64,000 nt of DNA, taken from NCBI RefSeq assembly GCF_002775205.1, contig NC_036456.1, positions 5,471,463 to 5,535,462 on the forward strand. Direction: 5' to 3'. The DNA comes from Xiphophorus maculatus. Its lineage: Eukaryota; Chordata; Actinopteri; Cyprinodontiformes; Poeciliidae. The notes under the pieces are model-generated. The model made no database searches and was not told the origin of the DNA. It saw only the letters and a program-made list of their open reading frames with translations. Within the stretch, counting starts at the first letter, position 1. Each line of letters begins with the position of its first letter. A program made the translations under genes and the position numbers. Shown piece by piece: positions 1 to 64,000 of this stretch.

Positions 1-1265
1 AGCACATACAGAAACATATTGTTCAGTTACAAAGTCGTAATACAAACATAAGATTAAAGGTATCCTGAGCCGGACTTTATGAAGGGTGGAGGAGATGAGA
101 CCGTTAGACTGGGACGGAGACACCTGATCAGGTGAGATGAAGACAGTTATAGTTAGAATTTACACATTGGTTTAATTTTTGTAACCAGTGACTTTATTCA
201 AAAAGGTTTTCATATAGAAAAAGAATAACTCATCCACAGCAGATCATTCTCTCTGGCGGTTACCAGCGCAGTGTCTACTGCCGGGGTCCGAGCGCCGAAG
301 ATTATTTCTTGTCAAATAAACTTTCTAAAACCTACTTTCTGTGTGAGTCTTTCCAGGTTGAAGCTACATTTAAACTTTTCAATGAATCACTTTGGGTTTC
401 GCAACAATTGGATATTTAAGGTCTTTATTTTATGAATCGATTGCAATTGGTAGGTTTGAATTTCTAAATGGAATAGTGGGACACCAATCAGTTTACTGGT
501 TGAGCTGGAGTCCTTATAGCAAAAGTTTCCAATGAGACATTATGGTAAACAATGATAACAGCTGAGCCAGGTCACCTGCAACCAAAAATATTCTAGTTTT
601 CGGAATGGCACTTGTTAGAAGTTCAAAAGTCCTTTGGTTTGTTTGTAAATTATATTCATAATGTGAATAATAAGAAAAATGTTTGGCAGATAAACAACAA
701 AAGTGCTCTGTGAATGGACGTACTGAGTTGGCCAAAATTGTTGACTAAATGTTTTACTGACCAAACCTCTTTTCCACCTCGGTCTTCTTAAATAAGCCAG
801 AGGCTATTATATTTTAGATTTTAACTTATTTATTTTAAGAGTACCATTCACAACATCAGAATCTATTATTTGAACTTCAGCACCAGCAAATATTTGTTTA
901 TATCTGTTTTCTTAATCTGCAATGGACTGGCGATCTGTCCAGGGTCCAGCCCTCATGACCCACTATAGGGATAAACGTGCGTGTATAATAATTAATGGAT
1001 GGATAAATGTAATGTACATTTGTCTCCAAAATATTGATTTGATTCATGTTTTATGACTTTTGTTTGAGATAGATAGGGTGTAAGGATAGATAAATACATC
1101 TCCATAATGATTCCTTATTGTTGCTTATTTTAGATTGTTTGTTACTAATATAATTCTAAATTAAGATTTAATAAAGATTTAAAAATAAAAAAGGGTCATA
1201 CCATGTGACATATCACGTTTTGTAGCCATTTCTTTACTGTTTAATTTGTATTTTTAATGTTGAAA
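1..1265. other. Intergenic, no gene seen
   Basis: AT-rich flank. All open frames are short and lack splice or family signals. It contains only the repeat tail at about 919-1010 and ends at the target-site copy of the solo LTR. Confidence 0.6.
919..1010 (+). repeat. Degenerate LINE/SINE 3' tail with ATGG repeats
   Basis: The text resembles the very common fish repeat tail that reads 'ctggcgacctgtccagggt ... gggataa ... atggatgga'. Here it is eroded and ends in a short ATGG run. The family name is inferred from memory; the similarity is only partial. Confidence 0.4.
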
Positions 1266-1270
1266 GTGTT

Positions 1271-1831
1271 TGTCATAATTTCAGCCCTTCAGCTCTGCCT
1301 TGGCTGTGCTGATTGCTTATTGCCCTCACCTGCACTGAGCTGGTTCCTACTTAAACAGCTGCTCGTCACCAGCTCAGTGTGAGATCGTTTGTTGCCACTG
1401 TCGTGGCTTTCAAGCCTTGTCTCATGTTTCAAAGTGTTTTCTGGTTTCTGATCCTGCCTGTTTTTGACCACAGATTTTTGCCTAATCCTTCTGCTGTTGA
1501 AAGTCCTGTTTCTGACCCTGCCTCCTGGATTCTGGATTTTCACTGCCTGAGACCCTCCCATGCATGACCCTGGACCGTTTCACGACTCAGCCTCTGGTTG
1601 GTGGATTTTGTCCCTGTCGTCTGTTTGTCCCCTGAGATCCCCACAGATTTCCCCTTGTCCATTCACCCTCCCCTCCCCCGGCTGGACTCCTGAGCCCTGT
1701 GGATTCCTCGTCCCTGACCCACTAGTGTGACCACACTACACCATTTACTTTAGTAATAAAACTTTTTGGTTAACCATCCTCTTGTTGTGGCTGCGTTTTG
1801 GGTTCTGGCTGATTCTGCTTTTACCATTACA
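1271..1831 (+). mobile_element. Solo LTR, probably Ty3/Gypsy-like (fossil)
   Basis: A 561-bp block begins TGTCAT and ends TTACA and is flanked on both sides by the same 5-bp target-site duplication GTGTT (1266-1270 and 1832-1836). It contains an AATAAA-type signal near its 3' part and has the pyrimidine-rich look of fish Gypsy LTRs. No internal region or second LTR is present, so this is best read as a solo LTR left by recombination. The intact duplication suggests moderate age. Confidence 0.7.
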
Positions 1832-1836
1832 GTGTT

Positions 1837-2800
1837 CTTGGTGTTTTGAAAGGCGTTGTCAAATAAAATACATTATTATTCTAATTATTATAACACGGTT
1901 GGTGCAGGAAATAGTGTCACTAGCGCCCCCTTCATTTCCGGAATGAAATAGTCATAAGGTGTGAGACTGACAGTGGTCCGTCCCGCCCCTTTCTGTTTGC
2001 TGCAGCGAGGTGAACTTGGAATTTTTAGCAACATAAAATAAAGTTTCACAATGTTCACCAAAAACTAACTTGTGTTAGCGACTGTTAAAGTCTCCCAAGC
2101 TATTTAAATTCCCATCCAAACTTTGTAGATGTATTTCTTTTCATGCATTTACAATCAATAAATGAAGGACTGTATTAGTGGATTTTATTACATATTATTT
2201 TCTTATTATTTGGTGGAAGCTTTACATAAGCCCATTGGGCGTTGGCATCTTCCTGCATTGTTTTTTTCTTTTTTCTTCATAAAATTAAAAACTAAAAACT
2301 GCAGCTTTCCCATTCATTTCCAATCCACCAGCAACTTCTGTCTAGAGTCCATGGAACAGTCGTTCAAAATACCAATAAAACAAATTACATGGTTTATGAC
2401 AAACTAGAACTGGAACTTTTATGTCTTTTTCTCTGACCGTTCCCCGCCGTGTTCCTTGGGATTCATGAAGATCTTTGGTCTCTCCATTCTCTGAAAATCC
2501 TCTGATTCAGTTATGAAACAAATGGATTGATGCTGACATTACAGACAATACAACTATTTCCATATAAAATGGCCTCAATTTGTTTCAACTAGATGTGATT
2601 ATTTGGTGTCAGAGCCAAGGGACCAGGATCACCTGAAACTAAAATAGTAAGAGCAAAAAAAAAATAACCATGAATCAAAATGTATTTATTCTACAGAAAG
2701 AATAAATCAGTCACCCTAACACTGTATAACTGAGGAGGCTGGTTGGTCAGTGTGGTAGATTTCTCAAACACTGGCATCATCATCATTCCAAAGATGAAGG
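1837..2800. other. Intergenic, no gene seen
   Basis: AT-rich sequence between the solo LTR and the coiled-coil gene. The open frame at 2162-2407 has no recognisable motif, so nothing here is supported as a gene. Confidence 0.5.
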
Positions 2801-2809
2801 AAAACTCTG

Positions 2810-2841
2810 TGATGTCACAACTAGTCATGCTTGTGATGTCA
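2810..2841 (+). promoter_or_regulatory. Pair of CRE-like TGATGTCA motifs
   Basis: TGATGTCA occurs at 2810-2817 and again at 2834-2841, 24 bp apart and about 100 bp before the ATG of the coiled-coil gene. The motif is a one-base variant of the CREB/ATF/CREM site TGACGTCA. A role as promoter element is an inference from position. Confidence 0.35.
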
Positions 2842-2936
2842 TCAGCACTGTATGTATGTAACAAACTGCTACCTTCTTGTCATTGCTTCCTGCACTACTG
2901 ACGAGTTCAGACGTACGCAAAGCGCTTTTTATAAAC

Positions 2937-4088
2937 ATGTCTAGGGATATTTACTCCAACAGTGAGAAAGCTGAACAAGGCTGGGTAGAGAAGAGACCGT
3001 CTCCCATTGAAATGCAGAGAGAGATCCAAAGACTTGGATCTATTTTGGAAAAGGAGAGAGCGAGGTTGTTTGATGTGACCCAAAAGCTGGAGACCACCCA
3101 AAAAGAACTGGAGGATACAAAGATTGAGCTACAGACACAGAGAACCATCAAGAAGATTTTTATGCAGAAGACATTAGAGTTAAAGGCAGAACTAGACACA
3201 GTTAACAGTCCAGCGACTCTCAGCCCTGCTGACATGATGCAGCTGAAGCATGATGATGACAAGGAGAATTCATACAGAAACCTAAAGTGGAGGTATGAAG
3301 CGGATGTTTCTGCGCTAAGACAACAAAACAAGGATTGCCAGCTCGAAATAACTCGTTTGAACGAAGCACATCTGGAAAAAGCCAGGAACGACCTTGAGCT
3401 CATCAACACACTGAGAGCAGAAAAGGAAGATCTGGACCAGAGAAGAAGAGAAGAGTTGTCTGTCCTGCAACAACAATCCAATGAGACAATAATACATCTA
3501 AAGAGTATTCTGGATCTGGCTACTATTGCTTTTGAGGGACTTAAAGCCAGACATGAAGTCGAAGTTTCTGGCCTGATGCAGCAGGCAGACATTTTTAAGC
3601 AGGATGTAGCTAAAGACATGGAAGCTTCCTCGCAAAAAATCATGGAGCTGGAAGCTGAGAAGAAACATCTTATAAAAGAACTGACTGCCTTCCAGAAACT
3701 GCACTCTGGCTGTGAGAAGAAAAAAATGAAATCGGATCTTCAAGATGGAAATGAATTTGGACCTCCAGGAAAAAACATGGCAAAGTGTCAAGAAGGAAAT
3801 GAGGAAGACACAAACAGCATTTCTGACTCTGCAGCCAAAATTCAGGACCATCACTTAGAAGAAACACTGGAAGAGGACATAAATGTTCCTCATGGATCGA
3901 ACAAGGAGGCAAATGATTTTGTTGTAGAGAGAGAACCTGAGGCCACAGACAGGAGAGACAGCTGTGTGGCAAACCAGTCAGAGGAACCAGTGGAGGCAGC
4001 GGGCAAGAAAACGTCTGTATGGAAGAGGATACAGGACAGTTTTAAGCTAAAAAAATCACAACAGAAGAAGAGCAAGAAAACATCATAA
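2937..4088 (+). CDS. Intronless coiled-coil protein, function unknown
   Basis: One uninterrupted 383-codon frame. The ATG at 2937 (context AAAC-ATG) is preferred to in-frame non-ATG codons further upstream. Residues about 25-260 are rich in E, K, Q and L in a heptad-like pattern, with typical coiled-coil stretches (EKERARLFDVTQKLE, ELEAEKKHLIKEL). Residues about 270-355 are acidic and serine-rich, and the C-terminus is strongly basic (KLKKSQQKKSKKTS), which could bind nucleic acid or act as a nuclear signal. There is no signal peptide or membrane segment. I do not recognise the family. The lack of introns, an AATAAA about 55 bp after the stop and a nearby A-tract suggest a retrocopy that has kept its frame. 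It is the only convincing plus-strand gene in the window. Confidence 0.75.
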   Translation: MSRDIYSNSEKAEQGWVEKRPSPIEMQREIQRLGSILEKERARLFDVTQKLETTQKELEDTKIELQTQRTIKKIFMQKTLELKAELDTVNSPATLSPADMMQLKHDDDKENSYRNLKWRYEADVSALRQQNKDCQLEITRLNEAHLEKARNDLELINTLRAEKEDLDQRRREELSVLQQQSNETIIHLKSILDLATIAFEGLKARHEVEVSGLMQQADIFKQDVAKDMEASSQKIMELEAEKKHLIKELTAFQKLHSGCEKKKMKSDLQDGNEFGPPGKNMAKCQEGNEEDTNSISDSAAKIQDHHLEETLEEDINVPHGSNKEANDFVVEREPEATDRRDSCVANQSEEPVEAAGKKTSVWKRIQDSFKLKKSQQKKSKKTS

Positions 4089-4144
4089 TAGAGCAACTAG
4101 GAGAAAATGTCTAGAGAATTTCTGAACCGTTTGCAAAACCCCAA

Positions 4145-4177
4145 AATAAATCTCTTATTTTAGACCAGAAAAAAAAA
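4145..4177 (+). terminator. Poly(A) signal followed by an A-tract
   Basis: AATAAA at 4145-4150 lies about 57 bp after the stop codon of the coiled-coil gene. A run of 11 A follows about 17 bases later, at 4167-4177. The spacing suits a cleavage site, and the templated A run is what a retroposed poly(A) tail would leave. Confidence 0.5.
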
Positions 4178-4856
4178 AATGGCCGTGGGTTTTCTCCGGG
4201 TGCTCCGGTTTCCCCCAGATTTCTAAAAGCCATGTAAAGTTTGATGATTGACTATAATGAACATTGTCCTCAAGAAAGGTCGTATTAATTTCTATCAAAT
4301 TTAATTTGCAAACGGTTCAGATTAGAGAAACATGATGTCAGGTGAGAGTTGCTCTCCACAAGTTGCTCTCCACACGTTGCTCTCCACAGGTTGCCCTTTG
4401 TCACCAGTGTCTAGATGCAGTCAAGGTTTTGATGGGATCCGTTTTAGTGGCCTTAGCAGAAAAGATGTTGCAGTTTTTTTTCCAAATAATCATGTAAGTT
4501 GACTAATGTTGTTGTATCCACAAAATGTTGGCTAGATGATGACTAGTTAATTCATACCAATATATCATGAAATGTTGCTGTTAACCCATGTAATATTCCT
4601 TGATAGATAGTTGTTGCCAGGAATAAACCCTGTTCTCTTTATTTTCTTTGCAAAAGTTGTTCTCACTGTTGCTTTTGATATATTTCAAAGAAATGTTTAT
4701 TGTCACAACAGAAGGAGCAAAGAGTCGGAGAGGAGACAACAGACCAGAGGTCAGCAGCAGGACCATGATGTAGGATCTTCTGTTACCTGAGAATAATTTG
4801 CTTAAGACGAGCAAATTATTACTTATTAATAATTTATTTATTACTAAGATAAGTAA

Positions 4857-4899
4857 AAGCAAATTATTACTTATCACACAGATAAGTAATAATTTGCTT
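4857..4899. repeat. Perfect 19-bp hairpin with a third arm copy upstream
   Basis: The left arm 4857-4875 and right arm 4881-4899 are exact reverse complements around the 5-base loop ACACA. A further copy of the left-arm core GCAAATTATTACTTAT lies at about 4811, so the right arm could pair with either. Confidence 0.7.
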
Positions 4900-5196
4900 A
4901 TTCCCTAATTTCCACCCATACAAACACAAAACCAACACAATGCTTATGACCCACACAAATACAGGCTACAAGCACACAAATGTAGACACGTTGTGTGTCT
5001 GACCCACACAAAGCCAAACACACACAATGCGACACAGCCACACACACAAACATATATTCATACATAGCCTATTTCTTACAAATTACACTAAGTTATAAAA
5101 ATAGTCAAATAAACCTTACCTAGTAGATATGAACTCTCCTCTTGCCGGTTCTCAGGCTCAGATTCTGTCTGTGACACCCAGAGGAGGTGAAATGAT

Positions 5197-5258
5197 CTGT
5201 TACACAAAGAATTTGTGTAACAGACTTTTAGACCACCGTCTAAAAGTCTGTTACACAA
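5197..5258. repeat. Nested hairpins (12-bp and 21-bp stems) sharing an arm
   Basis: CTGTTACACAAA (5197-5208) pairs with 5212-5223 around the loop GAA. Segment 5213-5233 pairs perfectly over 21 bp with 5238-5258 around the loop CACC. The middle arm can join either partner, so two exclusive folds exist. Most likely this is the remnant of a palindromic MITE. Confidence 0.7.
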
Positions 5259-6314
5259 TTTTTTTGTTTAATTTTTAGCTTCACATTTAGATATGGAAAA
5301 AGTTTGAGTCACAAAAAAACCCCAAGCAGTTTTGAATCTGAACTCAGATCCAGAACCGCACAGCATTCTGGGAGATGTAGGCAGAGGAATGACTTTAGCA
5401 GTTCTTCCTGACTCTCTCTTTGGTTACCTAGCAACTTAGTCATTCTTTGGTTACCTAGCAACGACCTTTTGCATAACTTGCGCAGCAGCAGTTTCAGCTA
5501 CCAGTTTATAGTATTTTGGATAATTAAAACAAAAGACTAATAAATAATGATCAATATTAACAATTATTGACAGACTTTTACTGCTATGAGTTTTTCAGCT
5601 TTATTGTCCAGCTTACATTCAATAGAGATCTAAAAAACTCGTTTCCTTCCTTCGTGACATGACGTTGACAAACGTCGCTCTTGTTTATAGTCTGATTTAA
5701 TGTCACACAGAGAGGAAATGCATGTTTCATTTTATGTAATATCGTCAAAATACAATATGTCCTTGGAATTCATGCGACATAATTGAACACTGTAAGCCTT
5801 CCTTACGGTGTACATGGTACTTTCTGCTATAATGTAAGGCCTTCGTGAGGTTTTTCTATGTTTGCTATATCTCATTGTGAAATATCTGAAGTGTTATATA
5901 TATTTTTCTTTAGGACAGAAAAGCGCCACAGACCTATGATATAAACAGAAACTTTCCGTAAGTAGGAAAGAAAGAAAACATGCATCCAAGTTATTTGGAC
6001 TATTTCTGAGTTATGATGGCGTGGTGAGTCATCTGACAGGTTGGATTGTGTCTCTTTTGTGTTGGTTTTCTGAACGGTGCAGGACTGTTTTCATGTGCAG
6101 TTCCATCTCAACCTTACACAGACAGACGTAGACATGCAGCGTATAAATCGATTTTCAATCAAACGTTTTGCACCAAAGAGTTGAGAATAAACACTGAGGC
6201 TCTTTACTGTATTTGAAATGTTAAATTGACATTTGTGACTGTATACGATACAGACCAGCAAATATTGCAGTAAGCATATTGCTGAGGGAACACAAAACAA
6301 ATCTCCCCCTCCCA

Positions 6315-6334
6315 CACGGCCCCTAGGGGCCGTG
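6315..6334. repeat. 20-bp perfect palindrome, GC-rich
   Basis: CACGGCCCCTAGGGGCCGTG is its own reverse complement and sits alone in AT-rich surroundings, next to C and G runs. Its function is unknown. Confidence 0.65.
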
Positions 6335-7625
6335 GGGGGACACACGTTACACCTTTCTTGAAACACTAAACACTTGTAGTTAAGGCAGAAGCTGCATTGC
6401 CATTAACCATAAAATTTTGCAAACTGAAATGACAAAATTAATGTGCTTAATTTAGATTATTCTGTGCTGTCAGTTTAAAACCTGGGTTCTTTGTCTTTTT
6501 TGTGTATCTCTTGTTTTTTGTGATTTATATTTATTAGACCCAAATAATAGTCAATGAAAGTTTCACTAAACAGATTTATTACATTATTTATTCAAATAAA
6601 AAAAAATATTGTCCAAAATATACCTTCTCTTTTATTATAACAATTTTACAGTTGAAGGAAGACATACTTTTTTTTTTCTTTTTTCGCTCAATTTGCATTT
6701 CTTTGAACAACAAAGTTTTATTGTCACTTCTGAGCGACAGAAAGAAAAAAACCAAAATGTTATCAACGAATGGGTGGCCGGAATTGTGCAGAGGAAAATA
6801 CAAGGAAAAAGTGAATTGGGTAAGATTCTGCAACATAGGCAATCAAAAAAAAAAAAAAAAAAAAACATTTTTAATTGATTCCAAAATAAAACAGTGCATT
6901 TATATTACGTTTTCCCTTTTCATCTACATCACAATCATATTCCACAACCCTAAATAAGATTACGAGAAGAAATTCCCAAATACAATCCTCATCTTTTTTT
7001 AAAAAAAATATACAGATTAAGACTTTCTTATGTTAATTTTGTTTCAAGTATTCCAGTTAAGATGTTGCATGTTTTCTTAAGTTGCTGTTGAAATGTTTTT
7101 GACAATAGTGAAGCGCCAGTATTGGTAATCCGATCTAACATTTTGCCTTATATTGGAGCTACATAAGGGGGAAATGTTGCCTAGTTGCCAGTGATCGGCC
7201 TTCACCTCGTCTTTCTTGAACCTTGTTTGCCACATTTGGGGTTTGAAAATTGTTCCAGTTTGGTTTGACTACAGACATGTTAGGTCCGTAGTTACGCTCT
7301 GGCAGCCGTTTCCTGACGTATGAAGATCAACGCTCGTCTGCCTTACATGAATTGCGTGTTTCAAATTTTGAAGAGTGTCTGAGCCACTGAGCATAACATG
7401 ATTCTGACCTGGTGAAACAGGAGGTCATGGATGTTTATTTGAAAAAATAGACTTGTAGATCAACTTTAAAAAAAAATAAAGAATACAATAAATTAAAATA
7501 CATTGGGTCGATTTATTGCCCACGAATTGTTACCACGCCTGCGACACCAGTGATTATTATATTTTATTTTCCCAAAGGTTTTTATGGTGAGAATATCCTA
7601 CCACTCAAGATAACAACACCTGCTT

Positions 7626-8161
7626 TTATACAGCAGATATAATCAGTGGATCAACATTTTTATCATTCGTTTTAGGATGCGGACTGAAATACGGGAAAAT
7701 GTCGTCATTGAACAGACACTCGGTGAACGAGAAAATGTGCGACTTGTTGGTCACGTCGTAAAACGACACGACGGCTTCCTCATAGTCGACGAACACTCCG
7801 ACCTTTTGGGGTTTCTCGTTCAGCGGGAGGCTGGTGGGGGGTACCGTCAGGGCTGCGTACTTCCTGTCTTCGAAATGCACGGCCACCCAGTAACCGTTGT
7901 CCGTGTTGACCTTGAGCACCCCCTTGCGGTTTGCGCTCCGCCGTGCCACGCCCAGATCCCAACCGCTTTTGTTTTTCACCTCTACTTCCCAGTACGACCT
8001 GCCGCGGTTCAGGCGATTGGTCCCAAGGACACTGCCGAACGTGTCGAACCTCTCCGGATCGTCAGGAGCTTTCGGCTTCTCTCCTCCGTCTCTCACTCTC
8101 TTCCCGTCGTTGGACAGGACGAGGCACCGGTGGGCCGTGGCTGAGTCCAGCTTTACGTCCA
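7626..8161 (-). CDS. Gene 1 last exon: PRY-SPRY (B30.2) domain
   Basis: Single 536-nt exon. The acceptor CCACAG at 8167-8162 gives the usual split valine codon, leading into V-D-V-K-L-D. The family landmarks appear in order: LDSATAH (for LDP), SYWEVEV, WDLGVARRS, GYW, VGVFVDYEE, VSFYDV and IFPYFSP. The frame is intact to TAA at 7626-7628. TTTATT on the plus strand near 7560 (AATAAA on the gene strand) would serve as poly(A) signal. B30.2 domains set target binding in TRIM proteins. Confidence 0.9.
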
Positions 8162-11100
8162 CTGTGGTCAGACAGGAAACAGCGGAAGAGTGGAGGGTTG
8201 GGTAAGAGTCACGATGTGGTTAAGAACCAAAATAAGACAAGGATGAGAGAAGCATGATGAACACATTGTAAAGGTCAAGGGAGGTCAATAAACAACAAGG
8301 TTGGCAACAAGAAGAATAATGGGCACAGCCTGAGAAATAACAGAACTACTTATGCTTAGTACTTGAATGCTTTACAGTGGAACCAATTAGCTCAATGGGC
8401 CAGAGAGGTGAAGGGAATATGACTGAGAAACTAATGGGGTCTGAGTAATAGATACAGAACGAAGAAAACACAAGTAGGGCAGGGAATGAGGCCTGAATTT
8501 GGTTTTCACTTTTCTCTGATTTTCTCTTCACCAAAGGGGTGGTGTGGTTAATCACGTGTAACTTATGATATGGCCATTAAATTTCCACACTGGGTCCGGT
8601 TGCCTTACATAATCTTTTTTTCTTCTGTGCATACCTCTGAAAAACTAGCACAGCGCAAAGTTAGCGCGTATAAAAACATGATTTAGCATTTTTCTAACTT
8701 TAAAAGTGGCATCTGTTGAGTCGTTGATAGATGGTGAATATCAACATGGCTAAAGTTAGTGCTTTAGCATTAGCTTCTGCTACGTCCCATGTTAGCATGG
8801 GACATTAGTGGAGCTAATGTTTATAAATAGCTCCTGAAGTTTAGCACCGCTAACTTCTTGTCAGCAGTGCCCACCACTGAGGAAATATTTTCATGAAAGT
8901 TGTATTTGGTATGTTAGTCTTTGTTTGATGCTCTAAAATATATTTTTAATTGAGCAAAAACAGAAGAAATCCAAAAAAAGTACATTATCAAAGCAGTGCA
9001 TGTTACAATTTACATATACATTTTTGAGTACACACACCTGCGAAGGTTGCAATCCTTTTGAGCTCTGTGGAAAAAGAACAGAAAGTGGGTAAAACACAGA
9101 TCCTTAATAAAAAAACAACATATTTTGGGTTTATTCACACCAGCTCTGTTTAGTGAGCTGTAATCAAACTCCTGTTGTTTGCCTAGAAAGTCCAGTTTGT
9201 TTAGAGACGTGTAAATGTTTAATCATGCTGAGACCGACGACCAAAATTGCGTCATTTGGGAAAAAAACAAAGATTCACCGAGGGAAGAGAGGTTTTCCAG
9301 ATGCCACTGGATGTCTTTCATCATGGTAGATGTTGTTGCTTTCAGGGTACCAAAGGAGAAGGAAGTGTCAACTTTTAGATTTTTAATCCCTTTGGAGTCA
9401 TCCAGGTTTGAAAGTGGAACAGCCTGTGTGTTTCAAAGGAAGGAGCAAAGAAGGACGAGAGTTATAGAAACTGAAACGTTTTTCTTGTTTCGCTAAAATA
9501 ATACTAAAAGAAAGGGTGTGAAGGTGGAGGGACTCCTTACCTGCAAGTCTTGGCTTCTGTCCAGTTCATCAATGGAGTCTCTGAATCTATCAATTTCTCC
9601 TTGCAGCTTCTGCAGGAGATTCTGTTCGTCCCTTTTGACCTTTCGTCTCCTAAGAACAGAACACACGAGGCTTTTAGTTTGAGCAAAGCATAGTTGCTCC
9701 ATCAACTCGATGAAATTGGTTTGCTGTCATCTCAAGTATGCGCAACGTTTAATCAAATCCCCATTACGTTAGTTTGTATGCATTTCAGTGGCAAAGGAAG
9801 ATACGATGGCTTAGGAAAATAAACTCCAGCATCGTAGCACGTGTTGTTAGACATGTCCACGTACACAATGGGAAACTTTGTAAAGCATCTCTAAGGATGT
9901 TTTAAAACCAGTGGGTCCCAAAGTGTGAGGCGCGCCCTCTAGGTGGGGCGCAGTGCCATTGCAGGGGGGGCGCGGGAAACGGAATGGATGAATAAAAAGA
10001 AAAAAACAGTTACACAAAAGTGTCTCACTGTAAAGATGGTTTGTAGTTTGTTTTGTTGCAACCTGAAGTGTGAAATAAACTTCAGTGGAGTTTGAAAACA
10101 AAATATGTGTTTAGGTTTATGTCCGGTTGAACAATGTGTGTGCCCAGTTTATTTTTTTTTAATTTTTTGCGGGGGGATTTTATTGTAATCCATAGGGGGG
10201 GCCCAGAAGAAAATCTTTGGGAACCACTGTTTTAAAACTGTTACTGAGATAAACATGGCTAACCTCTTCTCGATCGGCTCCAGAGCTTTCTTCCGAGCAT
10301 CTTCCACAACTTTCATCACCTCTGAGAAGACGCTGTGGATCTGCAGCCATTCAGCATCCAAGCTGCCCTGAAAACAGGGATGGGGATAAACAGTGGGTAC
10401 ATCTGAAAAATCCCAAATCATGTCCAACACGGCAGCAGCATCTGCAGCTCACCTTGCAGCTTTTCACGGCTGATCTGACTTCAGTCATCTTCTTCTCTCG
10501 GATGTGAATTTTCTGCTGTAGCAAGACCTTCATCTTGTCTTGCTGTGCCTTGACAGAAGGTGAAAGTAGATGTAGAAATTTCTTAAGGTTTCTCATGATA
10601 GAAACGGTGGGAATTCACAAAGCAGAGCAAACTGCCCTACTATGTGAAATGGGTTTGCTCCTGCTTTCCAAAGCGGTTTTGCACTAAACACACACAAGCG
10701 CAAAATTTCCTGCAGTCAAAATTGTGACCAAAATGAGTACAAATATTCCCATTTCATCTACAGTTTGCAGGCTAAATTCCATCTTTTAAGGCAAAATTTA
10801 CAGTTTTAGGAAAACCATATTCTGTCACCTCTGGGCGCCATGGACATGTTGTCTTATTTAGAGGGACTTGATGTGTCTCACTGAGAGCTGATCTTACTGT
10901 GACCATTTTCACACCATTAGTCCACTCCCTCGCATGTGTCATTGAGGCACGTCCCATTCACTAAAGTCGGTTTTGCAACATAACTCATTTCATCACTCGG
11001 TGATAAACAGAAGTAGTACGCTGACAACATGCTGCTACGATGGCTTAGGAAACGGGGAAAAGGGAGTAAATTGCCAATGTTAAAACACTAGCCACTATTA

Positions 11101-14100
11101 AAACAACAAGATAAATTCCGAATTCGATCTACGTTCCCACCCTCATCTATGGTCATGAGCTTTGGGTCATGACCTAAAGAACGAGATCGCGGATACAAGC
11201 GGCCGAAATGAGTTTTCTCCGTAGGGTGGCTGGGCTCTCCCTTAGAGATAGGGTGAGAAGCTCAGTCATCCGGGAGGGACTCAGAGTAGAGCCGCTGCTC
11301 CTTCACATCGAGAGGAGCCAGTTGAGGTGGCTTGGGCATCTGGTCAGGATGCCTCCTGGACGCCTCCCTGGTGAGGTGTTCCGGGCACGTCCCACCGGGA
11401 GGAGGCCCCGGGGAAGACCCAGGACACGCTGGAGAGACTATGTCTCTCGGCTGGCCTGGGAACGCCTCGGGATTCCCCCGGAAGAGCTGGAAGAAGTGGC
11501 CGGGGAGAGGGAAGTCTGGGCCTCCCTTCTGAAGCTGCTACCCCCGCGACCCGACCTCGGATAAGCGGAAGAAGATGGATGGATGGATGGATGGAAGATA
11601 AATGAGGGCAACCATGGCAACCAGTTACCCACCAATATCTTGTTAGGCTAACAAATCACATCAGAATGTTTTCCAAAAAATTGTGATAATTCAGGTCTGG
11701 TCGTAGATAGCATGCTAAAAATGTTTTACCTGCAGCAGCCTTTCAGCCTCTCTTTCTCTCTTCTTTTCACTAACTGCATCCTTATGTGTGTTTGTTACAA
11801 TCTGTGAGTCTCCGTCATCCTGTAAAAAGGCAAAAAAAAAAGTTAAGCATAAAACAGTTAACCAGCATTAAAATAAAAATAGAGAATCTGACGTTTATTG
11901 AGTATTGAGAGGACAGTATTACAGTAAAAAAAAGAAAAAAAGAAGAAAGAAACAATAGCCCATTTTGTAAGTCAAAAAAAATCAGATGTTTACAGATGTG
12001 ACCAGCTCTGTCAAGCTTTACATCAACGCACTTTATGAAAATCTACAGGTGAGGCTTTAACTTTAACTTTCCAAAAGTGCAGATCTGTACATCTGTCAGG
12101 CGTGACGTTATATCTGTCACATTACTTATAATAACTTGCATTGCGTTTGTAAAACATTGTGTTTCCTTGATGGCTGCCTTTAATGGCTGTGCAGTTCTAC
12201 TCACCCACTTTACTCTGACACCCTAAATATAGTCTGGCGCAAAAGTCCAACTGTTCTGAGTTTTGTGGGACTAAAATAAAACGCACACTTTTGTATTTTG
12301 GTCTGCAAAAAATGTCAGCAAACCTGGCATCTTTTTTCTTTCACTTCACTTCAGGCTGGAGCTACAAATGGGTGAAGGAAAGAGAAAACTAACTAACTAT
12401 CCATAACAATAACTATCTACTACTATTATTATTTTCAATCATATTTAAGATATGATTGAAAATAATAATAATATTTTAATGTTATAGTAATAATTATTAT
12501 TGTTGTTGTTATTAATACAAAATAATAAGTATAATAACTTTAACATTATTTTTCAATGTGTGGATCACTTGGGCTTTTAAACTTAAAGCTTAATCGCTCT
12601 CACTTGGGTCAAATTGTGTTATAGTCATGTTAAAAATAAAAGCAAAACAGCACCATCTAGTGGTGGTAATATGGCGTAGATTTTGGGTCATTCTGTCTAA
12701 TGACCCAACATAAGGGTTATTACCTCAGTACGCTTAGATTCTTTCATGTTTAAAAGGCATCGTGACAAAGAAACAGCTTTAAGATTTAAATGTAAAGGCA
12801 TTCTTATGTTTTGATGGGTTTTTTTTTTTGGTCAGTATATTTTAGGAGCAGTACACCACATTCAGAATCAAAGAGAACAATATTCTTAACTTCAAAAGAA
12901 AGAATAACAGAAGAGAAGTCAAGTCCTCTGCAGGCGTTGTCCGAGGATCGAGAACCACGGCGGGAAGGTTGTGGAGTCTGAAAAACTACAGAGGGCAATC
13001 AATCGATCGATCGATCAATCAATCAATCAAAATTTATTTGTATAGCACATTTCAGCAGCAAGGCATTTCAAAGTGCTTTACATCATATCAAACACAGAAA
13101 CACAATGCAACATAGGATCAATAATAAAAACACGACATTAAGTCAGGTTCCATCAATAAATTTGTAATTGATTACATTTCAAATGCAATCCTAAACAGGT
13201 GGGTTTTTAGTCAAGTTTGCATCCATAAAAGGTTTACCTGTTACACTCCTACTGTGTTATATGGAACAAAATACCTGTTGCTATTTTTATTCCCCCTCAA
13301 GCTCACAATCACGCAGTTTAAAACGATGTAGACAGCATTTTAATCCGTACACCTCTTTCACTGAATTTCGAGCAGGGACTCCGTCGTCCCTCGCGGATTT
13401 TTTTGTGCAATTCTATGGTACCTGTTAGTGTCTAGAATTTACAGGGTTTGTGTTACGCGCACTGACCCTCAGTCACTCAAAGTTTTTCTTCCGGCACCAG
13501 GCTCCGTACACCTCTCACAGAATTTCGCTCTGGGACTCCGCCGTCCCTCACGGATTACTCCTTACTCACACTAAATGTCGCTACACGTATTTAATGTGTT
13601 GCTTATAAAACTTACTCGACGAGTCGGACTCGGCCAGCAGGATCCGTGATGGTGGAGAGCTCACCAGATCTGTTGACGGGGATGATGCATCTGTCTGCTG
13701 AAAAAAAGTATTGGGGATACATTGTTCAGGACACAGTTTCATCCACAAAAACCAACAAAACTCAAACTGAAAACTTGTTATACCTGGGAACCAAATGAAA
13801 TTGCAGTAGTATTCGAGGTTGGAACCATTTGTTGAGAATTTTTTTCATCTGGTGACATGTTATGACCGTGCCAGTCCTCCATACTTCGTTGGTTCATGTC
13901 CCGTGTTAGGGTTTGAGTCAGCCCATAATTCAGTTGGGTGGGGAAGTTTGGAGACATGAACAGTTTCTGTCAGAGAGAAGTGAAAAATGTTTTGGCTTCT
14001 TAAGTCTCACATTTACCAGTCAGTGATTGGTAGAACTCAATTTACATGTTTGTGTATCAATATCTGGAATTAGCTCTACCTGCTCCTTTGCTGGAGTGTT

Positions 14101-15379
14101 CACAATTGACCAGTTGTTCATTTGATTGGGTTGCTCCAACATGTTGCTCCGGAAGTTCTGGATACTCTCTGGGATCCTTGCTTCTTTTGGCGTGGACCCC
14201 ATCATCCTCTGGTGAGCTCCCAGGCCATGGAAAGCTTCCAGGTTCCCAAATTCTGAAGGTTCTTATTGAGACGCAACAAAAAACTGTCATTTATTTTAAT
14301 CAACAAATAATTAGTTGACTAAATCTTTTTCAGAAACAGACTTTTAAAAGATGCGGCAGAGAATTATTTGGTGATTAGTTGACAACAGAGAAAATTTGTA
14401 AACATCAAGTGTTATTGTAAGCATCCATGATAGGACAACCTAAAGGTCCGATTCTATACAGGAAGTTATGGAAACAGCTTGTCCACCATTTTCTGCTAGC
14501 AAGCTAAAAAATACTGACTGTTCTGCATTGACATGATAGCTGTGTGCAAACTTTGGGCTGGTAAGTTTCTCTAGGTTTAAACACTTTAGGATCAAAGCAA
14601 TAGGATGGGCTATTTTATGTGCATTAAGTCTTATCTCAACACATGTTCAACATGTTGGCACAAAACAGAGCAGTGGCCTTTAGCCATTGGGGTTTTCTTT
14701 ACACACTCACGTGATCTTTCTTTAAAGTTTAGAGGGCTGAGTTAGGTCGTTGCGTTGCCAAGCGACATGATGGTCTGACGAGGTACAAAATGACGCTTGC
14801 TAAAGTATTAGTATCAGAGGACTCTGAAATAGTAATTTGATTTAAACACCTAAGTAAAGGTTTGGTCTTTAATTATTCTCACTTAAAATGTGAAATATCA
14901 AAATCATAACAAAAAACAACTGGACTGAATTTTTCTACGCTAAACATACCGCCTTTGGTTTTTGCTAAACATAAAGCGTGAAAATAAATTTTTGAATGAA
15001 TACATCTTAGCTACAACTAAACCCACAAACACTCATACTGCAGGCAAATCCAAAACGTTTTGGAATCAAGCTGAGGCAGACAAAATGATCATTGCCTATG
15101 TAAAATAATAATAGACAATTAAACGGCTAAACGGTTAATGTGTTTCAGCCATAATGTGAAGCACTTACCAAACCTCAAAGGAGTCTTAAAAATATCCATA
15201 GAGAGGTCAAATGAGCTGATTAGTCTTCGTTGGTTGTAACTTGGTGGAAAGAAAGCAAACTGTTTGCTCTCCGGGATGTGCATTCCCTTGGGTGTGCATC
15301 CCTTCTTCCCCTGGTGAGTCCTCAGGCCCTGGTAAGTGGTAACTTTGGACCAGCCGCAGTGGCAAACCTGGAGACTCAT
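7626..15379 (-). CDS. Gene 1: RING-less TRIM-like protein, Cys/His module + coiled coil + B30.2
   Basis: Spliced model, minus strand, exons: 15379-15169, 14252-14080, 13966-13784, 13697-13665, 12977-12891, 11819-11730, 10548-10453, 10367-10264, 9649-9541, 9423-9279, 9064-9038, 8161-7626. All phases agree and the sum is 597 codons plus TAA. Residues about 1-40 hold a CHCGW...GLRTHQG..GC module, and about 71-100 hold a degenerate copy of it. A Ser/Thr/Gln-rich linker follows, then about 120 residues of coiled coil whose exons match those of the TRIM genes downstream (96-nt, split 213-nt, 145-nt and 27-nt units), and finally PRY-SPRY. There is no RING or B-box exon anywhere between promoter and coiled coil, so it is unlikely to be an E3 ligase on its own; it could multimerise with TRIM partners or sense a ligand. 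Non-coding exons are likely at 15468-15508 and about 17648-17700, under an ISRE. The weakest joins are exons 13697-13665 and 12977-12891. Alternatively, two neighbouring genes have been joined here. Confidence 0.65.
9279..10548 (-). CDS. Gene 1 coiled-coil exons, with an extra intron
   Basis: Exons 10548-10453 (96 nt), 10367-10264 (104 nt), 9649-9541 (109 nt) and 9423-9279 (145 nt) align with the TRIM paralogues' 96-nt, 228/234-nt and 148-nt exons. The middle pair together corresponds to one uninterrupted exon in genes 3, 4 and 5, so gene 1 carries an additional intron (phase 2). That intron holds a hAT MITE at 9909-10229. Heptads rich in K, E, L and Q run through the segment. Confidence 0.75.
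9909..10229. mobile_element. hAT-type MITE in a gene 1 intron
   Basis: The ends are CAGTGGGTCCCAAAG and CTTTGGGAACCACTG, the classic hAT terminal inverted repeats. The flanks repeat TTTTAAAAC, fitting an 8-bp target-site duplication. It is about 320 bp with no transposase frame. A second copy lies at 16565-16913. Confidence 0.8.
11110..11594 (+). mobile_element. LINE 3' end fragment with (ATGG)n tail
   Basis: An open stretch at 11208-11564 encodes the C-terminal end of a LINE reverse-transcriptase protein, with the familiar motifs RWLGHLVRMPPGRLP, RPRGRPRTRW and WERLGIPPEELEE. The non-coding end GATAAGCGGAAGAAG and an ATGG microsatellite tail follow at 11572-11594. It is truncated at its 5' end, as usual for LINEs, and sits in a gene 1 intron in antisense orientation. 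The clade (RTE/Rex or CR1/L2 type) is not decided from this fragment. Confidence 0.8.
12424..12470. repeat. Perfect 21-bp AT-rich hairpin
   Basis: 12424-12444 and 12450-12470 are exact reverse complements around the loop TTAAG. Intronic in gene 1. Probably a tiny MITE relic or a cruciform-prone sequence. Confidence 0.65.
12995..13110. repeat. (ATCA/GATC)n microsatellite plus dispersed repeat
   Basis: A tetranucleotide run of ATCA/ATCG units leads into 'atttatttgtatagcacatt' and 'aaagtgctttacatcatat', a text seen in many fish interspersed repeats. Similar 'gtgctttac/aaagtgcttta' pieces recur near 31025, 52140 and 57330 in this window. Confidence 0.55.
13346..13556. repeat. Two imperfect direct repeats of about 54 bp
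   Basis: 13346-13399 and 13503-13556 both read CCGTACACCTCT..CA..GAATTTCG, then GGGACTCCG.CGTCCCTC.CGGATT. Their starts are 157 bp apart. They are unusually GC-rich for this intron and have no recognised function. Confidence 0.6.
13616..13697 (-). CDS. Gene 1 small exon with two possible donors
   Basis: The acceptor is a CAGCAG tandem site at 13695-13700. Donor GTGAGC after 13665 gives a 33-nt in-phase exon (QTDASSPSTDL). Donor GTAAGT after 13616 gives 82 nt and shifts the frame into a stop in the next exon. The short form fits the full-length model; the long form could make a truncated product consisting mainly of the Cys/His modules. Confidence 0.45.
14080..14252 (-). CDS. Gene 1 exon 2: degenerate Cys/His module
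   Basis: Begins in phase 1, like the second module exon of gene 2, and is in phase with the next exon. The peptide FHGLGAHQRMMGSTPKEARI aligns with YQGLRTHQGKKGCTPKGMHI of exon 1, but the two N-terminal cysteines are replaced (FGN for CHCGW) and the last cysteine is Ser. The fold's metal site is therefore lost while the exon and its splice phase are kept. Confidence 0.7.
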
Positions 15380-15396
15380 GTCAGACAGGCTGGGAC
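15169..15396 (-). CDS. Gene 1 first coding exon: CHCGW Cys/His module
   Basis: The ATG at 15379-15377 follows a 17-nt leader after the acceptor TTCTCAG. The module reads MSLQVCHCGW, then SKVTTYQGLRTHQGKKGC, then TPKGMHIPES. Cys6, Cys8, His23 and Cys28 could form a C2HC-type zinc site; this is an inference from spacing. The donor GTAAGT at 15168-15163 leaves phase 1, identical to gene 2. The initiator sits just before the module in both genes. Confidence 0.75.
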
Positions 15397-15467
15397 CTGA
15401 GAACCCAGAAACAACATCAGTTCTTTCCAGTCACTCGTGAGACCAGCTGCACTGAACCATTATTTAC

Positions 15468-15508
15468 CTTCTCTGTTGGGTCCTTTGATCAAATCTCTCC
15501 TGAAGTTC
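15468..15508 (-). other. Gene 1 probable 5' UTR exon
   Basis: A 41-nt segment bounded by acceptor TTTAACAG and donor GTAAATAA, immediately upstream of the first coding exon. Joined to it, a stop precedes the ATG, so it is read as untranslated. Confidence 0.5.
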
Positions 15509-16564
15509 CTGTTAAAGTGCAATCAGTAAATGTATTATTAAATAGAATTTTCTATAAAGATAGAAATTATCTGTAAAAGAACTCAATTATTTCATGGAAC
15601 ATTTAATTATTTAATTGTATATTTTATAATTCCATAAGATTTAATTATTTATTGATGCATTTAATAATTTTATAGTGCACTTAACTAATTAATGGGAGAT
15701 TTACACACATGTATTTTATGGTATATTTATTTCATTTTGCTGCCTCTCACCCTCCATATTCCAGAGTTGAGTTTACAATATAAAAACGTGGAAGTGTGTG
15801 ATTTGTCTCCCTCTAGTGGTGCTGATTGTGTTGCACAGCTCAAAGCCTTAGACTAAAACTTGTTGCAGACAGTACTCGTTTAAACACAAACTGTAAGAAT
15901 AAAAAAAAATAATACTTTAAAGAGCTACTGAGCAAAACAACGTGTGAGAAGACGAAACCTTACCAGGATCATTGAGGTGAATTAGAACGTAGCATCAGAC
16001 AAGTCTGTTTCTCTTGCTTTGAAATTTGCTTATCAAATGTAAGTGAGTTTATTTACATTTATAAACAAAATGTCGCATCATTATTAAAATACAAGCTGAA
16101 ATTCTTCGTATGTCTGGTAGCCCAGATTACGACGTTACAAAACATTTCAAAGGAACACATGTAGAATATTTTCTCATGGCTAATATTTGAGCTTGCACAA
16201 TGAACTGGATCATGGTGGTGAAAAGACAAACCGCTTACAGCTGCTTCATGTTTGTCAAGGGACTGGACCACACAAGTGTTTGCATATCTAGGTAAATAAG
16301 TAGGCTAACCAACTGCTGGATACATTTCAATAAATATCCCGGCTCTGACCAGATGAGGGCGCTGTGTCTGGACGTTTTCATTTCATGTGGGCTGTGACTG
16401 TCAGGATACAGTTTGTTATCGAACAGTAGCAGGGGGATGCACGCATATGCACGCCGCACTTTTCAGATTTTAATGTGTGAAATGGTTTGAGAGTGATGCA
16501 GCATTTTCCTTGCACGGAAAGTCCTGCAAAGTTATAACTTGGGGGAATAAAAGATATGTTAAGT

Positions 16565-16913
16565 CAGTGGTTCCCAAAGTGTGGGGCGCGCCCCCTGGGC
16601 GGGGGCACAGTGCCATTACAGGGAAGGGCACGGGAAGCGGTATGGATAAATAGTAATAAATAATAAATAAATAGTAATAATAAATAAAGAAATAGTAATA
16701 AAAAAATTACACAAAAGTGTTTCACTGTAAAGATGGTTTGTAGTTTGTTTTGTTGCGCCCTGAAGTGTGAAATAAACTTCAGTGGAGTTTCAAAACAAAA
16801 TATGTGTTTAGGTTTATGTCTGGTTATGTCCGTGCCCAGTTGATTTGTTTAATTTTTGGTGGCAGATGTTATTGTAATCCATGGGGGGCCCGGAAAATCT
16901 TTGGGAACCACTG
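16565..16913. mobile_element. hAT-type MITE, second copy
   Basis: The ends are CAGTGGTTCCCAAAG and CTTTGGGAACCACTG. The flanks TGTTAAGT and CGTTAAGT agree at 7 of 8 positions, as expected of an aged 8-bp duplication. Internal text matches the copy at 9909-10229. It lies in gene 1 intron 1. Confidence 0.85.
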
Positions 16914-17647
16914 CGTTAAGTAAGCAGAGACTCAATAGCCGAAACGCAGCTGTAGGTTCTGAAGTCAGATGAACGAGTTCTGAAATATGTTTTATGTAGT
17001 GTAAAATTTAGCTGGCCTGTTCCCCGGCAAAATGCGCGTTTTAACTGATTTCTGGGTATAAAATAATATTCAATGTTTTGTTTTTTAAATGCCCATCATC
17101 TCTCGTGCTAATACCTCAGTGTTTAAATAATAACTCATTGTTGTAGAAGTATTTTTCTCCTCTATTTGTTGTTTTTAAAGCGCTAAATGTTAACACGAAG
17201 CACGCAATCACTCCCTGACCGGACTTTGAAACGGCCACGGAGAGATTTATGGTTTCCTCTCTCTGCGCCTGATTTGTTTAAGCAGAAACTGTGCGACTGA
17301 CGTTTTCCCCCCCAAGCCGCAGAACACGCCTCATTGGGCTAAATTTGAGTTTTGTATTCCACCTAAAGCAAAGACACATTTTTGCCCCGCTTTTTCTTTT
17401 TACAGTCATATTTCTTCTCTTCCCCCGCGGATGCCATGGTAACACTGCTGAAACTTTTCCTTTACTATTACGCAGGATATTATCATCATTTAGATACTTG
17501 CGACTAGTTGTTGTTGTTTTATTTTTACGCGTCGCTGCCTGTAAATCCTTCTTACAGTTCAACAAGCGTGATGCTAAACGACGAACCTGCATTTTGTTCA
17601 CTCTGACAGACTTCCAGTGAAAGCCAATTGAAAGTGCAGACACTCAC

Positions 17648-17700
17648 CTGACGCTGCCTCACGTCGCTGCGCCTCCGTCTGATCTGATGCTCATTCCTCC
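17648..17700 (-). other. Gene 1 probable exon 1 (5' UTR)
   Basis: Donor CAG|GTGAGTG at 17648/17647 in a locally CpG-rich stretch. The upstream limit is a guess, as no TATA box is obvious. Confidence 0.5.
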
Positions 17701-17733
17701 TGTCTCTGCCTCTCCTCTCCCGATTTGGCAGCT

Positions 17734-17754
17734 GAAACCTTTCGGTTTCATTTC
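17734..17754 (-). promoter_or_regulatory. ISRE of gene 1
   Basis: On the gene strand the sequence contains GAAATGAAACCGAAAGG, with the core GAAACCGAAA at 17749-17740 matching the interferon-stimulated response element GAAANNGAAA. A preceding GAAAT gives a third half-site. It lies 92 bp upstream of the exon 1 donor. IRF/ISGF3 binding is known for this motif class; interferon induction here is inferred. Confidence 0.7.
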
Positions 17755-17899
17755 AGCCGACAGAAAGCAGGAAGTATCAGAAAAGCAGCGAGCAGCGTCT
17801 GTTGTTTTTACAAGGCTGTTGGGTTGTTGGACCAAATGCATTCCAATACTTTCGCTCAAAATGTGGCGCTGGTATAGTAAGAATAAAAAGGGGGGGTTA

Positions 17900-18937
17900 A
17901 AAAACATGCTGTCAATCGATTAAAAAATTGAATTAGATTAATCACTAAGCGGTTTTTGAGAAAAAAAAAGTGTTTTAAGAAAATGTTTGTCTCAAACCAA
18001 ACATGTCTGAAAATTCTCCGTTTTTACAGATTTATTTTTATGTTCAGGTGTTCGATGGATTCATTTTGTTTACGTTCATTTACAAACCTCTCATTTCATG
18101 TGACAACTAGGAGACAGTCGCCTTGATCCCATCCAGACCAAAAATTGATTTTTTGGGGGGAAATTTTTGACTTTTGAATCTCAGAAATGTCCATTTTTTC
18201 CCCCTAGAACATTTCTGAGATAAATCTAAAAATGGCCTTGTTTAAAAAAAAAAAAAAAGATTTGAGTTTTTTCCCAGAACTTTGCTCCAGTTTTTTTTAT
18301 ATCTTCAATGGCCCAAATAACATTGTTCTTCAGATGATCACATGAACTACCACAGATAACCTGAGTAAATACAAAATGTGGTTTTGAAATGATTTTTGCG
18401 AGAGAAAAGCGACGCAAGCCTCGTATGAAGGAAGAATTGCACCAAAGCATTGATTGTCAGTGGGTTTACTGTTCTGTTGCATAACCCAGGTGTTTTTGAG
18501 TTTAACGCCAGAAACAGGATCCTGCTGGAGAGCAAAAGTTGTGTTTTTTACTGTGGAATTTATGACCTTCATTTCCAAATCAAATGCACTTTTGCTTTAA
18601 TTTCAAACAAGGAGGTCGGTCCCAGAGGCGGTCCTAGCCTGTCTGGCGCCCTGGGCCAAACACTTTTCACAGCACTAATTTGTCTATAGTTGTGCATTTT
18701 AGACATTTATTGAGATGCACCTGTATTAATTATGTTTTTTTTAAAAAAAATAAAGATAGTAAATAATCATGAACCCCTCCGTTCATGATATAATTGTCAA
18801 ATTTATCCATAAATATTTGTATTTGCCTTCCATTACAGGTAGCTAAATTCAGAGTGAAGGATACAGTGGTGCCCCCAAAAGGGGGAAGAAGAGGGCCATG
18901 GCCCCTTCTTGGCAAAAATGTTTTCAGTAATAATATC
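17900..18937. other. Upstream flank of gene 1, no gene seen
   Basis: AT-rich with A and T runs. Open frames near 18226-18689 are short, overlap on both strands and show no family motif. Confidence 0.5.
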
Positions 18938-19288
18938 CAACCCATTCTCACTCCCAACTCGTCATATATTGGGACGGTCCGTCCTCGTCACATGTTGACG
19001 CGCAGGGTACCCCTTTCGCGTCGATATGTGACGCGAGGGGTTTTACCCTATGCCTTACCGTAATTTTTGCCCTAAACCTAACCAAATCGTCGGGTTTTGA
19101 AGGTTCGGCAGCGGTTGCAAGAACCCTTCGCGTCAATAATCCACGTAAAACATGTGACCTGCCCAAATCGTCAACATGTGGCCCTGAAGGACCCTGTCCA
19201 AGTCGTCACATAGTGACGACATGTGACGCATGGTCAGAAATCGTCCCAACTCGTCAATATATGACGAGTCGGGAGTGAGAATGTGTTG
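18938..19288. mobile_element. TIR element of about 350 bp
   Basis: Inverted ends match over about 35 bp (CATTCTCACTCCC.ACTCGTC then ATATATTG). The interior repeats the words GTCACAT, CGTCAA and GTCGTC in both orientations. It has no transposase frame. This is a known type of fish non-autonomous repeat, but I cannot name the superfamily. Confidence 0.7.
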
Positions 19289-21680
19289 CAATATCACATT
19301 TTTCTGGAGTTGTCACTAGAAGGACACAAAGAAGCCATTTAAACATTGAGCACAAATATATTTTCAAGCCCATATGAGGTAAAAAAAAAAATAATAATAA
19401 TAATAATAATTAAAGATACATCAACTACTAAAAGAAAAACACTGGACAAGAGTTAGTTTTACAAATTGAAATATAAAACTATTTTTTTAATCTGTCATAT
19501 ATAAAAACATACATGTGATTTTAAAGCCTTCAAATGTGCGGCGGCAGGAAGTCGGGTTATGTTTCTGGTAGAAAACACAATGGGAAAACTGCAAAGAAAC
19601 AATGGGAACAAACAAGCAACATTTCTGTAGGAGCAAATAAGTAACATTTTTATAATGTGACAAAACAAGGAGCAGGTCATGGAATAGGACACACAACCTT
19701 CAACACAGTAATAAAAAAAAAGTTGTAACAATCAAAATGTCCTAAACATTCATACAATAATGTTCTTCAGCCTTCACCCTAAAGACAGCTTCACTCAAAA
19801 GACACATTAAGTTGTAACGATTATTACATTATTAGCAGCCCAATCGATAGACATGAGGTATGTTTATGATGTAAATAATTTCATGTTTTAAACATTGTCA
19901 GAATTAGACTGTGCATTTTTTAATTGTGTGCTAAGCTGAAGGTATTTGAAGTCGTAAACGTGATTTTAATTTAAGATCTGTTATTTCCAATATACTTAGA
20001 ACAGCCATATTCACAAACACAGTCGAACCGTAACAATAAAACCGATAAAGGTGCAGGTGACCATGGTAATGTGGGACTTGAAAGCCAAGATGAATCAGTG
20101 GTATTTTCATACGGGCAGACTTAAAAAAATAACTGATACAAAAGTGACAGAACACGGACAAAACTCATTGGTTTTTGATCGGCGTGACCGCTGGCTAAGC
20201 AGGCTAGCTGCACAAGATAAATCACCATGGTAACTAACGCGCTACCGCTGTTGTGAAACCGAATCGAGGCTTAATTCAATAACAAATTCTGTAACAACAA
20301 GAAAACCATCAGACGTAAGAAAGAAAAGAAACCACACCACCGTGGTTTCTCTTTCAAGGGAAATGGAAACCCAAGAACTCCGGCTGGTGCATGTTTGAGC
20401 TGACGAATTATACTGAAAGGCTGCTTTTGTTGTTGTTGTTTGTTTCCCTTTGCGGCGTGACACGCCCAGACAACAACCCATCTGGTTGCTAGCAACTCCC
20501 ACTCAGTTGGAACAGGAAGCAGCTCAACCTGAGTGTCAGCGTTTCGGTTCAACTCCTAAAGCCAGACCATTCCTGCATGTGTGTACACGCTGACGCCTCT
20601 CAACTCCTAATCTCTGCCGAGCCTCTGTACAAGGACCTGAAACCCACACAACCCATTTGTTTGCTTATTTCATTGAATCAAAAACATCAGAAGTTACATT
20701 AACTCCCATTCAAACCTGCAGGGGAGTTGGGAAGCTGTCAAATACCTACACGGTGATGACCTCTGCACTGTTATCAGTTCCACATTTGCTACAACATATC
20801 TGTGAACACCGGGTGTTCCTTGATCACAGAAAGCAGCTGAAACACTCTTCATTCAATTTTACGATGTTCACAGGAGTCTTTTAAATTTACGAGAGAGAAC
20901 ATTTTCAGGAACCTTTGTCGGTATCCAACGAACAAAAACCGCAATAAAGTATGCCGTGAGCCAAACCATCAACAAGGCATATCAAAGCATAGCATGAGCG
21001 TGCTGATGTTAGCTTAGCCTAGCAGCACAATGCGTTTTTTTTTGTTTGTTTGTTTGTTTTGTTCGAGTGCTGTCATATTTGTCAAGTCTGATATGAATCA
21101 ACCAGAAACGGGTGATGAAGCCGCGCTAGCTTTAGGTGACCTTGTAGTAGCCGCCATGCTACATGACAGGCTATTAGCTGGATTTCACTGCTGCTCTATC
21201 CTCTTGCAAATTCAGATTTATTTTCCTCTCTTTTCATTCACTCAATTACGAAACAAGAGCAAACGGTACGTGTGTGTTGTTGTTTTTACCTTTTTAAAAG
21301 GTTTTCAACTGTTGAAAAACAACGCAAAATCAACCACAGGTTGTTAGCATTGAGCTAACATCTGTACAGAAACATGACCTGATTGCTTTGATGTCATTTT
21401 CTTGACGAGTCTTTTTAATAATGATTGGATTCTTCGGTCCATGTCCCTTATTACCTGCAGCAGTCAAATTATTTTCCATTTTTACTTGAATAGAACCTGA
21501 TTGTCTATTAAATGCTCAAGCTACTATAACAGTTCATCCTTTCCCAAAGATTTCCATTCTGTCCAAAACTGTGAGGCTGTTGTACCAAAAGTGTATACAT
21601 TTTAAAAATAGTTGATATTGGATGCATACATGGAGAGATACTCTTGGAAATCCTTACTTCTCTACTTCAAAACGTTTTAC
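19289..21680. other. Intergenic between genes 1 and 2
   Basis: No coding exon supported. It includes an ATT/AAT microsatellite at 19389-19411 and the segment at about 20440-20640 that is duplicated inside gene 2 (about 22400-22640). The frames at 19487-20552 and 21030-21347 have no recognisable domain. Confidence 0.5.
20440..20640. repeat. Diverged duplicate segment, copy A
   Basis: Shares an ordered series of words with copy B at about 22400-22640: CACGCCCAGAC/CACACCCAGAC, GTTGGAACA.GAAG..GCT, TCTGGGTGTC/CTGAGTGTC, TGCATGTGTG and CTC.TAACTCC. Probably an old repeat copy or a segmental duplication of about 200 bp. Confidence 0.5.
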
Positions 21681-21729
21681 AGCAATGACTTTTATTTTCA
21701 TTTCTCTCTTTTAGTTGGACAACTTCTCC

Positions 21730-24700
21730 CTACATGGTCCTAGTTGAAAACATCCGAGCCAGGTCCTTCACCTGAAACACCATAAAACAATAAGTCAACC
21801 ATCTGATGGCACCATAAACCGAGCCATACGCAGGGTAGATGGAAATGTATGGCACCAGAGACTAAAGTGTGGTTAAAGTAGGCTGAAGTGACGTCTTACC
21901 TTTGACCTACTGGACAAACCTGCGACCTGAGACGCTTCATCTGCTGCTGCCAAAAGTCAGAAGGTTATCGTGATAAACTTGAGAGTAACAGCATTTTTGA
22001 ACATCTGGGATTATTTAGCAAAGGTTTTCATACAGGGTTTGTGTTCCTGATGCCTGGTGGGCTTTTGTGCTGCAGTTTTCATTTTGGACGGGTTACATGT
22101 CGAGTCTGGTAACTTCGGCTGGGAAATACAGATTAGACCAAATTAAGCCTTAAAATAAAAACATTATTCATGTAACAAATATGAAGAAAAAAAATCTTCC
22201 ATTAAAAATTTAATTACTGATAATCAGATGATCTGTATGGAACCATCGTGTTTAAGATGCATCAGAGGGCGAGTCTCTTCAGTAAGGGCGTAAATGTAGA
22301 ATAATGTTTTTCTTATAAAGGAAACTTAAACACTCCGGGAACTGCATGTTGTTTGACGACTTCCAGGGAAAACATTTTTTTTTTTGACTCAATTTTTCCT
22401 GTTGTGGTTTAACACACCCAGACACCAGCTGGCCCAGTTGTTAACCAGCAGCTTCAACTGTTGGAACAAGAAGAGCTGCTCCTCCTCTGGGTGTCGGCTC
22501 CACCAAGATAAGACTTCAATGTTATAATATTCAATATTGCATATTTCAAGGTGGCACACGTACTGAAAAACTATGTTTCTGCCAAGTTGGACCTCTGCAT
22601 GTGTGCAGACTCCTTGTCTTAACTCCGTAAAGGCCACTAAGGCCACATTTTCATTAAAATGTTTCAACTCTGCATTAATATTTAGTGAACCTGAGTTAGT
22701 AGAAGCAATTGTTGGTGTTTATGTAATATGTTTAAAGCTTGGTATATTGTCTTATAATGTATTTGTTCCTTAAACTTCTTTACAGCTTTCTCGGCTTATC
22801 TGTTCATTAACTTCAGCTAATGCTAAAGCACTAATCAAACATGACTTCAGCTAAAGCACTAATCAAACATTACTTCAGCTAAAGCTAAGCACTAATCATA
22901 AACAGTAGTTCCGCTAATGATAAAGCATCACACCAACACAGTATTTAGCGGAGGACAATGCTAATGCGCTAAATTCCAATTCAAATTAAATATGCCAATG
23001 AAAGACTACAACTCACGAGCACCAATGTCATTTTAAATTATATGTTCGGCGACCATTTGATATTTATGTTCATATCTTGTTCTCTACTGTCTATGTTTTT
23101 ATTTTTGTTCTAGTTTCCTGTTTAAATTTTACAGTAAAAATTAATTTAGGGAAGCTAAGTGTGTTAAACTTTATCATAAAAAATTTGCTCAGCAATTAAC
23201 GCATTAGTGCCCATCACACACCAAGCGTTTTTTTTTTGTTTCTCTATAAGCAACTTAATTATTTGCAAAGTCAGTAATTTAAATCAGGAGGCTGATAACA
23301 AAGATTAACCTCTAGACCACAGATGTTACAAATTTATATAAAACATTAGCAGATTTTACACAGAAGCAAAGAAGTTAATGCATCTGACAACTAAGTCTAT
23401 AGACCGAGATCAGAGAATAAAAATAAATACAGGTGCCATACTTGTGCTCGTTGTACTCTGTCATGATCCTCCATCTTTAGCTGACCTATTGCATCCGTGG
23501 ATGTGGGTTGTAAAAATCTTTGAGCCATCAGTTTTACCTGTAAGATATGAAACTTCTCAGTAGATACAGCAACAACAACAAAAATGGAGCGAGAGGTACC
23601 AACTCTACATCGTAAACAATGCAGCAGCAAGCAGAAGCAGGAAAATCATTATTCAAATAGAAGAACAAACTAACAAATCTCTTTCTCATCTGGTGGTGGA
23701 TACAGCTTTAAATGAAACACCTGTAATGATCTGTGTCCTAAGCCACGTTCCTCCTTCGGCCCGGCCGCCGTTTCCTGCGTCGAAAACATCTGAGCCAGTT
23801 CCTTCACCTGGAATGCGTTCCACGTTAAGCAAAAACATCAACGTGGAAGTTTGTTTCACTTCACAAGACATTCATCAAGGAACCCGTCGTACCTTCATGC
23901 TGGTGGGAACGTCAGGCTTTGCTGCTTCACACGCTGCAGAGAACATCAAAAACAATAGCTAGCTTCGTTTTCTAGAACAATCAGAAACCGTTCTGAGGGA
24001 AGATACTTACACGACGACGGAGCCTCCTTCTGTGTCTCTGCTGCCGCTGTTGGAGTTAGGTCAGGTTTTATGTCTGTTGCTCGCTGTGATAAATAAAATA
24101 AAACGTTTATTGTGGTAAATTATTTTTAATGTCTAACCTACAGGTGGGTATTACCTCTGCTTGAATCAGGATTTATTGTCTCTTTAGAAGACACATTTGT
24201 ACCAAACTTTAACTTTCTGGCTGATGCTTAAAGATGTTGCTTTAATATTCCCAAATAATATTCTTTCATAATGATGTCAAATCTCTTGTAGTGCACCAGT
24301 TTCTCCTAAAGCAAAACAACTCCACAACAGGAAACTACCTCAAACTATGTCAAAGTTGTATCGTAAAATAGTTTGAATTTTTTTTTAGCCATTATTCTAG
24401 AAGTTTTGTTTTTAAAAAGACTTTCTTACTTCCATATAAAAACTTTTAGGCTACTTTTTAAATACAAAACTGATCATATGTATTTTTGTAAAACCAAAAT
24501 GAATAGAATTAGATAACTGACATTATTATTATTGCTTGTTTAGTTGAAAGACAACTGCTTACTTTGGAAAACATGTTCAGAAAAATAAATAGGTAAAAAT
24601 TTAAACTGATTTATTGATCCATGCTAACCATTTAGTCGGTGATCAAGCTAACTTAGAATAGCAACGCACTGTTATGCATTCAGTCCATAGACACCTTCAT

Positions 24701-26030
24701 AGCATGTAGTCAGTTTTACACTATGTAGCCACTAATGTGTGTACTGTGGTTATCACACTGTCTCTCTTTATCTTTTTATAATGTGTATTATGATATGTGT
24801 GACAATTATGGATGCCACGGGATACCTGAAGTTCCCATGGAAATAATGCAGTACTATCTTATCGTGCCCAGTCATAAACATATTTTGTAATTGAACATGA
24901 AGAGTACAACTCTTGGCAGCCATGTTGGATTGAGTCCGAGTCAGGCGTGTCCTAGTATTTTTTTTTTTTTTTTAAAGATCGGAATTGAGAATTTTGTTGA
25001 CAACTGAGAGCTTATGAGCTCTTGCTTTATCAAGCACATTCCATCAAATCAACATTAGGCAAACAGAAAAAAAGAACGTCAAAATACAGTTGATATTCAA
25101 AATCGGTACCTGCCATTAAAATTAAAATCCTCCCCAAAGGGACATTAATATGGATAATAACATAATGCCATAACTCATTTAAGCTCACAGAAGCATGGTG
25201 TATTCACCTTCTCCTGCCTCTCTTCCACCTTCGGTTGGATTCTAGATTCCTGGGCTGGCATGGCAGAATGTCTTTGAGCGAGAAGCTTCACCTGAAAGAT
25301 TCAATGCCGCCAAGTACAATCCATTACAAATGGGCACAAATGTTGGAAAAAACACAATCTTGCAACAGCGGCATTTCCATTAAATAATTAAATTAAAATC
25401 ACACATGAACAAGCTTGTTCACACAATAAAGTTGTACATAATTCATGAATTATGTGTTCATAATTCAGCCATCAGAGGAGACGTCGATATCTTACTCAGG
25501 CATTGTAGCGACAAGCCCCGCCTACTTGGGATAAGCTAGGTATTCAGCGTTTTGAATAAATTGCAGTCAGTGATTTTTACAGATTAGAAGAGCTGTGGAG
25601 TCAACATGTTTGAATGATACACAATTTTTTGTGAACTGCGCGATGCTGAGAGAGATCTGGTGGGGAAAAGAAATGATCCTCTACCACTTCCTGTCATTTT
25701 CTTTGTCATTTCCGCCAGTAGTAACATCTGGCTGTTGATTATGTGACGTTTCCATTGCAGTTTTGTGAAATACACAAATTTTGACGCGGTTGGAAAACCA
25801 CCTGATCCCGGTGCAAAAACGTAGCGAAAAATGTGCGTTCTTTATTTGTGTCGTTTCAATTTGCGCCGTTCTACAGTTAATGGACTCACACCACCTGCAG
25901 ACCCACAGTCAAATGGTAATGAATAAAATCAACATACTACTCGTGGGTGTTCTGATCCGGGTTTCTCCTCCGTTCCTACTGTGTTCTCCTGGGCTGCTGA
26001 GACGGAAAACATCCGCACCAGCTCTTTCAC
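21730..26030 (-). CDS. Gene 2 tandem VKxLAxxF exons
   Basis: Five exons begin right after a CAG acceptor, in phase 0, with related codons: 26030 VKELVRMFS, 25291 VKLLAQRHS, 23807 VKELAQMFS, 23537 VKLMAQRFL and 21771 VKDLARMFS. Two of them follow with a Gln/Ala-rich AQE motif (SAAQE, MPAQE). The linker exons between them differ. The last copy stops 13 codons in (TRTM, then TAG). Equal phase at both ends makes them freely duplicable and skippable, so isoforms with fewer repeats are expected. Confidence 0.65.
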
Positions 26031-29000
26031 CTGAAATAAGTAGAACGGTTAGAGCCGGGGCCGAGGATACAACGTTAACACAAGAAGCCCAACAGGTTTC
26101 CAGTAGAAAACTGTCCTATATTTTTTACCAAGTATAAAGCTCTGTACCTTCAGTTCCCTGTTGGCTCTTTCCAAGTGATTAGTAATGTCTCGCCCACTCA
26201 GCTGCCTCACTCGGAATGAACGCAAGTTCCTCTTTGGTGGCACCACAGGGGGCGCTGCTCGGCTCACCTGAAAACATGTCAAATAAGTCACTAAAAATAA
26301 ATGCTGTGACAACATCTGGCATGGAAGTAGTAGTAGTAGGGATTTTGTGAATTAATTGAACTTTCGATTGAAATTGGACCTGTTATTAAATGCATCTGTA
26401 ATTTCATGACCGACCAACACAACGGGGCACATAATCAAAGAAACAAATCAAACACTGACAAGTGTAGCATATGCTACACATAGAGAATGCATTGTTATCG
26501 CAACATCAGTGTGCGTAATATTCATACCACAAGGATTTTTTGGAGTGCAATAATTGCTGGTTAACATATTTCAAATGTTATGAACTAGCATTTTACATGC
26601 CAATGCTATATTTAGCCAACTGGTTGATAAATGCTAACAATCACAGAATGACGGAGGCACCGAAGGTTTCATAGCCTAGCTCTGCCTCAAAGTTTTCTAC
26701 GTCTTTAGCCTTGATGTATCTACAGTGTTCCTTAGTATTCATAATGCTGTTTGTTCATTACTGTTTTCTTTAAAATCTATAAAGATTTGAGCGATTCCAG
26801 TCAACATGGAAAAAGTTCACCTTCCTCTCTGGCTGTTGGTTTAGCAAGAAATGAATCTGTTACATGGAAGCGCAGACACAGAGTGTTAACCTCTACAGAT
26901 AGAATGGAACAGCAATACAAAAGAAATCCTAGCTATTCCTTTGGAGTTTTGCAAACACAGTAATCTAGCAAAGGTTGTTTAGTATGCTTATGATGTTACA
27001 TCCGTCATCAAATACTGAACCTGCACCGGTTCTTCTTTCTTGTTATCTTTCTTCATGTCTCCATTGGCGCTGGCTGAAGATCCTTCAGCTTTCTCCGGTG
27101 TCCCAGTGAACGAGAGTAAGCTCTTCCTCTTAGCTGGAACCGGAGGTTGACTTGTTGAACATTTGTTGACAGATTCATTTCTCTAAAAAATAGACGGATC
27201 AATGCAGTTTCATTGCAAACGATTCGGCCATGAATCAGTCAAAAAATACTGCTCCATTTCTCTTTCAGTCAAATGCGTTTGTTTGTTTTTTTCTTCTATT
27301 TTTGGGAGAAGGAGAACGGGGAAATGCAACCATACAAATTTTTTTTGAATGATGTGATTTTTGTTTTTGTTTTGAGGGGTTCTTGCTTCATTTTCTAAAT
27401 TCCCAATCAGCTCTCCAGTCAACTTTACAATTAAATTATGCCATTATTCTGAATGAAATTAACGGCATTCTAGACTAAAAAAAAATTCTAAACTGTAATT
27501 TGATGCCATCAACTTCAAAAAGCCATGTTTTTTCACAGAACGCTTCACATCACTTATTCAAACTTGCCCCTTTAATCATGTTCTGGTAACTGGGTAACGT
27601 TGGGTTTTCTGTTGCTTTACTACACCCACTAGCAAATCACTTGTCATGTAGATGGATCTGTTTAGTGAAAACCTGTGTATAACACAAATCTGTAAGAAGA
27701 GACGAATTGGTAAGGAGGTAATTGTTTACCTGCTCAGCAGCTGCTGTTTTTGTTTCAGTGGGTTTCTTGAGTGGATGTTGTTGGGCTGCAAGACCTGGAA
27801 GTAAAAATGTCAGGTAGTTAGTTTCAACTTCGCGACTCTTCGGTCCACTCTGCTGTTGTACGAATCATTTTATACATACACGATTGGTTCTTCTCCAAAG
27901 ATTCAGCTTTTATTACTGAGTTGGTTGAGATCCTTGATGATTCATCCACAGTCTGACTCATAGATATATCACAGTTAGATAATACATACAGAGTTTGCGG
28001 CTGCACCTATTTGCTGTTGGTTTTGGGTTATATTATTGCTACACTCGAAAAATTGAAAAAGTGGTTTTACCTCACGAGCAGAGTTCATCATTTTTTCATC
28101 TCTCCTCTTTTTATATTTCTTTAAGCAGTTTTGTATTTCTTTCAGCAGCTGAGATCTTGGCGTTCCTTGTCCCGATGTCGGTAACTGTGAATCCGTCTTT
28201 CCGCGCGGGACGTCAGTTGGCGCGCTTGGATGCTCACTAAAAGATCTGTGTCGGTCCTCTGGTTGGACGGCTGGAATTTCGCCGAGCCAATGGTTCATCT
28301 AAAAGGTCGGAAATGATTTAAACGTTAAAAAGTATTCCCAATGTAAGAACAGTGCGTTTTAGGAATTTGCAAAATGTGGCAGAAATACAGGAAGAATTTG
28401 TCTTAAATATTAAAAAAAGGGGGGGGAAAGAGAAAAAATGTAACTGAAGAATTTGTATCAAAGTGGATAACAGATTTTCCAGCTCTACCAGCAAATAAAG
28501 CGAGGACTCGTTCCTCTCTGCCGAGGCTGTACTGCGGTCATCTGGGTATCTTGGAATACAGGCTTCTAGAGCTGCAAAAAAGACAATAAAAGAAGAATTG
28601 GATTTTACTTTCAAGCTTAATTATGTTTTTTATTCTCCAAAATCACGGAGCGGGATGCTCTTGAGGCGTACGTGACACAGGCTCCGCCTTGATTCTAGAT
28701 GCTGCCGTTACGTGGTCATTGCAGCTGACGGCGCTCCAGCGCTCCTCAGAAATCTGAAGAAAGAAAACATACAAAATATCTTTTAAAAAATAGTGACTGT
28801 AACTGTAATGACAACTTTTACCACCTCCCCCTTAACTTAAAGTGTAAGCCATACGCTGTTTGTTGTTTTGGCTAACAACAAACACTTCACGCTCACTGAA
28901 TCTCGTTAACTCTAGGTATGTGGTTTAAGACTCGCACAGTGGGGTGAACCCATTAAAAAGCCTGTAAATATGTTCGCATACATGCGTTATACATTTGGTG

Positions 29001-30633
29001 GTCTTGTCTGGTCAACACCTTATTTTGTTTTTGCTTGTCCCAGTACCCCACTGGGCAGTAACTCAGCACCCCAAACAATTTGAAGAATAAAGCACAAAAC
29101 CTGATGGTATTGTTTAGTTGCAGTTAGATAGAATGCTGGTGGTGAAATAAATCAATAAATTAGCTGAAACCCTTTTAAACAGACAAGGCAGTTTGTTTAA
29201 AAGGTCTGTTTGAAAGAGCACAAGCATCCAGCTAATGTTTACATACTTAGCTGTAGCCACAAGGCAGCTAACAGCAGCTGGTAGCAACTAGAAGAGAGAG
29301 CTGCTTGTGTACTTTCCCGTCTTTGTACGTAGTGGTGACAAAATACCTTCAAAAAGACTTACTGGTCCAGTTGTAAGTTAAAATCGTTCAGCTTTATTCA
29401 ACAGGTGTTTGTCTTTAATGATATAAATGTCCATCTCTTACTTCAACTGCCTTCTGCTCACTTTTCATCCCGTCTGAAACGGTGTATTTGACTGACAATT
29501 CAAAAAAAAAATGTCCTAAAAGCCTGGTGATTAAATAATAGTTAATAATAGGTTTATTTTCAACGTACTATGATAATACTTTACTACGACCAAGATACTT
29601 AATAAAACCAGAAACTATTTCATCCCAGATAAATAAAATTTAAGCAACAAGGTTGGTATATACAGTAATTGGGTATATAATCTTTTACTGTATTTTTTTG
29701 CTCTGTGATCAATTGTCTTTAATAACTGAAGTGTCTTTGACAGCCAAATAATCAAAGCTTAGTGCTTCGTCTTTACCTTTAAAGGTGTGAAGCGTTCCTC
29801 CAGCTGATGGCGTGACTTTGACCTTGTTGCTTTTTGAGAAGAGGCTACAGGAAACGCAGGAGTTACGGAGGAAAAAGGAAACGCTGAGATTTAACAGGAA
29901 TTTGGCTAATTGCTATGTGGGCCAAATTTGACCGTCACATATACCTGACTTGTTCTCTTTTTTGACCTCTGCTGCTGATGTGGGGTTACTGAAGTTTCCC
30001 ATCCTTGGTATTTCTGGGGAATTCTGTCAAGTCAACGGGAGAAGTTTAATTTAGGTGGTAGAGATTTTTCTCACTGAACTGACACTATTACTGTTCAATT
30101 TCCATTTGTATACCTCCTCCTTCCTATGAACTTTCTTTGCGACCGGAAGTGTTTTGTTATCTGGTTGTGGTTTCCAGTGGTGCCTCCAGGCACTCTGCTC
30201 TTCCTTGGGGATCCTCAGCCCCTTCGGCGTGCAGCCCATCATTCCTTGGTGGGTCCTCAAGCCGTGATAATTCGTCATTTTCTTCCAGCCGCAGTGACAC
30301 GTCTGGAGGCTCATGTCTGAATAATAATTTGAACTTTCTGTCCATGACATAATTTCAAGAGTGATTTATCAGTTTTTTAGTTACCCCTCTGCTCAAAAAA
30401 ATCATCTTGAGACACAATTTGGACAGCCCACCGATTTTGACAGCGCTCCGGACTTCCAGCTTGTAACTCAATTTAACGTTTGTCTGTCCTCCGTGATTCC
30501 ACGTGTACTGCTGCTGAGGCTCTGCGATCCTCGTACCCGTCGGTGTGCAGCCCATTCTGCCCTGGTGGACCCTCAGGCCGTGATGGGTGGTCACTCTGGT
30601 CCAACCACAGCAGTGGCAAACCTGAAGGCTCAT
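21730..30633 (-). CDS. Gene 2: Cys/His-module protein with many repeated small exons
   Basis: Spliced model, 20 coding exons: 30633-30432, 30316-30114, 30023-29945, 29844-29777, 28753-28672, 28571-28489, 28298-28071, 27952-27880, 27794-27730, 27182-27021, 26267-26148, 26030-25938, 25291-25208, 24083-24011, 23933-23893, 23807-23721, 23537-23442, 22118-22034, 21946-21900, 21771-21730. Phases agree at every junction and the total is 670 codons plus TAG. The N-terminus has two CHC(C)GW...GLR.HQG..GC modules (about residues 1-40 and 68-108). The middle is basic and Ser/Pro-rich, with PPVPAKR and PPVVPPKR (SH3-ligand-like) and several psi-K-x-E sites (VKKE, IKAE twice, LKME). The rest holds five VKxLAxxF exons, the last ending the protein. 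There is no RING, B-box, B30.2, signal peptide or membrane segment. Exon 1 is probably non-coding, at 32585 and upstream, under an ISRE. I do not recognise the family; a nuclear or scaffold role in interferon response is a guess. Confidence 0.6.
22400..22640. repeat. Diverged duplicate segment, copy B
   Basis: Partner of the segment at about 20440-20640, located in a late intron of gene 2 between exons 23537-23442 and 22118-22034. No open frame is conserved between the copies. Confidence 0.5.
26148..27182 (-). CDS. Gene 2 paired exons with proline-basic motifs
   Basis: Exon 27182-27021 contains PPVPAKRKSLLSF, and exon 26267-26148 contains PPVVPPKRNLRSF. The motifs align (PPV.P.KR...L.SF), suggesting an older exon duplication. 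P-x-x-P-x-K/R is the usual SH3-binding pattern, though binding here is only inferred. The second exon ends in a charged helix-like stretch, ITNHLERANRELK, that runs into the first VKxLAxxF exon. Confidence 0.6.
28071..28298 (-). CDS. Gene 2 longest exon (76 codons)
   Basis: Bounded by acceptor CTTTTAG and donor GTAAAAC, phase 0 at both ends. It begins MNHWLGE and ends in a very basic segment (LKKYKKRRDEKMM) that could be a nuclear localisation signal. An internal ATG at its first codon could start a shorter isoform lacking the Cys/His modules. Confidence 0.6.
30114..30316 (-). CDS. Gene 2 second Cys/His-module exon
   Basis: Starts in phase 1 with D-M-S-L-Q-T, followed by CHCGWKKMTNYHGLRTHQG and MMGCTPKGLRIPK. 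All four putative metal ligands are present (C, C, H, C). It matches gene 1 exon 2 in position and phase but has kept its cysteines. The tail is basic. Confidence 0.75.
30432..30633 (-). CDS. Gene 2 first Cys/His-module exon with start codon
   Basis: Acceptor ATTGCAG at 30642-30636, then AA and the ATG at 30633. The module reads MSLQVCHCCGWTRVTTHHGL, then RVHQGRMGC; an extra Cys is inserted relative to the other copies. Donor GTGGGC at 30431 leaves phase 1, aligned with the gene 1 donor. The donor is weaker than GTAAGT, so its exact position is less sure. Confidence 0.7.
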
Positions 30634-30954
30634 TTCTGCAATCGGTCTCGAGGAGACAGACTACGACACAAATACCCAGGCTGTTACTAATCGGAACAGT
30701 TTCAAACAAGAACAGATTTTTTTTTTTTTTGGCTTTTATTCATGGCATTAATTAATCAGTCATGAGCACCTGTGTGTAATAATCCCAAGCCTCTGGTTGT
30801 GAAGTTGGATTACATGGCATTTCTTTGTCTATTACAAATATCATGTAATAACAAACCCTATTAAATTCATCCAATAAAAGTAAGATACTGTATGGATGTG
30901 ATGTATATCCATACACAAAAAAATTGTATGTTTTTGTTTTTAAACTGTAAGTTT

Positions 30955-31072
30955 TTATTTTATGTTTTTTTTTTATTGTTATGTTGTGTTTTGATGTACA
31001 GCACTTTGTATCAGCTGTGGTTGTTTTAAAGTGCTTTATAAATAAAGTTGGTATGGTATGGTATATTATACA
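30955..31072. repeat. Dispersed repeat ending in GGTAT units
   Basis: The text 'gatgtacagcactttgtatc ... gtgctttataaataaagttgg' is a common fish interspersed repeat, followed by tandem GGTAT. It lies in gene 2 intron 1. Confidence 0.5.
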
Positions 31073-31119
31073 AACATGAAAATTATATTGTTAAAAACAA
31101 GTTCTGAAGTTAAAAGTTT

Positions 31120-31680
31120 TATACCATTTATTGTTAGCTTTTATGTTTACTAGCCTGGTTAAGCCTTGTCCTACGCTACTTGATTCATCCAGAGGGTCTG
31201 GGCTCTCGGCTATTGACAAACAATGTCTTCCTGGATGGATGGACCAATCGTTAACATTTACCCATGACGAAAAAAATGTTCCAGTTGCTATGAAGCTTAC
31301 CGGAAATCGACTGCGCAGTAAAAAAAACAGTCCTCCACTACGAGAAGAGACACTTGCTGAGTTGAGGGAGGCGGCTGTTAATGATAGTTCAATATTTGGA
31401 GACGTGGCCAACGCAGAATGAGAGGGTTTCGTTTACTTCCTCCGCTATCATTGTTAAAAGTAGGACAGGCCGGCTACAAAATCTAAAACATCGCAGAAAA
31501 TCAACGTCATCATTCGCTGCTTGTCCTTCTGTTGGCCCAGTAGAAAATCTACCAGAGAAATCCATCTCAATAGGAGAAAGTCCAGACGAAGCAGTGAAGG
31601 GAGATGAGGATCTAGCGGCGTTGATTAGGAAAGCAATGCCCAGGCAGAAAGGCAGGAAGGGTCAAATATTGCCATAAATT
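31120..31680 (+). other. Unassigned block with two adjoining open frames
   Basis: Frames at 31131-31421 and 31381-31677 lie on the plus strand in different phases and overlap by about 40 bp. The start has CTAGCCTGGTTAAGCC, reminiscent of a transposon terminus. The peptides are hydrophilic (REETLAELREAA, GDEDLAALIRKAMPRQKG). This could be a decayed transposon gene; I cannot place it. It lies antisense in gene 2 intron 1. Confidence 0.3.
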
Positions 31681-32584
31681 AATGTAGCTCTTGACTCCTT
31701 TGATAAACCTTTTTAACTTTTAAGGACTGATGGCGTTTCTGAACGTGAAATGTTTTACAATCTAACAAAACAGATTGTACTATCCATTGGCTGATTGCCC
31801 AATAAATGATCACATTCATAAAAAAATGAAATATGTAATTTTTTAAACTTCATATGTATATTCTAATGACATGATATATTGGTCCACTATGCTGGACTAA
31901 CACGAAAAGTATGAGCAGTGTAAAAACCACATCGATATTACTGAATCAGGTCACAACATACAGGTAACTATACAGTTGTGCTACCGGTAGTAAACACAGA
32001 TCATAATCCAGTGAGTTTGAGGGGGAAAAAAGAAGGAGAAATTGTACAGTGAAAACCTCAGACCACCATAAGAGATGCAGAAAAAGGAAATGAAGAACAA
32101 AGAAAAGCAAAATGGCTGCCCAGTCCAAGGTAGTTGCATTTACAAACAGAGCATCAATTCCTTTAAAGGGCGATTTAAAAATGTAAAGTTGCTGATCCCT
32201 TTATCTGCATATTACCACGTAAAAATTGCTTGTGAATTATTTGAGGAAAAATAAGTGAAAATCCCTCCAACGACCCCATTTCTGTTTGTACAAGTCTGCA
32301 AAACAGAAACACGTGACTTCCTACAGGCGGTCCTGGTAGCTGATAACGGGCCCACGCTTTAATGAGCAAACATAAAAACAGATAGTGCTGCGTATTAATT
32401 AATCAACTTGGGAGGAAAACGCACGCAGACAAAAACGCAGCGTTAATGTTAAAAATGTTACTAAAGCTAAAGCTCCAGTCAAGCCTGACTGATAACCTGC
32501 TGTCTGCATGCGCTGGGTTCATTAAACGGCTTCCAAAATGACGCCATTTTACAGAAATATTAAAAAATATTAAAAACCTCTCAC

Positions 32585-32655
32585 CTCAGACTTCCTCTCT
32601 GAGCTTTTTTCCGCTCGAACAATAAAGCGCTATTTCTTCTCAGTGCAGCGTGACG
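32585..32655 (-). other. Gene 2 probable exon 1 (5' UTR)
   Basis: Donor CTGAG|GTGAGAGG at 32585/32584. The upstream limit is not defined. It is positioned below an ISRE exactly as in gene 1. Confidence 0.5.
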
Positions 32656-32670
32656 CTGACGGCTCGTTGT

Positions 32671-32687
32671 GCTTTCAGTTTCACTTC
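32671..32687 (-). promoter_or_regulatory. ISRE of gene 2
   Basis: The gene strand reads GAAGTGAAACTGAAAGC, with the core GAAACTGAAA at 32682-32673, a full match to GAAANNGAAA. It lies 88 bp from the exon 1 donor, against 92 bp in gene 1. Confidence 0.75.
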
Positions 32688-32689
32688 TG

Positions 32690-33505
32690 CATAAACAATA
32701 TTAAGAGCGAATCCCGCCATTTCTACCCCCCGTCCCACGTCTGTCTGGGTCACAAGAACCACACGATGACACGTTCAAAGACACTGGGAAAACTCGTAAA
32801 CTTAAAACAAAAGTCAAAAGGTTTATTTAAGAAAGCAAACTTTATTTGGGGGGATAGGCGATTTTACAAAAAATAATCAGGTTATGTTTATTGCAGAAGA
32901 GGTGGATATTTTTTTTAATCTTTTTTGTTAACAACCAAGATGATGCTAATATGTTGTAGCAAAAGTGCTCAAACAAAAACTGAATATTCTTTTTACCCCC
33001 ATCAAACATTAATGTACATTATCTTCACTTTCCTAAAACAAAACTTTTTTTTTCTATGGTCAGAATCACCTTTGGCAAAAAAAAAAAATTAGTAGGGATT
33101 ATCTTAGGAAGATGACAATATGTAAGGATACAAAGCTATACATACATACATATATATGTTTTTATTTTTTTAAAACTATTTTAAAATTTCAGCATTTTTT
33201 TCTGCAACATTACGTCCATCCATTGTTATGTGAATACACTGCAAATAGTCATGAATGAAAATGAGGGGGGAACATTTGGAATAATGCGTCATAAATGTAA
33301 TTTTTATTCTTTACTTCAATTTTGCATTTTCACCAGTAAATGAGGGGAAAGTACTTGTGTTGAAGTAGTCTGTGAAAGGTAATACATTGTTGTATTAAGG
33401 AGTTACCTTAGTGGAAAATGTCCATATTGATAATGGAGAATTGACCTGAGTTGGTGAGGTGAACATGATGTGAAAGCAAGTTAGCTGACCTGACAATTGA
33501 GTCCA
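32690..33505. other. Intergenic between genes 2 and 3
   Basis: AT-rich, with poly-A and poly-T runs and ATAC/ATAT microsatellite-like text near 33142-33160. TTTATT at about 33303 could give gene 3 its poly(A) signal. No coding exon seen. Confidence 0.5.
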
Positions 33506-34059
33506 TTAATCAGTTTCTGAATGGTGACCAGAAGAAATAACCAAAGCTTCAGAGTTCATCTCACCCTGTTTATAGTGTGGGCTGAAATACGGGTAGATCC
33601 CATCTCTGAATGAACACTCAGTGAAAGAGTAAATATGGGACTGAGCTGTCACATCGTAAAAAGAGACCAAACCTTCCTCCTGGTCCACAAACACCCCCAC
33701 CTTACTGGGTTTCCTTTCAAGGGAGACACGGGTGGGTGGTGCTGTCATGGCAGCGTAGTTCTCCGCTTCATAATGTACCAGAACCCAGTAACCATTATCT
33801 GGGCTCAGCGTCAGTTTCCCTTTATGGTTGGCGCTGCCTCTGGCTACACCTAGATCCCATCCGCTCTTGTTGTTGACCTCCACCTCCCAGTAAGCCTTCC
33901 CAGGAGTCAAGCTGTTGAGTCCCAGGACGCTACCAAACACATCAAACCTCTTCGGTGAATCAGCCACTTCCTGGTTTTCTCCTCCGTCTTGCACTTCCTT
34001 TCCATCAGGTGAAAGTACGAGACGTCGGTTTGCAGTCTCTGGGTCCAGCTTTATGTCCA
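33506..34059 (-). CDS. Gene 3 B30.2 exon
   Basis: 554-nt exon; acceptor TTTCAACAG, split valine codon, then DIKLDPETA. It is close to the gene 4 B30.2 in sequence (WDLGVARGSA, MTAPPTRVSL) with a few changes in the loops, pointing to a recent shared origin. Confidence 0.9.
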
Positions 34060-35723
34060 CTGTTGAAACGTTACAAATCATTTCAGGATGTAAACCATAG
34101 CTTTCTTGTGAAAACGTTAAGTACCGTAGGTTATATAACTCACCTGTGAACCTTTGGAGTCTCTTCAGTTCTGTAAACATAAGAGGACAGTTTTTACTCA
34201 ACAGCACTCTAACAGTTTCCACTTTCACCAACAAAACGACACCTCTTACCAGTGGTGACCAGCTTCTCCAGCTCCTGCTGAATTTCTTTAATCATGGTTG
34301 TTGTGATTCCTCTCACGGAACCAAAAGCCAGTGAAGTGTCAAGTTTTACATCATTCCAGTTTTTCATATCATCCCGGATGGAAATTGACGGGTACCTCTG
34401 TAGAGGGTTGGACGAAAACATGCAAAGAAAACACAGTCAAGATGGAAATGACTGTGTTGTAGACCACACTAACTCAAAAGCAATATTTCCAGACACTAGA
34501 CCTGTAGGAAATGGATGTGATCCTCAAGCGCAGATATGTTGTCCAGTTCAGCAATTGTCATCTCAAGTCTGTCGATCTCAGCTTCCAATTCGTCTTTGAG
34601 GTCTTTCGCTTCTTTTTCAAGCGCCTGCCTCCTGTCTCGTAGCGGTTTTACTACTCTTGTATTGGCTGCCTCCACAATGGCAATCACAGCAGCGAACACT
34701 GCGTCAATGTCCCACCACTCAAGCTGCTCCTGTAAATGAGTATAACCAGTCACTGTGTTGAAGACGTGTTCTCATTGCCAAAGCCAATTCTACCTCGACT
34801 CGAAAACCCTGGAGATTCGAAAGATGCAGCATAAAAATAGTTTCAGGCTGTCAGAGCTTTGGCTAGAAAGTCATTAAAAAATATGCTGCTCCGTCATCCT
34901 CATACCACTTCCTGCTGTCATATTCTTATTTTCCATCCAGTTGTTGATCACATGACTTGTGTGGTGTGGGAAAAAAGTGTTTCCAATGCAGTTTTGGCAA
35001 ATACCAAAACACTTGAGTTTTTTTTTTGTTATTTTTTTATTGGCGTATTTCACTTTAAAAAAATTCTTTTCGTAATTCCAATTTGCGCAATTTTAAGATC
35101 AATGGAAACACAACTAGTGCCTTTGTAATTGCATATTTTAATGAACTGGTGTGATTGGGTCACAGACGTTGGCCTGTTCTGAGTACCTTGCAACTCTTCA
35201 GAGCCCCGCTGATCTCCACCATCTTTGTTTTTCTCATCACGACTCTTTGCTGTAATGTCGTCTTGGTCCACTCAAGTTCAGCCTACAGGTACAGAGAGAA
35301 AACACTTTCAAAGATTAACATTTCCTTTCTTTCATTCATAAAATGGCGATCGGCTCAACAGATAAGACAAACAGAATCAGGGAGTTATGGTACCTTCTTC
35401 ATTTGGCATTCCTCTTCCGTCGAGACAACTTCCTCTTGACCTCCTTCGATACAACGAACACAGATGCATTTCTGCTGCTTTCTGCTGTACAGCTCAAGCG
35501 AGCGTCCATGAGTCAGGCAGGCCCGTGCGTCCAAGTTCTTCACCGGTTCCACCAGCTTGTGGCCCTTGAGTCTTTTAGCCGAATAATGATTCTCCAAGTG
35601 GGGTGCACAATATGAGGCGAGACACACAAGGCAGGACTTCTCAGCCTTCAGCTTCGGTTCAGTGCAGATATCACAAGCAACTTCCCCAACCGTGGCACGC
35701 TCTACGCTTTTTGTGCTCTTCAT
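33506..35723 (-). CDS. Gene 3: TRIM/B30.2 gene with a ruined RING
   Basis: Exons: 35394 up to about 35885 (RING/B-box exon), 35282-35187 (96 nt), 34729-34502 (228 nt), 34397-34250 (148 nt), 34170-34144 (27 nt), 34059-33506 (B30.2, ends TAA). Everything from the ATG at 35723 on is open and in phase (460 codons): B-box 1-like CDICTEPKLKAEKSCLVCLASYC, a second B-box lacking its last His pair (GGQEEVV), coiled coil, then PRY-SPRY with LDPETAN, YWEVEV and VGVFVDQEE. Upstream, the place of the usual initiator reads ACATC instead of ACATG. The RING segment is about 80 nt shorter than in genes 4 and 5, lacks most of its Cys/His ligands and has in-frame stops. It is either a young pseudogene or a RING-less regulator started at 35723. 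Confidence 0.65.
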
Positions 35724-35734
35724 CTTTCGGGCGA

Positions 35735-35890
35735 TATCTTCCAGCAGAATGTTGACATCAGGGATTTTCTCTCAATTCTTTGGGCAACGAACGTGTATAG
35801 TTTTAATCTGACCAAGTGTAACGTTCTAGGCTCATTCTGCAGGACTCACGAGTGTTGTGGTAGAGCCGTCCTTTAGAGGTGGACACGATG
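35735..35890 (-). pseudogene. Remnant of the gene 3 RING-coding segment
   Basis: Acceptor TTTTTTTGAAACAG, then ATCGTGTCC where paralogues have ATGxCC. The stretch still aligns in patches with the RING region of genes 4 and 5 (CTCGTGAGTCCTGCAGAATGAG against the CGHSFC region; CCTGATGTCAACATTC against the P-D-V-N-I segment) but contains TGA stops and a large internal deletion. Confidence 0.6.
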
Positions 35891-36668
35891 TCTGTTTCAA
35901 AAAAAGGTCACATGGTTAAGATAAACTCCGTTCACTTTTTTGGAATCAAATAGAAAGTTGCATAAAAAAAAAAACCAAACAATTGTTTCATTGATAATTC
36001 ATCGAGTCTTGGAGTTTATGCCTCACCAGCAACGTCCACTACATTTCTGAATCCAACAAGCAATTATTAAAAAGGCATCAAGTGGTCTTGGTTCAAAAGT
36101 GAACATTAATACTTTTGCTTTCTTTCCTTCCCACAAAGTCTTTTTGAGAAAGAAATAAAAAATAGGAGTGCTCACTCAGACAGTATTAAGTTTAGGTTTC
36201 ACTGTAATTCTTCTACATTTTCAAATCATTCGACTCGATCATCTTTTATGTGCAGGTCCAGTTGTTTATTCATTGCATATGAATTTTTTTCAGACTTCTA
36301 AATTCACTTTTTAAATGCAGAACAGTCATTTCCTAAAAATAACAATTCTCTGTATATCTACAAGCAATGAGTTTATGCACCTGGATCTTAACCTAGAGTC
36401 CTAAACCTCATGACAGTTTATGATGTTAAGCCCATCATGGTGGTAAACCTGTCGTGTGAATTGCCCTCTATGGAGAGAGAACAATCATAGGGTTCCTAGT
36501 TCACGATTGAAAAATAATTGCCCAACTACTGACACGCTGCCCTGCACTGTAAAATCAACACTTGCTGCAAAAAATGTGGAACAGGGTGTCAGCGTTAATC
36601 ATATCCTCATAAGAACCAAACACAATGACTGATATGTGCGTAAATACTGCAGATCCACAGACTTTTAC

Positions 36669-36830
36669 CTTTGGGATGCAACTTTTGGACTTCCTTCCTT
36701 CCTGCGTGGGTTTCATTTCTGATCAAAAGTCCAGCCGGACTCTTTAATTGCGAGAGCAAGGCTGGCACAAAAATAAATACTGGAATTATCTGTGTGCACG
36801 TGGTGGGGCGTGTTGCGTGTTGAGCCACAG
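36669..36830 (-). promoter_or_regulatory. Gene 3 exon 1 and promoter block
   Basis: Donor CCAAAG|GTAAAAG at 36669/36668. The block GACTTCC...GGGTTTCATTTCTGATCAAAAG matches the gene 4 promoter. On the gene strand AGAAATGAAACC (core 36720-36711) holds an AANNGAAA IRF half-site. The further upstream text ACGTGGTGGGGCGTG is also shared with gene 4. Confidence 0.5.
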
Positions 36831-38024
36831 ATAAGACTCTGTAGGGGGCATTGATGGGCTCCAGAATGAGGGTCCATGGTTACAGAGTGTGTGCTGCTCA
36901 GTAGTGAAGCCTGTTTGTTTTAAAACGAGGTGTAAAGCGTCATTCGTCATTTTCAAGCCAAAACGGAAGGTGAAACACCAATGATAAGCATCTGTATTGA
37001 CAAAAACAGCAGCATGGTTTTATTTTTTATTTCTCACTGAGCCAAGCAGCTTCATCACAGCATTCAGTCCAAGTTTGTCACTTTAATGTCACTTCTTTTA
37101 AAAAAAAATAGAAAATACCCGAGTCATTGGGTTTAAATACGTGTTGACAACATTGAAAATAATCAAAGTTAAAAATAGAAATATCATGCACATGGCTAAA
37201 GAAGTGCTAGGCTAAAGATTTGAAATATTCCTTAAAACAATCATTTCTTTGTGATTGTTTACTTGTTCTGCTGGGTAATTAACTTCTTGCTCTTATTTTT
37301 GATTTTTAAAGGAAAAGGTGATGAAAAATAAGTGTAAAAAACAACAACTTCCAAAACTGTTTATGCGCTACATTTAGCACAGAAAGCTAAAAGTAGCAGT
37401 AAGATCTTTAAAAAAAAAAAAAAATCTTTGTTGTTTTTTTTCACCTCAATCTGAGTCTCCATAAAACATGGGTCAGTGTGGACAGGATCAAATATTAGTT
37501 GTACTGTACACTGATCAGGTCTGCATGTAAGACTTATTTTACTTATCTTACTGCTTTTCAAATCGACTGATAATCACTTCAGCATACTGTTTCTAATTTC
37601 ATTGTATATTTAAACAGGCCAATGACTGGGGTTTTTAGAAAAATGTGTGCAAACTATAAACATTCCTTCCTTATTTTCTGTGCAGACATACTAATTAAAT
37701 TTAAATGAGATTCACATGACTGCTATCAATCTGGGTAGATGTACCTCAGACCACAGAATAAAACATCAACTTTGTTTTCTTGCTCTTTGTAAGGCAAGCC
37801 ACACTCTAAATATGACCAAGAATTGCCTGTATTTGTACTTTATCTCTTTGGTTTTTATTTTCCTGTCAGTCACTGCAGTAGTTTCTATCACAAGCAAGAC
37901 ACAAGCGAGTCTTGTTTATCTCCTTTAATAAAAAAAAATTAACATAAAACGTGAACATCTAAACACGACACTCAAAAATACCGGTTTCACTAGCTGTTTT
38001 AAAAGGAACAATTATGCAAAATTA
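36831..38024. other. Intergenic between gene 3 promoter and repeats
   Basis: AT-rich. No exon with splice signals or family motifs. Open frames at 37361-37561 and 37716-37928 are not supported. Confidence 0.5.
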
Positions 38025-38104
38025 CACTGCTCAAAAAAATAAAGGGAACACTTAAACAGGTGTTTAACACTTAAAGTGTTCCCTTTATTTTTTTGAGCAG
38101 TATA
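38023..38104. mobile_element. Short palindromic Tc1/mariner-type MITE
   Basis: The ends CACTGCTCAAAAAAATAAAG and its inverse meet around a short centre (AACACTTAAACAGGTGTTTAAC), flanked by TA. This terminal sequence is a familiar fish Tc1-like inverted repeat. Confidence 0.7.
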
Positions 38105-38624
38105 CTAAGCAACTAGCTATATTAATAAATGTAATTTCTTAATTCCACCCAAATGAAAATAAAATACCAAGCCATAAAGAACATATTGAAACAAAATACT
38201 CTATATGGTGCCTTATCAGGTTTACTTTGTGATTCAGAGCTATTAACTTACTGAGTTGGAGTAAAACTGGAAAAAATGTGGATTCCCATGAATTTTACAC
38301 TGTATTAGAAAAACAGATTCAAATTAAAGTTTTGCTGACAATAATCTGGAAGTGTTAATCTAACAACAATTACCATCACATGACTAACCCTAACCCCTAA
38401 CCCAAACTGTATTTGACTCCAGAAATGCCAGATATTGTCATGAATTGCGATGTAGATGGTGAAGCAGGACGCTTGGAGACCCCGACTGAGGTGAATAATG
38501 ATGATTTAAAGATAAATAATCCAGAAATGCACAGTCCAAACACCTGGCAGCACGGCTGAGCGGAAGCCAGGGCTGAACGCCGGTAGCAACAGGTGAACGC
38601 AGTGGACAGAACGATAGTCTAGAG

Positions 38625-38849
38625 CAGGGGTGTCAAACTCCAGTCCTCGAGGGCCGGTGTCCTCCAACTTTTAGATGTGCCTCTGCTGCACCACACCTGA
38701 ATAGAATAATTAGGTCATTAGCAAGGCTGGGAGAACTGATCTACACAAGGAGGAGGTAATTAAGCCATTTCATTCCAGTGTTTTGTACCTGTGGCACATC
38801 TAAAAGCTGTAGGACAGCGGCCCTCGAGGACTGGAGTTTGACACCTGTG
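38625..38849. mobile_element. hAT MITE (CAGGGGTGTCAAACTCC family), copy 1
   Basis: The ends CAGGGGTGTCAAACTCCAG and CTGGAGTTTGACACCTGTG are inverted. An 8-bp duplication GTCTAGAG stands at 38617-38624 and 38850-38857. It is near-palindromic, with the CTCGAGG word in both arms. Confidence 0.85.
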
Positions 38850-39414
38850 GTCTAGAGTCTAGACAGATTGACACAGCAAACGACAAGGACACAGAGACAC
38901 AGGTGACATTAAATACACAGGAGGTAGTCAGGGAACGAGACACACCTGGGAACTAATCAAGGGGAAGAGAGAACAACACAGAGACACAGGAAACTCGAAA
39001 TAAATACACAGAAAAACACATATCATGACAGTACCCCCCCCCCTCAAGGGCGGCTCCAAGACGCCCAAAAAAACACAAGGGTGGGCGGAGGGGCGTTGGA
39101 TGGGGGGCCAGAGTCCAGAACAACAATAAACAACCCATCAAGGTGGGCGGAGGCACAGGAAGGGCTAGAGTCCAAACAACAAAAGGAACCAGCCCAACCA
39201 GGGTGGGCGGAGACGCAGGAGGCGGAACCCATGGGGAATGTCCGGAGGACGTCCGCGGCGCAGGGGTGCTTGGAGGCGGTTCCGGTGGGCAACGTCGGCG
39301 CAGGGGCGCTCTGGGGCCACCAGGAGGTGGCGGCAAGGAGTCTCTGGGAGGCAGCAGCGAAGAGTCTCTGGAAGGCTGAGGCTTGGGAGGGACACTAGGA
39401 GGCCGAGACTCAGA

Positions 39415-39600
39415 CGGAGCGTTGGGGAACAATGAAGGGACAATGGGAGCACTAGAGGGTGACAAAGAAACACTAGGGGCACTAGGGAGCTCGGGAGGAA
39501 CACTAGGGAACTCAGAAGGGGGACTACGAAGCTCAGAGGGGACGCTAGGAAACTCAGAGGGGATGCTAGGAAGCTCGAAGGGGGCCGAGAACCCACTTGG
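39415..39600. repeat. Minisatellite-like units of about 18-24 bp
   Basis: At least seven variants of GGGACACTAGGGA.CTC.GAGG occur in tandem. The minus-strand open frame across it (38953-39465) is proline/serine-rich and best explained by the repeat composition. Confidence 0.6.
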
Positions 39601-39699
39601 GTGAACCTCGCCTCTCGCCCGGAACGTTAGCTGGCACCAGCAGCCCTCCCGACCCCACTAGGGACAAGGGTGTTAGAAAATGGATGGATGGATTCATAT

Positions 39700-40144
39700 A
39701 AAACTATATTGAATGAGTCAGTTTTATGAATTTTTATCTTGAATATTTTTCAGTTTAAAAAAGTTTACAGTGCAAAAGAAAATAAAAGTACATCCAATTA
39801 CTTCCAGTGGTTTACACACAAGAGCTAAAAATGGTTTGTTTTGAGTAGGAAAGGATGAAAGTAGGCGTGGTTTAGCTAGTTAGCGTGTGTGTCCTCATTT
39901 AAAAACTGTTTTAGTAGCTTAGCTAGTTTTATTGAAAACTTGAAACATGTAAGTGGTTTTAAGTGTAATGGCAAACATCTTACTTCTTTCTTTCTTACTT
40001 AATTTAACAAAAAAATTCCCCATTAATTTCTTTGTGGCAATTTATTATGATTTTTTTCCCCCCAGTCTTCTGCTGAACAAATGCAAGTTTTGAAATCACT
40101 CACATCCACTGGAATGTTTAAACACAAATGGAAGTCAAACACTT
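39700..40144. other. 3' flank of gene 4
   Basis: AT-rich. TTTATT on the plus strand near 40042 gives AATAAA about 100 bp after the gene 4 stop, a plausible poly(A) signal. No other feature seen. Confidence 0.45.
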
Positions 40145-43100
40145 TCATTCTTCATCAAATTCAAAGTAATTTCCAGTAGAAATAACCATAGCCTCAGAGT
40201 TCGTCTCTTCCTGTTTCACATGTGGGCTGAGATACGGGTGGAGCTCGTCTTTGAACAAACACTCGGTGAACGAGTAGATGTGAGATTTCGCTGTTACGTC
40301 GTAGAAGGACAAAAGGCCTTCCTCGTAGTCCACAAACACCCCGACTTTATCAGGTTTCTCATCAAGGGAGACACGGGTGGGTGGTGCTGTCATGGCGGCG
40401 TAGTTCTCCGCTTCATAATGTACCAGAACCCAGTAACCGTTTTCTGGGCTCAGCGTCAATTTTCCTCTACGGTCGGCGCTGCCTCTGGCTACACCTAGAT
40501 CCCATCCGCTCTTGTTGTTGACCTCCACCTCCCAGTAAGCCTTCCCAGTAGTCAAGCTGTTAAGTCCCAGGACGCTACCAAACACATCAAACCTCTCAGG
40601 AGAATCAGCCACTTCCTGGTTTTCCCCTCCATCTTGCACTTTCTTCCCATCCGGTGAAAGTACGAGGCGTTGGTGTGCGGTCTCTGGGTCCAGCTTTATG
40701 TCCACTGTCGAGATCAAATTGAAAATATGTTGAGGTCAGTAGTTGCATTTCCATTACAGATGTGCACAAAACTGCAATATTCCACTAAATTTATTTCCGA
40801 AATGTCAAATCAAGCAATTCAGCAGTCAATGAAGACGCAGATATTGTCATTATTTTCAAGACACCTTTAGGGAAAAAAGTCAAACATGTTACGTACCAGA
40901 AAACGTTGGAAGTCTTTTGAGTTCTGCAAAGAGAAAATCAAGTTTTTCCATCAACGCTAGCCATTCTTGTTCTTATTACTATCCCACAATAAAGTCAACT
41001 CTCACCAGTGGAGTCCAGCTTCTTCAGCTCCTGCTGAATTTTTTTAACCATGGTTGTTGTAGTTTCTCTCATGGAGCCAAAAGACAGGCTGGTGTCAAGT
41101 TCAACATCCGTCCAGTCAGTCATGTTATCGTTATCTGACAGAGACGGGTATCTCTGAACAGACACAAAAAAAGACAGATTACCTAACAGACTTCAAAGCA
41201 TCAAAGCTTCCTAGACGTACTTCTTTTTAACATAAATCATTGATAATGACTTTGCAAACCGGTTTACATTCTAAAGTGATTTTCCTCCGACCTGTAAGAA
41301 AAGAATGTGATCTTCTAGTGATGAGATATCGTCTAGTTCTGAGATTGTTTTCTCAATTTTGTTGATTTCGCCTTCCAGCTCATCGTTCAGGTTTTTGGCT
41401 TCTTTTTCCATTGCCTCCCTCCTGCTCTCTAGTGGCTTATGAGCTTTCTTCTGGGCTGCCTCCACAATGGCAATCAGCGCTGTGAAAACCGCTTCGATAT
41501 CCCACCACTCGTTTTCAATCAGGTCCTGGAAACGAGACAAATTATTTCAAAAGCTGCTTTTAGCTCGCCATCTGCCGATGCTTTTCTGTGGCATTTGTTG
41601 CTTTTGGTAAATAATGTTCCAGTGTTGCAATTTCTATGCATCTGGGGTCTCGTTTATAAAACACTGCGTAGGATCAATAGTGAAATGTACCTATGCCCAA
41701 AAGCCAAAAGTGGTGTACACCAAAAAAACGGTTGAATGTGGGCGTGCAGAGGGCAGACCATGAGGCAGAACCTTATGCGCAAACATTGAGGCGAAGCTGT
41801 GATTTATAAAGAGGAAGTTGCTTTCTACTGAGCATGTTTTGCAAAATCTCAATTTCGTATTTCTTCTTTCAGCATATGGCCGTCGTTGACTTTTTGAGTA
41901 AATGAGTGAATAACTTTGGCCTAATTTGCATGAAAACTTCTGGTTTCTGCTCTGACTCGCTTTTAGACCCACATCTGATACAAAATTAGCCTAAATGTTT
42001 TATTTAGCATTTAGGCTAATTCTAAATCCCAGTATGTTCAGACTGAGGCAGACCTTTCTGAGAGAGATTGGTTTTTGTCTTTTATTCCGAGCTCAATTAG
42101 GGTTTTAACAAAATGGCGGAGGAAAGATGCAAGATTTGATCACGTTGACTTTTTATGGTTTCTATTCTCTGACCTGTATTACCAGCTAAAATGCCTCTTG
42201 TGGTAAACTTTAATAAATATGACAGTCTAAAATAAGGTGAATTCTCTCTGACATTTCAGCTGTGAAGAAGAGTTAGTATTAGATCCTTGACTGAAGATTT
42301 TTGCTCCAACAAGCTCTAGATTTTTGGTAATTTTTTCTTGAACGGCTTTTACTTTGGCACTGGTCCTTTAGTTATAGTTGGCTCTTGTACCTACCTTGCA
42401 ATCCTTGAGAGCTTTGTTTATCTCATCCATCTTTGTCTTTCTTATTCCAATTCTGTCTTCTAAGTCCTTCTTGGTGTTCTCCAGTTCAGTCTGTAAAAGA
42501 CAACAAGCAGGCACATTTTCAATGTTTCAGCCTATATTTGCTAAATTTAGCTACTGTTTAACAGTAGCTTGTGTCTCTTAAACCTTCTTTAGAAAATGCA
42601 GAAAGGTCTAAATAGGTAAAAGGTTGTAGATCAGGGGTGTCAAACTCCAGTCCTCGAGGGCCGCAGTCCTGCAACTTTTAGATGTGCCTCTGCTGCACCA
42701 CCTGAACAGAATAATTAGGTCATTAAGGCTCTGGAGAACTGATCTACACAAGGAGGAGGCAATTAAGCCATTTCATTCCAGTGTTTTGTACCTGTGGCAC
42801 ATCTAAAAACTGCAGGTCTGCGGCCCTCGAGGACTGGAGTTTGAGACCCCTGTTGTAGATGAATGAATCAGGAAGTTTAGATCACCTTCTTCTTGAGCCA
42901 TTCCTCTTCCATGGAGACCACTTCATCCTGACCTCCTTCCATACATCGAACACAGATGCTCCGCTGCCGATTCCTACTGTACAGCTCAAGCGGGCGTCCG
43001 TGGACTAGGCAGGCCCTTTCATCCAAGTTCTCCACTGGTTCCACCAGCTTGTGGCCCTTCAGCCTTGGATTCGAATGGTTCTCCAAGTGGTCTGGGCAAT

Positions 43101-43452
43101 ACGAGGCGAGACACACAAGGCAGGACTTTGTCGCCTTCTGCTTCGGCTCCTTGCAGACGTCACACGGTACCTCCCCCGGCGCCCCCGAACTCCTGTTGCT
43201 AATCGCGCTTTTCATCTGCGTGGCGATGTCTCTTAGCACAATGCTAACGTCTGGAGGTTTGTTGAGGTGTTTTTTGCAAAGCGGACACATGTCGTTCACC
43301 CGATACGGGGAGATGCTGAGCTCTAGGCACGTCCTGCAGAAAGAGTGACCACAAGGCGTCGTGACCGGGTCGGTAAATATATCCATGCAGATGGAGCAGG
43401 TTAGATTCTTCTCCAGCGCGGAGTCACTGTTTGGAACAGAGACGGCGGCCAT
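40145..43452 (-). CDS. Gene 4: complete TRIM E3 ligase (RING-Bbox-coiled coil-B30.2)
   Basis: Exons: 43452-42886, 42490-42395 (96 nt), 41525-41292 (234 nt), 41153-41006 (148 nt), 40923-40897 (27 nt), 40704-40145; 543 codons plus TGA/TAA-type end, all phases consistent. The RING is at about residues 19-60 (CSIC...CGHSFCRTC...CPLC). B-box 1-like CDVC...CLVCLASYC...H is at about 96-135. B-box 2 has CLVHG and CVRC, but the first inner Cys is Ser (LYSR) and the final His pair is absent (GGQDEVV), so its zinc site is degenerate. Coiled coil is at about 190-345. PRY-SPRY has LDPETAH, YWEVEV and FVDYEE. The fish TRIM39/bloodthirsty-like group fits best, but I do not assign a symbol. Expected role: cytosolic E3 ubiquitin ligase in innate immunity. 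A 5' UTR exon lies near 45496 with an IRF site upstream. Confidence 0.9.
42632..42852. mobile_element. hAT MITE (CAGGGGTGTCAAACTCC family), copy 2
   Basis: Inserted in gene 4 intron 1 of the coding part, with the perfect 8-bp duplication TTGTAGAT at 42624-42631 and 42853-42860. About 220 bp, closely similar to copy 1. Confidence 0.9.
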
Positions 43453-43454
43453 GT
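42886..43454 (-). CDS. Gene 4 RING/B-box exon
   Basis: The acceptor TTTAAGCAG is followed by ACATGG; the same CAG|AC-ATG layout occurs in gene 5. The exon ends at donor GTGATC in phase 0. The RING has all eight ligands (C3HC4). Confidence 0.9.
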
Positions 43455-43499
43455 CTGCTTAAAGAAAATATCTCAGTTAAGTTAAAGCTTCCCAACATT

Positions 43500-45480
43500 T
43501 GAAATCTTTTTAAAGGACATCCTTTGTTTTTGCTAATGAATAAAAACCATCTCATATCTACAGAAGAGTTTAGCCGCTAAAGCTAGGGGGGAAAAAATAC
43601 AGGAGCGGCATCTTGGTATGAGAAACTTGTTATGAGAAACTCACGAGATGTAAAACTTGTAAGTTTTCTATCTCAGTATAACGACACTTGTGTCTCATCA
43701 AAACCAAAATGTGTTCTCGTTTTAAATGAAAAAATTGATGAAGATGTTTGATCAACGGTGGTGGGTACGCTTCAGCTAATGCATTCGATTTTCTTTTTTC
43801 CCTTCGTTTAGCGCGTTAGCCTTTTTGCTAGCTTTGAAAATCTTTAGCAAACGTTGCATTCCCTAAATGGTTTCTTCTGGTAGGTGTGTAATAACTAGTT
43901 TGACCCTGTTGAGGGTGACATGCCATGCTGTAACACCCTTCATTGGTACGTTGTTGGTATCTAAATGGTTCATTGTAGCACATTAGCATTAGCTTCCATT
44001 GTTGTGGTGTTTTACTTATGGTCAAACTAATGCCTGTGATTATAAGAGTTAGCGCATCTAGCTTTTTAGTTAGTGCTGCCAACCACAGTTGGTCATCATT
44101 TTGTTATTTATTTTTAAGCCCTGTTTTTTTTTGTTTGTTTATTTTTTTTTTTGTCTTTTACAACATTTAAAAAAAGCAGACATTTCTGTTGACCATTTTT
44201 GGTATTTATGTTCATTTCTGAAGAGGACCCCAAACTTTCGTATCCCAACCCAAACGTTGCATAATAAACTGTTATTGAATATTGGCTTAAACAAATCTAT
44301 ATATGTTTTTAAACCCTCTCCTCAAGAAAGCTCACACTTTCCCATCTGAAATTTAGCTAAATTAAAGCTAAAATAATACACAGCTGTAGCTGGAAAATAT
44401 AAGCAGGGTTGCCATATTTCTAAGTCTTGCCACACGCTGGACACTGGGACTTTGACTAGACCATTTTAACTGGATGTATGTTTAGAGTGGTAATAACAAT
44501 AACATAAAGGAAACTTCCAGCTCAGCTTCAGGTCTACTGCCTCAAGCAGGTGTTGCTGCTGAAGAAAATCATCCCCACAGTATGATGCTGCCACCACCAA
44601 GTTCACCAAGTTATTCAGTGTCCTCAATAAAGTTCTATGGAAAACTGGGCTTGGGTTAGAAAATGTATAGAAAATTTCATTTGTAAAAGGACAAAATGTA
44701 GAAAAAATTGACTGGTGTGTCAATCTAATTTTTCTTCACTTATTATTATTATTATTATTATTAGCATTTTGATTAACACACTGACTTGCCTGCAATGTTT
44801 ACTAATCAAGATTGAATTGGAATACATGCATTGAGATCCGATTGGATTTTATTAACTGTACATTTCTGTGTACAAATTATACATCAACTGAATTGAATTT
44901 CTCCTTTATTAAAGCTTTCATGGTTTAAATCATTAATAATTACCAACATGCTGCATGTAAGCACTGTTTGCGGCCTGAAAAGCTGTGGAACTGTCAGTAA
45001 GCGTAAACAGACGAGGTTCAAAGGTCACTGATAAACAGTCGGCTGTAGTTGTGCAACTTTTTATGATATTTCGAGCACTTAGTTTGTGATGTATGCTCAG
45101 CTGTCTGCCGGCGCTTAGAGGAAATGTTGCTACGCGCCTGCATTCGTCCAAACAATAACGGACGCGAGTGTTACAATTCAGAAAATAAACTGTTCCTGGA
45201 CTTTTGCATTTGGAATTTGCAATTAATTTTTTCAGCTTTGCATAAGAGACAAATTACTTAATTTTCATCAAATTACAAAAAAAAAATACAATTTACCATT
45301 ACTTCCTACAAGCTGATGAAAGTGACTGTGCAAACTAGCACACCTCACACTTTCATGCATTGTGGTTTTACAGCTCATCACTGTGTGTCACTCCCATTGT
45401 GTGATCATAACACAGAGTTATAAAAGCATGCAGAATTTTCTGCTTTAAATCAAAGGTCTACGATGAAAAATGTTGCATTT
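43500..45480. other. Gene 4 long 5' intron
   Basis: No coding exon seen. The repeat relic at about 44460-44650 is listed separately. There is an ATT microsatellite at about 44740-44762. Confidence 0.5.
44440..44660. mobile_element. DNA transposon-derived fragment
   Basis: 'ccccacagtatgatgctgcc' followed by 'accacc' is a text seen again and again in fish DNA-transposon relics (Tc1-like). No transposase frame. Assignment is from memory of the motif only. Confidence 0.4.
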
Positions 45481-45495
45481 AGAGCAGAAATTTAC

Positions 45496-45720
45496 CTTCA
45501 GGTTGCGGAGCGTTCCCTCTGCTCAACGGTTCCTATGCCTACTCCCTCCTAGTGAGAGTGCGTGTCCTTCCCTGTGGACTTCCTCCCTGTGTTAAGTTTC
45601 ATTTCTGATCAAAAGTACAAACAGGCACCTCCTTTATTCACAGGAGGGAGGCACGCAGCGGAGCAACCACATCATTTATTTGCATGTGGCTGGGGCGTGG
45701 TGGATGTTGTGCAACAGATC
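45496..45720 (-). promoter_or_regulatory. Gene 4 exon 1 and promoter block
   Basis: Donor CTGAAG|GTAAAT at 45496/45495. Upstream, on the gene strand: AGAAATGAAACTTAACAC (core 45607-45598) with an AANNGAAA IRF half-site, then ATGCAAATAAATGA (an octamer-type ATGCAAAT) near 45675. Both blocks recur in gene 5. The short plus-strand frame over it is ignored. Confidence 0.55.
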
Positions 45721-46083
45721 AAATCCCTTCATTTGCCCAGAGGTTTTTCACTGGCTGTAGAAGGAAGTTTTATGTTTGAAGTCATCTCTGTTGCTCAGTG
45801 TGAATGAAGCTCGTTTGACTGGAAAATCCAAAGAGTTCAGAGTGTTTTTGTAAAGTGTCATCTTTTCTTTCTGTTCCAAAAGAGAAAAAAGGGAGGAGGG
45901 GGGGGGCAAACAATTGTTTGTATGTTTTCTATTACCGTTTCAGTTGTGTGTCGGTCTAGTTTTTGAAAGAATAAAAAAAAAAATGCGCAGAAACGTATTT
46001 AAATGTACAAGAAATAAATAAACTGCCAATACCTACATTGCTGGAAAACAGACAACTGATTGCAAACATGTTATCGTGTAAAG

Positions 46084-46308
46084 CACAGGTGTCAAACTCC
46101 AGGCCTCGAGGGCCGCAGTCCTGCAGTTTTTAGATGTGCCACAGCTACAAAACACTGAAATGAAATGGCTTAATTACCTCCTCCTTGTGTAGATCAGTTC
46201 TCCCAGCCTTGCTAATGACCTAATTATTCTATTCAGGTGTGGTGCAGCAGAGGCACATCTAAAAGTTGCAGGACTGCGGCCCTCGAGGACTGGAGTTTGA
46301 CACCCCTG
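46084..46308. mobile_element. hAT MITE (CAGGGGTGTCAAACTCC family), copy 3
   Basis: Both ends recognisable (CACAGGTGTCAAACTCCAG and GACACCCCTG). In opposite orientation to copy 4 and only 54 bp away from it. I cannot find a matching 8-bp duplication. Confidence 0.8.
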
Positions 46309-46362
46309 CTCTACACCATAAAGTCAAGCATGTGGTGTTCTCCTGGTGACTGCCACCTAAAT

Positions 46363-46600
46363 CAGGGGTCTCAAACTCCAGTCCTCGAGGGCCGCAGTCC
46401 TGCAGTTTTTAGATGTGCCACAGGTACAAAACACTGGAATGAAATGACTGTGGACGTCGTCACTGTGTGACCTCCTCCTTGTGTAGATCAGTTCTCCAGA
46501 GCCTTAATGACCTAATTATTCTGTTCAGGTGTGGTGCAGCAGAGGCACATCTAAAAGTTGCAGGGCTGCGGCCCTCGAGGACTGGAGTTTGACACCCCTG
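46363..46600. mobile_element. hAT MITE (CAGGGGTGTCAAACTCC family), copy 4
   Basis: Perfect duplication ACCTAAAT at 46355-46362 and 46601-46608. It contains about 20 extra bases in the middle relative to the other copies. It ends 20 bp before the duplicated B-box segment. Confidence 0.9.
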
Positions 46601-46620
46601 ACCTAAATGCTTTGCTTTTG

Positions 46621-47045
46621 TTCATAAAATGGCAATCGGCTCAACAGATAAGACAAACAGAATCAGGGAGTTATGGTACCTTCTTCATTTGGCATTCCTC
46701 TTCCGTCGAGACAACTTCCTCTTGACCTCCTTCGATACAACGAACACAGATGCATTTCTGCTGCTTTCTGCTGTACAGCTCCAGCGAGCGTCCATGAGTC
46801 AGGCAGGCCCTTGTGTCCAAGTTCTTCACCGGTTCCACCAGCTTGTGGCCCTTGAGTCTTTTAGCCGAATAATGATTCTCCAAGTGGGGTGCACAATATG
46901 AGGCGAGACACACAAGGCAGGACTTCTCAGCCTTCAGCTTCGGTTCAGTGCAGATATCACAAGCAGCTTCCCCAACCGTGGCACGCTCTACACTTTTTGT
47001 GCTCTTCATTTTTTGGCTGATATCTTCCAGCAGAATATTGACTGA
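46621..47045 (-). pseudogene. Orphan copy of the gene 3 B-box exon
   Basis: About 415 bp nearly identical to 35335-35755, including the intronic bases next to the donor (GTACCATAAC), so this is a DNA-level duplication and not a retrocopy. The exon portion 47041-46680 is open, with B-box 1-like CDICTEPK...CLVCLASYC and CLTHG...CVRC, and ends at the same donor. Upstream the paralogy stops at NILLEDI, and a new acceptor-like GAAGTGTTTCAG abuts it. No RING, coiled-coil or B30.2 exon accompanies it. It could only be used by splicing into a neighbouring transcript. Confidence 0.8.
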
Positions 47046-47099
47046 AACACTTCTCAGAAAATGCAAAAATGGATGACAGTCAACCTCGCAGATAATACA

Positions 47100-48992
47100 A
47101 AGTACACATTACCCTTAGGCAAGAAAAAAAAAATCTGACTTTTGTTATAGCAACATTTACTATGTATATAACTTGCTACTGCGCTAGTAATGGAGCTAAT
47201 CTTTCATTTACCCCATTACCATTTTTGGTAACTTTGAAAACATTTCATGCTCTTCTTCCCCCAACTTATTTTTTTATAGATAAATTCCAAAGAACTAATT
47301 TACTTGCCGTATTTACGGACTTTCTGTTGAATAAAGTTTGATGTCTCTGTAAAGTTTTGGCTATTGACTATTAACAGAATTGTGTAGTGACCAGTTACAT
47401 TTACATGAGTAACCTTTTGGAAAAAATGTACTGTTAGAAGTATTTTTGCTATGCTGCGTTTTGTACTGTTACTTGAGGAATCAGAAGTGTCACCACTTTT
47501 ACGTGAGTGAAGTTTTAGGACCCTCCAACCACTGTGAATAACTTCCCTGAAAAACCTGTAGTTTTTGTTAAAGTTTCATAAGCTTTATATTGAAAACCAT
47601 TGATCTTGGAAAAATCAGGCAACCTCTCATTTTATTATTTTGTAATTAAGTAACAAAATGAACATTTGATCAATTTGGTCATTAAAATACCAAAATTTCC
47701 ATGTAACTTTATATTTTGGTCCATCTGATGTGATTTTTAAAGATTAAATGATTGTTTTGATCTGAGTACAATGTTTGGGGACTCTACCAACCTCTGACTG
47801 TAGTTAGTTAATTTATTTGTGCTTTTATTTTGAAGTGGGAGAGGAGCCCTCTAGTCCAAACCTTATCCTCGACACCATAAAGTCAGACGTGGCGTTCTCC
47901 TTCTGGGTTCTTCTGCTGAGCTAATCTGAGGGCTGCATAGAGTTGGAAGCCTGTAGTTGTGTACTCTACAAAAAGTTGCAAACTTCTGCACATTGCAGCT
48001 ACTTATCTGGTGATCCCACTGTGTGATTTTATTACATAATGTAATGGATGCATTATAGATATACTTCATCTGCAGGTAATGGCTGATGGGAAGAAGCAAA
48101 TTGTTGAACATGCAAAATCAGATTACTGATGGCTTCATCGCTGATGTGGATTAATATTTAATAGCATATTTAAAGTGTTGACCTGAGTACAACTAATAAT
48201 CTGAAGTAAAAGTTTCAATTTGTTATATTTCAACTGAGGTGCGTCCTTACGGCCATTTGTGGCACTTCGAATAAATTTGTGTCGGCCCCCAACTGCAGTT
48301 CAAGAATGGTGCAAATTTGTCTCAAGCAGATGGACACTCTTTAAAATGTATTATTATTTATTATTATTTTATATTATTTACTATTTTTGCCATAATAGCA
48401 CATCATCACCAAAATGTCAGGTACAACACAAAATATGTAGTTATTTTTAAACATGTTTTTATGTCACAAACTTGGAGAAAAAGTATTTCAAGAATTCAAA
48501 ACTCTACAGTTTTTTTTAATGATAGAATAACCAAAGTTCCTGCTGCTTTGTCTATCAATGGGTCAAGCAACAAAGATGTCAAATTGCAGCAAAGGAAATA
48601 AACATTCAGCATAATTATACAAACATTGCAAAAAATCTGTCAAACTGATAAATTTACAAAAAAAGATTGCATTTATATACTTCTTTCCTTGTTTCTCTAA
48701 TCCTAAAAGTCTCACCATGTCGTAAAACCAATTGCCCGTTGGGGACAGAAAAGATACCGTGACCCTTGAGCCTAGTTTGCAACTCTCTTTCGTCTATTCA
48801 CACACAGATTTACACAAACCATCTTTAACTAATTTCCTGGAATGAAATTGTTTCCAAATGTTGACTCTTCCTCGTAAAGCTACAGTTACTATAAATAAAA
48901 ACACAGTTTTTGTTAACTTGATTTTTAAGCTTTTTCAAATGTTCTTCTCTGATGCATCAAATCATTGAATACCTCTCCTCTACCACTCAAAA
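47100..48992. other. Intergenic upstream of orphan exon, 3' of gene 5
   Basis: AT-rich, no exon supported. The text near 47868-47900 (ACACCATAAAGTCA..C.TGG.GTTCTCC) recurs between the two MITEs at 46313-46345, so a small repeat is shared. Frames on both strands at 47863-48601 show no family signal. Confidence 0.5.
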
Positions 48993-51900
48993 TTAGCTCT
49001 GAATACTCTGACTGAGCAAATATGGAAGACCAAATGCTTCCCTTCCTAATTCGTTTTTTGTGTGCTTTATTTTTGAAATAATCAAAGGCTCAAAGTTGAT
49101 CTCATATTTCATATGCAGACTGAAATACGGATGAAGCTCGTCTTGGAATGAGCACTTGGAGAACGTGTAGATATGAGACCGGGCTGTGGCGTCGTAGAAG
49201 GACACAATGCCTTCTTTATAGTCCACAAACACCCCAATCTTCTTTGGTTTGTCTTTAAAAGAAAGTGAAACAGGTGGAGCTGTCATGGCTGCGTATGCTG
49301 TAAATGGCTTGGGTACGTCACACTCTTCAAAATGTACCAGAACCCAGTAGCCGTTATCTGGGTTTAAAGCTGGTCGTCCCCTGCGGTTGGCGCTGCCTCT
49401 GGCTACGCCTAGATCCCACCCGGTTGTGCTGCCAACCTCCACCTCCCAGTAGGACTTCCCAGTTGCCAAGGTGTTGAGTCCCAGGACGCTGCCAAGCACA
49501 TCATATCTCTTTGGAGAGTCTGCCGCTTCCTGGTTTTCTCCTCCGTCTTTCACTTTGCTGCGATCATCAGAGAAAACCAGGCGCCGGTGTGCGGTATCTG
49601 GGTCCAGCCTCACGTCCACTGGGAACCCAAAGTCGGAAAAGGAACATGCATTTTTCAGAAACAAATCAACAGTTTTTGAGACAGCACGAGAGAAGAAAGT
49701 GAAATGTACCTTCAAACTTTGGGAATCTCGTAAGTTCTGTGAAGAGAAAATTTGGTTTTGAGCCATCATATCAATGATTTGGGTTTCATCACTATAAAGT
49801 GAGGTCTTACCAATGGTGGCCAGCTTCTCCAGCTGCTGCTGAACATTTTCAATCATTGTTGTCGCGGTTTCTCTCATGGAGCCAAAAGACAGAGTGGTGT
49901 CAAGTTCAATGTACGTCCAGTCTTTGGTGACATCCTGGACTGAAAGAGATGGGTACCTCTGGAAAAACAGGTAAAAGAAAACAACAGAGTTAAATTAAGG
50001 ACCATAACCTCTCTACACGATCAAGGAGAAATTATCGTTTATATACATATTTTGATGAGGATTTTGAAAAGCAATGCAAGCTTCAAAGGTAAAGCTTGCA
50101 TTCACCTCTGACCTGAAGGAACAGGATGTGATCTTCAAGTGCCGATATATCGTCTAGCTTTGAGATTGTTGTCTCGAGTTTGCTGATTTCATCTTCCAAC
50201 TCATCTTTGAGGTTTCTTGACTCCTTATTTAACAACCGCAGCTTGTCTTCAAGTGGGCTTAGTGCCTCTGTTTTAGCTGCCTTCACAACTTCGAGCACAG
50301 CTGTGAACAGAGCTTCAATATCCCACCACTCTTTCCCAACATGCTCCTAAAAAAAATGAGAAAAATTATGTTTTAAAAATTTCACTTTTTTCCCCCCAAA
50401 TTAACCTGTTTTTATGATGTCACACAAAAGGTTGGTCAAATATCTTTCTTGAGTCAATACTTCCTGGCGAATAATCGCGTGCCATTAGGAAGCCTGATAC
50501 ACTAACACATACAATAGAGATGACTGAAGACTGGACGATGCCGAGTGCAGTCGGGATTTAATGGTTTAATTAGGATACCATCTTTAGATATTCCTTTTGT
50601 TGAGCAAATCTGCTCCGGCACAGAGCAGGCACCGATCTTCTCAGTATGGTATGCTTGAAATTGTGGAGACGGGACGCAGACTGTTCATTCCCCTTTTAGA
50701 TTTGGCCACGTTTAAGGAAGCCGTGTTGGCGAGTTGGGTAGCAGAATTGAGTGTGGGTTGCGTCTCAAATTCTCTTTGCCGATCCTATTGACTCTTGAAT
50801 GGTGTTTGAATCAACTAGATGTACTGGGAATTTAACAACTCCAACAGCATGGCACTCGAGCCTCATTCTGATCGCCAGCTTGGCCACACACTGTTGTAGG
50901 ATGGCGTCCCATTCGATACTTGTCACTGGCATCAAAACCACTACCAAGCAGATTCAAAAGGTGTTCAATGAAGTTATGTTCAGGACTGCAGGCAGACCAT
51001 TCCTTCATCTTTTCTCCCAAATTCTGAAAAGTTCTGCTCCATAAGGCGAGCATTTATACAGGTTAATAGAATTTGCCCAGGAGGTGTGCAATTTTTCTTT
51101 ATCCTTTTTTTTTTTGCAAGTGGCACCTCAGACTTCAACCAAGGGGTTACCTTTTGACCTCTTTTGTTATACTTGTACCTTACAACTCTTCAGAGCTTCA
51201 TTGATCTCATCAATCTTTGCTTTTCTTGTCATGATTCTCTCTTGCAACTCTGCCTTGGTGTTCTCGATTTGATCCTGTCAAAAACAAGAGCAAATCTTGC
51301 CAAACATCATCTCTGTAATGCTTGAAAAATGTTCCTCTGTAACTTTGACCTCAACTGTTGGTCACCTACACAATTTGAAATTTGTTCAGCATATTGCAGA
51401 AACCTATAATCAATACTCATATGTCTGTAATTGAATCAAAACATTTATACCTTCTTCACTTGCCATTCCTCTTCAGCAGAGACAACGTCCCAGTGGTCTC
51501 CATCCAAACATTGAGCACAAACGCATGTTTGTCGCCTCCTGCAGTAAAGCTCGAGCGGGCAACCATGAGTGGGGCAGGCCCTCGAGTCCAGGTTCTCCAC
51601 AGGTTCCACCAGTTTGTGGCCCTTCAGTCTTTTAGCTGAATAATGGTTCTCCAAGTGAGTCGAACAAAATGAAGCCAGGCACACGAGGCAGGACTTTTCA
51701 GCCTTCTTCTTGGGCACCGTGCAGGCGTCACAACGCACCTCGCCGGCGGCCCCAGTAAACGTCTGACTCAAAGTGTTTTTCACCTCTTGGACAATGTCTC
51801 TCAGGACATTATTCACCTTAGGGGCTTTCCTCAGGTGCGTTTTGCAAAGAGGACAAGCATAATCAACCTGAAATGAGGAGATGCTGAGCTCCAGGCACCT

Positions 51901-52023
51901 CATGCAGAACGAGTGACCACAAGATGTCGTCACAGGATCGTTAAATGTCTCCATGCAGATGGGGCATGCGAGGTGTCTTTCCAGAAAGCAGTCATCTTTG
52001 ACGGATTTGGCCGTGGCGGTCAT
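48993..52023 (-). CDS. Gene 5: complete TRIM E3 ligase (RING-Bbox-coiled coil-B30.2)
   Basis: Exons: 52023-51451, 51274-51179 (96 nt), 50346-50113 (234 nt), 49958-49811 (148 nt), 49736-49710 (27 nt), 49618-48993; 567 codons plus stop, phases consistent. The RING is at about residues 19-60 (CPIC...CGHSFCMRC...CPLC). B-box 1-like CDAC...CLVCLASFC. B-box 2 CPTHG...YCRRRQTCVC...DGDHWDVV keeps more ligands than gene 4 but lacks the last His. Coiled coil is at about 195-345. PRY-SPRY has LDPDTAH, YWEVEV, WDLGVARGSA and VGVFVDYKE-like text, with an insert of about seven residues before TAYAAMTAPP and a longer C-terminal tail than its paralogues. Expected role is as for gene 4. A Tc1/mariner fragment lies in an intron, and the promoter is near 54.3 kb. 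Confidence 0.9.
50560..51060 (-). mobile_element. Decayed Tc1/mariner transposase fragment
   Basis: Minus-strand pieces encode WSACSPEHNFIEHLLNLLG, cf. the D-x-N-PIEHLWNxLG catalytic region of Tc1/mariner, and TSIEWDAILQQCVAKLA, cf. the EWxxIPQxxIxxL C-terminal region. These lie in different frames with missing residues, so it is inactive. Located in gene 5 between the 96-nt and 234-nt exons. Confidence 0.65.
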
Positions 52024-52025
52024 GT
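51451..52025 (-). CDS. Gene 5 RING/B-box exon
   Basis: Acceptor TAGGCAG, then ACATGACC. RING ligands complete (C3HC4). Ends at donor GTATAA in phase 0 after EEEWQVKK, the usual junction to the 96-nt coiled-coil exon. Confidence 0.9.
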
Positions 52026-52129
52026 CTGCCTAAGTACACCGAAACAAGATCCCCCAATTAGAAAATGTTGGAAGAAACTATTTCTACTTTTGGAATGTTG
52101 CAAACAGTAACATACGCTGGGACCATTAA

Positions 52130-52620
52130 TAATGACTTTAAAGCACTTTCATACAAAGTGATGAACAGTTACAAGGAAGCACAGATTAAAAACAGATAAA
52201 ATACCAAAAAGGTAAGACAGAAAATAGAGTTTAAAACTATGACAGAAGTAAATAAGTAGATTTTTTAAGCTAACTTTCCTGCCTGATGTCCTGAGGGAGG
52301 TTGTGCTACGGAAATGGGGCATGAAAGGAGACGGCACGGTCGCCAACAGGTTTTTCTCTCACTGGAGGGATTTTTAAAAGGCCAGTGCCTTGTGATCCGA
52401 GAGCAAAAGGTCAGAGAGATAAGAGGGTGCCAATCCGTTTAAAGCCTTGTAGATGAGCAACTAGATCTTGTAGCCTGCTTGAGCCCGACAAGGCAGCCAA
52501 TGAAAGGATGTGCGCAAATTTGTTGTTTTTAGGCAGAACACCAGCAGCTGCATTCAGAACTGTCTGCAACCCCCTAAAATATTTTTTTGCAACCAAGAGT
52601 AAAGGGCAGTGCAATAATCA
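52130..52620. repeat. Dispersed fish repeat in the gene 5 5' intron
   Basis: Contains 'taaagcactttcatacaaag', 'ggttgtgctacg' and 'aggcagccaatgaaaggatg', phrases common in a widespread fish interspersed repeat. No coding potential. Family not assigned. Confidence 0.5.
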
Positions 52621-52629
52621 ATAATGATC

Positions 52630-54240
52630 AGTCAAGGTAGTGTATGTGTTACACTTACATTGGCTGATGTCTTTCATATTAACAATCATATTAGAAGTAT
52701 TTTGCCACCGTTCAGTGATCGGAATAAGGTCTGGTTTGTGAAGGTTGTATAATAAACTTGATATATTGACTCATTTTGAGGTAGGCTGTGCAACAACAAT
52801 ACATTTACGACATTTTGAAGGTGTTCTACCACAGATTTACCAGAATAGTCGACACATGGCTGGGTGTACCCCACGACTGCTGAGAGCTCCCATCCACCTG
52901 TCTCTAACGGACAGGTGGATGTTTCAAATATCGAACAGCTGCTTTTACATTTGGTTTGTAAATGTAAGAAGTAACGGAATGCAAATGAGTAATATTGCAA
53001 TTTAGGTCAAATGGAAAAATCTGTATGTGGTTCAAGTATGCAACATTGACTGAAGAATAAGAATAAATAGTTAATGAATAGGAGATAACTGGTTATTTAA
53101 AGACCAATTTATTTTATTTTTTTAAAAAGGCCCATAGGATTGCGCAACAAAGTGATTTTGTAATATTTAGTTGTATCTTAAACACTGATTAAATAAAGCA
53201 CTGCTTGTTGTAAAACAAAATGTCACAGGTCAGTTTCAAAATCCTTGTTTGAGCGCTACTTGCATCTATAAAACAGTTCATTGTTGAGACTAGAAAATTA
53301 GTCCTTTTCCTGTTGTGCCTAATGTCGCCAATTCACATCATAGCTAAATTTACACCAAGTGTAGGTACAATGTTGAAATTAAACATCTCCATTTAATTTA
53401 ACATAACTGGAAACAGAATCACAATTTGTTGTTATATATTTGAATTTAAATTCAGGCTCTTATGGCGTAACCATGTCACCTGCTGCCAGAATAAATATTA
53501 GAGAAGTCACAGATACCTGGACCATTCTTCTAGTCCTTGAAGACAGTTTTTAATTATGATTGCTGTTTTTAAAATATCTTTGTGGGAAAACCTTTTCTGC
53601 CGTTTAGTTAAAAATGTGCTGGCTGAAATAAAGTGGCTGTCCGTGACTTTTTAGTTGGATTTGGGGGGAAATAAAAGTTATATTCCGTTATTTCATCCAA
53701 ATCAACTAGATGAGTAGCTGATTTGTAAGCTGTGGTGACACAGACGTTCATCTCTACATTGTATCAAATTCTGTTTAAATAACTTTCCTTCACTTTCTTA
53801 ATAAAAAAAACCCAACAAGCAAACAAAGCTCTTCAACCCAGTTATTGGGAAAAAAGTACCTTTTCACTTTTCTGGCATTTTCTGGCTCCTAATTATGGCT
53901 GTTAGCAGTAAAATGTTTCTGTTTTTTATTTATTTATTCATTTTTTTTAAGATCCCAAAGGTGAACTGTGTGGTCCCTGAGTGTGGTGGTGTGGCTGGTT
54001 GTCGTGCTGAGAGACTGAACAAAACGGAAGTATTCAAGGCAACACAGATTTTTATGCAGCAACTCTCTTGATTCTTTGGGAAACAGAAGAGAATTTCTTT
54101 TTGAACCACATGCACTGAGCGTGAAAAGATTAACTACACCCAAGTCTCAAATAAAATAAAGCTACATGTTCCAAAACGAGTGTTAGAAAAGATTAAACGC
54201 AAGAAGTTTACAAAAACAGAAGTACAAGATCTAGAGCAGA
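52630..54240. other. Gene 5 long 5' intron, no exon seen
   Basis: AT-rich with short frames only. A 12-bp hairpin CATCCACCTGTC/GACAGGTGGATG sits at about 52891-52921. Frames near 53930-54143 lack support. Confidence 0.5.
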
Positions 54241-54247
54241 GGTTTAC

Positions 54248-54430
54248 CTTCAGGTTGCTGAGCCGTTAGCAGGTTGCTGAGCCGGTGTCTGTTTCCTTCT
54301 GACTTCCTACTTGTGTTAAGTTTCAGTTCTATGTAAAAGGTAAATTGAAGCACCTCCTTTATTTTAGAGACAGAAGCTGGTACACAAGCGAGCCATCGTC
54401 ATTTATTTGCATGCTGCTGGGTGTTGCCTG
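54248..54430 (-). promoter_or_regulatory. Gene 5 exon 1 and promoter block
   Basis: Donor CTGAAG|GTAAACC at 54248/54247, almost identical to gene 4. On the gene strand AGAACTGAAACTTAACAC (core 54330-54321) carries AACTGAAA (AANNGAAA). Further up, GCATGCAAATAAATGA near 54400 is shared with gene 4. Confidence 0.55.
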
Positions 54431-54439
54431 GAGGTAGGT

Positions 54440-55240
54440 AGTAATGTGTACAGTCCTGTGAGTTGCTCTTTATGAAACCCGTTCCACGGAAAACCGAAGA
54501 GTTAATGAGGTCTGTGCAGTTTCGGCTGTGGAAAGTAACACATTAACCACAAAGGACTAGAAACATACCGATCTTTTGATCGATAAGATTATTTGGAGAG
54601 CACAATTTATGCGTAAATATAGAAATAGAAACAACAACAAAAATGGTCTTATTAGTGCAAATCTGAAGAGTAATATTTTCCATAGGGAAATTTTCATTGT
54701 TTAAAGAGGATTAAAGGAGATTTGTATACTATGAAATTGCTATTTTCAGAAAAAGAAAAATTACACAACAAAGGTCAAAAGGAATCCACAAATGTTTTTC
54801 AAAACCTTTTTGTCAAGAAGAGATATTTCCACAACTAAACTAGGTAAGAGAAAACCCAAAACATGCACTGAAAGTCAGCATATAATCACTTTGCAAAGGG
54901 AATAATGTCTCCAGTACACTTTATTGAATGGCGTCTAAATATAAAGTTCCTGGTTCCTGGTGTATGTTCTGGCAATCTCATGCATATCATACCTAATATA
55001 AAATATTATTTTAGCTCAGTTACGATGTGTTAAGCCTGTTAAGATTATTGTAGTACAGAAATATGTGTCTTGTGTTTTCCTTGTTCATGTGTTTACACTT
55101 ATATCAAGTTCAAAATAAATAACTAAAATATCTAACGAAGGCCTTCTGCAGACGTCTGGTCTGAGTGTGAAGATGTGCATAGAAATACAAGAGGAGACAG
55201 ATTTCTGAGAGTTTATATCTTTATAGAACAAAATATATAT
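54440..55240. other. Intergenic between genes 5 and 6
   Basis: AT-rich. I searched it for a B30.2 exon belonging to gene 6 and found none: no WEVEV, no LDYE-type motif, no long frame. Confidence 0.6.
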
Positions 55241-55300
55241 TTTTATATGTCACAATTGCATTTTTTTGGCCCACGGATGTCGAGCGTCTTGTCGTTCCAC

Positions 55301-57254
55301 TCATGAACAGGAGTGTAGGAATCGCTGTGGAGAAACAAAACGATCCATTTACTCAAGCAACCGTTTAAATTTCTCTTTCTTTTTTCCAGTGAGTCGACTT
55401 GTGGCAACATGTCAGACCTGCAGAAAGCGGAGGTTGTCTTCGGTCTGTAAGAGCTGCTCCAGCTCCGCGTTCCTCTCCTGCAGCTCGCTGATCTCCTCTT
55501 CCAGCCGTTTGACCGGCTTCCTGGCTTGCGCCCAAAGTTCTGCTGGAAGTTCTCCTCCACGGAGGCCAGCGGTCCGCTCCGCGTCCTCAGCCACGCTCAG
55601 CTTCTCCTGAATCTCTTGCTGAAGCTTCAGTCGTCTGCGCTTCAGTTTAGTCTGCGGAGAGAACAGCAATTGTTTCAAAGACGATGCCTTTTTTCTAAAG
55701 TTATAGTTTGTCATTGTAATAGGATGTATGTGTTTTCCTGAAAACTGTTGCAAAACCCAAAGAGCTGTTTTCGCCCTCGGTTTAGCTAAATAAAACTCTT
55801 TTAGAGCCACAATTCTTGCATAAACATTTGTAATGTCTACTATAGAAATGCTGTGGTCATCTTTTAAAAATCCCACCATTTTTTTTCTTCTGTTTTTAGG
55901 TTTAAAAACATAAAACATTTTACAAAACGGAGGATTGATACATTTCTTTTTCTTTCTATGGAATGCTGATGTCTGTGGAAAATGATGTAAACAACAACAA
56001 AAAAACAAAAAAAAAAACAAAAAAAACCCCACTTAGATTTCAACGTAAAGAGAAAATAATAAATATTATGGATACTTATTCTGGTGTAGAAATTTACTAG
56101 AAGACCTCATGCAAAAGAACCATAAAAAAAAAAAATCCAGCTGAAATCTGGATATTTTTTTACTGCTTGGGCACAAATATTTTGAACTTATCAAGAGCCT
56201 CTGTTGTAGAACCAAAGAGCCATTTGCAAAAGACACCTGGGCAACAGAAATTGTGCCCAATTAGACTTGCTAAAAGTTTAATTGGTTCTTCAATATATCA
56301 TGAAAAAAATGCATTGAAAGCCACAAAACTCACACATAACAAAAAAATATTGCTGAAATATTTAAACACTCAAAAGTTTTTTAAATTAAATTTGTCAGGC
56401 TTGCTTTATAAACTTAAGTTTAACCAAGAAAATATATTCATTTGATTACCTGTAACAATTTTTATTTTTTTTTGTAAGTTGAATCACCTGTTTGTTTGTT
56501 TTTTCAGTGCTGCTTGACGGTTAAATAGCTTAGAAAATCGTTTGCTTGGCTGACATGATGCTAAATGCATCAGGAGATGCTGGTTATCTCGGTATGATGC
56601 TTTTAGCTCAACTTTTCAGGTGGAAAAACAAGAAAAAGTTCAAACGTTGTTAAACTTCACAAAACATTTGCTAGAAAATTCCTTTTTGTTCAGACAAAAA
56701 CAAAAATCCCTCTTCACCTTGTTCCTAGCAGCTTCCTTGCTGACGGAAACAACATGGTGGCCTCTGTGCTCCGTCCTCGCGCAGGTGGCGCAAATGCAGC
56801 TTCGGTCACTCCGGCAGAACTTGTCCAGCTTCCTCCCATGCAGCCGACACACAGAGTCCTCCAGGTTCTTCGCCACACTGACCAGCAGGTGGCGTCCGAG
56901 GTCCTCCCTCTGATAATGCGGCTCCAGATGGGCGGAGCAGTACGAGGCCAGGCACACCAGGCAGGACCGGACCGCGGCCCGCCGAGCCGGACAGACGTCA
57001 CACGGGACCTCTCCCGCTTTGAGCGGTTCGGCTCCGTTTTCGGTTCGCTCGGTCTTTAGCTGCGGCCGTTTGGGGAAGACCGCCATGCAGAGGGGGCACT
57101 GGCAGATCTCGCCGGTCCTCCAGTACTCCCCTATGCACGCCAGGCAGAAGCGGTGTCCGCAGGGGAGGGACGCCGGGCTGGTGAACTCATCCAGGCAGAT
57201 GCAGCAGTCAGCAGGCGTTGACATCGGATTCGGACTCGCCGTTTGATTCAGCAT
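55301..57254 (-). CDS. Gene 6: TRIM with RING and B-boxes but no B30.2
   Basis: Exons: 57254-56718 (RING/B-box), 55651-55418 (234 nt, coiled coil), 55324-55301 (terminal). 264 codons, phases agree. Start ATG at 57254 follows acceptor TTGTACAG; an in-frame ATG lies upstream in the presumed intron. RING CCIC...CGHRFCLAC...CPLC is at about residues 17-58. B-box 1-like CDVC...CLVCLASYC...H. B-box 2 is complete (CRLHG...FCRSDRSCICATC...HRGHHVV), unlike genes 3-5. The 234-nt exon looks like a fusion of the family's 96-nt exon with the second half of its 234-nt exon, so the coiled coil is short. The terminal exon aligns with the family's 148-nt exon (HEWNDKTLDI against KNWNDVKLDT), but only in a shifted frame; in the spliced frame it stops after RFLHSCS. 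It is more GC-rich than its neighbours. It could be a short RBCC ligase or a decaying gene. Confidence 0.65.
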
Positions 57255-57329
57255 GCAGCCTGTACAAAACGGCTTCATATTTAACTGGATATTGGATATG
57301 TCAGCACGTGTCAGCAACAAGGCAACTCA

Positions 57330-57840
57330 GAGTGCTTTACATTATAAAAGCTCCATACAGTAAATAAACAATAACCATTACATTTTGTCCAAAACCATAT
57401 ACATAAAGTATCTTGGTCAATTTTGCATTTACTACTAATCAAAAGCAACTCTAAATAGGTGGGTTTCTAAAAGGAACTCAGTGTTTTGGCTCTTTTGTTG
57501 TTTTCCAGAAGTTTGTTCCAGATTTGTGATGCATAGAAGCTGAAGGCTGCAGAGGAGACCAGAACCAGAAGACCTGAGATTTCTGGAAGGCTAACACAAC
57601 AGCAACAAATGTTGCTCGTCTTGGTTGTGACTCAGCAGTTATGTAGTCGTACCTTTTCGCAAGGTGTAATTGTTTTCCTGTTTGTCGGTTCCATGTAAAT
57701 CCATCAGGCTGGGGAGTTAATTGTTCAGTTTTATTCATACGTCTACAGTGAATGAAAATGGACTCCCTGACCTGCATTGACACGAGACGAATGATTGATG
57801 ATGCGGCGTCGAGAAGAGTTTGTTCAAAAGTCAAGATAGC
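57330..57840. repeat. Dispersed fish repeat
   Basis: Text such as 'agagtgctttacattataaa', 'ttccagaagtttgttccaga' and 'gaggagaccagaaccagaag' belongs to a common fish interspersed repeat, related in style to the blocks at 12995 and 52130. The frame at 57478-57834 is treated as part of it. Confidence 0.5.
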
Positions 57841-59285
57841 GCTAAGGTGTCTGACAAATTTTAAACCTCAAATCTTTGGGGCCTCCCCCGAAAATTGGGG
57901 TCCTGGGATACTGCCCATGTAAGTCCTTTCTAAAGTCGGTAAAAGACGATACCGTTCACGGGTTGGATTTGTTTTCTGGTTTGCCAGTTGGGTGTAAATG
58001 GATCAAATCCACCTGCCTGTACAATCCTGCAATGCCAAGACGATTTGAAAAAACAAAAAGACAACAATCCAGAAACCTGATCCCCATCCGACTCTCTGTG
58101 TTTACCTTTCCGTTTGTTTCCCATCGACTCATGTCGTCAGGATCAAAGAAAACTTACGAGAACTGAAACATGCAGTCAAAGTTCATTTTCTGAGTTATCC
58201 TTCGAATGAGTTCTGAAAAAGCCTTCAGTAGCTAATGGGTGACCTTTGACAAAGTCGAGTCATGTGATCCGTTTTTACTGCAGTTTGTTGTTTGTGCCGC
58301 CGTTTTGGTTCACAGGTCATTCGGTTCAACCCAGCTGGTTCATAAAGGGACAGATGCTACCTCAACACGCTTTCAACGACAAACAGGTCCATAAATATTA
58401 AGGAATTTAATTTCGATAGAATTAAACAGAATAAAGCATTGAAAATATCCAGTCACATATATTCCAGTTTTGTTCTAATTGTACCCACTGTAGTCAAGTT
58501 GAGTCCTATTAATGCATCTTATGTATTTTGGGACAAATATCAATTCTCCCTGACTTAATCCCTGACTGTGATAGGTCAGAGCATCAATGACATTAAAAAT
58601 GTGACTCATCATTCAGTAAATCAGAAGTGAAAAGTCTGTCATAAAAATAAAAAAAAAAATAAATCAAGATGAGCTGATGATTGCCTCGCTTGCTTATTTT
58701 CAGCCAAATCTTCTTTCTGGCCATAGATTTAGAAATCAGAAGTGAAAATGAAACATACCCACTGAGAAGTTACTAAAAACACAACAAATGTCATAACAGC
58801 ATACATAATTACTTACCTCTGACAGAAATAATAATAAAAAATAATAATTTAAAAGTACATTCCCTTCTTTAAAAAAAAAACTCCTGCCAACTTGAAGCTT
58901 TGGCAGAGTTAAGTTTGCTTCTTATGTGCTGTTTTTTGTTGTTGTTCCTGTATAGATATAGACGCACCTTTATAGGGGGAAAGAGAGGGCGGGGCTTTAG
59001 AACTGTAATTTCCTGGATGCTCTTGAACTCATATTCCCGTCCGTACAGCTGCTCTTCACGAGCGCATAAAGAGAGGTCCTCTTGATTTAGACAACCTCCG
59101 AAATATGAGGAACAGATAGGATCCTTCCGGGCCAGCAGCGGGGGGACTATACCCGTCACTCCTGCCTGAGGGGTTACGGTGGGGAAAAAAAAAATAAAAA
59201 TCTATGTTGCCATTGGTTCCTGTGAGTGAGAGGGGCTTCACGTGCCGCCGGCTGGCGATAAACAGATGTGGGCGCCGCGTAACGG

Positions 59286-59293
59286 TGACGTCA
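59286..59293. promoter_or_regulatory. Perfect CRE (TGACGTCA) in a CpG-rich patch
   Basis: The palindromic CREB/ATF site lies in a small CpG-rich patch that also has GGCGCCGCG. It may mark a promoter, but no transcript can be assigned on either strand. Confidence 0.35.
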
Positions 59294-59659
59294 CAATCAT
59301 CAGGGAATTGCAACATTTGGCGGAAACGTCTCACTGTCATCACACAGAGCCTGAGAAGCGAAGTTACATCGAAAACGCTCGAGGTTTTATGGCAAGACAA
59401 TTTATTATTTAATACGTACTCGCCAATGGGAAAGAAACGAACTCTGTGGTGGTGAGAGTCCTTACTCTGAGTCGAAAACCTCTCCCTTTCTCTCCCCCCC
59501 ACGTCTGTCCCCGGGACCCTTTACTGTTCCTTTGCCAATTTTGAAGATTATTCCTGAAATAGCAACAATTCCTTCAAGATTGGCATGCCTAAATATGACT
59601 GCAGTAAATTTGGGACCACTAGATACTACTACACCTAAGCAGTTTCCCCCCATATCCCC

Positions 59660-59790
59660 CCCAAGGAATCTAAAATCTGATCAATTTTTTTATTATTATT
59701 ATTTATTTCCTTTATTTAACCAGGTAAACCCCGTTGAGATCTAGATCTCATTTTCAAGAGGGACCTGGGCAAAAAAATTTGCAATACATA
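59660..59790. repeat. Dispersed repeat 'tttatttaaccaggtaaacc'
   Basis: A TTATT microsatellite followed by 'ccaggtaaaccccgttgaga' and 'tcattttcaagagggacctg', a very common conserved fish repeat text. Confidence 0.6.
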
Positions 59791-60784
59791 GCAACCTGGT
59801 TATCAATCAAAAGTAGAAGCAAAAATCTGAAAATACAATATTCATACATGTATGAAAACATTGTTTTCACTACTATAATAGGATTTTTTATTTATTTATT
59901 TTTCTCCTTAGCATCAGGAACACATTATGAGGATATTCTTCATACTTTACAAGTGCCAAAAATCTTTTTGACTTTTTCCGTTTACTAAAAGTGGAGTTAA
60001 AATTGGTTATTTTGTTAGCCAATGCTGTAGCTAGCAAGGATCATTTATAGTACATGTTGTGGTAAGAAAGGATGAATGATTTGGCTGGTAAATACAAGGA
60101 CGGATAAAACAACAGGCCGCAATCCATGCTTCAGTGGATCCATCTTGTCGTATTTGGTGGTTTTTGAGGAGGAGGACCCAAAAGCAGGAGAGGTCGGCGC
60201 ATGGTGGAGCTAGAATTTAATGATGAGTTGATAAACTTACAGCACCACACAGGACTCAGGCTGACAGCAACAGTCTAACAGTAGACTGCAGCAGTGATTA
60301 AGTGAAAGAAGCCAAAGAGCCTTAATACTGTGGAGATGTGATTGTGGCGCGAAAACCAGGTGAGTACGATGAACAAAGTGCAGAACAGGCGGGGGAATAA
60401 TCTGAGAGAAAGTAGTGAGAATAGAGGGAAGAAGTACTAAAGAAATGTGCTTAAACACAAAGGGGGAAAAAATGGAACATTAATGTCTACGGAGAAATAC
60501 ACAAAGTCAAGGTGAATGTGGGAAAACTAAAACGGAACAGGAAACGCAGGCCCTGGACACATGTAGTCAGGTCTTTATCAAAACAAATATCTCCACCACA
60601 TTGTTAAAAATACAACAACAACAACAAAAAGACAACATAGGATACACGGGATTGGTTTGAGGAAAGTTTTCACCCACATAAACCCACACATATCAATCAC
60701 TGAAAGCTGTTTAAAATACGCCGAACCCATAGGGGGCAGTGTAGAGCGAAGCTAAAACCTATCCCAGCCGGTCAGACTGCTTCA

Positions 60785-61818
60785 ATGGGCTCTTTGCACC
60801 TCAGCTTCCGCGTTCGGGGAAAAGCGGCTCAATCTTTTCCGATCTATTGCAAAAGGCTCTTTCCACTGGGTGTTTGCAGGGCTTGTCCAAGGTAACAATT
60901 AATGATGAACATCGATATGAAGCCCCAACAAGTAGCTGGAGAAAGGTTTTAAGATGTTCGCCTCGTTATACACAGATACGAAGGTGAGTTTTACTTTCTT
61001 TAAACTTTGTGGCTAACATTAGCTTTAGCTTATGCTAGACATTTGTCTTGTAAAAATGTGCTATATAAGTATCTAAACATTTTTCATCCATTCTAATGGA
61101 CAATGTTTTTACCTTGTTTTCAAGTATATTACGTGGTTTATTGTCGTTAGTGTCAGAGACCAAGTAACGGGGATTTTACGGTTCAGGCTTTTTGCTTCTG
61201 AAGCACAACAAGCCCATAGCTTAACAGTAGAGCAGCTCTGGTGTCAGAGTTCTAGTTCAGCTGACGGTTCAGGTTCAGAGTTGTTGCTTTTAGAAAAATA
61301 TGGCCGTGTTCCTTAAGGTCTCCGTGTTACTTCGCTTTATTAGTTTTGCATGTTTCTTGTGAAGCAGGACGGTGTTTACAGCGGTTTGTACAGGCGGATC
61401 AGTTGCTCGGCTGTCTGGCTCTGCTCTGCTCTCTCGTTCCCATAAACTCTCTTTCATCCTGAATACAGAAGTGATTCCATGGAAATAACACAGGAGGCTC
61501 CTTTACCTTCTTCTTTAGGCTGAAGAAGTTGATCCGGAGTGAAGTGAAGGCTGTAAACTTTGCTGTGCGGCGTTAGCTTTAACTGGTAGCGACGAATATT
61601 TACAAGCCACCGTCTTCTTAATTCAGGATCGTTTGGAAATCCATGAAAACTTAAAAGCCCTTTATATTAGGAAGACAGCAATGTTCATAGTATTGTTTAT
61701 TTGCGTCTGAAATAAGACTTTGTCTTTTCTAGCTGTCATGGTAACTCAAAGCGGAAAAAAGAGAGCCGCATTTGCGCATGCGGTTGTGACGTCAGCGTAG
61801 CAGGTGCAAAGAGCCCAT
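60785..61818. mobile_element. TIR-bounded element of about 1.03 kb, superfamily unclear
   Basis: ATGGGCTCTTTGCACCT at 60785-60801 is exactly inverted at 61802-61818. The AT at the outer ends may be a 2-bp target duplication. It contains CpG-rich patches, a CRE (TGACGTCA, about 61789) next to the right end, and a short ATG-led frame at 60954-60983 (MFASLYTDTK) running into GTGAGT. ISL2EU or PIF/Harbinger-type elements are candidates. There is no intact transposase. Confidence 0.55.
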
Positions 61819-61829
61819 ACCGCTTCCTG

Positions 61830-63620
61830 TTAGGAATTAAACATGGCGCCAGTTTGTGAGGACAGGTGTGGACAGATAGAGAAGTTGAGCTACTTTTACA
61901 TCTAGTATTTTAATACCAAATTGATCAAATACAAGACGAAGTCGTTAAGGAGTCCTGTCAAAGTAAGTATGTGTATGTATTGGCGCATAATTTGTCGCAG
62001 ACTGTGACGCGTGGAACACCAATTCTTCGTTTTTCCATCTCGACACTGAAAACACAAAAATTTCGTTTTCTCAAATCTCCACTTTGATGCGAGTTTTCTT
62101 AAATAATTTTCTTACAAAAGGGAGTTTTTATGAATAAAAAGGGACAAAACACAAATATTGTAAACGTTTTCCCAGAGTAGTAAAAAAATAAAATGAGTTA
62201 AAACCACAAAATGCAAAAACCCAAAGGTTGTGACTCATAGCCTACCTTTGGCAGAAAATTATTTTACTTTTAACCACAAAGTTGTTCCTTTGCTGGGACT
62301 GAAATGGGCATCTCTCAAACGATTCAACAATCTAAGTATTTTCACAGATATTATATTAAAAATGTGGCAGAAAAATATAATTAAAGTCTTTTTTTTTAGC
62401 ATTCAATAACAGAATTGAAACCTTTGCAGCAGTTGTCTTCTTTTTTTTTTTTTTTACAAAATTAGAGTTTGGATTGTTTTGTAAAGCTGTTTTTCCCATC
62501 AATATATCCTGTCTCTGGTATGTGTAATTTCTACCTCAATTCCTTTGATGTTACAATATTTCATCAAATTTTTAATAAAACAAATATTTACTGTTTACTA
62601 TGAAGAATTAGAGCAAATTATGGTTACAAACATTTCCAGTCTCTCTAAACTGACTTTTCCTTTGCTTGTAAATTGTAAGCAAATGTGATAAAAGGTGTTT
62701 GCTCAGTACAACACAGTTCAAGACCTTCGACCTCATCTGGAAATCACATTTGGACCTTTGACCTTAAAGTTTGAGAATCATTGAAGTCCACACCAACATA
62801 ACTGACGCAAGTGGCAGTAGACCAGCTTTCAAGGCTATATAGAAGCTTCCTATTAGCAAAAAAGAAGCACTTTGGTCTCGGTGTGTTTCTTATCAAGAGT
62901 GTTAAAACCACAATTGACATGTTTCACTAGTATATAATGTTTTAAATCAGAGCTGTACAGAAATGATCATTTCAATACCAGTCAATCGTAAACGACTACT
63001 TGGAATCAATATTTAGTAGCATGTCATTTGGCCAGATAAATGGTCTCTACTGCCCCCCTACTCCAAACCAGTTGTATGTCCTTACACCGACTGGTGAGCA
63101 ATGATACCCAAAGAAAAGTGTCGTGAAACTGATGACTAATGCAATGAAATCAGAATGTTTTCCAAAAATTGTAAAGCCCTACTTTAGATAAACATGTCTT
63201 ACAAGGAATAAATCATAATTTCATTAGAGTTCACCGAAAATTGTATGAGGACCCATGCAGAATAAAAAAAATAAAACAATTATTTACCATTTTCTTCCCA
63301 GCAGGGGGTAAGTTTGATGCTATGTCCAAGCATCAAATGGGAAAAAAGGCTGTTAGTTTATTTACAAACAATTTGTGCATAAAATGTTTTCCAAGTTTAC
63401 ACAAAGTCAGAAAAAGATGATTGGTGCAGATTTACATTTTAGGACATTTGTCAACATGTATGAACTCTACTATTACTTGTCCGATGGAGCCGCAGGAAAG
63501 TCAATTCAACAGCTGAAGTGACATAAATGTAGGACAAAAAGGAAAATGGACCAGAAGGTGAATTGAACAGCGGGAATGATGGAGATATTTTGGTTTCAGC
63601 GATCTAGTTTCCCCATGCGA
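61830..63620. other. Intergenic, no gene seen
   Basis: AT-rich with poly-T runs near 62390 and 62440. No open frame with family signals until the B30.2 exon at 63629. Confidence 0.5.
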
Positions 63621-63628
63621 TAGCCTTT

Positions 63629-64000
63629 TTAACTGGATTGTGAAAGACTGAATGAGGACAAGTAGGGATTAGTAACTAACGCCTCAGATTTCTTTAATTT
63701 GCTGTGCAGGTAGAAATAAGGGAAAACCTTCCCTGTGAAGTGTTCTCCTACGTAAGAGTGAATGTGGAACCTCTCATCAAGGTCGTAGAAGGACACCCGG
63801 CCTTCCTCGTAGTCCAGATAAATCCCCATGTTCCTCGGCCTGGTACAGAGATGAAGAACTCTCTGTGGTGAGCAGTGAACATAGTAATGAAAGCCAGACT
63901 TTCCCATGGAAAAGAACCCATTTTCTTTTTTCACGATTACATCATCTGATCTGTCCACCATTTCCAGGGCAACGCCGACATGCCAGTCGTTTCTCAGGCC
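63629..64000 (-). CDS. Gene 7 (partial): B30.2 domain 3' end
   Basis: Open from the window edge to TAA at 63629-63631, 123 codons. It starts within the SPRY half: NDWHVGVALEM (cf. W-D-L-G-V-A), then NGFFSMGKSG, NMGIYLDYEEGRVSFYDLD, a clear LDYE motif, and VFPYFYLHSK. It is quite unlike the B30.2 domains of genes 1-5 and closer in style to the classic fish class with LDYEEGRVSFYD. The upstream exons lie beyond the window, so the full architecture (TRIM, NLR or other) is unknown. Confidence 0.85.
   Translation of the reverse strand, partial: GLRNDWHVGVALEMVDRSDDVIVKKENGFFSMGKSGFHYYVHCSPQRVLHLCTRPRNMGIYLDYEEGRVSFYDLDERFHIHSYVGEHFTGKVFPYFYLHSKLKKSEALVTNPYLSSFSLSQSS

What the first reader, a model, noticed from the sequence alone, without database searches (positions are those of the whole stretch)
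7626..15396. TRIM tail joined to a new Cys/His head in place of RING and B-boxes
Gene 1 keeps the TRIM 96/234/148/27-nt coiled-coil exon series and B30.2, but its first coding exon is a CHCGW...GLRTHQG..GC module, not a RING/B-box exon. Seen directly: exons, phases and an exact multiple-of-three total. Known: TRIM tails multimerise and bind targets. Inferred: exon shuffling made a ligase-less TRIM partner or decoy.
Basis: partly seen in the sequence, partly recalled or inferred. Interest (0 to 1): 0.85.

Follow-up and report, generated by a model that had tools for sequence, protein, structure and literature searches.

The report
TRIM-tailed fish gene with new head
In what looks like a fish genome, one gene seems to have swapped the usual front end of a TRIM immune protein for a small, unfamiliar cysteine/histidine module shared with a neighbouring gene, which would give a TRIM-like protein that cannot tag others with ubiquitin; whether front and back are really made as one protein still needs RNA evidence.

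Summary
Partly confirmed. The minus-strand gene at 15396-7626 reads as 11 coding exons (1716 nt, 571 aa, open). Its tail is a real TRIM coiled coil plus PRY/SPRY. A DNA model of the window's RING/B-box exons finds none at 7.4-18 kb. Its first coding exon is the CHCGW...GLRTHQG..GC module, unmatched in Pfam and NCBIfam. Corrections: the exact 96/234/148/27 series belongs to two neighbouring TRIM genes; this gene has 96/(104+109)/145/27. The head has five exons, the second a module that lost its cysteines. The adjacent gene (30.6-21.7 kb) carries two modules and no TRIM tail; in the genome search the module appeared only in these two genes. Module and tail show purifying selection (pairwise dN/dS about 0.1-0.3, dS near saturation). 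The junction is the weak link: one bridging exon fits (2 of 300 shuffles as good), but an alternative donor would give a head-only protein. Best reading: an old local exon shuffle that made a pyrin-like TRIM derivative without ligase domains, perhaps interferon-regulated. The kind is known; I found no description of this head.

The parts
17648..17749 (-). Proposed noncoding first exon/promoter area: IRF-type GAAACCGAAA (17749-17740) and a strong donor CAG|GTGAGT (exon end 17648)
   Evidence: Pattern scan: 16 matches in the window against a mean of 7.8 in shuffles, so one site alone is weak; donor score 8.5. Start of transcription not known.
15169..15396 (-). E1: module exon; ATG at 15379; CHCGWSKVTTYQGLRTHQGKKGCTPKG; coding part 211 nt, phase 0 to 1
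   Evidence: relatives at 30633-30511 (66%) and 30314-30186 (67%)
14080..14261 (-). E2: degenerate second module (cysteines gone, GLGAHQ kept); 182 nt, phase 1 to 0
   Evidence: 42% identity to the second module of gene 2, tblastn E 3.8e-5; genome search E 0.0055; weak acceptor score -3.5
13784..13966 (-). E3: 183 nt, phase 0, no relatives found; weak donor (0.3)
13665..13697 (-). E4: 33 nt, phase 0, donor CTG|GTGAGC (alternative donor after 13616 gives 82 nt, phase 1)
11730..11819 (-). E5: bridging exon, 90 nt, phase 0, charged end SEKKREREAERLLQ
   Evidence: Only phase-0 open exon between E4 and E6 at the two thresholds tried; as good in 2 of 300 shuffles
10453..10548 (-). E6: 96-nt TRIM coiled-coil exon
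10264..10367 (-). E7: first part (104 nt) of the 234-nt-type coiled-coil exon
9541..9649 (-). E8: second part (109 nt) of the 234-nt-type coiled-coil exon
9279..9423 (-). E9: 145 nt (148 in neighbours)
9038..9064 (-). E10: 27 nt
7626..8161 (-). E11: PRY/SPRY (B30.2) exon with TAA; AATAAA at 7568
   Evidence: Pfam SPRY/PRY; poly(A) signals
30432..30633 (-). Neighbouring gene 2, module exon A (CHCCGWTRVTTHHGLRVHQGRMGC); end read by eye
30114..30316 (-). Neighbouring gene 2, module exon B (CHCGWKKMTNYHGLRTHQGMMGC); ends read by eye
40145..43452 (-). Canonical neighbour TRIM: 567/96/234/148/27/560, RING present
48993..52023 (-). Canonical neighbour TRIM: 573/96/234/148/27/626, RING pattern present

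Best explanation
An old local exon shuffle joined the 5' part of a module gene (relative of gene 2 at 30.6-21.7 kb) to the coiled-coil/B30.2 exons of a TRIM of the local finTRIM-like array that had lost its RING/B-box exon. The protein most likely dimerises through the TRIM coiled coil, uses its B30.2 to bind a target, and presents two Cys/His heads per dimer in place of ligase domains. It would be an effector or scaffold built like pyrin, or a RING-less partner of the array's TRIMs. Shown: exon anatomy, homology of module and tail, absence of a recognisable RING/B-box, constraint on module and tail. Inferred: single transcript, dimerisation, target binding, interferon control, zinc binding.
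For: Open 1716-nt chain with AG...GT at the internal junctions. Five of its donors (E8, E6, E10, E4, E1) are the five highest-scoring of 460 GT sites in the region, by matrices I wrote from recalled splice consensus. Bridging exon E5 is the only phase-0 candidate at both thresholds tried; as good a candidate in 2 of 300 (strict) or 19 of 300 (loose) shuffles, thresholds chosen after seeing E5. Tail: TRIM_CC, PRY, SPRY; its most similar genome matches by identity are C14 array neighbours at 64, 64 and 56% over the B30.2, against 46% or less for the other matches listed apart from its own exons. dN/dS against array members: B30.2 0.11-0.14 (three pairs), whole tail 0.14 and 0.19 (two pairs, third saturated), coiled coil 0.27 (one pair, two saturated), module 0.11 and 0.15 (two pairs). 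No RING/B-box in 7.4-18 kb by nhmmer. E5 holds no methionine in frame, so a tail-only protein would have to begin inside the coiled coil or use an exon not found.
Against: No RNA evidence. E4 has a second donor (after 13616, phase 1) that joins a possible terminal exon (from 12977) to a head-only protein. Direct phase fit between head and tail has a one-in-three prior. E2's acceptor (-3.5) and E3's donor (0.3) score poorly, though so do both sites of E9, which homology supports. E3-E5 have no relatives, so their constraint is untested. Similarity of E5 to the end of the neighbours' B-box exon is not significant: 570, 100 and 147 of 2000 shuffles score as well. dS is near saturation, so dN/dS is rough.
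Confidence: 0.62

Rival explanations
1. Two transcription units: a short head-only module gene (E1-E4 with the 13616 donor, ending in an exon from 12977) and a separate, headless coiled-coil/B30.2 gene.
For: Alternative E4 donor scores 3.0, the acceptor before 12977 scores 4.2 and the frame closes after a short tail; the E4 extension is 63% GC; AATAAA/ATTAAA sites lie in the E4-E5 interval; no TRIM tail was seen in the neighbouring module gene.
Against: No methionine in frame in E5 and no RING/B-box exon; E5 offers a top-scoring acceptor in the right phase; the tail is under constraint, which needs a translatable 5' end. Seven poly(A)-like hexamers in 1.8 kb of AT-rich DNA mean little.
Confidence: 0.22
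2. One gene with two splice products: a head-only protein and a head-plus-TRIM-tail protein, so that the short form can compete with the long one.
For: Both E4 donors are usable by score (5.1 and 3.0) and each leads to an open continuation.
Against: Pure prediction; no transcript seen. It is a variant of the best explanation rather than its opposite.
Confidence: 0.1
3. Decaying fusion or pseudogene left by rearrangement in a TRIM array.
For: The second module has lost its cysteines; the array seems to hold damaged members, such as the gene at 35.8-33.5 kb and a lone B-box exon at 47.0 kb.
Against: No stop or frameshift in 1716 nt; pN/pS 0.30-0.35 for the B30.2 at dS about 2.
Confidence: 0.06

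Closest known systems
Pyrin (TRIM20, MEFV)
   Same: TRIM-type coiled coil and B30.2 with a non-RING head; pyrin B30.2 chains are the best solved-structure matches of this tail (1.2e-47). Pyrin binds caspase-1 by PRY-SPRY and ASC by its PYD (PMC3400628, passages).
   Different: Pyrin's head is a PYD and it keeps a B-box (B-box recalled); here the head is a Cys/His module and no B-box was found. Pfam found no PYD.
TRIM16 and other RING-less TRIMs
   Same: No RING; TRIM16 homodimerises by its coiled coil and heterodimerises with TRIM24, PML and MID1 (PMC3357404, passages).
   Different: TRIM16 has two B-boxes, needed for its ligase activity; here none was found.
Zebrafish ftr06, ftr52 and btr31
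   Same: Domain swaps by exon shuffling inside fish TRIM families (PMC3137616, passages).
   Different: Those bring in new C-terminal parts (chromodomain, RanBD-CypA, transmembrane; btr31 also lost the end of exon 1); here the N-terminal RING/B-box part is replaced.
finTRIM genes; here the neighbours at 43.4 and 52.0 kb
   Same: 96 and 234-nt coiled-coil exons and a first RBB exon of 555-594 nt as in finTRIMs (PMC2657112, passages; neighbours); the tail of this gene is the neighbours' relative.
   Different: Neighbours have 148 and 27-nt exons where finTRIMs have 154 and 60; this gene has no RBB exon and a split, 213-nt second coiled-coil exon.
Fish B30.2-bearing NLRs
   Same: B30.2 shared with other immune proteins by exon shuffling (PMC2657112, passages).
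   Different: NACHT/LRR head, no TRIM coiled coil (recalled).

Membership tests
TRIM (RBCC) family | RING domain | tested here: not met
   No Pfam RING in the 571-aa model, while the 43.4-kb neighbour passes several RING cut-offs; no RING/B-box exon in 7.4-18 kb
TRIM (RBCC) family | B-box, kept by the RING-less members that Sardiello et al. accept (PMC2533329 passages) | tested here: not met
   nhmmer finds none here but finds five exons elsewhere, three of them its sources; Pfam also none, but Pfam is a weak test, since the neighbour's B-box scores below cut-off too
TRIM (RBCC) family | TRIM-type coiled coil | tested here: met
   PF25600 TRIM_CC, 2.2e-15, residues 250-377
TRIM (RBCC) family | Class IV C-terminus (PRY/SPRY) | tested here: met
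   PF13765 and PF00622 above their cut-offs
TRIM (RBCC) family | Descent of the tail from established TRIM genes | tested here: met
   64, 64 and 56% identity to three array neighbours, homologous exons; no tree was built
TRIM (RBCC) family | E3 ligase activity | not testable with these tools
   Bench assay needed
finTRIM | 555-594-nt RBB exon followed by 96 and 234-nt exons | tested here: not met
   RBB exon absent; 96, then 104+109. The neighbours at 43.4 and 52.0 kb do meet it
Pyrin (TRIM20) | PYD head | tested here: not met
   Pfam scan of the whole model up to E 10 lists four families, no PYD
Pyrin (TRIM20) | B-box between head and coiled coil (feature recalled) | tested here: not met
   with the limit named above
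Known zinc-finger families | Match to a catalogued zinc-finger profile | tested here: not met
   No Pfam hit on the module in this gene or on gene 2 modules A and B (E up to 10, but HMMER's filters drop most matches above 0.1); none in NCBIfam for two modules at E up to 1
Known zinc-finger families | Zinc binding or a zinc-finger fold | tested here: inconclusive
   AlphaFold model from four rows has mean pLDDT 46.7; a second job failed. PDB by sequence: one chance hit, E 0.62, not a zinc finger

The most novel reading that the evidence does not exclude
The CxCGW-x7-GLRTHQ-x4-GC module is an uncatalogued Cys/His domain of a small interferon-regulated fish gene family, and one member captured a TRIM coiled coil and B30.2. 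That would be a second, independent pyrin-like invention: a TRIM receptor tail driving a non-ubiquitin effector head, possibly with a head-only splice form as its own competitor.
Probability: 0.3. Interest if true: 0.75.

Novelty: new variant of a known kind. Interest (0 to 1): 0.52.

Why it matters
Pyrin shows that a TRIM tail with a new head can become an immune sensor. A second such swap with a different head, kept by selection beside its likely donor family, would let one ask directly what a TRIM coiled coil and B30.2 do without ubiquitin ligation, and would give a handle on an undescribed Cys/His domain.

Tried and rejected
Rejected: a recognisable RING/B-box exon hidden in the introns. 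Rejected: the module as a widely dispersed repeat: in the own genome two module queries gave 3 matches (E up to 1) and 5 matches (E up to 10), all in this window except one at E 8.4; the pieces of gene 2 and of E3-E5 that I searched matched only themselves. Such counts are lower bounds by the tool's own words. Not supported: E5 as the trimmed end of the old B-box exon. Dropped: a faint B30.2-like stretch at 20508-20447 (E 0.51).

Led nowhere: module search in viral contigs (35 stretches matched a pattern, none confirmed) and genome contigs (3, none confirmed), collections not expected to hold fish; text search for two motif strings gave 7 papers, all for chcgw, none for glrthqg, seen as a listing only; the fold model of the module is unusable. 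No other fish genome could be searched, so orthology was not tested. I have a vague recollection of similar predicted fish proteins; no call supports it.

Rows dropped: the gene 2 module A slice was one codon out of register, so its rows are not used; the 35.8-kb gene was first given a wrong exon end and read out of frame, so its row there is not used except for exon lengths after the first; its tail was read. Fifteen scripts were run in all.

Full report
The window lies in a 704-Mb genome of 101 contigs, on contig C14. The genes discussed are all on the minus strand.

Anatomy. I built the gene by eye and checked it by script. E1 15379-15169 (ATG, 211 nt), E2 14261-14080 (182), E3 13966-13784 (183), E4 13697-13665 (33), E5 11819-11730 (90), E6 10548-10453 (96), E7 10367-10264 (104), E8 9649-9541 (109), E9 9423-9279 (145), E10 9064-9038 (27), E11 8161-7626 (536, with TAA). 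Internal junctions are AG...GT; the sum is 1716 nt with no internal stop.

Tail. Pfam finds TRIM_CC, PRY and SPRY. In the own genome the tail query gave 113 matches from 119 scored of 403 candidates. By identity the nearest after its own exons are three C14 array members at 64, 64 and 56% over the B30.2; the other listed matches are at 46% or less. By E-value two C4 matches that cover the whole tail in one piece (38-39%) rank between these; matches of this intronless-looking kind on C4 and C6 lie at 36-39%. Among solved structures 85 distinct sequences match at E 1e-10 or better, pyrin chains first (1.2e-47), then TRIM21.

Missing domains. A DNA profile of three window RING/B-box exons finds its own three sources plus stretches at 47.0 and 57.2 kb, but in 7400-18000 only chance scores (best E 0.2). 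Pfam agrees, but for the B-box it is a poor witness, since it scores the intact neighbour's B-box below cut-off as well. Given the divergence of this gene from the array (dS about 2), an unconstrained relic would no longer be recognisable, so deletion and decay cannot be told apart.

Head. E1 carries CHCGWSKVTTYQGLRTHQGKKGC. Two copies stand at the start of the next module gene at 30633 and 30314 (66 and 67% identity), in two exons that I read as phases 0-1 and 1-0, like E1 and E2 here (202+203 nt counted by hand, against 211+182). E2 is thus a second module that has lost its cysteines. Gene 2 continues with short open stretches bearing two PxxPxKR motifs and repeats of the form VKxLAxxFS down to 21.73 kb, and I saw no TRIM tail there (exon limits are my reading); a joined 253-aa piece has no Pfam match. 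In the genome one module query gave 3 matches of 4 scored, a second 5 of 5, the fifth outside the window at E 8.4 with a stop; such counts are lower bounds. Nothing in Pfam or NCBIfam matches the module, and PDB gives one chance hit. Its spacing of Cys and His suggests a small C2HC zinc finger; this is a guess from the sequence, and the fold model is too poor to help.

Selection. By the Nei-Gojobori count (own script), B30.2 dN/dS is 0.13, 0.14 and 0.11 against the three array genes. The coiled coil gives 0.27 in the one pair that is not saturated, and the E1 module 0.15 and 0.11 against the two modules of gene 2. dS in the usable pairs is 1.5-2.5, near saturation. pN/pS is 0.30-0.35 for the B30.2, 0.30-0.31 for the module and 0.49-0.55 for the coiled coil. 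For the degenerate E2 one pair gives 0.45 and another is saturated. E3-E5 could not be tested, having no relatives. So module and tail have both been kept for a long time; this is hard to square with a dead fusion, but it does not by itself prove that they are one gene.

Junction. This is the weak point. By splice matrices that I wrote from recalled consensus, E4 ends with a donor ranking fourth of 460 GT sites, and E5 opens with an acceptor tied for the best of 489 AG sites. Between E4 and E6, E5 is the only open phase-0 exon at strict or loose thresholds; 2 and 19 of 300 dinucleotide shuffles hold one as good (thresholds set after seeing E5). Against this, E4 has another donor after 13616 in phase 1. 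From there no open bridging exon reaches E6 at two thresholds, but an exon from 12977 closes the frame and would give a head-only protein. I put the single fused transcript, with or without a head-only form, at about 0.7.

Regulation. A noncoding first exon is plausible for both module genes: an IRF-type GAAAC[C/T]GAAA at 17749-17740 and 32682-32673 stands about 90 nt before good donors at 17648 and 32585. The window has 16 GAAANNGAAA sites against a shuffle mean of 7.8 (1 of 100 shuffles reaches 16), so each site alone is weak; the shared geometry in the two module genes is suggestive only.

Mechanism. TRIM coiled coils self-associate and B30.2 domains bind targets (family knowledge). Without RING and B-box no ubiquitin ligation is expected from this chain. 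TRIM16 shows that a RING-less TRIM can pair with ligase-bearing ones (PMC3357404, passages), and Sardiello et al. suggest a regulator role by hetero-interaction for RING-less members (PMC2533329, passages). Against a simple decoy view, FTR82 showed no dominant negative effect on FTR83 (PMC5445110, passages). Pyrin is the closer model: B30.2 and a non-RING head each bind a partner (PMC3400628, passages). I therefore favour an effector-head receptor over a pure decoy, by inference.

Literature. Fish TRIM domain gains in print that I saw are C-terminal (PMC3137616, passages). Seven searches aimed at such a swap, at RING-less TRIMs, at pyrin or at the motif listed no paper whose title or abstract start describes it; one search showed 20 of 40 papers. 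The library lacks most subscription journals, and I read passages, not whole papers.

Noticed in passing
window 30633-21733, minus strand: Second module gene: two Cys/His modules, then PxxPxKR motifs and repeats like VKELAQMFS; the joined pieces that I searched match only themselves in the genome at E up to 1.
   Followed up: partly
window 35845-33506, minus strand: Array TRIM that seems to have lost its RING while its B-box exon (Pfam B-box match below cut-off), coiled-coil and B30.2 exons stay open: RING loss may have happened more than once in this array.
   Followed up: partly
window 47042-46680, minus strand: Lone, closely similar copy of the B-box exon of the 35.8-kb gene with no tail seen after it.
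   Followed up: no
window 10263-9650 and about 16905-16570: The extra intron inside the 234-type coiled-coil exon holds an element with ends like CAGTGGTTCCCAAAG, also seen at 16.9-16.6 kb; it looks like a hAT-type MITE flanked by a TTTTAAAA-like duplication (read by eye; label recalled).
   Followed up: no
window 2862-4085, plus strand: A 408-codon stop-free frame that looks like a long coiled-coil protein, perhaps an intronless gene.
   Followed up: no
window 57326-55415, minus strand: A further, more distant RING/B-box gene with coiled-coil-like sequence; no B30.2 exon seen for it with the array profile.
   Followed up: no
genome contigs C4 and C6: Intronless-looking TRIM copies (open frames of 435-620 aa covering coiled coil and B30.2 in one piece), possibly retrogenes.
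   Followed up: no
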